Shown here piece by piece: positions 1 to 64,000 of a stretch of 64,000 nt of DNA (its first letter is position 1; the number at the start of each line of letters is the position of its first letter). A model generated the notes under the pieces. That model made no database searches. It was not told the origin of the DNA and saw nothing but the letters and a program-made list of their open reading frames with translations. A program made the position numbers and the translations under genes. The stretch is from Porticoccaceae bacterium (lineage in GTDB: Bacteria; Pseudomonadota; Gammaproteobacteria; Pseudomonadales; Porticoccaceae), in NCBI GenBank assembly GCA_029252555.1, contig JAQXBF010000037.1, positions 1 to 64,000 of the forward strand, given 5' to 3'.

Positions 1-1506
1 GCCCGAGTGGCTAAAAATTCTCAGTGGAATGGTGACAATATCTTAGACGGTACCGCGGGTACCTCAAGCAACGGCACCGCCACCTACCAGATTGGCGCTA
101 ACGCGCAGCAGGTAATGGACGTCTCCTTCGGAGACTGGAGCCTAAATGCACCCACCGCTAACGTAACAGCGGTCTATAGCACGGCGATGACCACTGCGGC
201 TGCTCAGGGTATTGATCGGGAGCTCGTCCTGTCGGACGGCACGACCACCCTTCGCATCGACTACGCTTCGACAGCGGTAACGTCTCCGGCTGATCTAAAT
301 GACCTAGTGACCGACATCACTAACAGCCCTATTTATGCAAACTTAAAGTTCACCGTCGCTGCAAACGGGTCTGGCAACGGCCTTAACTTTACGTATAAAA
401 CTGCTGAGGCGATCTCAACGCCACCGACCTTCACCGCCAGTGACGGCGGAGTGAATGTCACCAGTGCGGTCACGGTATCGACTGAGGGAAGATCGGTTAC
501 GGGTGTTTCCGCGGTCTATCGAACAGCACTGTCTGACGCTAATGCGGCCGCTATTGACGGTAGCGTTGTATTGTCTGACGGAGAAAACTCATTAACAGTT
601 GATGCAAGCGGTGCGAGCACCCTAGACGCGCTTACCAGCGCCATCACCTCCCACTCGGACCACGCAGATCTAGACTTCACAGTGAGCAAACAAGCTGGCG
701 TCACTGGCGTAGCGGCTGCATTTACGATAAGTGCCTTAGCTAATGCGGACATAGCAACTCTGGCAGGCGCAAACTCACCAATTTCAATAAGCGACGGAAC
801 GACCACAATCACGGTAACCACAACCGGCCCAGACGATCTGGGAGGCACCGATACATTGGCTAACCTAGTTACGGTAATACAAGCCAAGGCCAACTACAGC
901 GCATTCAAATATACCGTTACTGCCAACAGCACGACGGGATTACTTCTCACAAGCAAGACCTTAGGACTGGCTGCCGAGATACCTTCAGTAAGTGGCAACA
1001 CCACTCATGCGATCGCAAACTCTGTCGCTGGGACCGATGCCATTTCGGAAGGGCTAGTATTTACTTACGAGTCAGCAAGAAAGGTACTGTCTAATCCAAC
1101 AATTACAGCGGACGATGGTGGCTTTGACATTGCTAACGCGCTGACTGAGGTCACCGCTGGATTTACGGCAGTAAAAAGCGTCTACGGCAGGGACATCACT
1201 GGTCTGTCAATTGCAACAGACACCAATGCCAATACAGCGCTGGCCGAACTTGATGCCGCAATGGACGGGATCAATGCTCAGCGCGCTATTTACGGAGCTG
1301 GCATGAACCGCCTTGAGTACGCGATTGATAACCTTAGTAACGGGTCTCAGAACGCGGCAGCATCGCGCAGTCGAATCGAGGACGCGGACTATGCGGTTGA
1401 GACCACAGAGCTTGCAAGAACTCAAATTATTCAACAAGCGGGTACCGCCATGCTGGCCCAGGCTAACCAGTCCAACCAGTCAGTGTTGTCTTTGCTGAAG
1501 GGATAA
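1..1506 (+). CDS. Flagellin, 5'-truncated by the window edge
   Basis: Filament subunit, exported by the flagellar type III apparatus. The reading frame is open to base 1 (a GTG at 7 is internal), so the first part of the N-terminal D0/D1 domain lies outside the window. What remains begins in the late N-terminal D1 region (QWNG..ILDG, then a YQIGANA motif), continues through a long variable domain, and ends with a complete flagellin C-terminal domain (SRIEDADYA, TTELARTQI, final LLKG). The variable domain holds three related flagellin-IN-like modules, roughly bases 163-486, 496-726 and 754-1002, each with an LSDG or ISDG core. The C-terminus is very similar to that of the next flagellin. Its promoter is not in view. 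Confidence 0.93.
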   Translation, partial: ARVAKNSQWNGDNILDGTAGTSSNGTATYQIGANAQQVMDVSFGDWSLNAPTANVTAVYSTAMTTAAAQGIDRELVLSDGTTTLRIDYASTAVTSPADLNDLVTDITNSPIYANLKFTVAANGSGNGLNFTYKTAEAISTPPTFTASDGGVNVTSAVTVSTEGRSVTGVSAVYRTALSDANAAAIDGSVVLSDGENSLTVDASGASTLDALTSAITSHSDHADLDFTVSKQAGVTGVAAAFTISALANADIATLAGANSPISISDGTTTITVTTTGPDDLGGTDTLANLVTVIQAKANYSAFKYTVTANSTTGLLLTSKTLGLAAEIPSVSGNTTHAIANSVAGTDAISEGLVFTYESARKVLSNPTITADDGGFDIANALTEVTAGFTAVKSVYGRDITGLSIATDTNANTALAELDAAMDGINAQRAIYGAGMNRLEYAIDNLSNGSQNAAASRSRIEDADYAVETTELARTQIIQQAGTAMLAQANQSNQSVLSLLKG

Positions 1507-1545
1507 CAGCTATTAAAGGACTCTGCTAAGCAGAGGACTAAAATG

Positions 1546-1580
1546 CACCAAAAAGCCTCCCCAAGGGAGGCTTTTTGGTG
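1546..1580 (+). terminator. Intrinsic terminator-like hairpin after the first flagellin gene
   Basis: A perfect 15-bp inverted repeat (arms 1546-1560 and 1566-1580, loop CCAAG) includes an A5/T5 segment in the stem, so a GC-rich core is followed by a U-run. A smaller perfect hairpin (CTCTGC/GCAGAG, 1521-1535) precedes it. This isolates the second flagellin gene transcriptionally. Confidence 0.8.
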
Positions 1581-1686
1581 TCTGCTACAAATATTTAGTC
1601 GATACATTTCATTATCCCCGCCACGTTCATACTTGTTAGAGAGCCCAACTTATGGTTCAGATGGTTGGCTATAGACAAATTTTCAC

Positions 1687-1713
1687 TCAAGTATTTTTTT
1701 CACCTGTCGATAA
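1687..1713 (+). promoter_or_regulatory. sigma28 (FliA) promoter of fliC
   Basis: TCAAGTAT (1687-1694), an 11-bp spacer, then GTCGATAA (1706-1713). This closely matches the enterobacterial FliA consensus TAAAGTTT-N11-GCCGATAA with exact spacing. It lies about 75 bp before the flagellin start codon. Confidence 0.85.
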
Positions 1714-1787
1714 ATCACTCAGCGACACATGTTTTTTAAGAAGTTTAGTACCAAAAATTGTTTTTTTACCCCTAAGAGGATTTAGCG

Positions 1788-3041
1788 ATGACTGTTATAA
1801 ACACAAACACGGCGGCTACATTAACCGCCAATGCGCTGACTGAAAATCAGCGTGCAATGAACCAAACAATGGAGCGTCTATCAACCGGCTCTCGAATCAA
1901 CTCTGCCGCAGATGACGCAGCAGGCCTTGCGATCGTATCTAAGATGGACGCGCAGGTTAAGGGGACCAACATGGCAATTAGAAATGCCAATGATGCGATC
2001 TCTATGATTTCAACGGCAGATGGGGCGGCGATCGAAATAGATTCCATGCTTCAGAGAATGCGTGAGATTGCAGTCCAATCGTTGAACGAAACGAATACCA
2101 CCAGTGACCTCACTAATCTCAACAAGGAATTTGCGCAACTCGCGACTGAAATCGACCGCGTAGCCAACGAGACCGAGTTCAATGATAAGAAGGTCTTAAA
2201 AGGTACCGAGGGTGGAGCCACTGATGGCAAAATAGATTTCAATCTAGGATCTAACACAGCCACAATAGAAGTCGACTTTGGTGACTTTAATATGGCCGGT
2301 GGCGCTGCAGTAGCCGGCACCCAGACCATGACCATCACTAACGGCGATATCCAGACTGGCGCCGCAAACACCGATGGCTACAAGATCTTGTTTACATCTG
2401 GTAAGTCTATGATTATCACTGAAGCCCAGGTAGACACTGCCGCAACTACCGGTGCAGCTGACATTACAGCAGCCGAGTTTGTAGCTGCGTTCAACACAGC
2501 AAACGCCGCAGCAGACGATAACGGCGTTACTGTGCCAGAGGTAACTGCCGCTATTGTTGGTAACGTTGTAACGTTTACCGAAGGTACCGGTAACGAAGGA
2601 CAGGGTGCGATTGCATCAATCAGCTTATTGAAGACTAACGCTTCACTAACCGCAATTACCACGACCAACGCTTTAGAAGTAGGCACAACCGGTGCTGCAG
2701 CTGGTGGTTCATCTGTTATGGCGGCTGATATCAGCGACTTTAAAACCGCTGGTACCCAGGCTCAAACATCTACAACGATCGCTGAGTTGGATGCGGCAAT
2801 TGCAGGTGTCGCGGCTAAGCGGGCAGACTTTGGTGCCTTTTTGAATCGCTTAGAGCACACGGTTGACAACCTGAACAACGTAGTTCAGAACACTGTCACA
2901 GCCAGAAGCCGTATTGAGGACGCTGACTATGCTGCTGAGACGACGGAATTAGCTCGTACTCAGATCATTGCTCAGGCCGCTACCGCAATGCTTTCTCAGG
3001 CTAATCAGCAAGCGCAGTCAGTACTAGCCCTGCTGAAGTAA
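1788..3041 (+). CDS. fliC: Flagellin
   Basis: Complete filament subunit of 417 residues. The N-terminal D0/D1 domain (about 1-140) has the NINT-like start, LSTGSRINSAADDAAGLAI and the IRNANDAISM motif. The C-terminal domain (about 335-417) has SRIEDADYAAETTELART and ends in ALLK. The centre is a short variable domain rich in Thr and Ala. An AAGAGGA ribosome site (1774-1780) lies 7 bases before the ATG. A sigma28 promoter upstream and a terminator downstream make it a single-gene late class unit. It is not a copy of the first flagellin: the ends agree but the centres differ. Confidence 0.97.
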   Translation: MTVINTNTAATLTANALTENQRAMNQTMERLSTGSRINSAADDAAGLAIVSKMDAQVKGTNMAIRNANDAISMISTADGAAIEIDSMLQRMREIAVQSLNETNTTSDLTNLNKEFAQLATEIDRVANETEFNDKKVLKGTEGGATDGKIDFNLGSNTATIEVDFGDFNMAGGAAVAGTQTMTITNGDIQTGAANTDGYKILFTSGKSMIITEAQVDTAATTGAADITAAEFVAAFNTANAAADDNGVTVPEVTAAIVGNVVTFTEGTGNEGQGAIASISLLKTNASLTAITTTNALEVGTTGAAAGGSSVMAADISDFKTAGTQAQTSTTIAELDAAIAGVAAKRADFGAFLNRLEHTVDNLNNVVQNTVTARSRIEDADYAAETTELARTQIIAQAATAMLSQANQQAQSVLALLK

Positions 3042-3076
3042 TAGGCGACCAGATAGGGCATTAGGCCGCTCTATAT

Positions 3077-3106
3077 AACCCGGCACTCTGTGTCGGGTTT
3101 TTTTTG
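3077..3106 (+). terminator. Rho-independent terminator of fliC
   Basis: A 10-bp stem (AACCCGGCAC / GTGTCGGGTT, one G-U pair) with a 3-base loop is followed by a T-run to about 3106, 36 bases after the fliC stop codon. Confidence 0.88.
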
Positions 3107-3433
3107 TCAAAAGGGGGAGTCGAGCCACAGAGACAGCGTTTTGAATTCTCATCCGTATCGAGTTAGAAGTTTAGGCTTTTTGAGCCGACAGCGCCGTAGC
3201 GCCTTGAAAAGAGTTAATTAAATTGATTGGGTGATGTGCTTAGTCTATCTGTCACCTTGATAAGGCGGATGGTCCCGAATCTCAGGGACAGAGCTTAGAG
3301 TGGTTATGTAGGTTAGAGCGCTATCAATAGTTTGATGATAAAGTGGTGAACATATCAAAATTACCCAATAGTAATTTGCTAATAGCAGCGGTTAGTGCAT
3401 CCTCGACACACTAAAGAGGGACTCTTGATCCTT
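3107..3433. other. Gene-free stretch between fliC and the oxygenase gene
   Basis: No convincing coding region is visible; all frames are broken by stops. It holds one sigma28-like element (3165-3191, listed separately). If the oxygenase was once a longer TPR fusion protein, no recognisable TPR remnant remains here. Confidence 0.5.
3165..3191 (+). promoter_or_regulatory. Possible sigma28 promoter upstream of the oxygenase gene
   Basis: AGAAGTTT (3165-3172), an 11-bp spacer, then GCCGACAG (3184-3191). This is 12 of 16 matches to TAAAGTTT-N11-GCCGATAA with exact spacing. It sits about 240 bp before the gene, which is far, so the assignment is tentative. Confidence 0.4.
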
Positions 3434-4030
3434 ATGCTTTTTGCAAAAATCCACTTGATTTTGTTTTTAGCTCAAATATTTCTGATTACCAGCGCCCAGC
3501 TTAAGATGTCATCGAATCTCCTCACGGAGTCTGAGAAAAGTCAACTGCCATGGGAAAGTAGAACTACGAAGTTTGGATTTCAAGGTCTGAATAATGTATT
3601 TGAAAATCCAAATGAAACTATTGATGACTTAGAGTCAATCATTCGCCAAGCGATTGGCGTATACCTTAATAAATTTATCAATGAATCAAATACTTTTATT
3701 TCTGATTGGCCAAGAGATAATAAACTAAGTGGTTGGTATAATCGCTGTATCAAGAATGGTCACCACACATCCCACATTCATTCCAGAGGTTGGTTGAGTG
3801 GCGTGATGTATCTTAAGACCATTGCCCCGTCAGAAAGTAATGAGGGCGCGATCGAGTTTGGTCTGCATGGCTATGATCTACCGATAAGCAACAATGACTA
3901 CCCAAAGATAATCAACAAACCAAGAGCAGGTGATATCGTATTATTTCCGTCGTCACTCTTTCATAGGACGATTCCATTTACCTCAGATTCCGAGAGGATC
4001 ACGATAGCATTTGATTTAGTCAAGACCTAA
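3434..4030 (+). CDS. Putative 2OG-Fe(II) oxygenase
   Basis: About 198 residues. The second half fits the 2OG-FeII_Oxy_5 type of double-stranded beta-helix oxygenase: an HIHSRGWLSGVMYL segment holding the first iron ligands, a later AGDIVLFPSSLFH with the distal His, and an Arg shortly after (SERITIAF) suited to bind 2-oxoglutarate. The start is uncertain. GTG 3395 has no ribosome site; AAGAGGG (3414-3420) serves TTG 3425 or ATG 3434; ATG 3508 is also possible. The N-terminus is hydrophobic. It is visibly AT-richer than its neighbours. Homologs are often C-terminal halves of TPR proteins, so this may be a shortened form. Its place between flagellin and fliD suggests, by inference only, a role in modifying a filament protein. 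Confidence 0.75.
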   Translation: MLFAKIHLILFLAQIFLITSAQLKMSSNLLTESEKSQLPWESRTTKFGFQGLNNVFENPNETIDDLESIIRQAIGVYLNKFINESNTFISDWPRDNKLSGWYNRCIKNGHHTSHIHSRGWLSGVMYLKTIAPSESNEGAIEFGLHGYDLPISNNDYPKIINKPRAGDIVLFPSSLFHRTIPFTSDSERITIAFDLVKT

Positions 4031-4059
4031 TAAATAGCTAGCGGCATACGTCGCGATAA

Positions 4060-6147
4060 TTAGTTATTATCATAAGCTTTTGAGAGAGACTCCAGTTGAC
4101 CTTTAAGGTAGTCCTTGGTGCCTTCCATGCTTGCCATGATTGTTTCCATAGCAGCAAACTGAGAGAGGTAACGCTGGTAAACTGCATCCATTCTCTCTTC
4201 TAACTTTACTAACTCCGTCTTGTGATCAAGTACGGTGGCGTCAGCATTCTTTGACCTGGTAGTAATAAGGCCATTGGTATCAGTCAACTCCTTTAGGCTA
4301 GTTGCCACGTCTTGGGACAGCCCTTTCTCTGAGGTGTCAAAAAGGCTTTGATTGTTTGTGTTGGCTGTAAGCATAGTCACAACATCACTATAGTCGGAGG
4401 CGATGGCATCGAAGTACTTGGTGTCATTAAAGGTCATATCTCCAGTTTGACTTAGACTAATGCCGAGATCTCTGAGGCCTGTTATGGCGCCAGACTTTGT
4501 GCCTGAGTCCGCAAATATAGCCGAGCGTATCTTAGATTTGAGCTGATTGATCATGCTCGAATCCCGCGCCAATGCGCCGTTCATACTATCGGTTGAGCTC
4601 TCGTCGACTGACCCAAGGTTCGAAAATAAGTCTTGAAGGTTATTGTAGACTGTGACGACAGTTTTAAGATTTGTCTTAAGAGTACTTGTGTCGCTGGTTA
4701 TCGTTAAACGAACTGATGAGCCCGTAGTGTTGTTTAAGGAGATTGTGGCTCCCGCAATTACATCTGATACCTGATTACTACTGCGAGTAATATTAAGCCC
4801 GTCATAGTTTATTATTGAGTCCTGAGCTGCTTGCAGTGTTTTTTCTGCGTCTCCAAAGCCTAGGTCATCAGAGATGGAACTAGTGACGCTAAAGGCACTG
4901 TCGAGGCCGCTCGTTCCTGAGAGCATGATTCTATAGTTAGTGCCATCGCCACCCGTATCCACGAGCGTCGCTGTAACGCCCTTATTCGCCTCATTTATTG
5001 CTGTCACAACCCCGGATGGAGTCGTTGTGTTTATCGGTACCCTGGTCACTACCGCACTGTTGACCGCGGTCACGCCAGCTGTAGGGCGCGTCACCGTCTT
5101 CGACGTACCATCAATGGTAACAGTGGGTGCAGTACTAATCGCACCTGTAGTTTTGTAGGTCATATCCATGTTATCGCCGTTGGCCGCGACCGTAAACAGC
5201 AGATCGTCATAGCCAGCCGCTGCCTGAATGGCAGTAACCTGAGCAGCCACACTAGCGTATGTCGCGCTTGCTACAGAGATAGAATTTGTGCCATCGCTGA
5301 CGGCTAAGGTGCCGGTCACTGATGCTGTTAGAGCAGATCGATGAACGGCCGCCACTCCCGTCACTGGAGTCACGGAGGCGACCCCTGCGGTAACCACTCC
5401 TGATCCGCTGGTAAGGACCCCAGTGCCTGCGGTTGATTGGGTAAATTTGACCCCCTCAGTGCCGTTAACTGCAAATGCAAACTGGAAACCACCTGGCTTA
5501 TTTGCCTCAATGGCGGCGACATATCCAGCGAGCGTCTCCGCACCCGCACTTGTACCGCCTGCGGAATTGACCTGAGCTTGAGATATACTAAATGAATTCG
5601 TGCCGTCAGACAGATTGATAGAGCCACTATTATTTAGTGCCGCGCGAAGGCTGGCCTCGCTCAAGGCCTGTTCATATGTACCCTTTTGAGTCCCACCCAC
5701 AGAGAGGGACAGATCAAACGCTGTACCACTGTTGATTGAAGTGGTGGCCGAAGCGAACTGATCCGATACCGTCCTCTGGTTTTGTGCGAGCTGGCTCACG
5801 GTAAAGTTATAGGAGCCCGGTGCTGCGCTGCCAGTGACTGACGAGAAGCTTACTTTGGTACTGTCAGTCGTAGTACCTGTGCCTTTAGTTAACTCATCGG
5901 CATCGTTTAGCGCTTCAAATGCAGTTTGTAATAACTTAACGTCCGCGGAAACTAAAGCGTAGCCCGATACAGCCGCTTCACTGGCCTTTATGTCTGCATT
6001 GATAGCATTTTGTCGTGGCATTTTCTCTGCATTGGTCAAATCTAATGCCAGCTTAGGAGAGTCAAGCCCCGAACCCACATCCAATGACGTAAAGATCGTT
6101 GAGGAAATACTGCTCCCAGTGGCTGCTGTGCTGCTAACGTCGGTCAT
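4060..6147 (-). CDS. fliD: Flagellar filament cap protein FliD (HAP2)
   Basis: Caps the growing filament and promotes flagellin folding. The FliD N-terminal domain (about 20-130) starts near SLDVGSGLDS, and the C-terminal FliD domain runs from about 440 to 690, ending in a long helical segment (KLEERMDAVYQRY). At 695 residues it is longer than the 450-500 usual in enterics. The extra length is two flagellin-IN-like modules (about 172-245 and 262-350). The second resembles a module of the first flagellin. It is the last gene of the flgB-fliD series, 9 bases after flgL. FlaG and FliT, often nearby, are not seen. Confidence 0.95.
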   Translation of the reverse strand: MTDVSSTAATGSSISSTIFTSLDVGSGLDSPKLALDLTNAEKMPRQNAINADIKASEAAVSGYALVSADVKLLQTAFEALNDADELTKGTGTTTDSTKVSFSSVTGSAAPGSYNFTVSQLAQNQRTVSDQFASATTSINSGTAFDLSLSVGGTQKGTYEQALSEASLRAALNNSGSINLSDGTNSFSISQAQVNSAGGTSAGAETLAGYVAAIEANKPGGFQFAFAVNGTEGVKFTQSTAGTGVLTSGSGVVTAGVASVTPVTGVAAVHRSALTASVTGTLAVSDGTNSISVASATYASVAAQVTAIQAAAGYDDLLFTVAANGDNMDMTYKTTGAISTAPTVTIDGTSKTVTRPTAGVTAVNSAVVTRVPINTTTPSGVVTAINEANKGVTATLVDTGGDGTNYRIMLSGTSGLDSAFSVTSSISDDLGFGDAEKTLQAAQDSIINYDGLNITRSSNQVSDVIAGATISLNNTTGSSVRLTITSDTSTLKTNLKTVVTVYNNLQDLFSNLGSVDESSTDSMNGALARDSSMINQLKSKIRSAIFADSGTKSGAITGLRDLGISLSQTGDMTFNDTKYFDAIASDYSDVVTMLTANTNNQSLFDTSEKGLSQDVATSLKELTDTNGLITTRSKNADATVLDHKTELVKLEERMDAVYQRYLSQFAAMETIMASMEGTKDYLKGQLESLSKAYDNN

Positions 6148-6156
6148 CTAAGTTCC

Positions 6157-7080
6157 CTACCTTAAATAGTCAAATAAACTTAACTGGGAGATCTTGGCAA
6201 AACTAGCCTGAGCAGCCTCCATTGAAAGCATCTCCGCAGACAGCTCTGTTACCGCCTTGGCGTAATCTAAGTCCTCTGCGTTGGACAGTAGCGCTTGGTA
6301 CCTAAGCTTGTTGTCGCCAAGAATATCTTGCTGATTCTGGACCGTGTTCATGCGCGTACCCACATCGGCAATGGCGGTTGCCATGCCCTCGGTAAGGCCG
6401 CTAATTTCAGTAAGGCCGCGCTGCACGCCCTCTTCGCTGTTGCTGCTAAGTGCGTTAGCAAAGTCATCCATGACATTAAAAAAGCTCACTCGCTCCGAGC
6501 CCTGCCCTGGGTTGCTGCGCACTATAGAGGTGAATATCTCGTCGCCAGGCCGATTCATGAACATGCTGCGCTGCTCAGAGATGGCCACCTGTACACGGTT
6601 GTCATCGCCACGATAGTTGACTGTGCCATCGGCACTTTCAACAAAGGCGGGGGTCTGGGCCATGGACCCAGAGAACACATAGTTGCCCGTCGCATCCTGT
6701 GAGTTGGCCAGTGCCAATAACTCATCGCGCAGACTAGACACCTCATGGGCGAGTATTTTGCGGTCGCCGTCGGTTAGCGTTCCGTTACCCGCCTGCACTG
6801 CCAGCTCTCTAGCGCGCTGCATTATGGCCTCAGCACTCATCACGGCAGACTCCTCAACCTCGAGCCTTGTCATGACAGAGTCCAGAGTTGACTCATACAC
6901 TTCTTGACGCTTGTAAGCAGAGTCCAAACGCTGGATAAGGCCAGCCTTTTCTGCATCATCGCTCGGCTGCACAATCTGCTTGCCCGATGCCAGCTTGGCC
7001 TGCATCTCGGCTACCTTGGTTCGCTGGTTACTCATCTGCTCAATAGAGCGTTCAAATATTTGTGTGGTAGATACTTTCAT
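6157..7080 (-). CDS. flgL: Hook-filament junction protein FlgL (HAP3)
   Basis: A 307-residue flagellin-like junction protein linking FlgK to the filament. The N-terminus carries the STTQIFERSIEQM helix and an ASGKQIVQPSDD motif (FlgL counterpart of the flagellin TGSRI region). The C-terminus has the LDYAKAVTELS helix and ends at LFDYLR. The length is normal for the family. It starts 11 bases after the flgK stop, with a GGAAGACGGAG ribosome site, so the two are probably co-transcribed and co-assembled. Confidence 0.96.
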   Translation of the reverse strand: MKVSTTQIFERSIEQMSNQRTKVAEMQAKLASGKQIVQPSDDAEKAGLIQRLDSAYKRQEVYESTLDSVMTRLEVEESAVMSAEAIMQRARELAVQAGNGTLTDGDRKILAHEVSSLRDELLALANSQDATGNYVFSGSMAQTPAFVESADGTVNYRGDDNRVQVAISEQRSMFMNRPGDEIFTSIVRSNPGQGSERVSFFNVMDDFANALSSNSEEGVQRGLTEISGLTEGMATAIADVGTRMNTVQNQQDILGDNKLRYQALLSNAEDLDYAKAVTELSAEMLSMEAAQASFAKISQLSLFDYLR

Positions 7081-7091
7081 CTCCGTCTTCC

Positions 7092-10085
7092 TTATCTAAT
7101 GCCTAATATCGAATCAAATAGTTTTGATGACATCTGAATGAGCTGGGCCGATGCCTGAAACGCCTGCTGGAAGCGAATTAAGTCGGCGGCCTCCTCGTCG
7201 AGGTTCACTCCCGACACCTGATCTTTAGTCTCTACCGCCTGGTCGTAGACCACCTGAAGGGCGTCTTGAGAGACTTTACTGAGGGTGGCCTTGCTACCCA
7301 CCTCGCTGACAATGTCGATATAGCCGTCACCGATGGACTGGCCATCGGACAGCACAGGCTTGGTTTGCAGCCCGGCAATCAATAACATATTGCCGTTATC
7401 ACCCACACCACCTGCGTTGCCGTCGATAATGAACTTATCGCCACCCTGTGGGGCGCTATCAAAAGACAGGGTTAGGCCGTTGTAGCGAATGGTGCTATTA
7501 ACAGCATATTCCCGCGTGGCAACCACTGTGTTAGTCGCTGTATCGGTAATGTTGTACTGGTTATCTGAATTGAACGTGACACTAAACGGTGACTCGGTTT
7601 TCTGCTCTGCCGCTGTTGCGGTCTGAGTAAATCCTGCGGCGACTTTGGCGTTGCCAGTTCCTGTCACAAATACGGCCAAGTCTTCACTGGCTGCATCACT
7701 CATATAGATTCCGGTACGCAAGCCCATGGTGGCCAAATCGGTCGGCATGCCAGTCGCGCCAAACGTAAACTCCACCTTGTCACTACTGGTCATCTCCAGT
7801 GTCCCGCTGTATGCCTGGTTAGCCTTGCCAAGAGCATTAGTTGTCGACGTATTGTCTGGGTTGGCCAGGGTAATATTGTTGCCCTCGAAGCCAGGTGCGT
7901 TAGTTACTACCAATCCACCATCACGATCAACATAGGCCTCAACCTTGGTCGTTGCTGTTTGTGCGTTAATCGCTGCAGCGAGGGCGTCTATGCTCGCGGG
8001 CGGAGTGCCGCCACCAATCAATGTGCCATTGACTCTGAGCTGCTGCTGAAGGTTGATCTGTGATTTCGGCGCTTCTATTAACGTCTTGGCTGTTGCGGTA
8101 ACGCCGGTGGAGGCTGTGGCTCCATTAACCCATGCGGCCATGGTAGCAGCGGAGCTAGTTACGCCTGCGCCCAAGGTCATGGCACCCATCGAGTAACCGT
8201 TTAGGACCAATGCATCGGCGGCAATAATATCGGTGGTAGCGCCTGTGCCATTAGTTTGCGATCTCACCGCCGCAGAATTTGTCTGGGCATCGATGGCCAC
8301 AGTCTGCTGCACAACCTTGCCATTGGCGTCAGTCACCCAGTTCTGGGTAGTGGAGCTGCGCGCGAGATGGCCGTAGGTCATATCTAAATCACGATAGGTG
8401 TCTGTGGTATTTAAGTAGCTCGCACTGTAACTGCTGATTTGATTAAACCCGGGGTCGGTCGACAATAGAGCGTTCTGTTCGTCGGCGGTTAGGCCTTGGC
8501 CTAGAACATGCACGCCCTCTTTGGTCATTACCTGGAAACGCAGGTCGCTACCCTCTGGCACTTCCATCATGAGAGACACATTATCTGTGCCCTTAGGAAT
8601 CACAAATGCAGGTTTAAAATTACTGGCTGTCACTGCCGTCGCAATAACCGCACTGGCATTATTTCCAAGGCTGGTAATTGAGGTGCCAAAAGAAAAGTCT
8701 GCACTGAGGCTGATGTCTGAGTAGTCGATACTGGCTTTTGACAACCCAATATTTGACTCGCTAGATACCGCACGCAAACGTTCTGCTGCCGCAATCGCCA
8801 TTGGATCTGTTGGCAAAAATCTAAACCCTGCCGCGGGGCGCGTGGAGGGTTCAACATAAATAGTATCCCCGTCCATTGCCTTGCCGGTAGTAGAAATTTG
8901 TAGGCCGGAATAGGTAAATTTTTTGGCATCGGCGGGCGAAAAGGTCACTTGGTTGGTGCCCTGATCTTCTATACGCCAAACCTTATCAGCAGCAGACCAA
9001 GTCATTTTAAACGGTGCCATTTTCAAAGCGTCAGAATCTGTTACGGCCAGAGAGGCTTTAATGGTACTGGTCACTGCCGGAGAGCTAACGTCAAAGATTG
9101 GGTCAATTTTAAACAGATCTTTACCACGCTCACCTCGTGCATCAAGGCCGGAGGTGTGGATGGTATTCATCTCTTTGGCAACTGCCTGAGCCAGCTTGTC
9201 AAAGCCATCCATGGCCGGGGCCAACACCTGGCTGCGCAATTGGATAAGTCCACCCAGGGTGCCGCCGGTGGCTGAGCTCACCGCAATGCTTTCGCCATTG
9301 GGGTCAGCAATAATATCAATACGCCCTGGCTCATTGGCATGAAATTTACTACCAAAGGCTGTCGCCAAGGTTCCAGATACTGCCACGGATCCAACGTTGC
9401 TGCCAAGCCTAACATCAACAGCGCCACTGGGAAATTCGCGAACATTAATTTTTGTAATCTGCGCCAAATCCCGAAGCAACGAGTCGCGCTGATCTAGAAG
9501 TGCAGCTGGCTGCATATCTGCAGACATGGCTTTATTCAGCTGGCCATTTACCGCAGCCAACTGCTGTGAAATGTTATTCAGGGTAGAAACCTGCATCTCA
9601 ATCTTGGTCTGAGTCTCTGCCTCGATATCACCTAGCTGGCCAGAGAGCTCTCTGAAGCGGGAGGCTAATGCTTCGCCATCGCGCAGGAAAATATTGCGCA
9701 GGGAGATAGAGGCTGGGTCTGTACTCAGCCTGTTGGCGGAGCCAAAAAACTGATCAAGTGCTCCAGACAGGCTAGAGGTCTCTGCACCCATGATGTCGAC
9801 AATGCGATTTGAATATTCGATCATTGGCTTTTGGCCCGCCAGCTCACTGCCGCTATTGCGCAGTGTGCTTTCGGCAAATTCGTCATAGGCGCGGGTAATA
9901 TTTTCCAGCCTTGCTCCGGTGCCAATATAGACAGTACCCTGGCGGCTAGGCACACTCTCAGTGCTGCTAGAAACCTGACGGGTATAGCCATCTGTATTCA
10001 GGTTGGCAATATTATTACTGACGGTAGACAGCGAGGCTCTGTAAAGCTGTGTTGCGCTAGCGCCAATGGATAGAATATCACTCAT
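7092..10085 (-). CDS. flgK: Hook-filament junction protein FlgK (HAP1)
   Basis: First hook-associated protein. The N-terminal rod motif (SNNIANLNTDGYTRQ) and the C-terminal LIRFQQAFQASAQLI helix are classic for FlgK. At 997 residues it is nearly twice the 547 of E. coli FlgK. The additional material lies between about 320 and 930 and includes two flagellin-IN-like units near 620-740 (the second with VNGTLIGGG and a following DALAAAINA helix). The start overlaps the end of flgJ by 8 bases. Confidence 0.95.
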   Translation of the reverse strand: MSDILSIGASATQLYRASLSTVSNNIANLNTDGYTRQVSSSTESVPSRQGTVYIGTGARLENITRAYDEFAESTLRNSGSELAGQKPMIEYSNRIVDIMGAETSSLSGALDQFFGSANRLSTDPASISLRNIFLRDGEALASRFRELSGQLGDIEAETQTKIEMQVSTLNNISQQLAAVNGQLNKAMSADMQPAALLDQRDSLLRDLAQITKINVREFPSGAVDVRLGSNVGSVAVSGTLATAFGSKFHANEPGRIDIIADPNGESIAVSSATGGTLGGLIQLRSQVLAPAMDGFDKLAQAVAKEMNTIHTSGLDARGERGKDLFKIDPIFDVSSPAVTSTIKASLAVTDSDALKMAPFKMTWSAADKVWRIEDQGTNQVTFSPADAKKFTYSGLQISTTGKAMDGDTIYVEPSTRPAAGFRFLPTDPMAIAAAERLRAVSSESNIGLSKASIDYSDISLSADFSFGTSITSLGNNASAVIATAVTASNFKPAFVIPKGTDNVSLMMEVPEGSDLRFQVMTKEGVHVLGQGLTADEQNALLSTDPGFNQISSYSASYLNTTDTYRDLDMTYGHLARSSTTQNWVTDANGKVVQQTVAIDAQTNSAAVRSQTNGTGATTDIIAADALVLNGYSMGAMTLGAGVTSSAATMAAWVNGATASTGVTATAKTLIEAPKSQINLQQQLRVNGTLIGGGTPPASIDALAAAINAQTATTKVEAYVDRDGGLVVTNAPGFEGNNITLANPDNTSTTNALGKANQAYSGTLEMTSSDKVEFTFGATGMPTDLATMGLRTGIYMSDAASEDLAVFVTGTGNAKVAAGFTQTATAAEQKTESPFSVTFNSDNQYNITDTATNTVVATREYAVNSTIRYNGLTLSFDSAPQGGDKFIIDGNAGGVGDNGNMLLIAGLQTKPVLSDGQSIGDGYIDIVSEVGSKATLSKVSQDALQVVYDQAVETKDQVSGVNLDEEAADLIRFQQAFQASAQLIQMSSKLFDSILGIR

Positions 10086-10521
10086 AAGTTTGTCCTTTTA
10101 TTCCCCTGACAACTGTGCCGGGAAGGGGCATGGAAACAGCAGACTTATCTGTCGGCATTGGCCGTGCTGTATCCCTTGTCTGGTTGTAAGCTTGCATGGC
10201 TTTTTCTGCATTGGCCTTGCCAGTTACCTGGTGGGCCAACCAATCTCCCAAGCCAAAAACACCTTTTTGCGACATTACCTGAGACAGCTCCTCGTGATAC
10301 ATCTGCTCAAAGGTGTCGACACTAGAGGAGCCCATTAAGTCACTTTTTAACGGTACGTTAGCTTCGCGCATCGACTTGAAAACCATCTGTACAAACATGG
10401 CCTCAAACTGGCGTCCAACTTCTTGGGCCGCCTCTTCTTGATTGTCTTTGGCGCGGGCTTTTAGATCGCCCAAGCCTGCAAAATCAAGATAACTCTTTGC
10501 TGACAAGCTAATATTTTCCAT
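10078..10521 (-). CDS. flgJ: Rod-binding protein FlgJ, single-domain form
   Basis: Only the rod-binding (Rod-binding PF10135-like) domain is present: QFEAMFVQMVFKSMREAN and the MYHEELSQ helix. The protein is 147 residues against about 313 in E. coli, and the C-terminal muramidase domain needed to open peptidoglycan for the rod is absent. The reading frame ends naturally and is not interrupted, so this is a genuine short form as known in several other bacteria. It abuts flgI without a gap and overlaps flgK. A separate murein hydrolase must do the cutting; none is obvious in this window. Confidence 0.88.
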   Translation of the reverse strand: MENISLSAKSYLDFAGLGDLKARAKDNQEEAAQEVGRQFEAMFVQMVFKSMREANVPLKSDLMGSSSVDTFEQMYHEELSQVMSQKGVFGLGDWLAHQVTGKANAEKAMQAYNQTRDTARPMPTDKSAVSMPLPGTVVRGIKGQTYE

Positions 10522-11688
10522 TTAGATCACCACTAACTCGGCGCGAAGGCTGCCGGAGGTTTTTAATGCCTCCAGAATGGCAATCAGCGCAGAGGGAGAA
10601 GCGCCAACCTGATTAACCGCGTCAACAATTTGACGCAGGTCCACACCAGGCTGGAACAAAAACATTTTATTATTTGGCTCAGACACCTCTATATCAGCGT
10701 TTTGAATTCCCACTGTCTCACCATCACTCAATGGGTTGGGCTGACTAACTTCATTGGTAGCGGAGATGCTCACAGAAATAGTGCCATGGGTAACGGCCAC
10801 AGCGGTGACCTTAACGTTTCGGTTAATAACCGCAGTGCCTGTTCTTGAATTTATCACAACGCGGGCCGGTGGCTCGCCTGGCGTCACCTCAAGATTCTCA
10901 ATCATACTTAAGAAGGTAACTCGCTGTGAGGAATCCATAGGTGCTTGAACCGCAATAGACACTGCATCAATTGCATGGGCAACGCCGGGGCCAAACGCCA
11001 AATTAATAGCCTCAGTCACAGCATTTGATGTTGAGAAATCTACTTCGCGGATGTTCAGCACAATATGGTCGGAGTCTTCGAATGGTGTTTTAACCATGCG
11101 CTCAACCGTTGCGCCATTGGGAATGCGGCCAGAGGTTGGTACGCCAATCTGAATGCTGCTGCCTGCCGCGTCGGCTGTGATACCAGTTACCGTAAGCGGG
11201 CCCTGTGCCAAAGCATAGGTCTCACCGTCGACACCTTTTAATTGAGTCATTACCAGAGTGCCACCCCGCAGAGACTCTGCTACGCCTATAGCGGATACAT
11301 TAATATCTACCCGCTGACCTGGCTTGGCAAAAGGAGGTAGCTCCGCAGTGATCATGACCGCAGCGACATTCTCAACTTTTAATTCTTTCTTGGCGTTCTG
11401 TGCCGCAAGTGATGCCATCTGGTCACCCAGATCATAGTCACTCACAGGGCCGTCAACACTGACACCCAAGCCAGACAGCATGGTCTTTAATGCCTGAGCG
11501 GTTAAGGGTAAATCTTTACCGTCACCTGACCCCTGCAAACCAACCACCAGGCCAAAGCCGACTAACTTATTTGTGCGCACGCCCGCCACATCGGTAAGGT
11601 CTTTGATGCGATCGGCTCCGGCCACTGGTGCTGTTACGAGACCGGTGAAAATAATTAGCGCAAGAATAATTCTTTTTAAACTCAACAT
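10522..11688 (-). CDS. flgI: Flagellar P-ring protein FlgI
   Basis: Periplasmic P-ring subunit around the rod. There is a signal peptide (about 1-25, hydrophobic then APVAGA) followed by the hallmark RIKDLTDVAGVRTNKLVGFGLV with GLQGSGDGKD. The length of 388 is slightly over the E. coli value (365). It ends in the conserved LKTSGSLRAELVVI. Gene order flgH-flgI-flgJ is canonical. It needs FlgA, encoded at 18669-19733, for assembly. Confidence 0.97.
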   Translation of the reverse strand: MLSLKRIILALIIFTGLVTAPVAGADRIKDLTDVAGVRTNKLVGFGLVVGLQGSGDGKDLPLTAQALKTMLSGLGVSVDGPVSDYDLGDQMASLAAQNAKKELKVENVAAVMITAELPPFAKPGQRVDINVSAIGVAESLRGGTLVMTQLKGVDGETYALAQGPLTVTGITADAAGSSIQIGVPTSGRIPNGATVERMVKTPFEDSDHIVLNIREVDFSTSNAVTEAINLAFGPGVAHAIDAVSIAVQAPMDSSQRVTFLSMIENLEVTPGEPPARVVINSRTGTAVINRNVKVTAVAVTHGTISVSISATNEVSQPNPLSDGETVGIQNADIEVSEPNNKMFLFQPGVDLRQIVDAVNQVGASPSALIAILEALKTSGSLRAELVVI

Positions 11689-11709
11689 AATTTTATCTCT
11701 TAAGTCTGC

Positions 11710-12402
11710 TTAGAACGGCCAAAATTTATAAAGTAATTTGTTGCCCCAAGACGGCGTCGTTGCATTAGCGAGATCGCCAGTGCCCTGGTAGGAAATCTGT
11801 GCATGAGCAACTCTTGTAGATAGCACTGTATTGTCGGGCTGAATATCTGCCGGGCGTATAATGCCCTTCACCCGAATAAATTCACTGCCCTCGGTCAGGG
11901 CTAATTGCTTCTCACCAATAATCACCAGATTTCCATTGGCCAAAACTTCAATGACCATGGCCGAAATGGACCCCGTTAGAGAAGCAGCCTGTCCGGCAGT
12001 GCCAGCACCATCACTAGTAATTACTGAACCAGAGGTTCTAGCACCATCAAAAAAACCAGAACCAAAACCCAGTTTGGCTACGATGGAATCTTTTTGCTTA
12101 AGACCAATCGCATCATTGGTCGACTCGCGGCTGGTGGATACACCAGAGGTTCGCGATGCCTGAGTAGTCTCATTGAGCAGTACGGTGATTAAATCGCCCA
12201 CCTGAATTTCTGCCGCCTGATAGCTGCGCAGGTCACCAAACAGATCGCGGCCATTCGTGAAAATTGAACCGGTTGGCTGCGTTGATTTTTTGGCCGGTAT
12301 GGGTTGAATAGGCGAAAATTCTGCGGTTGGCATCATTCTCGGATTGGCGGCACAGGCCGACAATAAACTACCCAAAATACAAGCTATTATTAAACGATTC
12401 AT
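11710..12402 (-). CDS. flgH: Flagellar L-ring lipoprotein FlgH
   Basis: Outer-membrane L-ring subunit. A lipoprotein signal with lipobox LLSACA places the modified Cys at about residue 18. FlgH motifs follow: GSIFTNGRDLFGDLR, QVGDLITVLLNETTQA, NGNLVIIGEKQ and the C-terminal ANATTPSWGNKLLYKFWPF. The length of 230 is normal. It lies 15 bases after flgG and 21 before flgI. Confidence 0.97.
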   Translation of the reverse strand: MNRLIIACILGSLLSACAANPRMMPTAEFSPIQPIPAKKSTQPTGSIFTNGRDLFGDLRSYQAAEIQVGDLITVLLNETTQASRTSGVSTSRESTNDAIGLKQKDSIVAKLGFGSGFFDGARTSGSVITSDGAGTAGQAASLTGSISAMVIEVLANGNLVIIGEKQLALTEGSEFIRVKGIIRPADIQPDNTVLSTRVAHAQISYQGTGDLANATTPSWGNKLLYKFWPF

Positions 12403-12417
12403 GTTTAGTCATCCGCT

Positions 12418-13203
12418 TTAAAGATTATTGTTGAGGAAGCGCAACATGCCATCTGCCGCAGCGATTGCTTTTGAATTCACTTCATAGGCGCGCTGAGTTT
12501 CAATCATGTTGACCATTTCCTCTACGACATTAACGTTTGAGGCCTCAAGGGTTCCCTGCATCAACATGCCCGCGCCGTCTTCGCCAGGAATACTGATAAT
12601 TGGGTCGCCACTGGCTTCTGTTGCGCGCATCAAATTGCGACCCATGGCTTGCAATCCAGAGTTATTGACGAAGCGAGTTAACTGAATCTGGCCTACCTGA
12701 GCAGCGCCACCGCCATTGGCAAGTTCCGCCGTCACAGTGCCATCACGGCCAATGGTAATGCTGGCTGTGTTCTGAGGAATATTGATCGCCGGGATAAGAC
12801 CTTCACCACCAGCGGTAACTAGCTGGCCCTCAGCAGAGAGCTTAAAGGAGCCATCTCTGGTATAGGCAATCGTGCCATCGGCTTGCTGAATCGACAGGTA
12901 ACCGTCACCGGTCACTGCCACATCAAGTGCATTTTCGGTAGTGATCATATTGCCCTGAATGTGTAGCTTTTCAGTGGCCATGACTCTGGTGCCTGTGCCC
13001 AGTAGCAAACCGGTTGGGGTCTGGGAATTCGCGTCTGTCTGCCCGCCTGCAGGAACAATATTTTGATAGAGCAAATCTTCAAACACCGCTCGGTCTTTTT
13101 TAAAACCAGTAGTGTTGACGTTTGCCAAGTTGTTCGAAATCACCTGCATGCGTGTCTGCTGTGCGGTGAGTCCAGTTTTTGCAATCCACAATGATGCGTC
13201 CAT
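12418..13203 (-). CDS. flgG: Distal rod protein FlgG
   Basis: Distal rod subunit of 261 residues, standard length. The N-terminal helix contains ISNNLANVNTTGFKKDRA. The FlgG-specific GTGTRV stretch follows, and the C-terminal domain has NVNVVEEMVNMIETQRAYE ending at MLRFLNNNL. It belongs to the flgB-fliD series, with 46 bases between flgF and flgG. Confidence 0.97.
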   Translation of the reverse strand: MDASLWIAKTGLTAQQTRMQVISNNLANVNTTGFKKDRAVFEDLLYQNIVPAGGQTDANSQTPTGLLLGTGTRVMATEKLHIQGNMITTENALDVAVTGDGYLSIQQADGTIAYTRDGSFKLSAEGQLVTAGGEGLIPAINIPQNTASITIGRDGTVTAELANGGGAAQVGQIQLTRFVNNSGLQAMGRNLMRATEASGDPIISIPGEDGAGMLMQGTLEASNVNVVEEMVNMIETQRAYEVNSKAIAAADGMLRFLNNNL

Positions 13204-13249
13204 TGTTAGTATCCTTTGTTAGTGAGTCTGACGCCTAAATCAAAATGAC

Positions 13250-14011
13250 TTAGGGCAGTCTCATCATGGTTGAACCTGATTCATCGACTGACTTAATCTC
13301 AGCCATCATTTTTGTATGGGCTTCAAATGAACGACTAAAGTCCATCATTTGCACCATCGCCTGAATGGGGTTGGCATTACTGCCTTCGAGCTGACCGCTG
13401 CGCACCGAGACCGGGATGGGCCCAGTAACAAAATCGGCACCACGTAAGTTCTCATCTAAGGGCTCAAACAGGCCATCGGGGCGCCGGGTTAATGGGGTAT
13501 CACTGGCATCGCGCAATAGCAGCTGACCCAGAGCTTCAGGCTCGGCACCTGGATCATTGGGCAACTTACCAAACACAGTGCCATCGGCACTGATGGTTAC
13601 TAGCTGGCCCTGGGGAACATTGATTGGGCCCTGCTCACCAAGAATAAGATGGCCCGCAGCATTCTCAATCAGGCCCGTTGGCGAGACACGAAGATCACCA
13701 CGACGGGTAAATCCAATCTCACCATTTTGTGCCTGCACACCAAGAACGGTTTTGTCATTCATCACCACGTCCATGGCGTTACCGGTTGTGATTACCGCAC
13801 CCGGCTTAAGCTTGATTATGTCTTGCAAACCATGGGCAGAGGTGTAGCGGCTCTCATTGCCCGGTCCTTCAAGCTTGACTGCCTGAGATGCCAGAGAATA
13901 GCTTTCTTTAAAACCCGTAGTGGCTACGTTGGCCAGATTATTACTAATCTGTGCCCTGATCGTAGACTGGCTATTCATTGCACCTAATGAGGTAAACGCT
14001 AATCTGTCCAT
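13250..14011 (-). CDS. flgF: Proximal rod protein FlgF
   Basis: Rod protein of 253 residues with the rod/hook N-terminal signature ISNNLANVATTGFKE, a central beta domain, and the C-terminal NPIQAMVQMMDFSRSFE helix typical of FlgF. Length is normal. It lies 20 bases downstream of flgE. It is distinguished from FlgG by the shorter C-terminus and by gene position. Confidence 0.95.
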   Translation of the reverse strand: MDRLAFTSLGAMNSQSTIRAQISNNLANVATTGFKESYSLASQAVKLEGPGNESRYTSAHGLQDIIKLKPGAVITTGNAMDVVMNDKTVLGVQAQNGEIGFTRRGDLRVSPTGLIENAAGHLILGEQGPINVPQGQLVTISADGTVFGKLPNDPGAEPEALGQLLLRDASDTPLTRRPDGLFEPLDENLRGADFVTGPIPVSVRSGQLEGSNANPIQAMVQMMDFSRSFEAHTKMMAEIKSVDESGSTMMRLP

Positions 14012-14031
14012 TTTAAAATCCTGTTACCGCG

Positions 14032-16860
14032 TTAGCCGCGGATATTAATAATTGTTTGGGTTAGCGAAGAATTTGTTTCAATCGCTTTGGCATTGGCTTG
14101 GAAGTTTCGCTGGGCACTGATCAGGGCTATAAGCTCTGATGTCAGGTCCACATTGGAACCCTCTTTGGCTCCAGCGCGAATACCGCCATAACCTGCGCTT
14201 CCCGCTTCATCCATCAATGCCACACCAGAACCTGAGGTCGCGGTGTAATTGGTATCACCAATCTGTCTCAAGCCTTCTGGCGTTGTAAAATTAGCTAGGG
14301 CTATTTTGCCCAAGGAAATTTGTGAGCCATTGGAATAGCTGGCGACCACCAGGCCGTCATTGCTGACATTTATATCAACCAGATCACCTTCGGGTGCGCC
14401 ATTCTGAGACTGTGTTTTGATTGCAAAGGGCGAGCTGTACTGAGTAGTGCCCTTGAAGCTGAGACTGACATCACCACCGATAATATCTGCACTGTCTAAA
14501 GCGGTGCCGCCTACTGGAGAGATTAATGTACCGCTGGTATCAAAAGTAAGCTCTCCTTTGTCGAGAAAAATAGGTGTCCAGTAAGGGACATCGGTGGCAG
14601 TAAAACCTGCGGCAGCCTGAGTTTCTGTCCAGTTGCCGTCGGCGCCCTGAGTAACATAAAAGTCTCCAGCAGCATTGCTGTCGGCAACCAGATTAATGTA
14701 GGTGGACGACTTACCAAAGGCTGCCTCTAAACCATCTAGGCCCCAGTCGGCATGGCCGGCAATTTGGACAAATGATTTATCGGTTGTCGTTGCTCCAGTA
14801 ATTACCAGACCACCTGTGTCCTGATCATAGGAAACACTAACGCCAGACACTGAGCGACCGGCAGAATCTGCCAGCAAGTTAATTTGAGTTTCCATCTGCT
14901 CGGTGAAATTGGCGATCGAATACTCTCCGGCTGGTATAGTAACTTGCTTGGAGATACCGTCGATAATCACACTCATATTCTGGTTGGCACTGGTCACGGT
15001 GAAAGATGTTTTGGGATCAATGACCATTTGCTTGCCAACCAGTTCTGCAGGCATTCCCGCCTGACCGCGCACGGCAGGTACATTGCTGATCTGAGAAGTT
15101 TCCGCAGCCACTTGATCACCCGCAGCGGGGACACCCAGTAAGGATTGACCCAGAGCTGAAGGTGATCCAATAGCTAAACTTGACGTGTCCCCAGTGGAGC
15201 CGGAGGACAGTAAAAATTCACCATTTAGGTAAGTAACAGTTATGCCATAACGCTGGTTATTGGCGGTGGTGATTACTGTTCCATTAGGCACTACAGCCCC
15301 CAGAAGCGTATCAGAGCCATCACCATCAATAGCGGTCAATAAAGTGCCTTTAGAAGTGGCCGTTTGCGCAGCTACACCAAACACATCATTGTTCGCTGTG
15401 CCCGCTGCACCGGAACTTAAATAAAGTGAGTCTGTGGTACTTCCAGTTTGTTTAAAGCGGAAGCCCTGGCTCGCTGGGTCGTAGCTAACCTCTAAGTCAG
15501 AGAAGTCATTGGCTGTGCCAGCGGTAGCCTTAAGAGCCTGAGTCATGGCATAGGCCAATGGCTCTGGGGCAGTGATCCCAGTGTTGTTAGCGTTATAGGT
15601 ATTGAGTAGCGTGGACATATTGAGGTTTGTGGCTGTCTCATCGCCTGCATCAGTAACCCGGGTGATGGTTAACGGCTGGGTAGCCGCTGCACTAAAATCG
15701 AAATTTTTGCCATCACCAAGGCGCTCATTGATGACATTGGTTAGTGCAAATGCAATCTCGGTTCCAGACATGGCTTTGGTGGAACCTGCTAGGTGCTCAA
15801 GACCAATTGAAACTGCAGGGGAGTCATCAATACTCAGTGTAAACATGTCTGACAATGCTGCGCGAGACATACCCGCCCCAGAAAAGTCGACACCAGCGCT
15901 GCCATTCGCTCGGTTAAGATCATCTGCAGTGGCTGTGCCAGCGGCCACGCCAAAGTTAATGCTGGCCGCTTTGGAATCTGTTGGGTTGGCCAGATCGTCG
16001 TAGGAATACTTTTTGTATTTTGCACCTGCGGCAATCATATATTCTTGTGGGTTAGTGCTGGTCGCCTGCAAAGTATTAAGTTCAGAGCGAGATTTTACTT
16101 CACCATATTTGTTGACGAAGTATTCATCACCAGCGCTATCTGAGGCTTGGATAAGTTGGGAGTCCACCAGCTGATTATCGATATAGACATGGCTCTGCCA
16201 TTTATTTAACGGATTGGCTGCGGTTGCAGAAGCCGTTTTAACATAATAAACCGTTGCTAGATGGCTGGTGCCCGAAGCGCCGTAAACGGTAATAGAGCTA
16301 CTTTTGTTGTAGGTAGTCGCATCCGCTGGATCAAATGTTTTGCTAATCACGGCGGCATCTGAAGGCAAATTTAATCCCAGATCAACCTCGGTTGTGGGTA
16401 TAAATTCTGCAATAGTTTGGCGCGGAATGGTCAGGGCGGTCCCAGGCTTGCTAAAGTCAATCTTGTTGGTGGAGTCGACCTCATAGGCCACTAGACTTTG
16501 GCCAGCACTGTCTACAACGTTGCTATTCTGGTCCAGCATAAAGGTGCCATTGCGAGTAAACACTTCACTGCCGTCTTGGGCGAGTAATGGGAAAAACCCG
16601 TCCCCAGTAATTGCCAGATCTAAGCTGTTAGCAGAGAACTCAATGCTACCTTGGCTAAATTCTTGAGTGACGTCTTTTAGTGCTACACCCAGGCCAACAA
16701 CACTGGTGGCAATTTGGATAGGTGAAGAGGCAAAGATATCGCCAAAATCTGCATCCGAGCGTTTAAAGCTGGTAGTCCCAGAGTTGGCAATATTATTAGC
16801 CGTCACAGACAATTCTTTTGACGCTGCGTTCAAGCCAGTAAGTGAGGTATAAAATGACAT
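14032..16860 (-). CDS. flgE: Flagellar hook protein FlgE, oversized
   Basis: Hook subunit. The N-terminus has TANNIANSGTTSFKRSD and the FGDIFASS segment; the C-terminus has NVDLTSELIALISAQRNFQ and ends in IINIRG. At 942 residues it is over twice E. coli FlgE (402). The ends are conserved and the extra 500 or so residues fall in the surface-exposed middle (about 190-760), acidic and rich in Thr, Ser and Ala. A FlgE-type FLDKGELTFDTSGTL motif is retained near 765. Export length is controlled by FliK; there are two FliK-like genes here. Confidence 0.96.
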   Translation of the reverse strand: MSFYTSLTGLNAASKELSVTANNIANSGTTSFKRSDADFGDIFASSPIQIATSVVGLGVALKDVTQEFSQGSIEFSANSLDLAITGDGFFPLLAQDGSEVFTRNGTFMLDQNSNVVDSAGQSLVAYEVDSTNKIDFSKPGTALTIPRQTIAEFIPTTEVDLGLNLPSDAAVISKTFDPADATTYNKSSSITVYGASGTSHLATVYYVKTASATAANPLNKWQSHVYIDNQLVDSQLIQASDSAGDEYFVNKYGEVKSRSELNTLQATSTNPQEYMIAAGAKYKKYSYDDLANPTDSKAASINFGVAAGTATADDLNRANGSAGVDFSGAGMSRAALSDMFTLSIDDSPAVSIGLEHLAGSTKAMSGTEIAFALTNVINERLGDGKNFDFSAAATQPLTITRVTDAGDETATNLNMSTLLNTYNANNTGITAPEPLAYAMTQALKATAGTANDFSDLEVSYDPASQGFRFKQTGSTTDSLYLSSGAAGTANNDVFGVAAQTATSKGTLLTAIDGDGSDTLLGAVVPNGTVITTANNQRYGITVTYLNGEFLLSSGSTGDTSSLAIGSPSALGQSLLGVPAAGDQVAAETSQISNVPAVRGQAGMPAELVGKQMVIDPKTSFTVTSANQNMSVIIDGISKQVTIPAGEYSIANFTEQMETQINLLADSAGRSVSGVSVSYDQDTGGLVITGATTTDKSFVQIAGHADWGLDGLEAAFGKSSTYINLVADSNAAGDFYVTQGADGNWTETQAAAGFTATDVPYWTPIFLDKGELTFDTSGTLISPVGGTALDSADIIGGDVSLSFKGTTQYSSPFAIKTQSQNGAPEGDLVDINVSNDGLVVASYSNGSQISLGKIALANFTTPEGLRQIGDTNYTATSGSGVALMDEAGSAGYGGIRAGAKEGSNVDLTSELIALISAQRNFQANAKAIETNSSLTQTIINIRG

Positions 16861-16888
16861 TTGTTATAGATTCCTTTTTTGGTTGGCT

Positions 16889-17575
16889 TTAAATGCCAAT
16901 ACGGTCAACAGCGGCTAGAGAGATAAACTCGCCATCACCGACTTCTAATGATAATTGTTGGGCCTGTGGGTCCCACTTAACGCTCTTTACCTGGGCCATT
17001 GTGGTTACAGGGGCAGTTTCTAATTTGCCGTTGCGAACAATATTCGCCGTCATTAAATAGCCGCCGCGGGTCACTGGCTGGCCATAGTTGTTGCGGCCAT
17101 CCCAATTTAAGTCCACTCGGCCTGGCGTCTGTCTACCGCGAGTTTCACGGAATACAAGATCACCGGTTTTGGGGTCATAGACACTGACGATTAATTCCTC
17201 AGCGCCATTGGGCAAATTCACAGAGCCTTTAGACATAGCACCGTTGCCGCCCTCAAAGAAGCCGCCTTCTACTGCCACTGTTTTACCCACCAAATTGGCA
17301 CCAGCCATCATTTGATCCTGCCGCATTCCGGCCGCCATTTCCTCTAGGGAGGCTTGCATACCTTTAATACCCTCTACTGAGGAGAATTGCGCCAACTGGG
17401 CCACAAAGGCTTCGTTGTCCATTGGGTCCAGCGGGTTTTGATTCGTCAGCTGAGTGGTTAGTAATGTCAGAAAAGCGTCACGTCCGAGCTCGTCATCACC
17501 GGAGCCGCTTTTCATCTGCTGGTCAGCATACTGATCAGAGGTTAAATAATTTGTTGTTGCGAGTGCGTCTACCAT
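16889..17575 (-). CDS. flgD: Hook assembly scaffold protein FlgD
   Basis: Hook cap that guides FlgE polymerisation. The N-terminal region contains LGRDAFLTLLTTQLTNQNPLDPMDNEAFVAQLAQFS (about 30-65), the FlgD signature. The C-terminal half has the FlgD Ig-like/Tudor domain with WDGRNNYGQPVTRGGY. The length of 228 is normal. It sits between flgC (11 bases) and flgE (28 bases). Confidence 0.96.
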   Translation of the reverse strand: MVDALATTNYLTSDQYADQQMKSGSGDDELGRDAFLTLLTTQLTNQNPLDPMDNEAFVAQLAQFSSVEGIKGMQASLEEMAAGMRQDQMMAGANLVGKTVAVEGGFFEGGNGAMSKGSVNLPNGAEELIVSVYDPKTGDLVFRETRGRQTPGRVDLNWDGRNNYGQPVTRGGYLMTANIVRNGKLETAPVTTMAQVKSVKWDPQAQQLSLEVGDGEFISLAAVDRIGI

Positions 17576-17586
17576 GGGATATCTCC

Positions 17587-18012
17587 TTAAACCTTCGTCA
17601 GGTCAAGCGTGCGCATCATGAGCTCGCGCGCTGTATTAATAACTTCAACGTTGTTCTGGTAGCTGCGTGCCGAAGACATCATGTCTACCATCTCGGTCAC
17701 CTCTTCAACATTTGATAAGTAGATAAAGCCATCTTCATCTGCCTTCGGATTGCCGGGATCATGAATGCGCCGGTGGGGTGTTGTGTCCGTGGCCAAACCA
17801 GCCACCTTAACTCCGCCAACATGCTCTGCCCCCTGATTGGTTTGCGCTTCTGTAAGAAGAGCCTCAAAAACAGGACGTTTCGCTTTGTAGGCCTCTTCTG
17901 GGCTGCTGGCGATGGTGCTGGCATTGGCCATATTGGATGCAGTGGTGTTCATGCGAACCATCTGTGCGTTCAGTGCGGTACCTGCGATACCAAAAATATT
18001 GCTAATCGACAT
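17587..18012 (-). CDS. flgC: Proximal rod protein FlgC
   Basis: Rod subunit of 141 residues. The N-terminal helix has a degenerate rod motif (TTASNMANASTIA), the centre has the FlgC-type KRPVFEALL, and the end has the VTEMVDMMSSARSYQNN helix. The ATG at 18012 is preferred over an upstream TTG at 18018, because GAGGGGAG (18020-18027) is spaced 7 bases from the ATG and only 1 from the TTG. It lies 2 bases beyond the flgB stop. Confidence 0.95.
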   Translation of the reverse strand: MSISNIFGIAGTALNAQMVRMNTTASNMANASTIASSPEEAYKAKRPVFEALLTEAQTNQGAEHVGGVKVAGLATDTTPHRRIHDPGNPKADEDGFIYLSNVEEVTEMVDMMSSARSYQNNVEVINTARELMMRTLDLTKV

Positions 18013-18014
18013 TA

Positions 18015-18401
18015 TCAATCTCCCCTCAGTGCTTTTCGCACTCCACTCATACTGCCCTCTAAAAATCGCAGCGTTGCTTGATACTCTGACGCCGCTTTAC
18101 CGTACTTGGCCTGCTCGACACTCAGCTCCACTGTGTTGCCATCTGCTGAGGTGTTAAATGGAATCGTGTACACCATTTCCCCCTGACCCATCGAACTCTC
18201 AGATCTGATGTGCATCGACTGCGTTGTCCTAAGGGAATGGGTTTGCTGGGTTTCATCCAGAACGGCCTTAAAATCAAGGTCACGGGCTTTGAAACCAGGG
18301 GTATCTGAGTTGGCAATATTGCGTGCAAGAATTTCCATCCGCTGGCTACGAAGGCTCAGGGCCTGTTCTTGGCTTCCAAATGCTGAATCAAATAATTTCA
18401 T
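18015..18401 (-). CDS. flgB: Proximal rod protein FlgB
   Basis: First gene of the rod-hook operon, 128 residues. Family features are the LARNIANSDTPGFKARDLDF signature near residue 30 and the C-terminal AASEYQATLRFLEG helix. I take the ATG at 18401, because family members begin at M-x-LFD; a TTG at 18416 would add five residues of no known conservation. A sigma54 promoter lies about 80 bases upstream, with flgA divergent on the other side. Confidence 0.95.
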   Translation of the reverse strand: MKLFDSAFGSQEQALSLRSQRMEILARNIANSDTPGFKARDLDFKAVLDETQQTHSLRTTQSMHIRSESSMGQGEMVYTIPFNTSADGNTVELSVEQAKYGKAASEYQATLRFLEGSMSGVRKALRGD

Positions 18402-18478
18402 ATCATTCCCGTTCAAGTTTTAAAATGTTATGCCGATGTTACGATTGGTTGTGTAAACACCGCGAATACTTCGGTTAA

Positions 18479-18494
18479 TGCAAAACAGGTGCCA
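18479..18494 (-). promoter_or_regulatory. sigma54 promoter of the flgB operon
   Basis: On the minus strand the sequence is TGGCACCTGTTTTGCA. It has the -24 GG and -12 GC elements with the required 10 bases between them and is identical to the consensus at TGGCAC and TTGCA. The predicted start is about 65 bases before the flgB ATG. It would serve flgBCDEFGHIJKL-fliD. Confidence 0.9.
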
Positions 18495-18668
18495 ACTCAG
18501 CGGCAATGGCCACATTTTGATGTTTATACCCATTAAAAACAGTGAGTTAGCGATTCTATAAATTCCCTCTTTAGAACCGGTTGCCGCTTTTCCGGTAGTT
18601 TTTTGCCGCTTTTATTTGCCGCTATGTCGGTATTGCGTCACCCCCCCTCTGTGGCCCATACTCGGGCT

Positions 18669-19733
18669 ATGCACAAACTAATAATTGTTATTTTTGCTTC
18701 GCTGTTGGCTTCGTTTAGCCAGGGTCAAAATAGCCATCCGCTACCTGCCAATAAGCAGTTGCTGATCAGTCAGGCTGAGGCCTGGGTGTCGGAACAGACG
18801 GGCCTGAGTACTAAGAAAATTGAAATAGCTGCCATTGACCGGCGGCTCTTGGTGCCCCACTGCGGCTCAGACTTTGCGGTAAGCTTTCCCTACCCTTCAA
18901 GCCAACAGAACATCAAAGTTCAATGCCCCGATACCGGCTGGCAGATATTTGTCGCCGTGTCTTTACACCGCAGCTCAGAGGGATTTGTCTTCACTCGAGA
19001 TATGCGGGTCAATGAGGCAGTTAGTTCTGAAGATGTTGCGATTAAAACCTTCGACCGTCCGATTAAAGGTGCCGTTACCGACCTCAATGACCTCGATAAT
19101 GTAAGTCTTGTGCGGGGGGTAAAAAGTGGCGATTTAGTGCTTGAGCGTTTTTTGGCAGAAAAGATTTTTGTCTATCAACTAGGCAGGGATATTTTGCAGG
19201 GCGAAGTGATAAAGCAGGTAGACATTACCACGGTCAGCATGAGCCTACCCCGCACCGGTGCCGATCAGCGATTTCCTATACGCCTGATCAATCAAGCCGT
19301 TGCTGCCCGTGATTTGCGCGCTGGTGCGATACTTTCTCGCCGCGACTTAAATGTTAAGCATATGGTGATGACCGCTAAAACAATCGTTACCCGTGGGCAA
19401 AAACTGTCGTCTCAGAATACCGAGCTCAAGGCCTTTTACGGCAAGCTTCCGGCTGGTGCCCTACTGGAAGCCGCAGATCTGAATCAGATGGAGGCAATGC
19501 GCACCATTAGAGCTGGCCAGCTGCTGCGATCCTCAGATGTGCGACTTATGTCGATGATTAATAAGGGCGATACAGTGGTACTGAATGTGGGTGCTGGACC
19601 GCTAAATATTAGTACAACCATGATTGCTCTGGAAAATGGCAAGCTCGACCAGCAAATTAAGCTATTAAATACAGAGTCTAACGAAACCGTGAGAGCAGTG
19701 GTATCGGGGCCTGGGGAGGCGAGAGGCCTATAA
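18669..19733 (+). CDS. flgA: P-ring assembly chaperone FlgA, extended
   Basis: Periplasmic chaperone for FlgI. The start is taken as ATG 18669, which gives a clean signal peptide (LIIVIFASLLASFS, cut near SQGQ); a start at 18603 would put 22 unlikely residues in front. The mature protein has an N-terminal FlgA domain and then SAF/FlgA beta-clip units. The C-terminal one (RTIRAGQLLRSSDVR, then NKGDTVVLNVGAGPL) is classic FlgA. Similar hairpins (DLRAGAILSRRDL, KLPAGALLEAADL) occur before it. At 354 residues it is longer than the usual 220-240. It is divergent from flgB, as in Pseudomonas and Vibrio. Confidence 0.9.
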   Translation: MHKLIIVIFASLLASFSQGQNSHPLPANKQLLISQAEAWVSEQTGLSTKKIEIAAIDRRLLVPHCGSDFAVSFPYPSSQQNIKVQCPDTGWQIFVAVSLHRSSEGFVFTRDMRVNEAVSSEDVAIKTFDRPIKGAVTDLNDLDNVSLVRGVKSGDLVLERFLAEKIFVYQLGRDILQGEVIKQVDITTVSMSLPRTGADQRFPIRLINQAVAARDLRAGAILSRRDLNVKHMVMTAKTIVTRGQKLSSQNTELKAFYGKLPAGALLEAADLNQMEAMRTIRAGQLLRSSDVRLMSMINKGDTVVLNVGAGPLNISTTMIALENGKLDQQIKLLNTESNETVRAVVSGPGEARGL

Positions 19734-19779
19734 AACTGAAATAAAAGGCTAAAAAATATAATTTATTTCGATTTTCCCC

Positions 19780-19806
19780 TGTAGATATTTGATTTGCTGC
19801 CGATAT
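19780..19806 (+). promoter_or_regulatory. Candidate sigma28 promoter of flgM
   Basis: TGTAGATA (19780-19787), an 11-bp spacer, GCCGATAT (19799-19806). The -10 is 7/8 of consensus and the -35 is 4/8, with exact spacing. It lies about 50 bp before the flgM start. FlgM is often made from a FliA-dependent promoter as feedback. Confidence 0.6.
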
Positions 19807-19856
19807 ACTCTATCGTAGAGTTAAACTTTTAGGTAGTTTGTCTAAAGGAGATGACC

Positions 19857-20156
19857 ATGACAGATCCAATTTCAGGTCTTAGCCGCAGCCAGGTGCAAGT
19901 CAACCCGGGTGCTGACAAGACTAAAAGCGATAAAACTGCGGAAGCCAATGAGGCCCCTGTGGCCAAGTCGACTGCGCCGGTAAATGATGAGCTGGTTCTG
20001 AGCGATGCTACGGAAACTGCACTGGCCAATGCCGAGTTCGATGCCGAAAAGGTAGCGAAGATTAAAGCTGCAATCGAAGCAGGCAACTATCCATTAGATG
20101 CTGAGCGTATCGCCGAGAGCTTTGCTTCTCTAGAACGCATGATTGGCAGCAAATAA
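19857..20156 (+). CDS. flgM: Anti-sigma28 factor FlgM
   Basis: Binds FliA until the hook is complete, then is secreted. It is 99 residues: a disordered, Lys/Ala/Thr-rich N-terminal half and the conserved C-terminal sigma-binding region (VAKIKAAIEAGNYPLDAERIAES). AAAGGAG (19844-19850) touches the ATG at 19851 but is spaced 6 bases from the ATG at 19857, so the latter is chosen. It is followed by flgN after 163 bases. Confidence 0.94.
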   Translation: MTDPISGLSRSQVQVNPGADKTKSDKTAEANEAPVAKSTAPVNDELVLSDATETALANAEFDAEKVAKIKAAIEAGNYPLDAERIAESFASLERMIGSK

Positions 20157-20319
20157 GCTACTTATGGAGTTTATTTAGCTGCCATAACGGACCATTACCG
20201 CTCATATAGTTTGGCCGTTGCAGTAACCCATACGCGTAGGTGGGATCTTAAACTACGCTTTCCATCCGCACAAATAGTCCGTATTCTTGTCCTGAAAATT
20301 AATCAAAGTAGCGGTTTAT

Positions 20320-20757
20320 ATGAATAGCGCTGACGCTGAATACCTCGCAAAAACAAAACACAAAGCTCTGGTCTTAAAGCAGGTCCTTGAAAGTGAATTT
20401 CAGGCACTTAAAGATCAGGATCTCACTCAATTTGATGAGCTGCAAAAACAGAAACTAGACATTCTTACCTTTCTCGCCAGCGAGGATCTTCTGGAGCGAG
20501 TTAAGCTGTATACAGAGGCTAATGATAAGCAGACTGCGTTGGATAACCTGTCGGCCTGGGATGAAATTATGCTCCTAATAGCCGAGTGCAAAGATTTACA
20601 CCGCCGCAACGAAGTTTTTATTAGCCGCAAGCTGGAAACCATTCGCGGTGCCCTACACAGCATTCAGTCTCCAGACCCAATGAATACCGTTGAGGTCTAC
20701 GATCGTCTCGGCAAGATTCGTCCCAATCGCAGCCGTCAGACGATGGGCGACGCTTAA
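20320..20757 (+). CDS. flgN: FlgN-type export chaperone
   Basis: Predicted cytoplasmic chaperone for FlgK and FlgL. It is 145 residues, almost wholly alpha-helical, with the FlgN pattern of a long N-terminal helix (VLESEFQALKDQDLTQF) and a second helix with CKDLHRRNEVFI. The C-terminal tail has YDRLGKIRPNRSRQ, common in the Pseudomonas/Vibrio FlgN-like proteins. Position after flgM supports the call. Confidence 0.85.
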   Translation: MNSADAEYLAKTKHKALVLKQVLESEFQALKDQDLTQFDELQKQKLDILTFLASEDLLERVKLYTEANDKQTALDNLSAWDEIMLLIAECKDLHRRNEVFISRKLETIRGALHSIQSPDPMNTVEVYDRLGKIRPNRSRQTMGDA

Positions 20758-20776
20758 TATCGTCTAATCGGCCAGG

Positions 20777-21058
20777 CTATTTTGGTCGATAGCCTTCGGG
20801 CTCAATACCTTTGAGCCAGTACACCCAAGATAAAACAACTGCCACCGCTACATATAAATTTTCTGGAATTTCTTCTTTTAATTCGAGCTGACTCAGCAAT
20901 GCCACCAGCTGTGGGTCTTCAGCAATATGCACGCCTTGCTTTTTTGCCTCATCAATAATTGCCTCTGCCCACTCGCCCTCCCCTTTTGCCGTGAGTATGG
21001 GTGCTGGGTTATGCCCATATTCAAGGGCGATCGCTTTTCTGATAAATGTATAGGTCAT
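20777..21058 (-). CDS. FlhB C-terminal-domain paralog (FlhX/FhlB-like)
   Basis: Free-standing copy of the FlhB/EscU cytoplasmic switch domain, 93 residues. It begins in the region that matches the FlhB cleavage loop, with GHNPAP where FlhB has NPTH or NPEH, then AKGEGEWAEAIIDEAKKQGVHIAEDPQLV, parallel to the FlhB pattern of AKG..A..IRE.A....P. The His after NPx is absent, so autocleavage is not expected. There are no transmembrane helices. It overlaps the preceding fliK-like gene by 4 bases, so the pair is translationally coupled, as for similar pairs known in pseudomonads. Its likely role is tuning export specificity. Confidence 0.85.
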   Translation of the reverse strand: MTYTFIRKAIALEYGHNPAPILTAKGEGEWAEAIIDEAKKQGVHIAEDPQLVALLSQLELKEEIPENLYVAVAVVLSWVYWLKGIEPEGYRPK

Positions 21059-22131
21059 GTTCGTACATCCACCACCTGCCCTGGGCCAGACAATGTGGGG
21101 TCAATGGTCGGCCGCCGAGCATCTAGCAACGTCAGTTTCGACAGCTCCAACCCAAAGCCCCTAAGCTGCTGCACTAGGTCCGACGAAGCTGAACGGGCAA
21201 TAGCCACTGCACCTGGACGGTCGGCCCAAAGTATCATTTCTATCTCAGCGCTGGCTTTAAGCGTGGTCTTTAGCCACAGCTCGCCCATTGAATCAGTCTC
21301 GGTGTGCAGGTTAATGACCCAGTCTGCCTCTTCCTCTCCCTCATAATTTGCTTCCCGTTCTATATGCACAGCTACCGGATGGGCATCAAAAAAGGGCAAC
21401 ACAAAATGGTATGAGACCTCGCGACTTTGCTGGGCCTGTAAACCTTCGATCTGGTAACTTTCGATTTCATCGATCGCGCGGCTGAGCTCGGCAATTGCGC
21501 GAGTTTGATTTGGCAATGTCGCTTTTAGCAGGTTGCGCAAAAACTGTTTCATATCTGGGCGCGCCGCACCTTGCTGCATCAATAAGTACTCGCCAAACAG
21601 ACCAGAACTGAGTAGGCCGTTGCGCACCACATCTGGTGTTATGCGCTGCATGCTGGTTAGCAGCTGGCTCGCCTGCTGCTTGGCATTAGCCGCGCCCAAC
21701 TGGTTAACAAATTGCGTTATGGTTTCTTGGCGAAATAGCTGATTGACCATTGATGGTTGGTTCGGCCTATAAAGCAAACTGAGCAGTCGCGGAGAGGCAC
21801 CAAGTTCTGACGGTACCGGAATAGATGTTGAAGCAATATTGAGTTGATTGCCCAGAACAGGTTTTAGCGATCGCCCATAAATTGAGCTCTCGACACGAAA
21901 GTCTATCCGATCACCAATCTTGAACCGCTTGCTGTCGTCCCAATCCAATTCACGATTATTCAGAACTAATTTTAGCAGGCCACCACGGTCTTCGATAACA
22001 CCACGGACAATTTGATTGTCTCTAAGGCCTATGGCTTTGGCTACCTGTTCAGAAACCCGCGCAGCCGCGATACCCTCCATAGGCACTGGGGGCGGTCGTG
22101 GGCTTACATTGATTTGCTCTGGGCCTAACAC
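21055..22131 (-). CDS. Second FliK-like (Flg_hook domain) protein
   Basis: 358 residues. The C-terminal 150 residues resemble the FliK Flg_hook domain: a VSYHFVLPFFDAHPVAVHIE strand pair, then ELWLKTTLKASAEIEMILWADRPG, a helix DLVQQLRGFGLELSKL and a last short strand. The N-terminal half is unlike fliK at 37652-38731. Operon partnership with a stand-alone FlhB switch domain (4-base overlap) suggests the two act together on hook length or export switching. The function is inferred from family and context only. Confidence 0.72.
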   Translation of the reverse strand: MLGPEQINVSPRPPPVPMEGIAAARVSEQVAKAIGLRDNQIVRGVIEDRGGLLKLVLNNRELDWDDSKRFKIGDRIDFRVESSIYGRSLKPVLGNQLNIASTSIPVPSELGASPRLLSLLYRPNQPSMVNQLFRQETITQFVNQLGAANAKQQASQLLTSMQRITPDVVRNGLLSSGLFGEYLLMQQGAARPDMKQFLRNLLKATLPNQTRAIAELSRAIDEIESYQIEGLQAQQSREVSYHFVLPFFDAHPVAVHIEREANYEGEEEADWVINLHTETDSMGELWLKTTLKASAEIEMILWADRPGAVAIARSASSDLVQQLRGFGLELSKLTLLDARRPTIDPTLSGPGQVVDVRT

Positions 22132-22181
22132 ATAGTCGACCTTGGCAGATTGGCCTCTAGGTCTGGGTTTCTAGCTCATCG

Positions 22182-22682
22182 CTAGGGGAACTGCACCCAG
22201 TCATCCCGCTCGTCATAATGAGAGGATTTTTTTGTGGATTTGGCAGCAGCGTCGGTAAAAATCACCTTGTGAATATCTGCGGCATCGGGGAGTTTGAGTT
22301 TACGGCCAGCAAACATCCAGTTGGGATTGCTGCGCTTAAAGGCATGTGGGTTAGCTCGCACTATGGCCTGTTGCAATATTTTTTTACGTACCGGCACATT
22401 GGGCACGGTGCGCTCAATAATTTGACTGAGCGTGTCGCCCAAACGAGTTTTGTAATAGCCATTTTCAGCGGCCATTACTGGCTGTTCTAGCCCTTCTTGC
22501 AATGCGCTAATATCCTGCATTAACTGAGCCAGGGCCTGTTCTGCATCGCTGGTGTCGGCAAAGGCCCCTCCGGCCGTCGCTGTGGCTACCAAACCTGTGG
22601 CAACTATGGCAATCATAGTCATCCAGAAAAGCTTGGCCATAAATGCTTTGAATGCGGTGATCATATTTGCAATTTTTTTCAT
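22182..22682 (-). CDS. LysM-domain exported protein of a flagellar locus
   Basis: 166 residues from ATG 22682, supported by AAGGA 7 bases upstream (a GTG at 22700 would precede the ribosome site). It has a hydrophobic signal (FWMTMIAIVATGLVATATAG, ending at AFA), a short helical segment, and a FimV-type LysM domain: GDTLSQIIERTV, then QQAIVRANPHAF and FAGRKLKLP. It probably binds peptidoglycan in the periplasm. Genes on either side are flagellar (flgT-like upstream, fliK-like downstream), so it may help anchor the basal body. This role is inferred. Confidence 0.7.
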   Translation of the reverse strand: MKKIANMITAFKAFMAKLFWMTMIAIVATGLVATATAGGAFADTSDAEQALAQLMQDISALQEGLEQPVMAAENGYYKTRLGDTLSQIIERTVPNVPVRKKILQQAIVRANPHAFKRSNPNWMFAGRKLKLPDAADIHKVIFTDAAAKSTKKSSHYDERDDWVQFP

Positions 22683-22755
22683 CGTTATTTCCTTAGTCAC
22701 TTTTTACTCTCTTTTGGCTAAGCCTTATATACCAGATTGAAACTAAATCTACTTA

Positions 22756-24081
22756 TTAAAAATGCATTGCAACGCTGCTGTTTAGCAGGCTTCTTTGGGA
22801 CCAGTCGGGGCCTGCCACATATTTTAAGGTGGCGGTGTGTGCTGTCACTGAGCTTACCTCGGCAAGACCCAGGCCAGCGAGGCCCGGCATACTTAAAGAC
22901 TCGTTGAGTATGTTTTTGTCGGCACTGATCAGGAATTGATCTCCCACTTTAATGCCGGCAATCGCACCAGCATTAATATTGACTCTCTCTATGGAGCCAG
23001 GTATTCGCTCTAGCCGATAGAATTCTTCCTGACATTCCATAAACTCCGTAACCTCGGCGATAAATTCAGCGGTGACCTGGGCCAAATCCTGTTGCAGTGG
23101 TTCTGGCATGGGTGATTTTGAGTAGCCTCGGGGAACCGCCGGATAATCAAGGGGCAGTATTTTGCGCCACAATGGCGTGCCCTGTTGCCGGTCAGTGAGG
23201 ATCAATTCATAGCTGAGTTTTTGCTTCGGCCAAGGCTTGGAATAACTTAGGGCCGGAATCTTTTCTGCGGTTTTGGCGACGCCGTTGTAAACAGCATCAA
23301 AACCATAGGAAAGTGCATCAACCAATGCATCTCGCTCAATAGGTGTCGAGATTTCCAAGTTGGCATACTCTTCCGTTTCAGCATGCTCCGCGCGCAAAAC
23401 AATATCAAAACGATAGCGCACATTGTCTGCTTTGGTACCAGTAAGAAATCGATCGTAGGCAGAGGCATATTTTTTTTCTGCTTGCAAAGACCAGTCGGGG
23501 GAACCTAACAGTGCCCAAATTAGGGCTTCTTGAGTTAAGTTGGTCAGCTCCTGCAAATAATGGTCGCCAATGCGCTTTTTCTGGTGGGCATTGGTTACAT
23601 TGGAACCAATGCTAACAATTGCTTCCCGGCGGTTATTGGGCCGCGCCCCTGGGCAGGCCTGGCCGCCAGTTTTGAGCTGGGCAACAATATCAGCGATATC
23701 AATACCACTGGTACGTTTAATATCTAGCACGCGCACGCCACTTATCTGGCTGTCCGTGGACAGCACCGATGACTCATGGAGAACTCCGAGGCTATCAAGG
23801 AAGGAAGCGCTGTTTAAACGCAAATCTGTATCTAGTGCCAAATCAACCAGAGCCTGTTTAATGGCTTCCAGCTTTTGTTCCGCACTGGCTCTGGCAAGCT
23901 GTTCTGGAGATTGCTGGGTTTTTTCTTGCAGTGAATATTTTTCATTAAAGTCCGCAATCAAAGATTCTACCGTCACCCTGTCGTCGGCTTCTGCCTGACT
24001 GGCCCAAAGCAATGCTAAGCCAATACCCACAACCGCTCTAAGGCTACGGCTATTGGCTGGGTTTTTTGTTTGAATGGACAT
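22756..24081 (-). CDS. flgT: FlgT-like H-ring protein
   Basis: 441 residues with a signal peptide (VVGIGLALLWASQAEA). The N-terminal domain resembles FlgT_N (ASAEQKLEAIKQALVDLAL and later a VRVLDIKRTSG strand). The middle region is compatible with FlgT_M. The C-terminus (AGIKVGDQFLISADKN, then GLAEVSSVTAHTATLKY) has the FlgT_C fold pattern. Vibrio FlgT is about 380 residues. Next to flgP, it fits the H-ring that surrounds the LP ring in Na+-driven polar flagella. The similarity is remote, so other outer-membrane assembly roles are possible. Confidence 0.62.
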   Translation of the reverse strand: MSIQTKNPANSRSLRAVVGIGLALLWASQAEADDRVTVESLIADFNEKYSLQEKTQQSPEQLARASAEQKLEAIKQALVDLALDTDLRLNSASFLDSLGVLHESSVLSTDSQISGVRVLDIKRTSGIDIADIVAQLKTGGQACPGARPNNRREAIVSIGSNVTNAHQKKRIGDHYLQELTNLTQEALIWALLGSPDWSLQAEKKYASAYDRFLTGTKADNVRYRFDIVLRAEHAETEEYANLEISTPIERDALVDALSYGFDAVYNGVAKTAEKIPALSYSKPWPKQKLSYELILTDRQQGTPLWRKILPLDYPAVPRGYSKSPMPEPLQQDLAQVTAEFIAEVTEFMECQEEFYRLERIPGSIERVNINAGAIAGIKVGDQFLISADKNILNESLSMPGLAGLGLAEVSSVTAHTATLKYVAGPDWSQRSLLNSSVAMHF

Positions 24082-24102
24082 AATGCCTAAACACTCAATT
24101 GA

Positions 24103-24621
24103 TTAAGACCGCGCCAGACGCTGCTTAGATTTAGCAGCTAGAAACAGTCGGCGAAGATCATTAACAATGTCTTTGTCCAGGGACAATGTTGTCTCGTAAG
24201 TATCATCTCCCACCGGGTTAATGCTCACTAAGCGAGCACCATAGACCAAACCCTGAACTCGGGCTTTCAGCGTGTCGCTTTTCATCACCATCTCACCAAT
24301 GGTGGTGTTGGCGTCTAAGTACTGCCCATAGATTTGCTCCATCAGCGCTCGGTATGCATCCAGTTTGGATGCGCGAATGGAAAGAATTCGTTGCTGGGCG
24401 GGAATATCACTTTTCTGGGCGCTAATAACGGCATAGCCAGTTGCCAGAATATTATCGTTTTGGTCAACAATACCCTGAATGACCGCAGCATTGTAATCAT
24501 CGACATTAGTTGCACAGCCAGAGAGGGTGATTGCACCTAGGGCAACCAAGACAATAGAGCGTGTGAATTTTTTGGCTGATTTTCTTAGCACCTGTAGTGC
24601 TGGGCTTAAATTCGTTTTCAT
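24103..24621 (-). CDS. flgP: FlgP-type outer-membrane lipoprotein
   Basis: 172 residues from ATG 24621, with an AGGAAAG ribosome site; an upstream start at 24756 would destroy the signal peptide. There is a lipoprotein signal with lipobox TLSGCA. The LPP20/FlgP signature follows: QRILSIRASKLDAYRALMEQIYGQYLD, then RVQGLVYGARLVSI and a YETTLSLD strand. In Vibrio and Campylobacter, FlgP forms basal disk or H-ring structures at the outer membrane. FlgO, often encoded with it, is not seen here. It is 21 bases upstream of the flgT-like gene. Confidence 0.86.
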   Translation of the reverse strand: MKTNLSPALQVLRKSAKKFTRSIVLVALGAITLSGCATNVDDYNAAVIQGIVDQNDNILATGYAVISAQKSDIPAQQRILSIRASKLDAYRALMEQIYGQYLDANTTIGEMVMKSDTLKARVQGLVYGARLVSINPVGDDTYETTLSLDKDIVNDLRRLFLAAKSKQRLARS

Positions 24622-24831
24622 CGTCTTTCCTATTCTGCTGGTTGAATATGTAATCGGCAGCAAAATAGCCAACAGGGGAAACCTGTTTCTATTCGCAACC
24701 TCAGTATTGATAATATCGGCAGGAAGTCCAGAGTCTTGAGCCTTAAAATAAAGCACGATATCAGTAAATAGAAGGAAGGATGAAAAGGGGGGGCATTACG
24801 CCCGCGGCACCGACGCGGCCAATATTCACTT

Positions 24832-24847
24832 TGGCATATATATTGCA
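24832..24847 (+). promoter_or_regulatory. sigma54 promoter of flhA-flhF-flhG-fliA
   Basis: TGGCATATATATTGCA, with the -24 GG and -12 GC 10 bases apart. Start of transcription is expected near 24858, about 75 bases before the flhA ATG. Confidence 0.85.
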
Positions 24848-24932
24848 TTTCTTAGCCATGTAACCCAAAAAGCAAAAGCAAGGCTTTCAGGGGATTTATA
24901 TAACTAACTGTTTTTATTAAGGTTTTTATTAA

Positions 24933-27041
24933 ATGGCTAACGCGATACTGTCAAACATACGTCAGGACATGTCAAAAATCGAACTCTCTGGGCTGGGTAT
25001 TCCCCTGCTGGTGTTGTTGATTCTGTCCATGCTGATCCTGCCGCTACCGCCATTTTTGCTCGATTTTCTATTTACTTTTAATATTTTACTAGGGGTGGTG
25101 ATTATTATGATCGCCATCAACAGTACTAAACCACTGGATTTCTCATCATTCCCGGCGATCTTGCTGCTAGCCACCATGCTGCGGCTAGGCCTCAATGTTG
25201 CCTCGACCAGACTTGTGCTGGTTAAAGGCCATGAAGGCCCAGATGCTGCGGGCAAGGTGATTGAGGCCTTTGGCGAGTTTGTGATTGCCGGCAACTATCT
25301 GGTCGGTTTTATTATCTTTACCATTCTAATGATTATTAACTTTATCGTTGTCACCAAAGGTGCCGGTCGAGTGTCAGAGGTTATTGCTCGCTTTACCTTG
25401 GACGCGATGCCCGGCAAACAGATGGCGATTGATGCCGACCTGAATGCCGGTGTGATTGATCAGGAGATGGCCAAGGCGCGCCGGGAAGAGATTTCCCAAG
25501 AATCTGATTTCTTCGGCTCTATGGATGGTGCGTCAAAATTCGTTAAAGGTGATGCAATTGCAGGCCTGCTGATTCTGATTATTAATATTGTCGGCGGCCT
25601 TATTGTTGGCTTGGGCCAACATGACCTCAGTTTTGCCGACGCAGGCCGCATCTATGTGCTGTTAACCATTGGCGACGGTCTGGTGGCACAGATTCCCTCA
25701 TTGTTACTGTCTCTGGCAACAGCCATTATCGTTACCCGAGTGACTACTTCTGAATCAATGACCGAACAGGCTAAATCTCAGCTCAATAACCCAATGGCGC
25801 TGATTGTAGCCGGTGGAATTCTGGTGCTGTTAGGTCTGGTGCCGGGCATGCCAACCTGGATATTTTTGGCTCTGGGTCTGGGTTCAGGCGCTCTGGGTAT
25901 TTCAATGTTTAGACAGGCAGAACTCGGCGAGCTGGTAAATGAAGATGCTGCCAATCAGGCCGAGGCCGCGACAGACCCTATGCAAGAAGAGCTGGATTGG
26001 GATGATGTGGATCAGGTTGATCTGGTGGCTCTTGATATAGGTTATGGGCTTATCCCTCTGGTTAATCCAGAGACTGGTGGCCAACTGCTGCCCCGTGTTA
26101 AAGGGGTGCGTAAAAAATTATCTGCCGAACTGGGCTTTTTGGTTCAACCTATCCGTATCCGCGACAACCTCGATTTATCACCCGATGTTTATCATATTGT
26201 CATGAATGGCGTGGTTCGCGGCAAAGGTGAAATCAAGGTAGGCAAGGAAATGGCGATTAATCCGGGCCAGGTCCATGGCACCATTGAGGGTATTCCCACT
26301 AAAGAGCCTGCGTTTGGGCTCGATGCTATTTGGATTGAACCCTCCCAGAGAGACTATGCGCGTACCCTTGGCTATACGGTTGTTGACCCGGCCACTGCCA
26401 TTGCAACCCATCTCAATACATTATTACGGGGCAGCGCATCTGAATTACTTAGCCATGACGAAACCCAGCAGTTGCTGGATAAGGTGGCAGACCGCTCTCC
26501 CAAGCTGGTGGAAGACCTGGTACCAGGCAAGCTTCCTCTGGCAACCATTACCAAGGTATTGCAAAACATCCTCGACGAGGGCGTCTCGGTTAGAGATATG
26601 CGCACCATTATTGAGGTGCTATCGACCGAAAGCAGCCGCACCCAGGATGCCGACGAATTAACCGCAGCGGTAAGACCCAGACTGGGACGCATGATTGTGC
26701 AAAGCCTAGTGGATATTAATGACAGCCTACCGGTTATCACGCTCAACCCTTCCCTTGAACAGATGCTGCACAATATTTTACAGCAGAGTAGCAGTACTCA
26801 GGGGCTAGTTATCGAACCTACATTGGCTGAGGGTCTGTTTAAAGCCCTTGCCGAAAATACCGAAGAGGTTGAAAACCAAGGACACCCTGCCGTACTGGTA
26901 GTGTCTCCCGGCATTCGCCCCTGGTTAGCCAAAATCATCAGACATCGACTCAGCGATCTCACTGTTCTCTCCTACAGTGAAATCCCCGACGACCAGGCCG
27001 TTAAGGTAGTCGCCACAGTTGATGTCGACGTCACAAATTAA
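24933..27041 (+). CDS. flhA: Flagellar export gate protein FlhA
   Basis: Export-gate subunit, 702 residues, usual length. Eight predicted transmembrane helices lie in about residues 20-320, including the FHIPEP-type signature region (LNVASTRLVL and the conserved DAMPGKQMAIDADLNAG loop). The cytoplasmic domain (about 340-700) has the conserved VVDPATAIATHL, and RTIIEVL segments. It begins the plus-strand set flhA-flhF-flhG-fliA. In the common gammaproteobacterial order flhB lies directly upstream; here flhB is on the other strand 6 kb away. Confidence 0.98.
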   Translation: MANAILSNIRQDMSKIELSGLGIPLLVLLILSMLILPLPPFLLDFLFTFNILLGVVIIMIAINSTKPLDFSSFPAILLLATMLRLGLNVASTRLVLVKGHEGPDAAGKVIEAFGEFVIAGNYLVGFIIFTILMIINFIVVTKGAGRVSEVIARFTLDAMPGKQMAIDADLNAGVIDQEMAKARREEISQESDFFGSMDGASKFVKGDAIAGLLILIINIVGGLIVGLGQHDLSFADAGRIYVLLTIGDGLVAQIPSLLLSLATAIIVTRVTTSESMTEQAKSQLNNPMALIVAGGILVLLGLVPGMPTWIFLALGLGSGALGISMFRQAELGELVNEDAANQAEAATDPMQEELDWDDVDQVDLVALDIGYGLIPLVNPETGGQLLPRVKGVRKKLSAELGFLVQPIRIRDNLDLSPDVYHIVMNGVVRGKGEIKVGKEMAINPGQVHGTIEGIPTKEPAFGLDAIWIEPSQRDYARTLGYTVVDPATAIATHLNTLLRGSASELLSHDETQQLLDKVADRSPKLVEDLVPGKLPLATITKVLQNILDEGVSVRDMRTIIEVLSTESSRTQDADELTAAVRPRLGRMIVQSLVDINDSLPVITLNPSLEQMLHNILQQSSSTQGLVIEPTLAEGLFKALAENTEEVENQGHPAVLVVSPGIRPWLAKIIRHRLSDLTVLSYSEIPDDQAVKVVATVDVDVTN

Positions 27042-27058
27042 TCAAAGGTAACAGGACG

Positions 27059-28288
27059 ATGGAACTACAAAGAATTCTCGCTAAAGACAGCCGCGCTGCA
27101 ATGGACAAGGTGTTTGAGCTCTATGGCCAAGATGCTCTGGTTGTATCTAACAAGAAAGCCAATGAGAAGACCGAAATTATTGTCGCTATTGAGGTGGCGC
27201 CGGAAACGGAGAAAACCCTCAGTGAGATGCAGGTTGCACCGGTAGACTTACCAGATTTTGATTTCTCTGATTCGATGGATTTCGATCAGGTCATGGAGTC
27301 CCATGTATTCAAGACTGCGCCTACCACAGCTGATGATCAGTTTTATGGCTCCCCAGACGACTTTAGTCTGGAGGGTAAAAAACCCTCTCTGACCGATACC
27401 ATGGCTATACCCAATGATCGCGAGCAGCTTCAGGCTCGAGAAATTGTCGATCTGGTCAAGCAGGAATTCGAGGTTATGCGACGGGAATTTAAATTGTCTC
27501 AACAGCTAGATGCCTGGAGCGGTACTCAGTCTGTTAGTGACAATATGCGCCCCTTGGTAGAAGCTTTTAATGAAACAGGTATGCCTGTAGGGCTGCGCGC
27601 GCTGCTGAGCGATACCATAAATGCCAGCACTGATCGTGACTCAGCGATAGCAGCAATTGCCAATATTCTCGGCAATGGCATAGAACATGTTCCTCTGATG
27701 GACGATATGCAGGGTATTCACGTGATCGCCGGTAGTTCTGGCTCGGGCAAATCACTGATGACCGGCCGTCTTGCAAAGCAAAAAGCACTGCGTTGCGATA
27801 GCCAGGATGTAGCCATTATTAGTTACAATGATGGGCGCTTTGGCGCTTGGAATCAAACTCAGCTAATTGGCTCTCAGGCCGGTGTGGATTGCTTCCGCGC
27901 CAACACGCCAGAGATGCTGGAACAGCTTTTACAGGAACTCGGCTCTCGCAGCCTGATTCTTATTGATACAGCGGGTGTCGACCTCAAAGCGCAGGTAACC
28001 GATCTGAACAAATTATTGCCTGAAGCACAGAGACATCTGGTTGTGGCGGCTGATGCCTCGGAGGCTTCAGTCAATCGGCAGTTAAAAGCTGGAGCCGGTG
28101 ACTGGGACTCTGTAATGCTGTCTCGGCTTGAGGATGATATCCATCCCTGGCCTGTTATTAATGCGTTACTGAATACCAATATACCGATCTCTATCTATGC
28201 TTATGAGCCCTCGATTACAGCCGCGCCAATTGCCCTTACAGGGTTTGATTTAGCGGAACACAGCTTAAATAACCTACCCGCTTGTTAA
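27059..28288 (+). CDS. flhF: Polar flagellar placement GTPase FlhF
   Basis: SRP-like GTPase that sets the polar site of flagellar assembly. It is 409 residues: a B domain with ILAKDSRAAMDKVFELYGQDALVVSNKK, an acidic linker (about 55-120), an N domain, and a G domain with a P-loop GSSGSGKS near 225-232 and LILIDTAGVD near 300. The P-loop is GxxGxGKS rather than the GPTGVGKT most common in FlhF, and the rest of the G domain is also divergent. It lies 17 bases after flhA. Confidence 0.93.
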   Translation: MELQRILAKDSRAAMDKVFELYGQDALVVSNKKANEKTEIIVAIEVAPETEKTLSEMQVAPVDLPDFDFSDSMDFDQVMESHVFKTAPTTADDQFYGSPDDFSLEGKKPSLTDTMAIPNDREQLQAREIVDLVKQEFEVMRREFKLSQQLDAWSGTQSVSDNMRPLVEAFNETGMPVGLRALLSDTINASTDRDSAIAAIANILGNGIEHVPLMDDMQGIHVIAGSSGSGKSLMTGRLAKQKALRCDSQDVAIISYNDGRFGAWNQTQLIGSQAGVDCFRANTPEMLEQLLQELGSRSLILIDTAGVDLKAQVTDLNKLLPEAQRHLVVAADASEASVNRQLKAGAGDWDSVMLSRLEDDIHPWPVINALLNTNIPISIYAYEPSITAAPIALTGFDLAEHSLNNLPAC

Positions 28289-28381
28289 ATTTGACTACCC
28301 ATTAGGGATGAACGAAAATGAATATATGCTTTCAACGGGCGACAAGTCTGATGTCAGGCAGGATTTTACCAAGGCAAAACA

Positions 28382-29209
28382 ATGACTAATAAAACTGCTA
28401 CTCAGATAATAGGAATTGCCAGCGGCAAAGGCGGCGTGGGTAAAACCACAGTCTCAGCCAATCTGGCTATTGCCCTCGCCTCTCTCGGTAAAAAAGTAAT
28501 GATCTTTGACGCTGATCTAGGTCTGGCCAATGCGCAGTTAGCGCTTGGGTGCCGAGCACCTTATAACTTTAGCCATGTGCTGTCTGGCGAGAAAACCCTG
28601 CAAGAGATTGTTGTTGAAGGCCCCTTGGGCGTGAAGCTGGTGCCTGGCGCCAGTGGTATTCAGCATCTGGCAGCGTTAAATGAAGCAGAGACGGCTGGCA
28701 TTATCCAATCGTTCTCTGAGATCGACGAAGAGCTCGACTATTTTATTGTCGATCTGGCCGCCGGGCTCTCAGATACAGTGATGACTTTTTTAAGTGCCTG
28801 TCAGCACCGCTTTATTGTCCTTAAAAACGAACCCTCTTCTATTGCCGATGCCTACGCCACTATCAAGGTCATGATTCAAGACTACGATCTGGACGGTATC
28901 AGCTTGATACCCAATAGCGTTTCCTCTCAAGCAGAGGGTGAGCGCTTATTCGGCAGTATTAATTCGGTTATACAGAACTTTTTGGGCCGTCAGGTAAATT
29001 ACCTGTACAGTATCGGCGAAGACGAGATGGTGCTGAGAGCAATCAAGGCATCCCAACCCCTGTCGATCTATGCACCCGCCAGCACGGCTACGCGTAACTT
29101 TGTCTCTCTGGCCAAATCGGTAATTGAGATTGAACCAGATATGTCAATCACAGGTGGCATGCAGTTTTTTGTCGAGCGGCTAGCCTCTCAGCAAATGAGC
29201 CACGCTTAG
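28382..29209 (+). CDS. flhG: MinD/ParA-type flagellar number ATPase FlhG (FleN)
   Basis: Controls flagellar number, usually by acting on FlhF and the FlrA/FleQ activator. It is 275 residues, with a deviant Walker A (SGKGGVGKTTVSANL) near the N-terminus, the MIFDADLGLAN switch, and FIVDLAAGLSD. The C-terminal helix that binds membrane is plausible. It lies 92 bases after flhF and 8 before fliA. Pseudomonas FleN inhibits FleQ through the AAA+ domain, so this regulation could persist although the FlrA-like protein here lacks its N-terminal domain. Confidence 0.95.
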   Translation: MTNKTATQIIGIASGKGGVGKTTVSANLAIALASLGKKVMIFDADLGLANAQLALGCRAPYNFSHVLSGEKTLQEIVVEGPLGVKLVPGASGIQHLAALNEAETAGIIQSFSEIDEELDYFIVDLAAGLSDTVMTFLSACQHRFIVLKNEPSSIADAYATIKVMIQDYDLDGISLIPNSVSSQAEGERLFGSINSVIQNFLGRQVNYLYSIGEDEMVLRAIKASQPLSIYAPASTATRNFVSLAKSVIEIEPDMSITGGMQFFVERLASQQMSHA

Positions 29210-29217
29210 GACAACCC

Positions 29218-29934
29218 ATGGCTGACATAAGTGTCTATGAAGATATTCAAGGAGCTGATCGGTCAAATGAACAGCTCCTTAAGCATATAGGCTTAGTCAA
29301 ACGTGTCGCCCTGCACCTCAAAACTCGACTGCCAAATTTTATGGAAGTCGATGAATTGATTCAGGTGGGTACAGTTGGGCTTATCGAAGCTGCTCGATCC
29401 TTTGATGCCAGCAAAGGCGTCGATTTTGAGATATTTGCCAAGAACCGTATTCGCGGTGCCATTCTCGATCAGGTCCGCAAGCTGTCTTATCTTCCAAGGT
29501 CCGCGATCGTCAATATTCGCGACCACAATGAAGCCGGCGCCCTGTTGGGTGGCGAGTTAGGTCGCGAGCCCACTCAGGCTGAATTAGCTGAGTTTATGGG
29601 CAAAGATATAGATAGCTTTCAGAAAGAGCGCACCCACGCCCACCAATTTCAAACCGTCTCCCTCGAGTCTCAGTTACCGGAGTCTGTGGATATGCCTGCG
29701 GGTGAATCCAACGAGCCCGAAGCTCATCTTGCCGAGGGACAGTTGATGTCTGCTCTGGCTGATTCAATAGAGTCTCTGCCAGAACGAGAAAAAACTATTG
29801 TCTCTCTCTACTATGTTGAAGAGATGAACCTCAAGGAAATCGGTGCCATCCTTGAGGTCAGTGAATCCCGTGTCAGCCAGCTTTTGTCTGCCACGGTGAA
29901 GCAGCTACGCAAGCATTTTGAGAGTAAGCAGTAA
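29218..29934 (+). CDS. fliA: Flagellar sigma factor FliA (sigma28)
   Basis: 238 residues, with region 2 (DELIQVGTVGLIEAARSFD, FEIFAKNRIRGAILDQVRK), region 3 and region 4 HTH (EMNLKEIGAILEVSESRVSQL). Length and motifs are standard. It directs late class genes; candidate targets in this window are fliC, flgM, fliS and the unknown gene at 29950-30987. The usual downstream cheYZAB genes are replaced by that convergent gene. Confidence 0.98.
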   Translation: MADISVYEDIQGADRSNEQLLKHIGLVKRVALHLKTRLPNFMEVDELIQVGTVGLIEAARSFDASKGVDFEIFAKNRIRGAILDQVRKLSYLPRSAIVNIRDHNEAGALLGGELGREPTQAELAEFMGKDIDSFQKERTHAHQFQTVSLESQLPESVDMPAGESNEPEAHLAEGQLMSALADSIESLPEREKTIVSLYYVEEMNLKEIGAILEVSESRVSQLLSATVKQLRKHFESKQ

Positions 29935-29949
29935 TAGCCAAACGGCCTA

Positions 29950-30987
29950 TTATTTGGAATTTCGAATTGAGTAATAAACCAGATTCGGATCTTTGGGTGC
30001 AACAGGGACGGTAATGCCTGCATCCTTTTCTTGCAGCGCTAACTGCCGCTCTAATACACCCCGGTAATTTTCCCTTTCGAGAGTAATCAAAGCCTGAACA
30101 CTTGCACTCAGGGCCTGAACTTCTTCTATTCGACCTTTAAACGATTCCAGCTTGGTGCCCAGGCTGACAATCTGCTTGGCCTGCTTGCGCAAGCCACCAC
30201 TTAGATCTTTGACCTGAGCCGCCACCTTGTCGGTTTCTACACTCACACTTTTCGCTGCCGCCTCGGGCACCTGTTGGCGCAAATTACTGGCTGTGGTTTC
30301 GGCTTTAGCAACCGCCTCACCCAGCAAAGTTTGCTGACCGGTGAAGGCCGTCTGCTTGGCCGCCAGCTCATCAATGGAGAGTTTCAGCCCCTCGAATGTA
30401 GCCAGAGCAGAATTCATACTGTTCATTCGCTCTGTCGTTTCAACCAACATATCATCGATCAGAGAACTCTGGCTAATAATCTGGTAGGTCATACCACCTA
30501 TCATGCCAAGCCCGATCACCAAGCCGATAATGGCGCCAATCAAGATTCGTTTAGATAGTTTGGCGGTATCGGCACCAGCGCTGACAACCAAATCAACCCG
30601 CTTTTGCAGCAAATCCAAGCCATTTTCCAGAGCCGAGGAGGCTCTGCGACTAACATCTGCTGCGCTGTTGGTCGCCTCAGCTGTGACCACTACATTTGGC
30701 AGCAGCAGCTCTAGGCGGCCAGAAATATTTTTGGCTTTACCCAGAACCTGAGAAAAGCGCTCAAGATCGCCTGGGTCCGGCAGCCTGTTGGCATCGTAGT
30801 CAGCTTCTTCTTCAGGGGTTAGTATATCGGTCAGGCCGTCCAGCACATCTGATACCGATTGGATATCATCTTCGAGGGAGGGCTCTGCAGGCGCTTCGCC
30901 TTCTGCACCCTCTGCACCTTCGGCGCCATCGACCTGCTCAAGGTTTTCCTCGTTTTCGTCTGGAGTTGTATTCTCTTCGTCTGCCAT
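29950..30987 (-). CDS. Unknown membrane coiled-coil protein with a sigma28 promoter
   Basis: 345 residues, no family recognised. An acidic, disordered N-terminus (1-75) carries a GAE triplet repeat near 21-29. A helical region follows (76-147), then one transmembrane helix (about 148-170, ILIGAIIGLVIGLGMIGGM), and a long periplasmic coiled coil with VEETTERM-like and heptad-like segments (about 175-325). The C-terminal tail is short (VAPKDPNLVYYSIRN). The start is ATG 30987 rather than 30993, by ribosome-site spacing. A sigma28 promoter with exact N11 spacing precedes it, placing it in the flagellar late regulon. It converges on fliA with 15 bases between. A chemoreceptor-like signalling domain is not present. 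Function is unknown. Confidence 0.85.
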   Translation of the reverse strand: MADEENTTPDENEENLEQVDGAEGAEGAEGEAPAEPSLEDDIQSVSDVLDGLTDILTPEEEADYDANRLPDPGDLERFSQVLGKAKNISGRLELLLPNVVVTAEATNSAADVSRRASSALENGLDLLQKRVDLVVSAGADTAKLSKRILIGAIIGLVIGLGMIGGMTYQIISQSSLIDDMLVETTERMNSMNSALATFEGLKLSIDELAAKQTAFTGQQTLLGEAVAKAETTASNLRQQVPEAAAKSVSVETDKVAAQVKDLSGGLRKQAKQIVSLGTKLESFKGRIEEVQALSASVQALITLERENYRGVLERQLALQEKDAGITVPVAPKDPNLVYYSIRNSK

Positions 30988-31044
30988 AACCATTCCGTAA
31001 GATTATTTATCTTTTCTGGATGCTATACATCCCATCACATTAAT

Positions 31045-31071
31045 TTATCGACAGTTCGGCCGGTAACTTTA
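31045..31071 (-). promoter_or_regulatory. sigma28 promoter of the unknown coiled-coil gene
   Basis: On the minus strand: TAAAGTTA, 11-bp spacer, GTCGATAA. This is 14 of 16 matches to TAAAGTTT-N11-GCCGATAA. It is the strongest sigma28 match in the window besides fliC. Transcription should begin about 50 bases before ATG 30987. Confidence 0.85.
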
Positions 31072-31172
31072 AGCGCCTGGCTCTGATATAGACGGCTCGT
31101 CTGGCCCTCCAGATAACCAGCCACGGCGTTCTTAGCTGTGCCTTCTATTTTCTCCTTGTGCTGCTTTCTTGA

Positions 31173-32654
31173 CTACATTGCATCTCGGAGTTGCCCCGCG
31201 GCTCTGACCCAATAATCTGATGGCATAGACGCTCTTTCAGCAAAGGCTTCAGCCTTGGGCTTAGTCGAGAATGGCCCGGAAATAATAGCGTAAACCGTTT
31301 TTTGGCCCGACTTTATTGGCAGCACCATAGCCTTGCGCAGGCTTGCGTAACGTTCAATATAGTCAGCGGCCTGAACATCTGTGCTCAGCACAATATGCTG
31401 AACAAAAAAGTCGTTTGCTCGGGCTCCCTGCACCCGCGCTATAGATTTAGAGAACAGTGCATTTTTGCTATTGGCGGCTGGTTGCTCGGGCTCTGCTATT
31501 GAGGGGCTAGGCTTTTTAGGTATTGGTCTGGGGGCTGGCGCTTTGGGCTTTTTGATCGGCTTGGGCTGTTCGCTCTGATCACGCTCCTGCTGAATCTGTT
31601 TAACCACGGCCTGTGCTTGACTGGTTTGCGCGGGTTTTGAAGCAGACTTTAAATCAGGATTTTGCCCTATTTTAGCCACCGGCTTTTCAGCCCCCACAGG
31701 CGTGCCAAGGCCTTTGTCTGGCCGGCTTTTTATCTCATTAATGGTCTCGGTAATTTTGGCGGTATAACCGCCCTCGGGACCTGAGGATAGCCTGGACAGG
31801 ATGGTCCAGGCCACGGCCATTGCCAAAACAAACACTAGCGCCATTGGCAGCAGGGTGCGCTTTGCCTTTGGCTCTCCCTCTGAAATATCCAGATCTAATG
31901 GATCGGCGTAATCATCAATACCGTCGTCGAGAAAATCCATGCCCTGCTCGGGGAAAGGGTTGTCGCTATCGTCTGCAGGCAGAGCATCTGCACCTTCTTT
32001 TAGGTCTGGGTCGGCATAGGAGCCTTCAATAGCTGCACCCAGGCCAGATTCCAACAGCAGCGTTTCGGTCTGTCGCTGGAACCCGTACTGTCGGGCTGCA
32101 CGCATTAGCTCAATGGCCTCTGCCAAGGTCGCTGTCTCTAAGGCCCAGCGATACAGTTTGCGCCCCAGCTGCTCTAGTGGGGTCTCGTATTCGGGCCATG
32201 CATTTTTATCAATAAATAAGACCAGACGAACATTGACCCCGGGGAAGTCTGATAGCAGGCGTGTCAGCAATGACCACTGGTCTTCCTGAATTTCGTTGGC
32301 ATCATTAACCACCAGCAATGTCACTGGCTTATCAGCCACAGGGGGCTGTCGCGCCTCATCCACTGACATAGAGGCCAGTAATTCGTTAAATCGCTTTAGC
32401 AGGCTAACGGTATTCATGGGCAAAAACACTTCAATCTCAAAACCGTTCATTTCGCGCAGTTTGGCGAGAAGTATTTTGCAGTAGTGGGCCAGTACCGCTT
32501 CATTGTCACCGATAACCGCTAGGCCAAGCTCATCGTCAACAATCGCATCCAAAGCGAATTGAAGCCGCTGTTTGTCTTGGGGGCGGTAAAAGATATCGCT
32601 CCCATCAAACCATTTTTGTAGCTCAAATACCGGTTCTTCGTGATCTTCTCTCAT
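31173..32654 (-). CDS. DamX-like protein: degenerate AAA domain, membrane helix, SPOR domain
   Basis: 493 residues. The N-terminal cytoplasmic part (about 20-200) looks like the AAA/ExeA-type ATPase fold (VTLLVVNDANEIQEDQWSLL resembles Walker B), but the Walker A site is missing: GLAVIGDNEAVLAHY has no GK[ST]. An acidic linker (about 215-262) follows, then one transmembrane helix (267-288), a periplasmic Lys/Pro-rich stretch (310-400) and a SPOR domain (about 415-490) with FFVQHIVLST and YAIISGPFSTKPKAEAFA. SPOR domains bind denuded septal peptidoglycan. It is 31 bases after flhB, in the fliM-flhB operon. This is the E. coli DamX architecture; damX is normally next to aroB, so the flagellar context is unusual. 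Confidence 0.8.
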   Translation of the reverse strand: MREDHEEPVFELQKWFDGSDIFYRPQDKQRLQFALDAIVDDELGLAVIGDNEAVLAHYCKILLAKLREMNGFEIEVFLPMNTVSLLKRFNELLASMSVDEARQPPVADKPVTLLVVNDANEIQEDQWSLLTRLLSDFPGVNVRLVLFIDKNAWPEYETPLEQLGRKLYRWALETATLAEAIELMRAARQYGFQRQTETLLLESGLGAAIEGSYADPDLKEGADALPADDSDNPFPEQGMDFLDDGIDDYADPLDLDISEGEPKAKRTLLPMALVFVLAMAVAWTILSRLSSGPEGGYTAKITETINEIKSRPDKGLGTPVGAEKPVAKIGQNPDLKSASKPAQTSQAQAVVKQIQQERDQSEQPKPIKKPKAPAPRPIPKKPSPSIAEPEQPAANSKNALFSKSIARVQGARANDFFVQHIVLSTDVQAADYIERYASLRKAMVLPIKSGQKTVYAIISGPFSTKPKAEAFAERASMPSDYWVRAAGQLRDAM

Positions 32655-32685
32655 GTGCTCTCTTCTCCATAAAGCAAACGCTTAG

Positions 32686-33834
32686 CTAGTCGGCAAGGGT
32701 TCCATCTGTGTTATACCTCATGCCTTCCGGCACTGCGGGATTGGGTTTTTCTGCAACAGCCGCTCCGGGGCCCAGGCTATTTAAGCTAAATACATAGGCA
32801 ATTACTTGCGCTACTGCATAGTACAGGGACTCGGGAATACTTTGGTTAACATCGGTCGTAAAATACAGGGCTCGGGCCAAGGTGGGCGACAAGAATACGG
32901 GTACAGCATTGTCGCCAGCTCGCTCTCGAATACCCTGGGCCAAGAAATCAACCCCTTTGGCCACCACCGTGGGCGCACCGCTACTGGACGGGTCGTAACT
33001 TAGGGCCACGGCGAAATGCTCGGGGTTGACGATAATCACATCGGCACCACCAACGGCGTCCATCATCTGACCCATGGCCATCTCTCGCTGCTTGCGACGA
33101 ATCTGCGCCTTGACCTCTGGCCGCCCTTCCGTATCTTTAAATTCGTCCTTCACTTCCTGTTTGGTCATCTTCATTTTTTGGCTGTGTTCGTAGAGCTGAT
33201 ACGGCACATCGATCGCCGCGGCAATAATCAGCGTTAATGTGACCAACACGGCGCCACCGGCGATTATTTCTCCCGCGCCTCTCATCGCCGGCTGTATATC
33301 CATAAACCCGAGGCCAATAAGCTGATCAAATTTGCTGCTCACCACCAGATACAGCACTATGCCTACCAGGCCAAACTTCACCACTGCTTTCGTTAAATCC
33401 ACCAGCGCCTTGGTGCCGAATATGCGTTTGAGGCCGGATAGAGGGTTAATCTTGCTAGCTTTTGGCGCTATCGCTTTCATGGAGAAATTAAAACCGCCGA
33501 GCATGCCTGCAGCACCAAAGGCAATCACAATCGCCAAGACAAAGATCGGCACAGCAACCAAAATGCCATCAAGAGCCTGATTGCCAAAACTGGTAGGCAA
33601 CAGGTTGTCAGAAAAAACATCTTTTCGATCAAAGACAAACCCGGTGGCAAAGACTTCACTGAGCTGAGTGATTAATGCTCCGCCAAAAATATACATAAAG
33701 CCTGCAACGCCAATCATCATCGCGGCGACAGACAGCTCTTGGGAACGCACCACCTGGCCGTCTTCGCGGGCTTTTTCAAGCCGCTTGGCGGTGGGTTCTT
33801 CTGTCTTTTCTGCTGTAGAATCCTGTTCCGCCAT
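32686..33834 (-). CDS. flhB: Flagellar export switch protein FlhB
   Basis: 382 residues. The N-terminal region has the conserved EKTEEPTAKRLEKAREDGQV, four transmembrane helices (about 30-210), the linker helix, and the cytoplasmic switch domain. The autocleavage motif is NPEH in place of NPTH, retaining Asn-Pro-x-His. The start overlaps the fliR stop by one base. Its C-terminal copy is encoded separately at 20777-21058. Confidence 0.97.
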   Translation of the reverse strand: MAEQDSTAEKTEEPTAKRLEKAREDGQVVRSQELSVAAMMIGVAGFMYIFGGALITQLSEVFATGFVFDRKDVFSDNLLPTSFGNQALDGILVAVPIFVLAIVIAFGAAGMLGGFNFSMKAIAPKASKINPLSGLKRIFGTKALVDLTKAVVKFGLVGIVLYLVVSSKFDQLIGLGFMDIQPAMRGAGEIIAGGAVLVTLTLIIAAAIDVPYQLYEHSQKMKMTKQEVKDEFKDTEGRPEVKAQIRRKQREMAMGQMMDAVGGADVIIVNPEHFAVALSYDPSSSGAPTVVAKGVDFLAQGIRERAGDNAVPVFLSPTLARALYFTTDVNQSIPESLYYAVAQVIAYVFSLNSLGPGAAVAEKPNPAVPEGMRYNTDGTLAD

Positions 33835-34604
33835 TAGGCAACCCCCAAAGCTTGGTTCATGACCTTAAAGGACTCTTGCCACAGCCATTGGATACGAAAC
33901 CCAATGCTGCTCATTGACATGGACAGCAGCACAATTCCAGCCAGTATCATTGCCGGAAAACCAACTGCAAAAATATTAAGCGCGGGGGCGGCTCGGGTGA
34001 TCACACCCAAGCCTATGTTGATTAGAAGCAATGACACCATAATGGGCAGTGCCAATAAAACAGCACCCAAAAAGATCATTGAACTCCATTGAATCATCAG
34101 TACCAACAATGGCTGTGCCCCAAACTCCTGCCCTATTGGCAGCAATTGAAAGCTTTCGAGCAGTAGGGAAATCACTATGATATGCCCTCCCAGCGCCAAA
34201 AATATCAAAGTCGAACAGATAATCAGGAACTGGGCAATCACCGGAACATTCCCCATATTGGGATCAACCATATTAGCCATGCTCAGGCCCATTGATGCTG
34301 ATATGGCCTGGCCACCTACAATCAGCGCTGAGTTCACTATCTGCAGCAATGTGCCCAATGTGACGCCGATAAATATCTGTATAAAGATTTCCCGCAGGCC
34401 CGCAGCGGTCACTGGGTCAATCACGGGCCAGTCGGTCAGCGGGTAAACCATCCACGTCAGTAACACCGCAAGTAGCACGCGAATCCTCACTGTGACTGCC
34501 TGAATGGAGAAAAAGGGTGCCGTCAGCAAGAAGGCCGATATCCGTATCATCGGCCAAAGCAGCGTATAAAAAAGCTGCACAATCTCCGCGACAAGGAGAT
34601 CCAT
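33834..34604 (-). CDS. fliR: Flagellar export protein FliR
   Basis: Inner-membrane export gate subunit, 256 residues, strongly hydrophobic with 6 or so predicted membrane segments; it carries the conserved MIRISAFLLTAPFFS near the N-terminus. It overlaps flhB and fliQ by one base each, indicating translational coupling. The order fliP-fliQ-fliR-flhB is canonical. Confidence 0.97.
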   Translation of the reverse strand: MDLLVAEIVQLFYTLLWPMIRISAFLLTAPFFSIQAVTVRIRVLLAVLLTWMVYPLTDWPVIDPVTAAGLREIFIQIFIGVTLGTLLQIVNSALIVGGQAISASMGLSMANMVDPNMGNVPVIAQFLIICSTLIFLALGGHIIVISLLLESFQLLPIGQEFGAQPLLVLMIQWSSMIFLGAVLLALPIMVSLLLINIGLGVITRAAPALNIFAVGFPAMILAGIVLLSMSMSSIGFRIQWLWQESFKVMNQALGVA

Positions 34605-34873
34605 TACATAAATAGCGTAGGAATACGCTCGAAGATACGGCGGAAAAAATCGACCATTACGGCGATCTGCCAGCCTCCAAAGATAACCAGAGCCAATACC
34701 ATCACGGCTAGTTTGGGAATAAAACTTAGGGTCATCTCTTGAATAGATGTGGCTGCCTGAAAGATACCAATTAAAAGGCCTACACCCAGTGCAACACCTA
34801 GCAATGGTGCCGCAACCATGACCGCTATCCAGAGGGACTCTCTACCTAAATCAATTACCTGTGCAGCATCCAT
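34604..34873 (-). CDS. fliQ: Flagellar export protein FliQ
   Basis: 89-residue export gate subunit with two transmembrane helices, the family pattern of LGVALGVGLLIGIFQAATSIQE between them, and FIPKLAVMVLALVIFG. It is the normal length. It is 9 bases from fliP. Confidence 0.97.
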   Translation of the reverse strand: MDAAQVIDLGRESLWIAVMVAAPLLGVALGVGLLIGIFQAATSIQEMTLSFIPKLAVMVLALVIFGGWQIAVMVDFFRRIFERIPTLFM

Positions 34874-34882
34874 AATAAGCTC

Positions 34883-35749
34883 CTATGAAATTGCAAAACT
34901 GGAGGTCAGCGACCCCATAATCAATGTCCAACCATCGACCAGTACAAAAAGCATTAGCTTGAAGGGCATAGAGATCATCATGGGAGATAGCATCATCATA
35001 CCCATGGACATGAGCACACTGGCGACCACTAAATCGATCACCACAAAAGGGATATAGATTAAAAACCCAATCGAGAATGCACTTTTTAACTCGGAAGTAA
35101 TAAAAGCCGGGACCAGAGTGGTAAAAGGCACATCTGCAGGGGTTTCAATGTCTTCATTGCCAGCGATTTCGACAAACATGGCAATATCTGATTCACGAGT
35201 CTGGTTAAGCATAAAGTTTCGAATGGGTATTTCGGCCTCAACCAGGGCGGCTTCAAAACTGATTGTCTCTTCAAAATAGGGGGTAATCGCGTCGTCATAA
35301 ACACTGCTGAGCACCGGAGACATAATAAAAAGGGTAAGGAATAGAGCCAGGCCAACCAGCACCTGGTTGGGCGGTGTTTGAGCGGTGCCCAGAGCCTGTC
35401 GTAAAAGTGACATAACAATAATGATGCGCACAAAGGAGGTCATCATCAGTAATAGTGAAGGCAACAGCGTGAGCACTGTCATCAGAGCTAATAATTGTAG
35501 GGTTAAGCTGTATTCGGTACCGCCGCTGCCATCATCAACCATATTAACAATGGGTAGGCCCGCTTGGGAGAGGGCTGGGCTGGAAAAGCTAAGGGCTATA
35601 AGGCCGAGAACAAGTGCACGCCCAACGGAGGGGTGGCCAATAGAGCGGTGGTTAAAGACAGGGACGATAGAGCGCAGAAATATTCGAAAGTGAGTAATCA
35701 TTCTCGGCGCAAAAGCGGGTAGATCTCTGTCGATCAACCATCGGAGCAT
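34883..35749 (-). CDS. fliP: Flagellar export protein FliP
   Basis: 288 residues, slightly longer than the E. coli 245. It has a cleavable N-terminal leader (about 1-60, ending near SPALSQA), then FliP signatures TSFVRIIIVMSLLRQALGTAQ and VDLVVASVLMSMGMMMLSP. Several membrane helices are present. It overlaps none but is 3 bases from fliO. The extra N-terminal 30 residues may mean the true start is at an internal Met. Confidence 0.96.
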   Translation of the reverse strand: MLRWLIDRDLPAFAPRMITHFRIFLRSIVPVFNHRSIGHPSVGRALVLGLIALSFSSPALSQAGLPIVNMVDDGSGGTEYSLTLQLLALMTVLTLLPSLLLMMTSFVRIIIVMSLLRQALGTAQTPPNQVLVGLALFLTLFIMSPVLSSVYDDAITPYFEETISFEAALVEAEIPIRNFMLNQTRESDIAMFVEIAGNEDIETPADVPFTTLVPAFITSELKSAFSIGFLIYIPFVVIDLVVASVLMSMGMMMLSPMMISMPFKLMLFVLVDGWTLIMGSLTSSFAIS

Positions 35750-35752
35750 GGT

Positions 35753-36136
35753 TCAATCCTTATTCTTATTAAACGCTTGGGAAAGCATGTCCTTGAAGTT
35801 GTTCAGCGGGCTTCCATTGTCACTGGTTTGGCCTAAACCAGCCTCGGACTCGCTACTATTAATAACATCTTCATCAACCGGCCAGCTGCCCAATTTTGTC
35901 ATGCTCTGAGGAGTAAGACCTATGAGCACCTGATCGCCGTTTAAGCTTACCAGTAAGAGTTTCTGGCGGCCACCAAGGTTTTGTATTTCAAGCAGTTTTA
36001 GCCGTTTATTACCTGTGTTGCCCAGATTTGGGCCCAGTTTTTTGATCGCGAACAAGGTGGCAACCAACATACCGATAACCAGCATGAAAGACGCCATCAT
36101 AGATAACCATTCGGTCCAACCAAACTCGGGCAACAT
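35753..36136 (-). CDS. fliO: Flagellar assembly protein FliO
   Basis: 127 residues with one transmembrane helix (about 11-30, MMASFMLVIGMLVATLF) and the FliO-type cytoplasmic beta segment LEIQNLGGRQKLLLVSLNGDQVLIGLT. It stabilises FliP during gate assembly. It lies between fliN and fliP, as usual. Confidence 0.9.
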   Translation of the reverse strand: MLPEFGWTEWLSMMASFMLVIGMLVATLFAIKKLGPNLGNTGNKRLKLLEIQNLGGRQKLLLVSLNGDQVLIGLTPQSMTKLGSWPVDEDVINSSESEAGLGQTSDNGSPLNNFKDMLSQAFNKNKD

Positions 36137-36148
36137 AGCAGTCTCGAC

Positions 36149-36484
36149 TTAAAGGTTAGATACTCGCTCCACAGCGGGTATTACTCTGGTTAATTTAACA
36201 CCATAACGGTCATTGACCAAGACCACTTCACCCTGGGCTACAAGGGTATTGTTAACCAGCAGGTCGAGGGGCTCACCGGCTAATCTGTCGAGTTCGACAA
36301 CACTGCCCTGTGTGAGACGCATAAGGTCGCGAATTTTAAGTTCAGTTCTGCCAACCTCGACTGAGATATTTACAGGAATATTTTCCAAAACATCAGCATT
36401 GATACTCGCCGGAGCCTCTATCTGGGCAGGTTGCTCTGCCACGTCTGTTGCTTCGAGTTCTTCATTCACTTCTGGGTCTGCCAT
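36149..36484 (-). CDS. fliN: Flagellar C-ring switch protein FliN
   Basis: 111 residues with a short acidic N-terminus and the SpoA/FliN domain: IPVNISVEVGRTELKIRDLMRLTQGSVVELD and the NDRYGVKLTRV ending. Length is short but normal for the polar-flagellum type. It follows fliM after 56 bases. Confidence 0.97.
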   Translation of the reverse strand: MADPEVNEELEATDVAEQPAQIEAPASINADVLENIPVNISVEVGRTELKIRDLMRLTQGSVVELDRLAGEPLDLLVNNTLVAQGEVVLVNDRYGVKLTRVIPAVERVSNL

Positions 36485-36540
36485 AGTTGTTTCTCTCTCT
36501 TATTACTCAATTAGTTTTATCTGGTTATAGTGCTATTGGC

Positions 36541-37527
36541 TTAAGCTTCAGGCTCCAATGGCCGAATAATTTGAACAGCCATCTGGGCGCCTTGCACGCC
36601 TATCTCTGCATCAAATAGCGGTGTGTCACATGCGAAAACTCGCGCATAGTCGTCTTTTTTAAAGTAAAGAATTTCGCCCTCTCTGGCCTGGTTAAATTCT
36701 TTTAGGGTGGTTTCAATTTCTCCAATCACCACTTTCACGTTTAACGCGGCATCGCTTGAAGCCGAACGCAAATTGGCCCGCCAAGATGCATCAGACTCTT
36801 GCTCACCACTCTGGACCCGGCTAGACAGCAGTTCACGCACAGGCTTTAGCATGCCGTAGGGATATATAATTTCGACGGTGCCAGTGACGTCATCACCAAA
36901 GTCAATTTCGAATCGATTGACGATAACCAAGTCATTTTCTTCTGCGATTTCCATAAATTGCGGATTGATATCTGTAGCGACAGTCTCGCACCTGATGGGC
37001 ATCACCGGAGTCCAAGCTTCCTGAAGAGCTCCGTACAAAATATTCGTCATAATATTAATGATACTGCCCTCAATCGGAGTGAAGGCTCGATCTGGCAACA
37101 GTGTGATGTTGGAGCCACCAAATCCACTAAAAAAATTGTCTAGGCAGGCGAATATGACACTGGGCTGGATGCTGATCATTGATAGCCCGCGCAGTGGGAG
37201 CAGATTAACTGTACTCAGTGCCAGCGGGGCCTCTAGCGTTTTCATATAGTCCTGAATGGGGACAATTTCTGCCTTGGCGGCGCTTACTCTTGCCGTGGTT
37301 CGCAAGACATCTAGCACCCCCACTCTAAATTCTCTTATGAAACGTTCATTGATGAGATTAATAGCGGTCAGATTCATGCTTAGGGAGCGATCTTCATTTG
37401 TAATATCGTGCTTTATCGCCAGCGCGCTAACATTTAGGCCTGTATTCGTTTCAACGGTACCGTCCTCAATACCAACGGTCAGAGCCTCTAGCTCTTCCGG
37501 CGATAAAAGATTTTTCATGTCAGCCAT
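36541..37527 (-). CDS. fliM: Flagellar motor switch protein FliM
   Basis: 328 residues. The N-terminal CheY-binding peptide is present (LLSPEELEAL). The CheC-like middle domain has FIREFRVGVLDVL and the SpoA C-terminus follows. ATG 37527 has a GGAGG site 5 bases upstream. FliL, which usually sits between fliK and fliM, is absent; the 124-base gap holds only a short palindrome (TGTCGA/TCGACA near 37562). Confidence 0.97.
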   Translation of the reverse strand: MADMKNLLSPEELEALTVGIEDGTVETNTGLNVSALAIKHDITNEDRSLSMNLTAINLINERFIREFRVGVLDVLRTTARVSAAKAEIVPIQDYMKTLEAPLALSTVNLLPLRGLSMISIQPSVIFACLDNFFSGFGGSNITLLPDRAFTPIEGSIINIMTNILYGALQEAWTPVMPIRCETVATDINPQFMEIAEENDLVIVNRFEIDFGDDVTGTVEIIYPYGMLKPVRELLSSRVQSGEQESDASWRANLRSASSDAALNVKVVIGEIETTLKEFNQAREGEILYFKKDDYARVFACDTPLFDAEIGVQGAQMAVQIIRPLEPEA

Positions 37528-37651
37528 TATGGCCTCCGCAAATTATTCAATAATGCATCATTGTCGATATTATTCGACACCTGCAGGGCACTGTCCATCG
37601 CTATCCCGTCTACCGCGACAATAAAGCGCCTCTGCTTACTAACTGTCTTGT

Positions 37652-38731
37652 CTAAACTTCAATATCCAGCCCATTGCTGGTTACTCGCCTGCGCAAGCCA
37701 TTGCCGCTCGGCTCTGTTGTCGGTGACACCGACTGGCTAAACCGCTGAGGGCGCTCTTCTGCGGGCTTGTGCCCGGTTGAATCACCCTGCTGGCCTGAGC
37801 CCGCCCCGACGCCTATAAAGGCAGAATCTATCCCATGCTGATCAAGGGCCTCACGCAATTTTGGCAGGCTTTCCTGCAACATTTCTCTGGTCACTAGCTT
37901 GGAGGCGTTGAAATGTGCCTGTAGCTCACCGTTCTTCATCTCTAGCTGTATCTCAATTCGACCCAGAGATTTGGGGTGAATATCCATTTCAACGCGCCAG
38001 GCTCCGCGAGCAATCTGTGCGCTGAGCCTCTGGCCCAGAACTTCGGTTAGGCGTCTTGACATATCCTGTTGCTGATCATGCTTGCGCCAAGCTTCTTGAT
38101 CCGCACCATTAGTGCCGCTGTTGCCACCGGATTTGGTCTCGACCGATGATTTCTCTGTCAGATCAACACGCACTTCACCGACCTGACTATGGGGCGTGGT
38201 TCCATCTACTGGGCCCACATTTATCTGCGGTGCAGCAAGGGGGTTTAACCGCCCCGCTCCCTCAACACCTGTACGAGCGATTTCGGGCGCAAAGGCCTCT
38301 AAATGAATCGCTTCTAACTTTACAATCGACAGTTGCATCCGATTGCTGGGCAATTTGCTGTTCTGGCCCTGGTTCATCTGACCTTGGGCCAGCATGGCCA
38401 GTGCACCGGCCTCTAGGCCTTGGGACTTAGCAAACGCCATCACCGATTCTTCGGTGGGCTCTTTACCCCCCAACAGTAGCTTTAGTCCGCCCTCTAGGGT
38501 GCGGCTTTTAAGCTCGCTGTTGTCTGGCGCGTGTGCCGGGCTATCAATGCCGCTTTGTGGCATCGCTTTGCCACTTTTTGCCATCGCTATGCGGTCAAGA
38601 TTCTCTTTAAAGGCAGTACTAAATTTTTGTGCCCTGCTGCCATTATCGTCCTTGGCTGCGGCTGGAGCCTTTGCCTTGTCTACCTCCGCGGGCAATCTCC
38701 GCTCTGCTTCCAAACTTTTTATATTGTCCAT
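37652..38731 (-). CDS. fliK: Flagellar hook-length control protein FliK
   Basis: 359 residues. The N-terminal part is low complexity, and the C-terminal Flg_hook domain (about 230-320) has ARGAWRVEMDIHPKSLGRIEIQLEMKNGELQ and LPKLREALDQHGID. It is the ruler that sets hook length and switches FlhB specificity. A sigma54 promoter precedes it, so it leads fliK-fliM-fliN-fliO-fliP-fliQ-fliR-flhB. The hook protein here is about twice the usual size. Confidence 0.93.
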   Translation of the reverse strand: MDNIKSLEAERRLPAEVDKAKAPAAAKDDNGSRAQKFSTAFKENLDRIAMAKSGKAMPQSGIDSPAHAPDNSELKSRTLEGGLKLLLGGKEPTEESVMAFAKSQGLEAGALAMLAQGQMNQGQNSKLPSNRMQLSIVKLEAIHLEAFAPEIARTGVEGAGRLNPLAAPQINVGPVDGTTPHSQVGEVRVDLTEKSSVETKSGGNSGTNGADQEAWRKHDQQQDMSRRLTEVLGQRLSAQIARGAWRVEMDIHPKSLGRIEIQLEMKNGELQAHFNASKLVTREMLQESLPKLREALDQHGIDSAFIGVGAGSGQQGDSTGHKPAEERPQRFSQSVSPTTEPSGNGLRRRVTSNGLDIEV

Positions 38732-38775
38732 TAACCTGTTACTCTCGATGAATTGCGCTATTTCCTATTAGGAAC

Positions 38776-38791
38776 TGCAAGACACATGCCA
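38776..38791 (-). promoter_or_regulatory. sigma54 promoter of fliK
   Basis: On the minus strand: TGGCATGTGTCTTGCA, with GG and GC 10 bases apart, about 45 bases before the fliK start codon, between fliJ and fliK. Confidence 0.85.
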
Positions 38792-38802
38792 ATTGTGAAA
38801 AT

Positions 38803-39261
38803 CTACGATTGGCCACGAGATCTGAGATTAAACTGCATCATGCTCTGAACTTCGGTATCCTTAGTTTCTCTGCGCATTAACGCAAAGCGTTGTTTTTCTT
38901 TTGCTCGCTCGGCTAGCTGTTCATATTTATGCCGCTCCTGCTCTGCCAGTTGCAATACTTTGCTGGCGGCAGCGCAATCAACGCTATAGAGGTTTAGTTC
39001 TCGGCTGGAGTCTTGTTTGATACTCTGCAATTGCACAATAAACTGGCGATAGTTGCCGGCTTCTGAGGCGCTGTGGGCCTGGCGCTGAATAATATTTAGC
39101 TTTTCAGCATACTCAACCAGCATCTGATCAACGTTTTCATCCCGAGCTATGGCTTGGTCTTTGCGCGACTGGGCGTTGTCATAACGGAACTTTGCCTGGC
39201 GTGCATCTGCTTGTGCCTTGGAGGCCAGAACATCCCAAACTGCAGTGTTGTGATTGCTCAT
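38803..39261 (-). CDS. fliJ: Flagellar export chaperone FliJ
   Basis: 152 residues, an extended coiled-coil protein with abundant Gln, Glu, Arg and Ala (YEQLAERAKEKQRF). It starts 4 bases before the end of fliI, overlapping it. FliJ links the FliI ATPase to the FlhA gate. Length and gene position match the family; sequence conservation in FliJ is always low. Confidence 0.88.
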   Translation of the reverse strand: MSNHNTAVWDVLASKAQADARQAKFRYDNAQSRKDQAIARDENVDQMLVEYAEKLNIIQRQAHSASEAGNYRQFIVQLQSIKQDSSRELNLYSVDCAAASKVLQLAEQERHKYEQLAERAKEKQRFALMRRETKDTEVQSMMQFNLRSRGQS

Positions 39262-40589
39262 AACTGGGGTGCCATCATTTGCTGCATCATGGCTTGGCAG
39301 TCCTCAATAGAGACGGACTCGTTACTTAGCTGCTGCAAGAGTGCCTCCATTTCGGGCCGCAGCCTTATGGCTTCATCTAAATCTTGATTGGCGCCAGAGT
39401 CATAGGCACCTACCTGAATTAAGTCTTGGTTTTGCTGAAACAAAGTCCACAGGCGACGGAACTGATTAGCTGTTTTCAACAGTTCTGGGCTGAGCAGGTT
39501 GTTCATCACCCGAGAAATAGAACCAGACAAATCAATTGCCGGATAATGGGCAGCGTCTGCCAGCTCTCTCGATAGCATCACCTGCCCATCGAGGGAGGCG
39601 CGAGCTATATCGACGACCGGGTCTGACCGGTCATCGCCCTCGGCCAACACAGTATAAACCGCTGTAATGGAGCCTACCCCTTTGCGCCCAACACCCGCTC
39701 TTTCAATTAGCCGAGGCAGTAACGCGAACACCGAGGGCGGATAACCCTTGGCTGTGGGTGGTTCGCCAATGGCCAGGCCGATTTCTCGCTGGGCATGAGC
39801 CGCCCGAGTGAGGCTGTCACAAAGCAGTAATACATTTTTGCCTTGATCACGAAAGTATTCAGCGATCAAATGACTGAGATTAGTGGCCTTGAGTCTGAGA
39901 ACTGGCGAGACATTTGCTGGGGCGGCAACAACGACAGATTTTGCCAGCCCCTCATCACCCAGAGTTTGCTGAATAAACTCTTGAACTTCTCTCCCCCGCT
40001 CACCAATAAGGCCAATAACAACTACATCTGCTTTAGTATTGCGGGTAAGCATACCCAGCAGGACACTTTTACCCACACCAGAGCCTGCCATGAGGCCAAT
40101 ACGCTGACCCTGCCCCAAGGTTAAACAGCTATTAATGGCCTTGATGCCAGTGTCGAGAATTTTATCGATCGGCCCCCTTTCCATGGGGTTGATAGGCAGA
40201 CCTTCAAGACTCAGCTGAGCGGTATATTGGATTGGGCCTTTGCCGTCTAGGGGCTCCCCAAGGCCGTCAATAACTCGCCCTAACATGGCATTGCCCAACG
40301 ATGCTTTGGAATGATTAGAGCGCACCCAGATACGGGCGCCAGGTCCGATACCACTGGGTTCAGTATAGGGCATTAGATACAGCAGGTCGTTGTGGAAACC
40401 GACCACCTCGGCATCAATAAATGTGCCGGAATCAATATTTTCGACCTGACAATGGGCTCCCAGTGGGGCGATAATACCTTTGGCCTCAAGGGTTAGCCCG
40501 ACAACACGAACCAATTTACCGCTGGCACTGATAGCGGGGGCACGCAGCTGAGCTATGTGCTGGTCAACCTGAGTGGCGAAGTCATTCAT
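39258..40589 (-). CDS. fliI: Flagellar export ATPase FliI
   Basis: 443 residues, F1-ATPase-beta-like. The Walker A is GLMAGSGVGKSVL near 165-177, the Walker B is NVLLLCDSLTR, and the FliI PERGREVQEF-type motif (GERGREVQEFI) is present. It is flanked by fliH (8-base overlap) and fliJ (4-base overlap). Confidence 0.98.
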   Translation of the reverse strand: MNDFATQVDQHIAQLRAPAISASGKLVRVVGLTLEAKGIIAPLGAHCQVENIDSGTFIDAEVVGFHNDLLYLMPYTEPSGIGPGARIWVRSNHSKASLGNAMLGRVIDGLGEPLDGKGPIQYTAQLSLEGLPINPMERGPIDKILDTGIKAINSCLTLGQGQRIGLMAGSGVGKSVLLGMLTRNTKADVVVIGLIGERGREVQEFIQQTLGDEGLAKSVVVAAPANVSPVLRLKATNLSHLIAEYFRDQGKNVLLLCDSLTRAAHAQREIGLAIGEPPTAKGYPPSVFALLPRLIERAGVGRKGVGSITAVYTVLAEGDDRSDPVVDIARASLDGQVMLSRELADAAHYPAIDLSGSISRVMNNLLSPELLKTANQFRRLWTLFQQNQDLIQVGAYDSGANQDLDEAIRLRPEMEALLQQLSNESVSIEDCQAMMQQMMAPQL

Positions 40590-41589
40590 CTGACTCTGGC
40601 TCCTCAGGTGCTGGTGGTTTATCTTCCTCCAGGTTGCTCGGAGTAAGGTCTGTCTCGCTGGCCTCCAAAGGTTCAGTTTGGGGGGCTATTTCTTCCGGAA
40701 CGATTTGTTCTAAAGTGCTTTCCTGCAGTACCGATTCGTCCACCGCCCCCTCTATTACTTTTTCCTCTAAGGGGCTTGCGAAGTCACTGTCAAAAACAGA
40801 GCTTCTGGTATTGGCCATAGGCTGGCTTAGTAAACTCTGGGAAAGGCTGTCGAGTCGATGCTCAATCAAATCTTCAATGGCACTGTCATCTATGCTTATT
40901 CTGAGACTACCCTGAGACAGCTGGGCGTCGGCGCGAAGGTCTAGGCTGTCCAGTTCGCCATCCAGACTAGTGCTGAATTTATCTTTATCCTCTGGATTGA
41001 GATACAGCACAACTGGGCCTTCGCCCTGCCGTTCTAAATCTTTTAACGCTTCGTTAATCAGCCTCTCGATCACCGCAGACGACTGGGATAGCTCCCCTCG
41101 TACCAGCTGTTCTGCAAGGTGCAGTGCCAGCTTTTTCAGGGGGTCATAAAAATGCTTCATGTCCTGTTGCGCTGAACGAAGACCTTGGCTTAGCTCACCG
41201 AAGTTGTCTCGAGCCTGGCCATATTGAGATTCTCCCTCATCCAAGCCACGCTGATAGCCCTGTTCGAAGGCTTCTCGTTTGGCCTGTTCAAGAGCCTCTT
41301 CGCTAACACGCAGAGCTTCCTGCTCCTCAAGCTGGCTCGCAACTTCCGCCTGTTGCTCCTCGGAAGCTGGCTCTTCTCTTTGGCCTTGCAACTGTTGGTC
41401 GGCCAATTCTGCAGAGTCATCTGGGCCACCAATCACCTCTGGCTGCCATTTACTAAATTCCGATGTGCTGCCTTCTCCATCTGGGTTACTCCAAGATGTA
41501 GCGGCAAAAGCTTTGGCTTTCTCTCTCGCTCTTAGCAAACCGTTTAGGCGCCAGGATACGGATGGTGTTGAATTAGACAAAACTCTCAC
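40582..41589 (-). CDS. fliH: Flagellar export regulator FliH
   Basis: 335 residues, longer than the usual 230. The middle holds the FliH core: a Glu/Gln-rich helix (EALRVSEEALEQAKREAFEQGYQRGLDEGE, about 90-125) and a C-terminal ATP synthase delta-like region (LALHLAEQLVRGEL, then VIERLINEALKDL). After it is an acidic C-terminal extension of about 90 residues rich in Glu and Pro. The GTG start overlaps fliG by 17 bases. The extension is unlike typical FliH. Confidence 0.9.
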   Translation of the reverse strand: MRVLSNSTPSVSWRLNGLLRAREKAKAFAATSWSNPDGEGSTSEFSKWQPEVIGGPDDSAELADQQLQGQREEPASEEQQAEVASQLEEQEALRVSEEALEQAKREAFEQGYQRGLDEGESQYGQARDNFGELSQGLRSAQQDMKHFYDPLKKLALHLAEQLVRGELSQSSAVIERLINEALKDLERQGEGPVVLYLNPEDKDKFSTSLDGELDSLDLRADAQLSQGSLRISIDDSAIEDLIEHRLDSLSQSLLSQPMANTRSSVFDSDFASPLEEKVIEGAVDESVLQESTLEQIVPEEIAPQTEPLEASETDLTPSNLEEDKPPAPEEPESDE

Positions 41590-42634
41590 CCGATCCTACT
41601 AGCATCATTTCACCATCGTCGGACAGCTTGCGAGCAATCTTCATAATCGCGCGCTGAGCATCTTCCACTTCCGCAAGGCGCATTGGGCCCTTGGCTTCCA
41701 TATCGTCTATCAGCAATACCCTTGCTCTGGCAGACATATTGGACAGTATCTTTTCTTTGGTGGCTTCGTCAGCACCCTTGAGGGCTGGCATCAATAGGTC
41801 TTGCTCAACGTTACGCAGTAATGTCTGGATGCTTCGGTTATCCACTTCTGCGAGATTCTCGAAGGTCAACATCTTGTTTTGAATTTCTGTGGCAAGCTCT
41901 TCGTCTTTTTCGGTCAGCGGGTCAAAAACACCGGTAACGACTTCGCCAGAAGAAAAGTTCATGATTTTGGCCGCGGTGACAATACCACCCAAGTTGGAGG
42001 CCTTTGCCGAGGTCTTAATCAGCTTTTCCGACAGAACGCCTTCGAGTTCTGCCATAGCCGACGGCTGCACAGAGTCAAGTTTAGCGAGTCGCTCAATAAT
42101 TTCGGCATGCTTTTCGTTGGGTAAAAAGCTCAGTACCTGAGAGGCGACATCGCTGTCCAATACGGACAGAATGATCGCTGAAACCTGCGGGTGTTCGTCC
42201 ATAAGGATTTCGCCAATGGCTCGGGGGTCCATCCACTGTAATATCTCCAGCTCTTTTGCCGAGCCGGCGGGCATAATTTTGGCAAGCACTGTGGCCGCTT
42301 TGTCTTCTCCCAATGCGGCATTTAGAACGTTGACTACATAGTCAGTTGCGCCCATACCCAGGTCAGTCTGATCTTTGATGACATCTACAAAATCATCGAC
42401 TACCCTGCCGACAAGTTCTCGGGAAAGGTCCTGGACTTCTACCATAGCCTTACCGATATTATTCACCTCTCGACGATTGAGAAATTGCATAATATCGGCA
42501 GCCTGTTCCTCTCCGAGGAGAAGCATCAGCACAGCTGCTCGCTGTTGGCTGGGCATCGCATTAAATTGGATGTCCATCGCACTGAGTTTGGGTGCCTCTT
42601 CTTCAACACCTTTTTTCTTTGCATTCTTAGCCAT
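41573..42634 (-). CDS. fliG: Flagellar motor switch protein FliG
   Basis: 353 residues, full length, with N, middle and C-terminal domains. The middle EHPQ motif is seen (LMDEHPQVSAIILS), and the C-terminal torque helix has ATKEKILSNMSARARVLLIDDMEAKGPMRL with its charged residues. It sits between fliF (27-base gap) and fliH. Confidence 0.98.
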   Translation of the reverse strand: MAKNAKKKGVEEEAPKLSAMDIQFNAMPSQQRAAVLMLLLGEEQAADIMQFLNRREVNNIGKAMVEVQDLSRELVGRVVDDFVDVIKDQTDLGMGATDYVVNVLNAALGEDKAATVLAKIMPAGSAKELEILQWMDPRAIGEILMDEHPQVSAIILSVLDSDVASQVLSFLPNEKHAEIIERLAKLDSVQPSAMAELEGVLSEKLIKTSAKASNLGGIVTAAKIMNFSSGEVVTGVFDPLTEKDEELATEIQNKMLTFENLAEVDNRSIQTLLRNVEQDLLMPALKGADEATKEKILSNMSARARVLLIDDMEAKGPMRLAEVEDAQRAIMKIARKLSDDGEMMLVGSGESFV

Positions 42635-42661
42635 TGTTTTGCGTCCTAATCTACCCTGTTT

Positions 42662-44476
42662 CTACTTGATCATTTTCTTAAATACGTTGGCGACACGCTC
42701 TGGCTCTTTTGCAACCAAAAGTCTTACTAGCGCAACCTTATCATCATAGCTTCGGGCTTCATTCATAAATTCTGGAGAGATTGTTGTCCTGTTCTCAAGC
42801 CGTCTTTTTGCATCAAACATGGAAACATCCTGGTCGGTTTTGCGCTGACCCTCTGCACCTATATTCATGCCGTTCATTGCCTCTTGACTATTAGCGGCAA
42901 ATGTATCGAAATTATTGTTCCCATCTTCACCCGCTTTATTAGCTTTGCCGGTGTAGGACTGAATGGTTGGTCTGACCACAAAGAATAGGAGCGCAAGCGC
43001 TAATAAAGCCGCTAGGGCACTTTTAATTATGCTCACGGCCTGGGGGTTTTCATACCATAAAACTTGTGGTGCCAGTATTGGCGCTGCAGGTTCAAACTTG
43101 GTTGACACTATGGTCACTACGTCGCCGCGGGCAGCATTAAAGCCAACCACACCTTTAACTAAATCAGTGAAGCGCTCTATTTCTTGCTCGGAGTAGGCTT
43201 CCACCAAAGTCTCTTCGTCGTTGGCTGTTGGTGTGTTTAGTACTACGGCCACTGACAGGCGCTCTAGCTTGCCGCCCTGCCTTTTAACATGGCGAACCGC
43301 ACGATCCATCTCATAGTTGCGGGTGGTTTTGCTACTAAGCGTGTCGAGGCCAGATGAATCCAGGCCCTCTTCACTTACAATCTGACCATCAATAACGGCT
43401 GTTGCATCCAGTGGCGCGGCATTCGATGTCGCTCCTGGAATACCGCCAGCTTTGCCAGCGCCGCCTTTCTCTTCAATAAGGATTTCAGATCTGGCGCGCA
43501 GACCATTGTTATTGCCATCGTATTCTTCATAGGTGGATTCAATTTCTGTAAAATCGATTAACACATCGACTTCAGAGCGCACATTACCTGTGCCGACTAC
43601 TTGGCTGAGGAATGCATCAATGCGGCTGCGATAGGATTCTTCGATCCGCTGTTTGTGTTCTATTTGCTCGGCGTTATGGCTCGAAGCTGCCAACCGATTT
43701 ACATCGGTCAATAGTTTACCACGCTGATCTACCACAGAGACATCTTCTGCCGCCAAGTAGGGAACGCTGGACGCAATCATATGCACAATTGCCTGTACCT
43801 GAGAGGCAGAGACTATTCGGCCCGGAAAAGGGGTCACAACAGCTGACGCTTTTGCCGGCGTGCGGTTGCGTACGAATACGCTTTGCTTGGGAGAGGCTAA
43901 ATGCACGCGAGCAGACTGAATAGTGGCTAGCTGGCTGATGCTGCGAGCCAATTCACTCTCCATCGCCGAGACATAACGCACCTGCTCCATAAATTGGCTA
44001 GTGGTCATAGAGGCGTCGTCACTCAAAGACGCGATACCACCAACAGTGCCGCTCTGGGGTAAACCTTTGGATGCTAAAAAGATCCGCGCTTCATGGTAGC
44101 GGGCGTCGGGCACCTTCAGCTCACCTGTCTTTGAGTCAATGGTCGCTCTGTAATCTGCTGCTGCCAGTGCCTCATAGGCTGCCTGCTTATCTGCTTCAGA
44201 AAGACCTGAATATAACGCTTTGTAAGGAGGCTGTTGGACCCAAGAATAAGCAATAATAAATACCGCCAGGGTCAGCAGGGCCATAATGGCGGGCAGAGAC
44301 TTTTTCACTGCGGGCTGGGACATAACGCCCTGAACGCCAGCTATCGAGAGTCCGGAAGAATCGGCTGGAGCTCCACCGGCCTGACCCGCAGGAGGGTTAT
44401 TAGCCGGAGCCTGACCACCCCCAAGTTGAGCTGGGGTGAGATTCATATCCGCTGGATTTGCGACTGTAGTTGCCAT
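42662..44476 (-). CDS. fliF: Flagellar MS-ring protein FliF
   Basis: 604 residues, usual length (560-600). Two transmembrane helices (about 62-82 and 489-509) flank the ring-building motifs, including YKALYSGLSEADKQAAYEAL and the conserved RVHLASPKQSVFVR. The C-terminus has the FliG-binding tail (RLLVAKEPERVANVFKKMI). The N-terminal cytoplasmic part is Pro/Ala/Gly-rich and longer than usual. Confidence 0.98.
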   Translation of the reverse strand: MATTVANPADMNLTPAQLGGGQAPANNPPAGQAGGAPADSSGLSIAGVQGVMSQPAVKKSLPAIMALLTLAVFIIAYSWVQQPPYKALYSGLSEADKQAAYEALAAADYRATIDSKTGELKVPDARYHEARIFLASKGLPQSGTVGGIASLSDDASMTTSQFMEQVRYVSAMESELARSISQLATIQSARVHLASPKQSVFVRNRTPAKASAVVTPFPGRIVSASQVQAIVHMIASSVPYLAAEDVSVVDQRGKLLTDVNRLAASSHNAEQIEHKQRIEESYRSRIDAFLSQVVGTGNVRSEVDVLIDFTEIESTYEEYDGNNNGLRARSEILIEEKGGAGKAGGIPGATSNAAPLDATAVIDGQIVSEEGLDSSGLDTLSSKTTRNYEMDRAVRHVKRQGGKLERLSVAVVLNTPTANDEETLVEAYSEQEIERFTDLVKGVVGFNAARGDVVTIVSTKFEPAAPILAPQVLWYENPQAVSIIKSALAALLALALLFFVVRPTIQSYTGKANKAGEDGNNNFDTFAANSQEAMNGMNIGAEGQRKTDQDVSMFDAKRRLENRTTISPEFMNEARSYDDKVALVRLLVAKEPERVANVFKKMIK

Positions 44477-44498
44477 ATCTATTTTCTCTATTCAGTGC

Positions 44499-44846
44499 TT
44501 ACACTGGCATGTTCATGATTTCTTCGTAGGCTTTGAGCACTTTGTTTCTTATCTGCAAAGTGGCTTCAAATGCCAGCGAGGATTTTTGAATTTGCATAAC
44601 CACATCCGTTAAGGGGATATCATCACCGCGCTCGTAAGCGGTGCGCATAGCTTTTGAGGATTGCTGGGTTGCATTCACTTCCTGCAACGCGCCTTTAATG
44701 GAGTCGGCAAACCCTGAAACCCCTGTGGGCTCAGTCGGCAGGCCTGGTTTCGGAGAGATATTCACTCCATCGGAGGCCTGGGCCTGATACTGTCTTATTT
44801 GACTGAGTACCGACTCAACATTAGCTGCATTAGTTGGGTTAATCAT
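44499..44846 (-). CDS. fliE: MS-ring to rod junction protein FliE
   Basis: 115 residues with the FliE C-terminal pattern DVVMQIQKSSLAFEATLQIRNKVLKAYEEIMNMPV. It lies 12 bases after the flrC-like gene and 22 before fliF. Position and sequence agree. Confidence 0.96.
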   Translation of the reverse strand: MINPTNAANVESVLSQIRQYQAQASDGVNISPKPGLPTEPTGVSGFADSIKGALQEVNATQQSSKAMRTAYERGDDIPLTDVVMQIQKSSLAFEATLQIRNKVLKAYEEIMNMPV

Positions 44847-44858
44847 TATCTATTCTCT

Positions 44859-46307
44859 CTATCGCGCGTAGGCTCTGGTGACAGGCATACCCTGTTCACG
44901 CAGGCGCTGTAACTTATGGCGCAATGTTCTTGGGCTGATGCCGAGTTTTTCTGCGGCTTGGTCACGGCTACGTGATGCCTGCAGTGCCTCTGAGATAGTT
45001 TTGTACTCGCTGCTTTTTACCGCGTCACTCAATTGGTCAACGGCGCCATTTGTATTGGCTGTCTCTGGACCTCGGTCCGAGTAAAAGGGCTGTGCAGTTA
45101 CGCTGTTCTGGGACATAAGATACCGAGAAAAGCCCTGATCAACGCTGTCCATGGTGGGTATATCGTCAAAGATCAGGTGCTCTGTATCAATGGGGCCCTG
45201 CTGGGCTAAAACCATGGCGCGAATAATCACATTCTGTAACTCACGAACATTGCCGGGCCAGGGATAAGCTTCCAGGCTTGTCTCTGCATTGGCAGTCAGC
45301 ATCATGGACAGGTTTTGCCCTGACTGTTGGCTAATAAACTGTTTTACCAGTGGAATAATATCGCCGGTCCGCTCTCGCAACGGTGGAATGGTGAGCTTGA
45401 ATGCACTGAGGCGAAAATATAAGTCTTCGCGGAAAGTTCGCTCAACAATGGCCTCTTTTAAGTTGCGGTTGGTGGCGGCAATCACGCGAATATCAAGATC
45501 AATCACTTTCTGGCCACCTAGGCGCATAAACTTGCGCTCTTGCAGTATGCGCAGGAACTTGGCCTGAAGATGAAATGACATTTCGCCAATCTCATCCAGA
45601 AAAATAGTGCCCCCTTGAGCCTGCTCAAAAAGTCCCGGTTGCACTTTCGTGGCACCCGTGAATGACCCTTTGTCATGGCCAAAGAGCATATCTTCGACAA
45701 GATTTTCTGGCATGGCTGCGCAGTTAAAAGCAATAAAGGGGCCCTCATGACGAGGGGAGGCGTCATGTAATATGCGGGCCAAAACTTCTTTTCCTGATCC
45801 TGTGGGTCCGGCGAGAAGGACGGTGACATCCACCTTGGCAACGCGCTCTGCCAGAGCGAGCAGGTTGCGGCTGACAGGATCGGCAAATACATAGGCAGAG
45901 TTACTGCTATTTGATTTAATATCGGCGGCATCAAAAATCTGGCGCCATTCCATTGGGGCTAGTTTGTGATCAGGGACTGCCGTCAGCGCTCCCTGTCTCA
46001 TCGTCTTAATAACCAAATCAAAATTTTCTCGAGGCACTCGCGCAATCACTGGCACCGTTAGATTGCTGGCGGCTAGCTTAGCCAGCACTTCCTTGAGCGC
46101 CGCGCTTTTACCGACAATATTAACCACAACAACATCTGCAGCCATAAAGTCATGCTCGGAGACATTGCTTAAACAGGCTGGCACCATCGCGATGGCCTGC
46201 TCTTTAAAGGCTGTTATGTCTCGCGGGTTTAGCGACGCTGTTGAGTCGATCCACAGTACCGAAGTCATTTTGTTCATTTGCACAGTATTCCTTTTGGTCA
46301 TTGCCAC
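44859..46307 (-). CDS. flrC: FlrC/FleR-like sigma54-dependent activator with a degenerate receiver
   Basis: 482 residues. The N-terminal 130 residues resemble a response-regulator receiver but lack its acidic pocket: the DD pair is reduced to one Asp (SVLWIDST) and the phosphoacceptor position is Asn (VVVVNIVG, about residue 63). The AAA+ domain has Walker A GPTGSGKE (about 167-174), the sigma54-contact loop as GSFTGA instead of GAFTGA, and FLDEIGEM. A C-terminal Fis-type HTH ends the protein. The start is uncertain (46307 GTG, 46301 ATG, 46283 GTG, 46277 ATG). A sigma54 promoter lies directly before it, and fliEFGHIJ follow closely. It is predicted to activate the middle flagellar class. Confidence 0.9.
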   Translation of the reverse strand: MAMTKRNTVQMNKMTSVLWIDSTASLNPRDITAFKEQAIAMVPACLSNVSEHDFMAADVVVVNIVGKSAALKEVLAKLAASNLTVPVIARVPRENFDLVIKTMRQGALTAVPDHKLAPMEWRQIFDAADIKSNSSNSAYVFADPVSRNLLALAERVAKVDVTVLLAGPTGSGKEVLARILHDASPRHEGPFIAFNCAAMPENLVEDMLFGHDKGSFTGATKVQPGLFEQAQGGTIFLDEIGEMSFHLQAKFLRILQERKFMRLGGQKVIDLDIRVIAATNRNLKEAIVERTFREDLYFRLSAFKLTIPPLRERTGDIIPLVKQFISQQSGQNLSMMLTANAETSLEAYPWPGNVRELQNVIIRAMVLAQQGPIDTEHLIFDDIPTMDSVDQGFSRYLMSQNSVTAQPFYSDRGPETANTNGAVDQLSDAVKSSEYKTISEALQASRSRDQAAEKLGISPRTLRHKLQRLREQGMPVTRAYAR

Positions 46308-46330
46308 TTTGGCCTCTTTAGTCTTGAGTT

Positions 46331-46346
46331 AGCAAGTTGCGTGCCA
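46331..46346 (-). promoter_or_regulatory. sigma54 promoter of the flrC-like gene and fliEFGHIJ
   Basis: On the minus strand: TGGCACGCAACTTGCT, an excellent match to TGGCACG-N4-TTGCW. Transcription would start near 46320, very close to the first possible start codons. It implies FlrA-dependent expression. Confidence 0.88.
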
Positions 46347-46407
46347 AAATCAAATAATCAATAAAAACAATGGCTTAGGCGGAGAGTGGCAAAGAAGTGT
46401 CAATTTA

Positions 46408-46420
46408 TTGCCACTGGCAA
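46408..46420. promoter_or_regulatory. Palindrome, possible activator site
   Basis: TTGCCA-C-TGGCAA, perfect 6-bp arms. It lies about 60 bp upstream of the sigma54 -24 element, a distance typical for enhancer sites of FlrA/FleQ-like proteins. It occurs once here, so the assignment is weak. Confidence 0.3.
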
Positions 46421-46516
46421 AAGGTCGGACGCCTGACAGATAAGGCGACAATAAGGTGGCATTGGTTAGCCGCAAAGGTGGCCTAAGCGGCAGAGCACGA
46501 GAGGGACTAAGGCTGG

Positions 46517-46541
46517 CGCTGGGGCTGGGGCTGGGGCTGGC
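46517..46541. repeat. Short GGGGCT tandem repeat
   Basis: Three tandem copies of GGGGCT flanked by partial copies (GCT on one side, GG on the other) between 46517 and 46541. It lies just downstream of the flrA-like gene. Confidence 0.8.
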
Positions 46542-46653
46542 ACAGAGAGGTGTAAAGAGGCAGGTTTAGGCAATGGACAAATAGCTTGGAGCCTGTATTT
46601 TCGGCTTCCATTTTATTGACTAGGCATTGCTATTAACTCGGCTTTGCCAGCGA

Positions 46654-47886
46654 TTAGGCTTCGCTGAGTCCGTATTTATTGATCTTCTCAATCAAGGTGG
46701 TGCGCTGTAAATTAAGTAATCTAGCTGTTTTAGAGACATTGCCTTTGGCTTTGCCTAGAGCCTGCTTAATCAGCGTGCGCTCAATTTCCAACAGATGTTG
46801 CTTTAGCTGCATGCCCTCTTCAGGAAATACTGCGCCACCCTGAGCCAGCATGATAATTCTCTGCACTTCGTCCACAGGCTCCACTGGGGCGAAAATATCC
46901 ATCTGGTCATGGGTAACCGAGGTGGGGGTCTGTTCAGAAGCGCTTTGTTCTATAACACCTTGTGCTAAAGAGCCTTGTTGAGAGACACTTTCGTCGGAAG
47001 TACTTTCCTCTTCCTGAGCTACAACCGCTGCAGCGGGATCCAGAGATGCGGGCTCATCGCCAGCGACGGACATTAATGAAGACAGTGCATCCGCACTCTG
47101 CTGGTCTACCAGGTTGCGAATGCCCGCCGGGATCATGCTGGAGGGAACATGGCGCAAATCGACCTCTTGGCCTGGGTATAGCGCAGTGTATCGCGCCACT
47201 AAATTGGACAGCTCGCGAACATTGCCTGGCCAGTCATACTCGACCATCAGCTTCAGAGACCAGGATGTCATTCTGATTGAGGTTTTATTGGCTGGGCTGT
47301 GGAGCGCTGCGAAATGCTCAATCAATAATGGAATATCCACTTTTCGCTGATCCAGAGCCTGGATTTCCATAGGCATAACATTGAGGCGATAAAACAAATC
47401 CTCGCGAAATTCGCCCTGCTGGATAAGCTGCTCTACATTCTTATGGGTTGCAGCAATAACACGAACATCAATAGCCTTTGATTCGGTGGAGCCCACTGGG
47501 TCAATAGTGCGCTCCTGCAAAACCCTTAAAAGCTTTACTTGGAGGTCCATTGACATATCGCCAATCTCGTCGAGAAATAAGGTGCCGCCATTAGCCAGCT
47601 CAAAGCGGCCTTTACGATCTGTTATCGCGCCCGTAAATGCTCCTTTGCGGTGGCCAAATAGCTCACTCTCTAGGAGATCTTTGGGAATAGCGCCACAGTT
47701 AATGGGTATAAATGGGGCCTGAGCGCGGTCTGAGCAACCATGCAGTGCTTTTGCTACTAGCTCTTTGCCGGTGCCGCTGTCACCAAGAATCATAACCGTG
47801 GCATCGCTGGGCCCCACTATTTTGATAAGAGCGCGCAATTCGGTAATTTCTCGGCTACTACCAATAATAGCTTGAAGTTCTAACAA
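46654..47886 (-). CDS. flrA: FlrA/FleQ-like sigma54 activator lacking the N-terminal domain
   Basis: 410 residues. The AAA+ domain starts almost at the first residue: Walker A GDSGTGKE at about 35-42, GAFTGA at about 81-86, FLDEIGDM. After it comes an acidic, Ser/Gln-rich linker (about 245-350) and the FlrA/FleQ C-terminal HTH (SKTARLLNLQRTTLIEKI). FleQ and FlrA are about 490 residues because of a 120-residue N-terminal FleQ domain, here missing. The TTG start at 47886 has an AAGAGA ribosome site 6 bases upstream and a stop codon (47917-47919) 10 codons further, so no alternative longer start exists. It is the presumed master regulator. Confidence 0.88.
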   Translation of the reverse strand: MLELQAIIGSSREITELRALIKIVGPSDATVMILGDSGTGKELVAKALHGCSDRAQAPFIPINCGAIPKDLLESELFGHRKGAFTGAITDRKGRFELANGGTLFLDEIGDMSMDLQVKLLRVLQERTIDPVGSTESKAIDVRVIAATHKNVEQLIQQGEFREDLFYRLNVMPMEIQALDQRKVDIPLLIEHFAALHSPANKTSIRMTSWSLKLMVEYDWPGNVRELSNLVARYTALYPGQEVDLRHVPSSMIPAGIRNLVDQQSADALSSLMSVAGDEPASLDPAAAVVAQEEESTSDESVSQQGSLAQGVIEQSASEQTPTSVTHDQMDIFAPVEPVDEVQRIIMLAQGGAVFPEEGMQLKQHLLEIERTLIKQALGKAKGNVSKTARLLNLQRTTLIEKINKYGLSEA

Positions 47887-48106
47887 ATGTATTCTCTTCG
47901 TGCTCGGTGCAGAGTTTTAACTAAGTTATGCGTTTATAAATACTACTATATAGGTATGGTTTGCCTCTCACAAGGGCTTAAAACCCTTCATAACTATGCG
48001 TAATTAGATAGTTTTTGCAAGGTGGTGGGAAGGTCAAAATACAAAATGTGCTGACTTCTGGGCGGGGGTTAAGTACATTGCAATTTAAGTCGTTAGGACC
48101 AACTTT

Positions 48107-49804
48107 ATGCTTAAACTCCGCGAAGCGCTTTTTGAGGCCTTTATCACTCTCTGTATTGGTGGCCTGATTGGTGCCGCGCTGGCGGTAGTATCCAATTTAT
48201 TTGTAATGGGGGTTGAACATCTGGGTGCCCAGAGAGAGGCATCGACCCTGCTTACCTTTGATGTTGGTGGTGAGGCTTTATCTTTTTCTAGCCTGCTGTT
48301 TCTCTGGGCTGCGGCCGCAGCGGTACTGCTTATTAAATCAAGCATGGGTGTTACACGCTGGGCTGGCCCAGCAGACAGTATTTTTGCCGCACATCAACGG
48401 TACCAGCCACTGGATATTAAACAGGGTTTTGCCTCTACCACTGCCGCTTTTGTCTCTGCAAGTGGCGGTGCTTCTGTTGGGCAGTATGGGCCTATTGTTC
48501 ATTTTGGGGCCACCATTGGCGTCTGGGTAAGGCGTTTTGTCTCCAGTCGCCTGAGCCATGATATTTATCTTGCCTGCGGTGTTGCCGCTGCGATCTCCGC
48601 AGGTTTTAACGCTCCCATCGCCGGCGTTATTTTCGCCCATGAAGCCATACTCCGGCATTTTTCTATGCGCGCTATAGCGCCAATCACGGTTGCTTCTATT
48701 AGCGCCAGTGCCCTGGGTAATTTCTGGTTTCCCAATACCGCGTCCCTCGATATTGGCGTGGCAGTACCCAGTTTGAGCGAGGTAGTGCCTACATTGATGC
48801 TACTAGCACCCATTTTTTCGATGGTGGCCATTGTTTTTATGCTATCTCTGCGCCAAGCCAGCGAATTAGCCAATAAGGTAAACCTATCGCCAACCGGCCT
48901 GCTATTTATAGGTGCAACCATTTGCGGGTTGGTCGGTGTGTGGATACCTGAAATTCTCGGCCTGGGTATTTCAAGCATGAACCAGATGATTGCCGGAGAA
49001 TTTGCTATATCCCTGCTGATCACGGTGCTTGTGGCTAAAATACTGATGACGGCCCTGTGCCTGAGTTGTGGCTTGGCGGGAGGCATGTTTTCCCCGGCTC
49101 TATTTGTTGGCGTCGCAACCGGTGCTCTGGCGGGTCAGGTGCTGACATTGGCGGGCTTTGCTGATATTGCTAGTATTATCAGTGTTGCAGCAATGGCCGC
49201 GGTAAGCTCTGCGGTGATCGGGGCACCACTAGCTGCGGTAATGATTGTGCTGGAGTTGACCCAGTCGTACCAGTATGCGGTGGCCGCGATGATGGCGGTC
49301 ATGGTGTGCAGTTTGCTGACCCACCGATTATTTGGCCATTCTTTCTTTGATCGTCAGCTGCTTGACCGAGGTATTGATTTATCTCTGGGTCGAGAATCCA
49401 TCGCTCTCAGTCATGAGTTGGTGGGGCCCTGTGCCAGCAACGACTATATTGCAGCCAGCAATATCAGCCGCGGAGATGAGCTGCTAAAAGAAATGCAGGC
49501 CCATGGTGACACTGAGGCCTATGTGGTTGATAAAGAGGGAATTCTGCTGGGTAAGCTGAGCATTTATACTGTGCTTGAGGCGGGACCAAAAGCTGTGGCT
49601 GATTTTATGGATACTGCCCCTCTCTGCCTTTATACTCATGATTCTCTGGAGCATGCCATGGCCACCGCGGGCCAATTTGTAGGCGAGGGCCTGCCAATTC
49701 TAGAGGCTGAGACCGGACGGCTAATGGGCATAGTGACGGAGGGGTCACTGTTTCAGGCGGTAATCGCCGTACAAAAACAAGCGCGACACCAAGAGCGCTC
49801 TTAA
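48107..49804 (+). CDS. CLC-family chloride channel-like protein with CBS domains
   Basis: 565 residues: a CLC membrane domain with about ten helices (20-420), then a CBS pair (about 435-560). Family anchors are GGMFSPALFVG and the FNAPIAGVIFAHEAI helix. Two key positions are altered. The gating Glu motif GREGP is GQYGP (about 125-129), and the second (proton) Glu of E. coli ClcA is Ala in the HEAI segment (180). The GSGIP motif near the first chloride site is also not seen. A channel or non-proton-coupled transporter is therefore more likely than a Cl-/H+ exchanger. It is divergent from the flrA-like gene. Confidence 0.85.
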   Translation: MLKLREALFEAFITLCIGGLIGAALAVVSNLFVMGVEHLGAQREASTLLTFDVGGEALSFSSLLFLWAAAAAVLLIKSSMGVTRWAGPADSIFAAHQRYQPLDIKQGFASTTAAFVSASGGASVGQYGPIVHFGATIGVWVRRFVSSRLSHDIYLACGVAAAISAGFNAPIAGVIFAHEAILRHFSMRAIAPITVASISASALGNFWFPNTASLDIGVAVPSLSEVVPTLMLLAPIFSMVAIVFMLSLRQASELANKVNLSPTGLLFIGATICGLVGVWIPEILGLGISSMNQMIAGEFAISLLITVLVAKILMTALCLSCGLAGGMFSPALFVGVATGALAGQVLTLAGFADIASIISVAAMAAVSSAVIGAPLAAVMIVLELTQSYQYAVAAMMAVMVCSLLTHRLFGHSFFDRQLLDRGIDLSLGRESIALSHELVGPCASNDYIAASNISRGDELLKEMQAHGDTEAYVVDKEGILLGKLSIYTVLEAGPKAVADFMDTAPLCLYTHDSLEHAMATAGQFVGEGLPILEAETGRLMGIVTEGSLFQAVIAVQKQARHQERS

Positions 49805-49823
49805 ACCAATAATAAAAAGGACT

Positions 49824-50558
49824 ATGTCTGTGAAGCATTTCCTGAAAAAAACCGTTATATGCCGCTTTTTATGCTGCCTTTTAGTATCACTTCTAATCTC
49901 TGCGAATTCCTTCGCCGACGCCTACAGTGCTGGAATTGTCGCCATCAAACGAGGCCACTTCGAAACGGCCATGCGAGCATTTTTGCCTCTCGCTGAGTCT
50001 GGTAAAGCGGAGGCACAGAATAATGTTGGCCATTTTTATGAGCAGGGTTTGGGCGTAAACCAAGATTATGAGCAAGCGATAAGTTGGTATACCAAGGCTG
50101 GCGAGCAGGGTTTAGGGGCAGCGCAGCATAATGCAGGCATGCTCTACTACAACGGAACTGGCGTAGATCAGGACTATTCTCAGGCTTTTACTTGGTTTGA
50201 AAAAGCCGCCCAGCAGGATGTGACCGAGGCACAGTACATGCTCGGCCTTATGTATCATCAGGGCACCGAGCGAGAAGAAGACTATGATCGCGCCCGTGAG
50301 TGGTTTTTAAAGTCCGCCAAAATGGCTTATGCCAATGCTCAATTTATGTACGCCTACATGCTGCAATCCGCTCAAGGTGGTGATGCCGAACCACAAAAAG
50401 CCATGGTCTGGGCTGCGCTGTCAGAACTCAATGGTAAAACCGACGCAATCGCCATCACTTCGGTTGCAGCTATGTTGATGGAAGACAAGGAGATTAGTGC
50501 GGTGCAGGGCATTGTCGACCAATGTCTGGAGACTAATTACGCTCAGTGCCCCGAGTGA
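49824..50558 (+). CDS. Exported Sel1-repeat protein
   Basis: 244 residues with a signal peptide (LCCLLVSLLISANSFA). At least four Sel1 repeats follow (about 45-190), each with a pattern such as AEAQNNVGHFYEQGLGV..DYEQAISWYTKAG. It is probably periplasmic and serves as a protein-protein scaffold. Sel1/MotX-like proteins can be part of the T-ring of Na+ flagella (MotX has Sel1 repeats), and its position between the activator region and fliS makes a MotX-like role possible, but it lacks clear MotX-specific features. Confidence 0.8.
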   Translation: MSVKHFLKKTVICRFLCCLLVSLLISANSFADAYSAGIVAIKRGHFETAMRAFLPLAESGKAEAQNNVGHFYEQGLGVNQDYEQAISWYTKAGEQGLGAAQHNAGMLYYNGTGVDQDYSQAFTWFEKAAQQDVTEAQYMLGLMYHQGTEREEDYDRAREWFLKSAKMAYANAQFMYAYMLQSAQGGDAEPQKAMVWAALSELNGKTDAIAITSVAAMLMEDKEISAVQGIVDQCLETNYAQCPE

Positions 50559-50636
50559 TTGGGCCTTTAAGTTGGGTCTTTGAACCAATTAGCCCAGAGA
50601 ACCCTATTAAATAGCAGAAATAGTTAGCTTTATTGC

Positions 50637-50663
50637 TAAAGAATCTCGCCCCTGTACCGATCT
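50637..50663 (+). promoter_or_regulatory. sigma28 promoter of fliS
   Basis: TAAAGAAT, 11-bp spacer, ACCGATCT: 11 of 16 consensus matches, exact spacing, about 40 bp before the fliS ATG. Confidence 0.55.
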
Positions 50664-50701
50664 TAAAAGTATCACATGATGAAACATAAGGTTTAACAGT
50701 A

Positions 50702-51118
50702 ATGAGTTTTAGCAACCGTGGCGTAAACGCTTACCGAAATGTCGATGTATCCACCTCTGTCCCCTATGCAGACAGCGTGCAACTGATTCAGTTGTTGTTC
50801 AATGGTTTGATGACTGCTCTGGCTGATGCTGAAGGGCATTTTGAGCGCAATGATATTGCTGGCAAAAATGCATCTATCAGCCGCGCGACTAAGATTATTG
50901 TTGGCCTGCAGGGTTCTCTGGATTTTGAAAAAGGTCAGGAATTGGCGAGAAACCTTGCCGACCTATATGACTATTGCACGCGACGCTTGCTAAAAGCCAA
51001 TATCCGCAATGATGTTGAAGGTGTCCGTGAAGTGAAGGGCCTTCTGGGCGAGATCAACGGCGCTTGGGAGATTCTTCCCATGCTCTTAAATGATGCCCCT
51101 GTTGCTCAGGCTTCTTAA
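50702..51118 (+). CDS. fliS: Flagellin export chaperone FliS
   Basis: 138 residues, all-helical, with the family segments VNAYRNVDVSTSVPYADSVQLIQLLFNGL and LYDYCTRRLLKANI. It binds flagellin C-termini before export. It is separated from fliC and fliD by 46 kb, unlike the usual flaG-fliD-fliS arrangement, and has its own sigma28-like promoter. No fliT gene follows. Confidence 0.93.
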   Translation: MSFSNRGVNAYRNVDVSTSVPYADSVQLIQLLFNGLMTALADAEGHFERNDIAGKNASISRATKIIVGLQGSLDFEKGQELARNLADLYDYCTRRLLKANIRNDVEGVREVKGLLGEINGAWEILPMLLNDAPVAQAS

Positions 51119-51192
51119 AAAGCAGGCCTTGGCAATAACGTTAAGGTAGCAAACCCGACATATAAAACAAGAGCTCATCTCCTCCATTCTTA

Positions 51193-51223
51193 AAAGCACT
51201 GCCAATGACGCAGTGCTTTTTTG
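51193..51223. terminator. Bidirectional terminator between fliS and the second pomB
   Basis: A perfect 11-bp stem (AAAAGCACTGC, 51193-51203; GCAGTGCTTTT, 51211-51221) with a 7-base loop, followed by T on the plus strand. The A-run on the left gives T on the minus strand, so it can serve both convergent genes. Confidence 0.85.
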
Positions 51224-51373
51224 TATCCGGCACCGAAAAATGTGGCTAAAGGCCCTTCCCCTAAGACTCAGCATGCAGGCAACTAAAATAGATGCCCAAA
51301 ACGGACAGTGGCAAAGGAGTTAGTCACTGGATATTGTTAACCACCGAGGGGCATGCCCTGTGAGAAAGCTGGT

Positions 51374-52354
51374 TTAGCTGCCGTCGATAACGATCTCAAT
51401 ACGACGGTTCTTGGCGCGTCCCTCGCTGGTGTCATTGGACATAATGGGCTTGGTATCAGCCAGGCCTGTCACCATCACATTGCCGCCTTTAAGAGAGGCG
51501 GAGTCGAGTAGGTAGTCTGCCACAGCAGCGGAGCGCGCGGCAGATAGATCCCAGTTAGATCTAAAGCGTTCGCTAAAGGCCACGGGTACATTGTCCGTAT
51601 GGCCTTCAATGGTAATAAGGCCATCGGCGCCCGTTAAGGAAACGCCCACTTTATCGAGTAATTTATTAAAGCCCGGCTGAAGTTCTGCGGCACCACTCTT
51701 GAACGAGCCCTGTTCTGCCAAGCGGACAATAATGATTTCACCCTCACGGATAACCTCGACCAGTTCTTTATCAATTTCGTCTGCAAGGGTCTCACGAATA
51801 CGGCGATACTGTTCGGCAATGGCTGCTTCTCGCGCCAGTTGCTCGGCAGACACATCGTCGGCTTCTTGGGAGATTTTCAGCCCAACTTCAATTTTTGTCT
51901 GGGCATCCGCTACTTTGGCGTAAATTTCTAACTGTTCTTGGAGAATCCTGGCTCCATCAGTGGCCTCGGCGGTCTCTGATTTAGCCACCTCGACCACAAT
52001 CTGCATATCTTTAATGCTCACCTCTACTTTGCCTTCGGTTATTTCCTTTTCCATTGCTGCTTTAACAATCTCAAACCCAGCATCGGTATCCGCGTCTGCT
52101 TTTTTAAGCCCGTCATCCTCCTGCTCACCCTCGTTAACCGGGGGCGCATTCTCTGCGGGAATTTCATCCTGAACACCGAGGTTTTTACCAGTTTGGCCTT
52201 CGGATGCCATCACCGAGTCCTGCTTTTCCATTTCCGCAAAGGCGATAAGCAACACAAAAAATGACATCAGCAGTGTTGCCATGTCAGCGAAGGTCGCCAT
52301 CCACATTGGGGAGCCATTTTTACATTTTGGGCATTCGTCTTTCTTACTTGCCAC
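51374..52354 (-). CDS. PomB/MotB-like stator protein, second copy
   Basis: 326 residues from GTG 52354, which has GAGGTGA six bases upstream; a TTG at 52360 is also possible. It begins with CPKCK, then one transmembrane helix (about 18-38) with FADMATLLMSFF containing the ion-binding Asp. The C-terminal OmpA domain is intact (EGHTDNVPVAFSERF, then ARSAAVADYLL and RAKNRRIEIV). The periplasmic linker holds a partial copy of the plug region (ITEGKVEVSIKDMQIVVEV resembles the pre-OmpA strand). It overlaps the first copy by 11 bases. PomA is upstream. Confidence 0.9.
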   Translation of the reverse strand: MASKKDECPKCKNGSPMWMATFADMATLLMSFFVLLIAFAEMEKQDSVMASEGQTGKNLGVQDEIPAENAPPVNEGEQEDDGLKKADADTDAGFEIVKAAMEKEITEGKVEVSIKDMQIVVEVAKSETAEATDGARILQEQLEIYAKVADAQTKIEVGLKISQEADDVSAEQLAREAAIAEQYRRIRETLADEIDKELVEVIREGEIIIVRLAEQGSFKSGAAELQPGFNKLLDKVGVSLTGADGLITIEGHTDNVPVAFSERFRSNWDLSAARSAAVADYLLDSASLKGGNVMVTGLADTKPIMSNDTSEGRAKNRRIEIVIDGS

Positions 52355-53396
52355 GGACAATCACCTCAATACGTCGGTTACGTGATCGGCCCGCAGGGGT
52401 GTCATTACTTTCCAATGGTCTTGAGTCGGCAAGCCCGGCAACAATAATGCGTTCCTGAGTCAGCCCCACTTCTTTTATTAGCACAGCGGCCACTGAGGAG
52501 GATCGCGCAGACGAGAGATCCCAGTTGGAGGTGAAGCGATCACTAAAGGCGATGGGTACGTTATCCGTATGGCCTTCGACTCGAATACGACCTTCCGACA
52601 GAGCTAGCGTTGAGCCAATCTTTTTCAGCAAGCCTCTAAAGCCGTCCTGAACATTGGCGCTACCGGAAACAAAGGAGCCTTGGCTGGCTAATCTTACAAT
52701 CAGGTTTTCGTCTTGAAGAACCAACTCCACCGCGCCAGCTTCGATTTCTTCTGCCAAGTCTTCGGTCATTTTCTCGTACTGGGCCTTAGCGTCTTGGCGT
52801 CGGCGTTCCTTCGCGGCTTCCAAAGCCGCCAAATCCTGCTTGCGAACTTCTATCTCAGTAGTAGTGGCGGCCTGAGCAGCCAACACTTTTTCTGATACAT
52901 CTAGTACTGGCTGGGTCAGGTAGAAGTCGGTGGACTCGGCATCGCGGCTGGTAAATGTCTGCAACTCAACAATAACTCGATTAGCGGTTTTTCTAAGTAC
53001 CACAGACCCCTCTTTTATCTCTTTGGCCAAGCTTTCTCGCAGCGACGCCAAAGTCTCTTCTGCTCTCAGGGCAGCTAGTTCCTCTGGGCTAAGATTTTTT
53101 AACTTGAGGTCAGACTCACTATCGCTCGCATCTTCAGAGATCATTAGGGTGGTAGAAATTGGGATTTCGATCAGAGGGGTAATTACGGTTGCACCAAAGG
53201 CCGCGTTTAAAGAGCCCATCGCCTTGGCTCGCTCTCCCACATCCATAGTCGCAAAGTTATACAGCAGAGCAAAGAATGCCATCAATAGGGTCGCCATATC
53301 GGCGAAGGTTGTCATCCAACTTGGTGCCACCTTCTTGCACGGCGGGCAGTCTTCCGGTATCTCCTGCCCTTCTTCGAGCAGCTCTTCATCAGCCAC
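52344..53396 (-). CDS. pomB: PomB/MotB-like stator protein, first copy
   Basis: 350 residues. A CPPCKK motif (about 17-22) is followed by one transmembrane helix with FADMATLLMAFF and its ion-binding Asp (about 33). The OmpA domain is complete (VEGHTDNVPIAFSDRF, NRRIEVIV). The linker contains a stretch, AKEIKEGSVVLRKTANRVIVELQ, that resembles the strand before the OmpA domain (EEIEAGAVELVLQDENLIVRL), so the segment looks duplicated. It lies 71 bases after pomA. Two stator B subunits from one operon could form mixed or alternative stators. Confidence 0.92.
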   Translation of the reverse strand: MADEELLEEGQEIPEDCPPCKKVAPSWMTTFADMATLLMAFFALLYNFATMDVGERAKAMGSLNAAFGATVITPLIEIPISTTLMISEDASDSESDLKLKNLSPEELAALRAEETLASLRESLAKEIKEGSVVLRKTANRVIVELQTFTSRDAESTDFYLTQPVLDVSEKVLAAQAATTTEIEVRKQDLAALEAAKERRRQDAKAQYEKMTEDLAEEIEAGAVELVLQDENLIVRLASQGSFVSGSANVQDGFRGLLKKIGSTLALSEGRIRVEGHTDNVPIAFSDRFTSNWDLSSARSSSVAAVLIKEVGLTQERIIVAGLADSRPLESNDTPAGRSRNRRIEVIVRGK

Positions 53397-53467
53397 AGTT
53401 CACCACCATAGCAGCGACCACCACTGCTATTTTACGACAATTGATCCCTGGCATATTTCCCATCGGG

Positions 53468-54241
53468 TTATTCCGCTGCTGCGGGTTCCGCATTGGCGCG
53501 CTTTTTATTTTTCTTTGGATTCAAGAATGCCGACAGCAAGTCGCCCAGCAGCCTGGGGTTACCGCCGCCCTGAATAAACAGTACACCTTCAATAATAAGT
53601 TGGCTGTTGATCTCTTCGTTTTTAGCATGGTTCTCCAACTTCATGGCCATCGGGATAAAGAAAATATTCGCCAGCAGCGATCCATAGAGGGTCGTCAATA
53701 GTGCCAATGCCATAGCGGGGCCAATACCTTCGGGGTCAGAGGCCATATTCTGCAGCAGATTAACCAGACCAATTAGCGTGCCTATCATGCCCATGGAGGG
53801 TGCAATATCACCGGCGGCCTGCAGAGTTCCTCGTCCAGCTTCATGGCGCTTGGAGGTCATATACATATCTCGCTCTAGCGAACTGCGAATAAAGCTCGCT
53901 TCGTTACCGTCCACAAGCGCACTGATGCCTTTGGCGAGAAAGCGGTTGGGAATCTCTTCATTCTCCAAGGCAATCATGCCATCCTTACGAGCGATGCCCG
54001 CCAGCTCGACCAATCGGTCAATCAGATCTTCTGGCTTATCAATTTTGTGCCGGAACATCTTGAAAGAAACAACAAACATATTCAGGAATTCGCCGAGAGA
54101 GGAGCGAAACAATGTCACGGCAAAAGTACCGAGCCCTACCAAATATAATGACTCAGGACTAATTAAAACCTGGGGGTCTCTAACGGCTAAGCTGATGGCA
54201 GCAAGTGCGCCAATTAGACCGATAATACTTGCAATATCCAT
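53468..54241 (-). CDS. pomA: PomA/MotA-type stator protein
   Basis: 257 residues with four transmembrane helices. It has the MotA/PomA signature GDIAPSMGMIGTLIGLVNLL and LLTTLYGSLLANIFFIPMA, and a cytoplasmic loop with LVELAGIARKDGMIALE. Length and the linked PomB-type partners match a Na+ motor rather than the 295-residue H+ MotA. The ion cannot be proven from sequence. Confidence 0.93.
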   Translation of the reverse strand: MDIASIIGLIGALAAISLAVRDPQVLISPESLYLVGLGTFAVTLFRSSLGEFLNMFVVSFKMFRHKIDKPEDLIDRLVELAGIARKDGMIALENEEIPNRFLAKGISALVDGNEASFIRSSLERDMYMTSKRHEAGRGTLQAAGDIAPSMGMIGTLIGLVNLLQNMASDPEGIGPAMALALLTTLYGSLLANIFFIPMAMKLENHAKNEEINSQLIIEGVLFIQGGGNPRLLGDLLSAFLNPKKNKKRANAEPAAAE

Positions 54242-54471
54242 TGATACTCCTAGAGGTTAAGACGGCTATTCTTAGGCCACTTTTAAGGGTGGAAAAACAG
54301 CATAAAGAAACGATAAAAATTAACCTAGGCGAATCTCTATTCTGATTACATCGACAGATTCGTTATTTTATTTAGGTTTGCGGGCTAATCTTAATTTATT
54401 CGTTTGCGCATAGGAAGCCTGGTGTGCCTTTGCGCCTAGTACATCTAATGGTGTTATTAGATTACCTTTGC

Positions 54472-54666
54472 TTATCGGGATATGGGGCTTGGTTTTGGAG
54501 CAAAACTAAAACATCGACTCCCCTCTATTCGCGTGACTTCCAGACAGGGCAAAATCTTTGATTTAAACCCCATAGCCTCACAGGCATAGGGCATATTTCG
54601 CTCGTGGGTGATCTTGAAATATCTGCAGCCCCAACAGTTAGTCTGTTGGCTCGGAGGATTCGTCAT
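54472..54666 (-). CDS. Small four-cysteine protein, conserved but uncharacterised
   Basis: 64 residues with CWGCRYFKITHERNMPYACEAMGF and a later conserved Cys pair (PCLEV, SRCFSF). The CxxC plus two further Cys suggests a metal or Fe-S site. This small family occurs widely in Gammaproteobacteria with no assigned function; I recognise the pattern but no role. It overlaps the upstream gene by 29 bases. Confidence 0.65.
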   Translation of the reverse strand: MTNPPSQQTNCWGCRYFKITHERNMPYACEAMGFKSKILPCLEVTRIEGSRCFSFAPKPSPISR

Positions 54667-54883
54667 TAGTCGTTACCCAATATTCCTGATAAGCCTTCCA
54701 CAACAGCAGCACAACAAAGAGGCCACCAAAGAAATAGGCTGCTGCGCTGGTTAAATCCACTCCTCGTAGAAAAGAAAATTCTGGCCTGGTGATGGCGGTG
54801 CCTAAAATCAGTACTGCCAATATCCCTATAAATCGCATGCGCCGGCAGAATTCGCAGGGCGGCTTTTCATTGTGCTCGGTCAT
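54638..54883 (-). CDS. Small membrane protein with a CxxC motif
   Basis: 82 residues from ATG 54883, which has a GAGAAG site; an upstream start at 54952 adds 23 residues of unclear value. CEFCRRMR at the N-terminus is followed by two predicted membrane helices (about 20-36 and 48-68). It belongs to no family I can name. It overlaps the next small gene. Confidence 0.6.
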   Translation of the reverse strand: MTEHNEKPPCEFCRRMRFIGILAVLILGTAITRPEFSFLRGVDLTSAAAYFFGGLFVVLLLWKAYQEYWVTTNDESSEPTD

Positions 54884-55049
54884 ACTCAGCTTCTCTGTGG
54901 CGGCCATTATTACTAGTACACTTGTCGCTTTTAGAGTAAGGGCCTTAAACAAGGTAGAGCCACTAAAGCCTGCACCTAATTAGGCAAGCGACTTTAATTA
55001 CTCAGTTATTAATAGGCCTATTGTATGCCGCCCGCTGCGGCTCGCGCAA

Positions 55050-56597
55050 TTAAAGCTTATGCAATTGGGCGGAGGTCGCTGTGACGATCTCAACTCGGTA
55101 CCCTAGATTTGAATCTCCCACTGGCCCAATACCAGTGGTTGTGGTTGCTGCCTGGCCAGCCCCCAGAGAGCCGGGCATGGTCAATATCTAGATCTGGCCG
55201 CCGATGCTGAGCCGCAGCTGTATTTTGCTCATACTGACCGGGCTGTTATTAACCGTGCGCACAAGAGGCTCTCAGCGATCTGACAATAGAAACTGGGCGG
55301 TTAAAAACGTCTGGGGTTCCAAAGCCAGCTTTATCGCGCCGAGCTGTTGTTGGGCACGGACACTCATAGCTCCTTTTCCCTGACTGGCCTGCTTAAAATG
55401 ACTTGCCGCCTGGCTATACCGCTTTCCCGCCAGCGCCTCTTCTCCCAGATAATAGCTGGCCGCTGGCGTCGGCAATATTTCATAGCTGCGCCTAATATCA
55501 GCTAGGCCAAGTTTTTTCTGGCCCCGCTCATGACGCAATAGTCCCCGAGCTAAATAGGGGCTGAAATACTGGGAGTTTTTACCAATTGAAGTGGTAAAGG
55601 CTTGATCGGCATTAGCCAAATTATCAATTTGCTTTCAGGCATGGCCACGAAGCTCCCAAAACGAGCCTTCCCATGGCTGCAGAGCAACAGCTTTATCTAG
55701 AGCCGCCAGCGCCTCTTTGCCCTGTTTTTTATTTAAGGCTGCTATAGCAGCTTCTTCCTCTGCATAGGCCGGAGAGTCTTTTTTACGCTGAGCGATTGCC
55801 ACCTGATAGCGCTGGCGGTAACGCTTACCCGTTGGCAGCTCAATAGCCTTGGCAGTATTAGCCTCTACACGAAGGCTTGAGGGCGGGTGACTGGCAAATA
55901 AGCCACTTAGAAAGTCCGCCGGGCGGCCTTCGCTAAGTTTGATAAAGGTCTGCTGTAATTCCACCGCACCCTGCAGTTCATAGCCTGCTCTAGCCATATA
56001 TTCCATGCCGTAATAGTCGGATTCCAGCTCATCGTCACGACCATATTTTGCCATCCAAGCTGCGGCACCTATCTGGGACGCCATGCCATAGTGCTGAGCT
56101 GCGTCACGGCTCTGAGTACCCGCAGCAACCGCCACCATCCCTATAGTGGTCAGGGAACCTCGACTCATTTGTAACGCCCCATGACGGGCTGCCGCATGAA
56201 CAATCTCATGGGCAAGTACCGCCGCTATTTATGATTCGTCATGCAAATAACTTAGCAGGCCACGGTTAATAGCGATTTTGCCTCCGGGCAGCGCACAGGC
56301 ATTGGGTACGGAGTTTTTGAGTACTACAAATTCATAGGGCAGGTCTGGTCGATCACTGACTGTGGCAAGCCAGTCACCTACGGTCTGCACATAAGCCTGT
56401 AATTGAGGGTCCAGATAGTAATCGCCTCCCTGAGACTGCCTCGAGGGTTGATACTGTATTTCGCCCATGGCAATTTCTTGCTGGGGCGAAATCAATGAGA
56501 GTTCGATTTTGCCCGTGACTGAGTTAACCGCGCAGCCAACAAGGGATAAAACCGTGGCCAGCGTTATTGCGTAAAAAGGGATCAAGCGCTTCTGCAT
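55050..56597 (-). pseudogene. M48 metalloprotease/TPR lipoprotein gene with four in-frame stops
   Basis: One continuous frame of 516 codons, without any frameshift, resembling a BepA/YfgC-like periplasmic M48 peptidase. It starts with a lipoprotein signal (LSLVGC), then an HExxH zinc motif (HEIVH, 56196-56210), the third ligand region (ELESDYYGM), TPR repeats (SYEILPTPAASYYLGEEAL) and a C-terminal beta domain. It is interrupted by TAA (56229-56231), TGA (55635-55637), TGA (55272-55274) and TAG (55188-55190); the final stop is TAA 55050-55052. The parts between stops still look conserved. The first stop lies before HExxH, so no active product is expected. Confidence 0.88.
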
Positions 56598-56636
56598 TTT
56601 ATTGCTCCTTGCTTCATTGTAACGTCCATAGATTGC

Positions 56637-56642
56637 TATAAT
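56637..56642 (+). promoter_or_regulatory. Extended -10 promoter of yaaA
   Basis: TGCTATAAT (56634-56642) is a perfect extended -10 about 45 bp before yaaA. No good -35 element is seen at 16-18 bp spacing, as is usual for extended -10 promoters. Confidence 0.5.
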
Positions 56643-56686
56643 GACAGCTCTAAATGCACTGGATTTCCATAGAACGGCGAATTTAA

Positions 56687-57460
56687 ATGATGATGACTGT
56701 TATTTCTCCCGCTAAAAAACTTGATTACAGCAGCCCAATTGCCTCTGCAGCCCATACTCAACCAGAGCTTCTTGACCATTCACAAGAATTGTTAACTGGG
56801 CTAAAAACACTGTCGCCCAAAGATGTCTGTGCACTGATGGGGCTGAGCGATAAATTGGGCGCGCTGAACTATGAGCGCTTTCAAGAATGGCAGACTCCTT
56901 TTACCACAGAAAACGCCCGACCTGCTATGCTAGCGTTTAAAGGCGATGTTTATCAGGGTTTGGATGCAGACAGTCTGTCCGACAAACAGCTGGGTTGGGC
57001 GCAGGATAATCTGCGTATTCTCTCTGGTCTCTATGGCCTGCTGCGGCCTCTGGACCTAATGCAGCCCTACCGTCTGGAAATGGGCACTAAGTTTGCCAAT
57101 GAGCGAGGCTCTGATTTGTATCAGTTTTGGGGTGATATTATTACTGGCGAAATTAATAAGCTGTTAGCCGGCTCCTCTGACGCAGTTCTGCTTAATCTGG
57201 CCTCCAATGAATATTTCAAGTCTGTGCAACCAAAGAATATTAAGGGCCGTATCGTCACCCCCGTCTTTATGGATAAAAAAGCCGATAAATTTAAGATTAT
57301 CAGCTTCTTTGCCAAAAAGGCTCGGGGTTTAATGAGTGCCTTTATTATCAGAAACAAAATTACTGATGTCGAAAAGATTAAGCAATTTGATGTGGATGGC
57401 TATAGCTACAACTCAGCATTGAGTGAGGGTGATAAGTGGGTCTTTACCCGCGAGCAATAA
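56687..57460 (+). CDS. yaaA: Peroxide stress protein YaaA
   Basis: 257 residues, the YaaA/DUF328 family. Conserved segments are VISPAKKLDY at the start, FKGDVYQGLDADSL, LYGLLRPLDLMQPYRLEMG and NLASNEYFKSV. E. coli YaaA limits intracellular iron under peroxide stress. Tandem ATGs at 56687, 56690 and 56693 leave the exact start open. It is followed by a methyltransferase gene after 3 bases. Confidence 0.95.
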   Translation: MMMTVISPAKKLDYSSPIASAAHTQPELLDHSQELLTGLKTLSPKDVCALMGLSDKLGALNYERFQEWQTPFTTENARPAMLAFKGDVYQGLDADSLSDKQLGWAQDNLRILSGLYGLLRPLDLMQPYRLEMGTKFANERGSDLYQFWGDIITGEINKLLAGSSDAVLLNLASNEYFKSVQPKNIKGRIVTPVFMDKKADKFKIISFFAKKARGLMSAFIIRNKITDVEKIKQFDVDGYSYNSALSEGDKWVFTREQ

Positions 57461-57463
57461 TAC

Positions 57464-58069
57464 GTGTCTCGGCATACGGATAAGCCCTTTTCTCAGGCCT
57501 GCGAAAATAACCGCGGGCCTATCTTCTCCGTTCTGGAGCCATTGCTAAAAGATAAATCGTTGGTTCTGGAAATTGGTAGCGGCACCGGCCAGCACGCAGT
57601 CTGGTTCGCCAAGCAGTTACCTCATCTGGTCTGGCAGACCAGTGACCTGCCTCAAAACCACAGCGGGATTCTGCAGTGGCTAGAGGCTGATCCCTCCCCT
57701 AATCTGCGTGAGCCTATTGCCCTCGATATGCTGGCAAACAGCCTGCCAGAGGCTGGTTATGATTGTATTTATTCCGCTAACACTGCACATATTATGCCCT
57801 GGGAGGCTGTGGTTAATATGTTAGCCGAGGTGGGAGCGCAGCTGCTGTCCAATGGTCTGTTTTGCCTCTACGGGCCCATGAGTTATAGCGGAGTTATTGC
57901 ACCTGCAAGCAATATTCAATTCGATCAAAACCTGCGCCAACAAGCTGCCCATATGGGTATTCGCGAGTTTCATGATATTAATAGGTTGACGCTGGATGCA
58001 GGGCTAGTGCTGCTGGATGATCATGCTATGCCTGCCAATAACCGGCTTCTGGTCTGGCAGAAAATCTAG
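57464..58069 (+). CDS. DUF938-family SAM-dependent methyltransferase
   Basis: 201 residues starting at a GTG. The SAM-binding motif LVLEIGSGTGQHAVWFA lies near 33-49, and the DUF938 signature includes the SNNRGPIF-like ACENNRGPIFSVLEP near the N-terminus and YSANTAHIMPW. The substrate is unknown. It probably shares a transcript with yaaA. Confidence 0.88.
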   Translation: MSRHTDKPFSQACENNRGPIFSVLEPLLKDKSLVLEIGSGTGQHAVWFAKQLPHLVWQTSDLPQNHSGILQWLEADPSPNLREPIALDMLANSLPEAGYDCIYSANTAHIMPWEAVVNMLAEVGAQLLSNGLFCLYGPMSYSGVIAPASNIQFDQNLRQQAAHMGIREFHDINRLTLDAGLVLLDDHAMPANNRLLVWQKI

Positions 58070-58105
58070 CGATAGGCGCTAGAGGCGTAAAAAAATGATG
58101 GTGCT

Positions 58106-58990
58106 CTAAAGGGCAATATATATTGGGTAAAAATAGTCCAGAGCTAAGCCAATAAAAACCACCATACCTACCCGATGATTATTCAGAAACGCCTTAAAAC
58201 AGCCTTCCGGCTCGCGGGTTCTCGCCTGTAAATATTGAGCAATAAAATAACTAGCGGCGGCGAGCAAACCAATAAAATAAAATGCCTGACGTTCAAAGCT
58301 GATTCCTGCCATCAATAGCAGCAGCAATGTTGCCAACTGCAACAGGCCAACAATCAATAAATCATAGGAGCCAAAAAGAATAGCTGTAGATTTAATGCCT
58401 ATTTTTAAATCGTCTTCTCGATCAACCATCGCATAATAGGTATCAAAGGCAATCGTCCAAACAATAATGGCCATAAAGATAAACCATAGGGCAGGAGGTA
58501 ATGCATGCCGCTCAGCAGCAAATGCCATAGGGACTACCCAGGCCCAAGCCGCCCCCAATCCAAGCTGGGGAAGATGAGTCACACGCTTCAAAAAAGGGTA
58601 GGTTGTGGCCAGCAGCAGCCCGCCAATTGAGAGAGCGATAGTCATGGCGTTGGTCTTCAGAACTAAGGCCAAAGCCATCGCTAATAAGCTGAAAAACAGC
58701 GCCAATGCCTGTTGTGGGCGAATCTCACCCGTTACCAATGGCCGATTTTTGGTGCGCTCAACTGAGCCATCAACATGCCGGTCAGCATAATCATTGATCA
58801 CGCAGCCTGCGGCACGCATCACCACAACCCCCAGAGTGAAAATCACCAGATTAGACAGGGAGGGTCTACCCTCGGCAGCAAACCACAGTGCCCAATAGGT
58901 TGGCCATAATAATAGGTAGGTGCCTATGGGCCGATCGAGTCGCATCAGGCGCAGCCATTTATTGGCCATTGGTAAGGTTTTTGTGGTCAT
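58106..58990 (-). CDS. ubiA: 4-hydroxybenzoate polyprenyltransferase
   Basis: Joins the isoprenoid tail to 4-hydroxybenzoate in ubiquinone synthesis. It is 294 residues with about eight transmembrane helices and both prenyltransferase Asp motifs, NDYADRHVDGSVERTKNRP and DTYYAMVDREDDLKIG. It starts 4 bases before the end of ubiC, so the pair is coupled. It is the normal length. Confidence 0.97.
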   Translation of the reverse strand: MTTKTLPMANKWLRLMRLDRPIGTYLLLWPTYWALWFAAEGRPSLSNLVIFTLGVVVMRAAGCVINDYADRHVDGSVERTKNRPLVTGEIRPQQALALFFSLLAMALALVLKTNAMTIALSIGGLLLATTYPFLKRVTHLPQLGLGAAWAWVVPMAFAAERHALPPALWFIFMAIIVWTIAFDTYYAMVDREDDLKIGIKSTAILFGSYDLLIVGLLQLATLLLLLMAGISFERQAFYFIGLLAAASYFIAQYLQARTREPEGCFKAFLNNHRVGMVVFIGLALDYFYPIYIAL

Positions 58991-59589
58991 ATGGTTCGCG
59001 AAAAGCCAAATCTGAGGCTTTGATTGTAAGGTTTAAAGTCGGGTAAGAATATCTCGCTGACTAACATGGGTTTGTTATCCAGACGAAACACTGAGCGCCG
59101 CCCCCACATTGGCGACTGAATCTCTCTCAATGCTACAGGCATCTGGGCGTTGGCATTGGTATGACAGGCAATTTCAACGGACTCACGGCGCATAGTCGGG
59201 TCATTAAATAACAACGCCCCCAGTGGTTGATTATCCAGATGACGCAAGCTGCGCAGGCGACCAGTCAAGGTGCTAATGGGAATAATGCTTCGAGCATAGA
59301 CCCAGGGCATTCCCCCACCCATAAGTACCACCTCTCGAATAAGCGCCAGTCGCCGCTGGGGTAATCGAAGTGCTCGGCACTCTGACAACCTGGGTGTATC
59401 CATATTCTGCCGTAATAGCTGCACACTAAACTTGCCATCACAGGCGTCGATTAACCGCTGAGTAAGAGAACCTGTATCGGATAGCCAATGTCGCCACTGG
59501 CTTGGAACCGATGTATCTGACTTGGATATCATTTCTCGCCAAGCCGGCTCACGGTTTAAGCGGAAATCAGAAAATTTGGCGGTAGGCAA
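58987..59589 (-). CDS. ubiC: Chorismate lyase
   Basis: Makes 4-hydroxybenzoate and pyruvate from chorismate, the first committed ubiquinone step. It is 200 residues; family residues are seen in REVVLMGGGMPWVYARSIIP and WGRRSVFRLDNKPMLVSEIFLP (including the catalytic-loop Glu). It is normal length and adjacent to ubiA. Confidence 0.93.
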   Translation of the reverse strand: MPTAKFSDFRLNREPAWREMISKSDTSVPSQWRHWLSDTGSLTQRLIDACDGKFSVQLLRQNMDTPRLSECRALRLPQRRLALIREVVLMGGGMPWVYARSIIPISTLTGRLRSLRHLDNQPLGALLFNDPTMRRESVEIACHTNANAQMPVALREIQSPMWGRRSVFRLDNKPMLVSEIFLPDFKPYNQSLRFGFSRTI

Positions 59590-59594
59590 AACGA

Positions 59595-60479
59595 TTAACT
59601 ACCTTTTGGATAGATTTCAGGACAGCCTTCAGGGCGAGTACGAAAACGCTTGTACTCCCATTGATACTGACTGGGCGCCAGAGCAACAATAGACTCAACA
59701 CCCTGATTAAGGGCGGCCAAGCTGGTTTGCTGGTCGGCACTATTAATGGCTTCGGACGCGTGCATAAAATGCAATTGCCAACCCCCCACTGCTCTTAGGG
59801 CAGTGCAAAGCAACACCTGACTGCCAGACTTCTGAATTAAATTATGTACCAGCGTCATAGTCTGTGCCGGGACACCAAAAATGGGGGAGAAGTCACCACT
59901 GCTAGGTGGTGGCTGCTGATCTGGAAGAATCGCAGTGGTCTCGCCTCGGCGCAATGCCTTTAATAGCGCAGCAACACCGCGGACATTTGTGGGGACCAGG
60001 GTTGCTCCAGATCTCTGCCTGGAAGTTTTTATCCAGTTTTCAAGCTCGGCCATTTTCGGCGGCTCATAGAGTGATGTCATAGTGGTCATTTGCGAGACCC
60101 ATAACCCGATCACCTCCCAGTTGCCCAGATGGGGTACCAGTAAAATCGTGCCCCGAGGGTTGTCCAGCGCGGCCTGCAAATACTCGCGCCCCTCAACAGC
60201 GATAATTTTGCTAAGTAACCAGTCAGAGGATTGACGCCAGAGTATTGGGGTTTCAAAAAAGGCTTGGCCCAGCTGGGACATTCTGTCTTTAGTTAGGGCA
60301 GCGATCTCCGAGCTGGAAAGATGTGGGTAACAGAGGGCCAGATTAATCTGGGTGACTCGATACGGCCTGGTATTGGCCAGACGCAGAGCATGGCCCAGCA
60401 GCCGGCCAAACGTCCTAGCTACCCCTAGAGGCAACCAGGCAATCAGTTTTAAAATACCCAGAATGGCCGTATTTTTCAC
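59595..60479 (-). CDS. Lipid A lauroyl/myristoyl acyltransferase-like protein
   Basis: 294 residues of the HtrB/LpxL family (PF03279). The HX4E catalytic motif is HLGNWE near 115. Also conserved are LPDQQPPPSSGDFSPIFG (about 205-222) and the final EWYKRFRTRPEGCPEIYP-like end. The N-terminal hydrophobic helix (about 5-22) targets the inner membrane. It overlaps galU by 4 bases, a logical link to LPS synthesis. LpxL, LpxM or LpxP specificity cannot be assigned. Confidence 0.9.
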   Translation of the reverse strand: MKNTAILGILKLIAWLPLGVARTFGRLLGHALRLANTRPYRVTQINLALCYPHLSSSEIAALTKDRMSQLGQAFFETPILWRQSSDWLLSKIIAVEGREYLQAALDNPRGTILLVPHLGNWEVIGLWVSQMTTMTSLYEPPKMAELENWIKTSRQRSGATLVPTNVRGVAALLKALRRGETTAILPDQQPPPSSGDFSPIFGVPAQTMTLVHNLIQKSGSQVLLCTALRAVGGWQLHFMHASEAINSADQQTSLAALNQGVESIVALAPSQYQWEYKRFRTRPEGCPEIYPKGS

Positions 60480-61372
60480 AGTTTGCCGAGTAACTCATTC
60501 TTTAGATATTGGCGCAGGTCTTTACCAATTTCTTTATGTTCAAGGCCCAATTCAATGTTGGCTTTTAACAATCCCATCTTGCTGCCACAATCATAGCGGG
60601 TGCCCTCGTACTCGTAGGCCAACACCTGCTCTTCGGTGAGCAAGGTCTGAACGGCGTCGGTGAGCTGATACTCACCACCGGCGCCAGGCTTCAAAGCGGC
60701 GAGGTGGGCGAATAGTTGTGGTGTAAAAATATAGCGGCCGGTAACACCCATATCTGATGGTGCGTCTTCATGGGCTGGCTTCTCAACAATCTTATCCAAC
60801 AGGAACACGCGGTCGGTTTGCTTGGTACCGCTGATAACGCCGTAGGATGAAATCTCTGGGCCCGGCACTTTTTGCACGGCGATTACAGAGCTTTTGTAAA
60901 ACTCGAAGATCTCAACCATTTGCTTAACAGCACCTTTGCCATGGTGAATCAGGTCATCGGCCAGAATAACGGCAAAGGGTTCATCACCGACTAAATGGGC
61001 TGCTGTTGAAACCGCATGCCCCAGACCCAGTGCCTCTGTCTGACGAATATAGGTGCAGCTAACGCCTTTGGGCACCACATTTTGGGCGATAGCCAATAGC
61101 TCTTTTTTGCCTCGCTGTTCCAGCTGGTGCTCTAGCTCGTAAGCCTTGTCAAAGTGATCGGCAATGCTGCGCTTGGTGCGGCCAGTAACAAAGATTAAGT
61201 CTGTAATACCAGCTTCTACTGCCTCTTCTACTGCGTATTGAATTAGCGGCTTGTCGACAACTGGCATCATCTCTTTGGGGCTCGCCTTGGTTGCAGGTAA
61301 AAACCTTGTGCCCATTCCCGCTACTGGAAATACCGCTTTGCGCACCTTTTCACCGCGTCTTACATGGACCAT
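60476..61372 (-). CDS. galU: UTP-glucose-1-phosphate uridylyltransferase
   Basis: 298 residues. The nucleotidyltransferase signature FPVAGMGTRFLPATKASPKEMMPVVDKP is at about 15-42, and the GalU-specific regions follow (DDLIHHGKGAVKQM, VEKPAHEDAPSDMGVTGRYIFTP). It makes UDP-glucose for LPS core and exopolysaccharide. ATG 61372 has an AGGGAGA ribosome site. Confidence 0.97.
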   Translation of the reverse strand: MVHVRRGEKVRKAVFPVAGMGTRFLPATKASPKEMMPVVDKPLIQYAVEEAVEAGITDLIFVTGRTKRSIADHFDKAYELEHQLEQRGKKELLAIAQNVVPKGVSCTYIRQTEALGLGHAVSTAAHLVGDEPFAVILADDLIHHGKGAVKQMVEIFEFYKSSVIAVQKVPGPEISSYGVISGTKQTDRVFLLDKIVEKPAHEDAPSDMGVTGRYIFTPQLFAHLAALKPGAGGEYQLTDAVQTLLTEEQVLAYEYEGTRYDCGSKMGLLKANIELGLEHKEIGKDLRQYLKNELLGKL

Positions 61373-61544
61373 TAAAGTCTCCCTGATTAATTGCCATTAG
61401 TTGGATAATGGCCATTATATCCATAACTAGCGGAATCAACGCCACTAAATAGGCCTATTAGCATTGTATTACCCTATCTTTCTCGTTTGGCAGGTTTATA
61501 ATTGCGCCTTCTTTGTTTCGCAACAATATTTGTAGGTGGTATTC

Positions 61545-62501
61545 GTGAGCAATCTCTGTGCTCCTCCTGATACATTTCAGGGGCTTATAGCAAGGCTTCA
61601 GCAGTACTGGGCCGATCAAGGCTGTGTAGTGATGCAACCATTAGATATGGAAGTGGGTGCAGGGACATTTCACCCAGCAACCTTTTTGCGCTCCATAGGC
61701 CCTGAAGCGTGGAATGCGGCCTATGTGCAACCGAGCCGACGGCCTACAGATGGTCGCTATGGCGAAAACCCCAATCGTCTACAACATTATTATCAATTTC
61801 AGGTGGTGATGAAGCCATCGCCAGCAGATTTTCAGGAGCTCTATCTGAGATCTTTAGAGCATCTTGGTATTGATACTCTGGTTCACGATGTTCGATTTGT
61901 CGAAGATAACTGGGAGTCACCCACACTAGGGGCCTGGGGTCTTGGCTGGGAGATCTGGCTCAATGGAATGGAAGTGTCACAGTTCACCTATTTCCAACAG
62001 GTGGGCGGCCTTGAGTGCTATCCAGTGACGGGTGAGATTACCTACGGCCTAGAACGTATTGCCATGTACTTGCAAGGCGTAGACAGTATCTACGATTTAG
62101 TCTGGGCCCACGGGCCGCAGGGGGATGTTAGCTATGGCGATGTGTTCCTGCAAAATGAAGTAGAGGCATCAACCTTTAACTTTGAGCATGCGGATGTGGA
62201 CTTCCTGTTTGGTGCTTTCGACCAGTATGAAAAGGACGCAGTGAAGCTGACTGGCGCAAAACTGCCGCTTCCTGCCTATGAAATGGTAATGAAGGCATCC
62301 CATACTTTTAATTTACTTGATGCTCGCAAAGCTATCTCGGTTACCGAGCGTCAGCGCTATATTTTGCGCGTTCGCACATTGGCCAGAGGCGTGGCTCAGG
62401 GTTACTTTGACTCACGCATGGCAGCAGGCTTTCCCCTTGCGGATAAAGCGATTGCCGCCGAGGTTATGGCAAAACACACCGCTGCGGGAGAATCAAAGTG
62501 A
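61545..62501 (+). CDS. glyQ: Glycyl-tRNA synthetase alpha subunit
   Basis: 318 residues from GTG 61545, preferred over GTG 61536 because AGGTGG lies 5 bases upstream of the former. Typical class II alpha subunit: [23 protein letters not shown], the [19 protein letters not shown] motif, and [25 protein letters not shown]-like -10 occurs near 61497. It overlaps glyS by 4 bases. Confidence 0.97.
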
Positions 62502-64000
62502 GTGCAGATTTTCTTCTCGAGCTGGGTACCGAAGAGCTGCCACCCAAGGCTCTGTTGGCGCTGTCTGAAGCTTTTACCGCCGGGATTATCGATGGCTTTG
62601 AAGCCGAGAATTTAAGTTTTGGTGGGGCAACGGCTTACGCTGCCCCGCGTCGTTTGGCTCTGGTGATCAAAGCTTTAGATACCCAGGCACCCAACGCAGA
62701 GGTTGTGGCTTGGGGCCCACCCGTTAAAGTTGCCTTCGATGCAGAGGGACAGCCAACAAGGGCCGCTGAAGCCTTTGCTAATAAAAATGGTATCGCTGTC
62801 ACCGATTTAAATAATCATATCGATAATGACGGCCAACAGGACAAGCTTTGTGTACGACGCACCGAGACTGGCGCCCTTACGCGGAGCCTTTTAGCTGATG
62901 TTATCAATAGCGCCCTGGCTGCCCTGCCCATTCCCAAGCGAATGCGCTGGGGTAGCAGCAAAGAAGAATTTATTCGCCCTGTGCAATGGGCGGTGTTGCT
63001 GTTTGACGGCCAGGTCTGTAAGGAAAAACTTTTAGGTATTACCTCTGGCAATACCAGCCGCGGGCATCGCTTCCATAGTGCCGGCGATATTGTTATCAAA
63101 TCCCCTGATTCCTATGTTGAACAGTTACATCAAGCCTATGTGATTGCTGACTTTGCCAAGCGTAGGGACATTATTCGCACCGGTGTTGAAAAGCTAGCTA
63201 CAGAATTAAAGGGTACTGCAGTGATTGATGAAGACCTGCTTAATGAGGTCAGTGCGCTTAATGAATGGCCCGTGCCCCTAATGGGCCGGTTTGATGAGCA
63301 TTTTCTGGAAGTGCCATCGCAGGCACTGATCTCATCAATGAAGGAGCATCAGAAATATTTCCATGTGGTGGGCCCTGACAATAAGCTAATGTCTGCATTT
63401 ATTACAGTGGCAAATATTGAAAGCAAAGACCCTGGACAAGTAATAAATGGTAACGAACGGGTGATACGCCCTCGACTTGCCGATGCCGCGTTCTTCTACA
63501 CTAACGATAAGAAGAGCTCTTTGGAAAGCCGCCGAGAGTCACTTAAGCAAGTGGTATTTCAAGTTGTGCTTGGCTCTGTCTATGACAAAACGGAGCGAGT
63601 CGCCGCATTGGCCGAAACACTGGCAAGCTACACTGGTGCCGATACTGCTTACGCACGCCGCGCCGCGAAGTTGAGTAAATCTGACTTGGTGACCGATATG
63701 GTTGGTGAGTTTGATGATCTGCAAGGCACCATGGGTCGCGACTATGCTCTTAATGATGGCGAGCCAGCAGAAGTGGCAGAGGCGCTTTTCGAGCAGTACC
63801 TCCCTCGCTTTGCCGGTGATGCCATTCCAAGCACCGCAGCTGGAGCCACTCTGGCTCTAGCGGATCGTCTTGATAGCTTGGTGGGCATATTTAGTATTGG
63901 CCAACAGCCTTCTGGTTCCAGAGATCCATTTGCATTGCGTCGCGCCAGCCTTGGTGTATTGCGCATTATTATTGAGCGCAATATTGACCTTGATTTAACC
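62498..64000 (+). CDS. glyS: Glycyl-tRNA synthetase beta subunit, 3' end beyond the window
   Basis: The first 501 codons of about 690. It starts at the GTG that overlaps the glyQ stop (GTGA). It has the family N-terminus [40 protein letters not shown] and [11 protein letters not shown]. The reading frame is open to base 64000. Both subunits form the alpha2-beta2 synthetase. Confidence 0.95.

Follow-up and report, generated by a model that had tools for sequence, protein, structure and literature searches.

The gene that converges on fliA in the window (the whole 64,000-nucleotide stretch of DNA analysed here, from the Porticoccaceae genome G000) encodes a predicted membrane-anchored coiled-coil protein that is probably part of the flagellar motor. 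On the sequence comparisons presented below, the gene marks a distinct flagellar system that cuts across organism families, and the flagellar system of its carriers seems to operate without chemotaxis. An earlier note on this DNA had put the gene forward as a candidate for an undescribed flagellar component; the link to flagella has turned out to be strong, through co-occurrence with FliA and a conserved promoter site, and the apparently chemotaxis-free system is an addition beyond what that note had claimed. We infer the expression of the protein, its location at the motor, its contacts with partners and any effect on torque or stators. The literature covered (titles and the openings of abstracts, mostly outside subscription journals) gave no account of the protein, of the gene module to which it belongs or of a chemotaxis-free SAR92 flagellum.

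Table 1. Positions in the window of the features discussed in the text
Feature	Position	Strand	Remarks
Flagellin sigma28-like site, 3 mismatches	1687-1713	+	-10 box GTCGATAA identical to the candidate's
flhA-flhF-flhG	24933..29209	+	syntenic in relatives
fliA (sigma28), convergent neighbour	29218..29934	+	family profile match
Candidate gene	29950..30993	-	ATG at 30993, stop at 29950, 347 aa
Predicted periplasmic tail, codons 172-347	29953..30480	-	coiled-coil, about 180 residues
Best conserved periplasmic motif ALITLERENY..., codons 293-325	30019..30117	-	homolog alignment
Predicted membrane helix, codons 150-168	30490..30546	-	hydropathy 2.41
Conserved, predicted cytoplasmic stretch, codons 85-146	30556..30741	-	alignment; missing from L080 and L081
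Sigma28 (FliA) site TAAAGTTA-N11-GTCGATAA	31045-31071	-	14/16 versus consensus
SPOR-like module partner, 493 aa	31173..32654	-	borderline C-terminal SPOR, E 0.0014, 19.4 bits versus cut-off 21
flhB-fliR-fliQ-fliP-fliO-fliN	32686..36484	-	upstream of the candidate, same strand
FliM N-terminus LSPEELEAL	37480..37506	-	LSQxEIDALL in che-bearing relatives

Predicted architecture of the protein

The candidate gene does converge on fliA, as described earlier, with 15 bp between the two frames. A hydropathy scan of the protein reveals a single hydrophobic stretch (residues 150-168), and no second one was found in the window protein, in which it was looked for. Five Lys or Arg residues lie in the 20 residues before this helix versus one in the 20 after it, and from this distribution the N-terminus is predicted to be cytoplasmic and the C-terminal coil periplasmic. 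Asp and Glu together make up 36% of residues 1-70, and the tail has a coiled-coil periodicity with a z of 4.5. The same build recurs in the 23 aligned homologs, whose identity to the window protein falls as low as 15%. All 23 have a strong membrane helix (strongest hydrophobic window 2.0-2.7) followed by 169-197 residues, and the share of Asp plus Glu ahead of the helix is 15-47%. Lys and Arg are commoner in the roughly 15 residues before the helix than after it in 22 homologs, L164 being a tie, and the hydrophobic periodicity of the coil exceeds that of shuffles (z > 2) in 20. The acidic arm, single membrane helix and long periplasmic coiled coil of the earlier description are therefore upheld as a prediction by hydropathy, charge and periodicity.

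Conservation within SAR92 peaks in the pre-helix cytoplasmic stretch (in part of the loci) and in the C-terminal periplasmic motif, after which the candidate protein has 22 residues left; the acidic arm is variable and poorly conserved. Pro243 is near-invariant in the periplasmic coil, which possibly forms a hairpin. The proteins of L080 and L081, two loci that lack the extra genes orfA and orfB described below, do not keep the pre-helix stretch, and this absence hints that the stretch might contact the orfA and orfB partners; counter to such a contact, the G000 and G019 proteins do keep it. AlphaFold predictions from two-row alignments have a mean pLDDT of 52.6 for the candidate protein and 40.0 for its SPOR-like neighbour, values too poor to establish a hairpin.

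The protein had been described as having no recognisable family, and sensitive searches bear this out, having returned weak coiled-coil matches only. The best match of the window protein has an E of 0.018 in Pfam (eight matches at E<=1) and 0.00055 in NCBIfam (19.2 bits versus a cut-off of 125); a PDB profile search gave a best E of 0.00045. For 24 homologs, the best 25 of 64 Pfam families contain coiled-coil regions only. The strongest of these, DUF7310 ('coiled-coil region of unknown function'), matches 12 of the 24 at E<=0.1, with a best E of 1.2e-7, and does not match the window protein itself. We read the Pfam, NCBIfam and PDB matches as common coiled-coil character and not as membership of a known family.

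Distribution of the gene and the FlhA tree

Among 50 genomes of the genus, the gene was found in 28 and a FliA over the family cut-off in 28: 27 genomes have both, 21 have neither and two are discordant (Fisher p 7e-12, a value that ignores kinship). In one discordant genome, G037 (73% complete), the gene is on a 4-kb contig and no FliA scores above the cut-off. The other, G007, has FliA together with a divergent protein of the same build in the same place (L095:9325-10236), a copy assigned by position, build and C-terminal motif. As to homologs in non-flagellated relatives, which the earlier note had raised as an argument against its own proposal, the gene is also missing from 21 of the 22 genus genomes that have no FliA above this cut-off. 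A named relative, the SAR92 clade bacterium H231 (L002), has the gene at 75-76% identity; H231 is described as a cultured strain, and SAR92 as an abundant coastal group (PMC10746254). We take the genus to be SAR92.

In the order as a whole (390 genomes), the gene was found at E<=1e-8 in 25, and relatives of the module were found in three other families. FlhA is present at E<=1e-3 in 24 of the 25 carriers versus 291 of the 390 genomes overall; the FlhA-less carrier, G371, is a fragment in which flhB and fliA still lie beside the gene. This search under-counts, since G137 and G352 were missed by it and then found locally. Six more order genomes, with E from 2.9e-5 to 8.6e-4, were taken as chance matches, except for G415, which has orfA. 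Among 369 genomes of the class, nothing convincing was found outside the order. Besides the window's own genome, 22 of these matched, with a best E of 1.9e-7, and we take these matches as chance: none of the 19 loci that were fetched (L193-L211, each of about 3.4 kb; three of the 22 genomes gave no locus) has a neighbour matching the flagellar proteins of the window, and the matching protein in L201 is itself MotB-like.

An FlhA tree of 48 rows places all 32 carrier rows on one side of one branch (SH-aLRT 99), and the carrier trait requires one change versus a shuffled mean of 13.7; the tree is of a quick kind with long branches, and its carriers include G415 (orfA only) and G007 (divergent copy). 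Genomes of the same family are split by this branch, such that two f1 g46 genomes (f1 being the candidate's own family), G348 of f40, G419 of f44 and three f38 genomes group with the non-carriers. The split could have arisen by transfer of the cluster or from an old pair of systems with differential loss, and the tree fits either.

Gene neighbourhood and module partners

Genes in the fetched loci were named by phmmer against the window proteins. In the genus loci that span fliA to flhB, the forward-reading flhA-flhF-flhG-fliA faces, on the other strand and in this order from fliA, the candidate gene, the SPOR-like gene and flhB-fliRQPONM. The SPOR-like gene sits directly after flhB and is conserved together with the candidate; in G007 and in one G032 cluster the divergent copy is in place and the SPOR-like gene was not matched. 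The SPOR-like partner has an N-terminal NTPase-like region and a membrane helix, both assigned by eye, and SPOR matched at E<=0.1 in 15 of its 18 members; we take the NTPase-like region to resemble that of DamX.

Between fliA and the candidate, most genus loci hold two extra, undescribed genes, orfA (about 180 aa) and orfB (about 215 aa), exemplified by L069:7036-7584 and L069:7602-8258, which have relatives in 22 other loci. Each was found in 23 of the 34 stretches searched (one stretch being from f15). Neither was found in the loci of G000, G019, G015, G020, G030, G032 and G042, and a whole-genome search for orfA found none in G000 or G019. The orfB protein has an N-terminal hydrophobic stretch and, by eye, a cytoplasmic body, a FipA-like shape, and no DUF2802 was found in its members. 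Family searches with orfA, orfB and the SPOR-like protein returned borderline SPOR only; a match of orfB to KEOPS Pcc1 (E 0.00039) and one of a single orfA member to MgtE_N (E 0.044) were taken as chance.

The module of SPOR-like gene, candidate, orfB and orfA is found as a full set in the same order in f15 and f1 g47 (L082, L173, L189, L172). In f40, flhB, the SPOR-like gene, the candidate and orfB are on one strand, with fliA-orfA on a separate contig. In f44, fliA-orfA-orfB faces the candidate gene; in G137 and G352 neither flhB nor the SPOR-like gene appeared within 5-7 kb, and in G402 the candidate, SPOR-like gene and flhB lie about 45 kb from fliA-orfA-orfB. In the f38 genome G187 the gene is isolated from the rest of the module, with flhA about 7 kb away. 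In three of five f15 loci (L168, L169 and L171, not L167 or L170), a second orfA copy sits some 2.2 kb from motA; the copy in L168 is placed between two uncharacterised proteins of 277 and 290 aa, near motA/motB.

Some drafts have irregular clusters. The L092 locus (G047) has its candidate and SPOR-like genes split into several frames, and L075 and L076 (G044) and L088-L090 (G032) represent two or three such flagellar clusters per draft, which could be mixed assemblies.

The sigma28 promoter

The site ahead of the candidate was scored against what we take to be the sigma28 consensus, TAAAGTTT-N11-GCCGATAA. The near-consensus FliA promoter reported earlier, with its 14 matches in 16, stands; its position, then given as 60 bp upstream, needs correction, as the site really ends 51 bp before the ATG. 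Four sites in the window have three or fewer mismatches versus 0.47 expected, and the candidate's is the sole one with two; the 2.3-Mb genome has four sites with two mismatches. Genome-wide, no excess over a backward control was found at up to three mismatches (38 versus 39), and the promoter case therefore rests on position and conservation. Another two-mismatch site precedes a flaG-like gene close to one end of contig C2 (G000:C2:84838). The -10 box GTCGATAA is exact at the flagellin and flaG-like sites (gene names assigned by eye) and at the candidate, and acts as an internal control.

Scored with a consensus loosened after a strict-consensus run, and leaving out the loci cut by contig ends (L085, L086, L087, L089, L091 and L156), a site of at least 13/16 precedes the gene in 22 of 26 f1 loci, at -78 to -103 in 21 and at -208 in one more, where the start codon is uncertain. 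The f1 loci without a site at 13/16 are L080, L081, L088 and L095, of which L080 and L088 show a weaker one (12/16) at -82. By the same scoring, none of nine loci from f15, f40 and f44 has a sigma28 site ahead of the gene, and the single f38 locus has a 13/16 site. In the strict-consensus run, no more than 2 of 60 shuffles matched the locus in 16 of 24 cases. Conservation of gene plus promoter across relatives, which the earlier note had proposed to check, holds within f1 and does not extend to f15, f40 and f44. Sigma28 control looks like a trait of the SAR92 side of the family; late expression is therefore not universal, and read-through from the flhB side is possible.

Chemotaxis genes and FliM

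Neither a CheW domain nor an MCP was found in the window's own genome (MCPsignal, PF00015, has 0 matches in the whole of it). The 28 flagellated genomes of the genus have no MCP in 15 cases and one in 13, with a CheW-domain match in 17; three genus genomes without FliA also have one MCP. In all 16 MCP-bearing genus genomes a CheW gene lies near the MCP on the same contig, accompanied in 13 by a large Hpt protein, a set that is presumably the Pil-Chp pilus system.

Outside the genus, no MCP was found in 21 of 22 carriers versus 1 of 39 flagellated non-carriers (median 14), where a carrier has the gene at E<=1e-8 or orfA (G415 and G337 count on orfA alone) and the non-carriers were chosen by hand among FlhA-positive genomes so that same-family ones were represented; G092 and G122 among them have weak matches in the order search. 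The exception among the carriers is G187, with five MCPs. The contrast is clean in f40 (carriers 0 versus 2-14) and in f44 (0 versus 4-13). In f15 the carriers have 0 versus 14 in G261, and 0 were likewise found in G112, which counts as a non-carrier by search; the f1 contrast is weak (0 or 1 versus 1, 1, 1 and 5). We rejected the idea that every chemotaxis-free flagellum has the module, considering that a single MCP is all that six of the 39 non-carriers have, and that G112 has none; loss of chemotaxis thus does not need the module.

Among 16 non-carrier loci downstream of flhA, 10 have che-size genes after fliA, called by size and a crude pattern in all cases and checked by Pfam in L183 and L188 only, where CheY (response regulator), CheZ, CheA and CheB follow fliA. 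No che-size genes after fliA were found in L175, L176, L177, L178 and L182, and fliA was not found in L186. The earlier statement that the candidate occupies the place of cheYZAB in related genomes accordingly holds with respect to other families of the order; most SAR92 relatives hold orfA and orfB there as well.

CheY-P binding has been attributed to the FliM peptide LSQxEIDALL (PMC6700473). All 10 FliMs recovered from 15 non-carrier loci have its EIDALL portion, and none of the 27 recovered from 30 carrier loci does (the carrier loci come from fewer genomes, some with two clusters). The che-poor non-carriers G080, G163, G235 and G419 (L218, L219, L220 and L225) gave no FliM, so that the FliM change may follow the loss of chemotaxis and not the gain of the module. 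In most carrier FliMs the peptide reads LSPEELDAL or similar and is conserved within SAR92; conservation of an altered peptide suggests that it has a new partner or has kept a structural role.

Comparison with known systems

The E-ring proteins FlgY, MotE and FlbB recall the candidate, being described as motor scaffolds with a long coiled coil at the membrane or in the periplasm, and FlbB has a transmembrane helix, as does the candidate (PMC13023049). The predicted helix of the candidate is internal, behind an arm of about 150 residues, and the E-ring trait of a helix followed by a coiled coil is predicted for it as well. E-ring proteins end in an ARM-like MgtE_N head (PMC13023049), whereas MgtE_N (PF03448) is neither among the eight Pfam matches of the window protein at E<=1 nor among the best 25 of 64 families for the 24 homologs. 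Furthermore, the E-ring is reported to assemble very early and to be absent from the beta- and gamma-proteobacteria (PMC13023049), while the candidate promoter is late in SAR92. The candidate may work like an E-ring or stator-scaffold protein, and we do not file it in that family because no MgtE_N head was found in it.

FipA resembles the candidate in being a single-pass membrane protein encoded next to flhF-flhG-fliA (PMC11620751). The V. parahaemolyticus FipA has 163 aa and a cytoplasmic DUF2802 body (PMC11620751), whereas the candidate body is predicted to be periplasmic and a Pfam scan of the window protein at E<=1 gives no DUF2802. FimV/HubP likewise has one membrane helix and an acidic cytoplasmic region (PMC12918733). 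Its order is periplasmic LysM, helix and acidic cytoplasmic TPR/FimV end; the candidate is reversed, judging by its Lys and Arg distribution, and none of these domains is found in it by Pfam.

Periplasmic accessories of polar motors include MotX/MotY, FlgO/FlgP/FlgT and FliL. FlgT- and FlgP-like genes occur in the window cluster (matches below Pfam cut-offs), and at E<=1 Pfam assigns the window protein to none of these families. MCPs are helical coiled-coil membrane proteins, often under sigma28; the candidate differs in that its coil is predicted to be periplasmic and that Pfam finds no MCP signalling or HAMP domain in it. MotB-type stators have a plug and an OmpA-like peptidoglycan-binding domain, and the window protein has no Pfam match to OmpA.

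Proposed role and alternatives

We consider the chances even that the protein serves a distinct marine gammaproteobacterial flagellar system as a periplasmic accessory anchored in the inner membrane, most likely as a scaffold or stabiliser around the rotor and stators. The N-terminal part, acidic arm and conserved stretch together, would be kept in the cytoplasm and one helix would pass through the membrane. The coiled coil of about 180 residues would extend toward the peptidoglycan, possibly as a helical hairpin broken at Pro243, and would present the conserved C-terminal motif. Considering that the gene has its own sigma28 promoter in SAR92, as flagellin does, the protein probably acts on the assembled motor, where it would scaffold or stabilise the rotor and stators together with its SPOR-like (peptidoglycan-binding) neighbour. 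Co-occurrence with FliA, the shared gene order, the conserved promoter site, the recurring build of the homologs, the single branch of the FlhA tree and the extra orfA copy close to motA speak for such an accessory. Counting against it, the content and order of the module vary: the window's genome is without orfA, and f40 and f44 are arranged differently. The earlier note had left a scaffold, a stator accessory or a placement factor as roles suited to the shape of the protein; the choice among them is one that we infer, and the last is disfavoured, since the promoter is late and placement would precede assembly. With an accessory of this kind, the Gammaproteobacteria, from which the E-ring is reportedly absent, could have their own periplasmic scaffold, and because the cultured H231 carries the gene, an undescribed motor accessory would be directly testable. 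If SAR92 members swim without chemotaxis, using a flagellar system that spans several families, models of marine food-finding need a class of blind swimmers.

Perhaps the module as a whole replaces CheY control, sensing the periplasm or the wall and setting speed, stopping or reversal, with the altered FliM as its dock. The module is at the cheYZAB place of relatives, MCPs are missing from nearly all non-genus carriers and present in nearly all non-carriers, the window's genome is devoid of both MCP and CheW domain, and the carrier FliM is without EIDALL and yet conserves its own form; the site of the gene and the FliM peptide are the strongest points in favour. This seems unlikely to us. The module was not found in the non-carriers with a single MCP or in G112, orfA is missing from the window's genome, G187 combines the candidate protein with its MCPs, the FliM change may be secondary to chemotaxis loss, and no sensor or enzyme domain was found. 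In addition, the FlhA tree fits a single origin, so that the co-occurrence does not amount to many independent events. We regard as unlikely, too, a chemotaxis-free flagellum under other control, with the module at the old cheYZAB site, the rewritten FliM peptide binding a module protein and the motor answering the wall, load or another local cue in place of receptor arrays.

A polar landmark or placement factor acting with FlhF/FlhG, bound through the acidic arm as an inverted FimV/HubP or FipA stand-in, would suit a gene that adjoins flhF-flhG-fliA: FipA is also encoded just downstream of the flhF-flhG-fliA operon (PMC11620751), and the arm recalls the acidic region of FimV/HubP (PMC12918733). 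We find this quite improbable, given a late sigma28 promoter that comes at the wrong time, Pfam matches of the window protein that include no DUF2802, LysM or FimV domain, the poor conservation of the arm and the presence of orfB, which is nearer the FipA shape than the candidate, though without DUF2802. Long membrane coiled coils are common among envelope proteins, and the neighbouring gene is SPOR-like, as might be expected of a cell-envelope or division protein merely travelling with the flagellar cluster. It is difficult to see, however, why such a gene would be missing from all but one of the genus genomes without FliA, have its own sigma28 site in SAR92 and occur, in our sample, in one flagellar lineage only, across families; we consider this reading very improbable.

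Other genes of the window

Several other genes of the window deserve mention. A short gene resembling, by eye, the FlhB C-terminus (20777-21058) lies beside a second FliK-like gene (21055-22131), and the pair recurs in relatives. A weakly LysM-like gene (22182-22700) by the flgT- and flgP-like genes also recurs in the cluster of relatives. Two adjoining genes, MotB-like by eye, follow a single MotA-like gene (51374-53396). Finally, a gene that by eye resembles 2-oxoglutarate/Fe(II) oxygenases (3395-4030) lies between flagellin and a filament-cap-like gene, where modification of the filament is possible.
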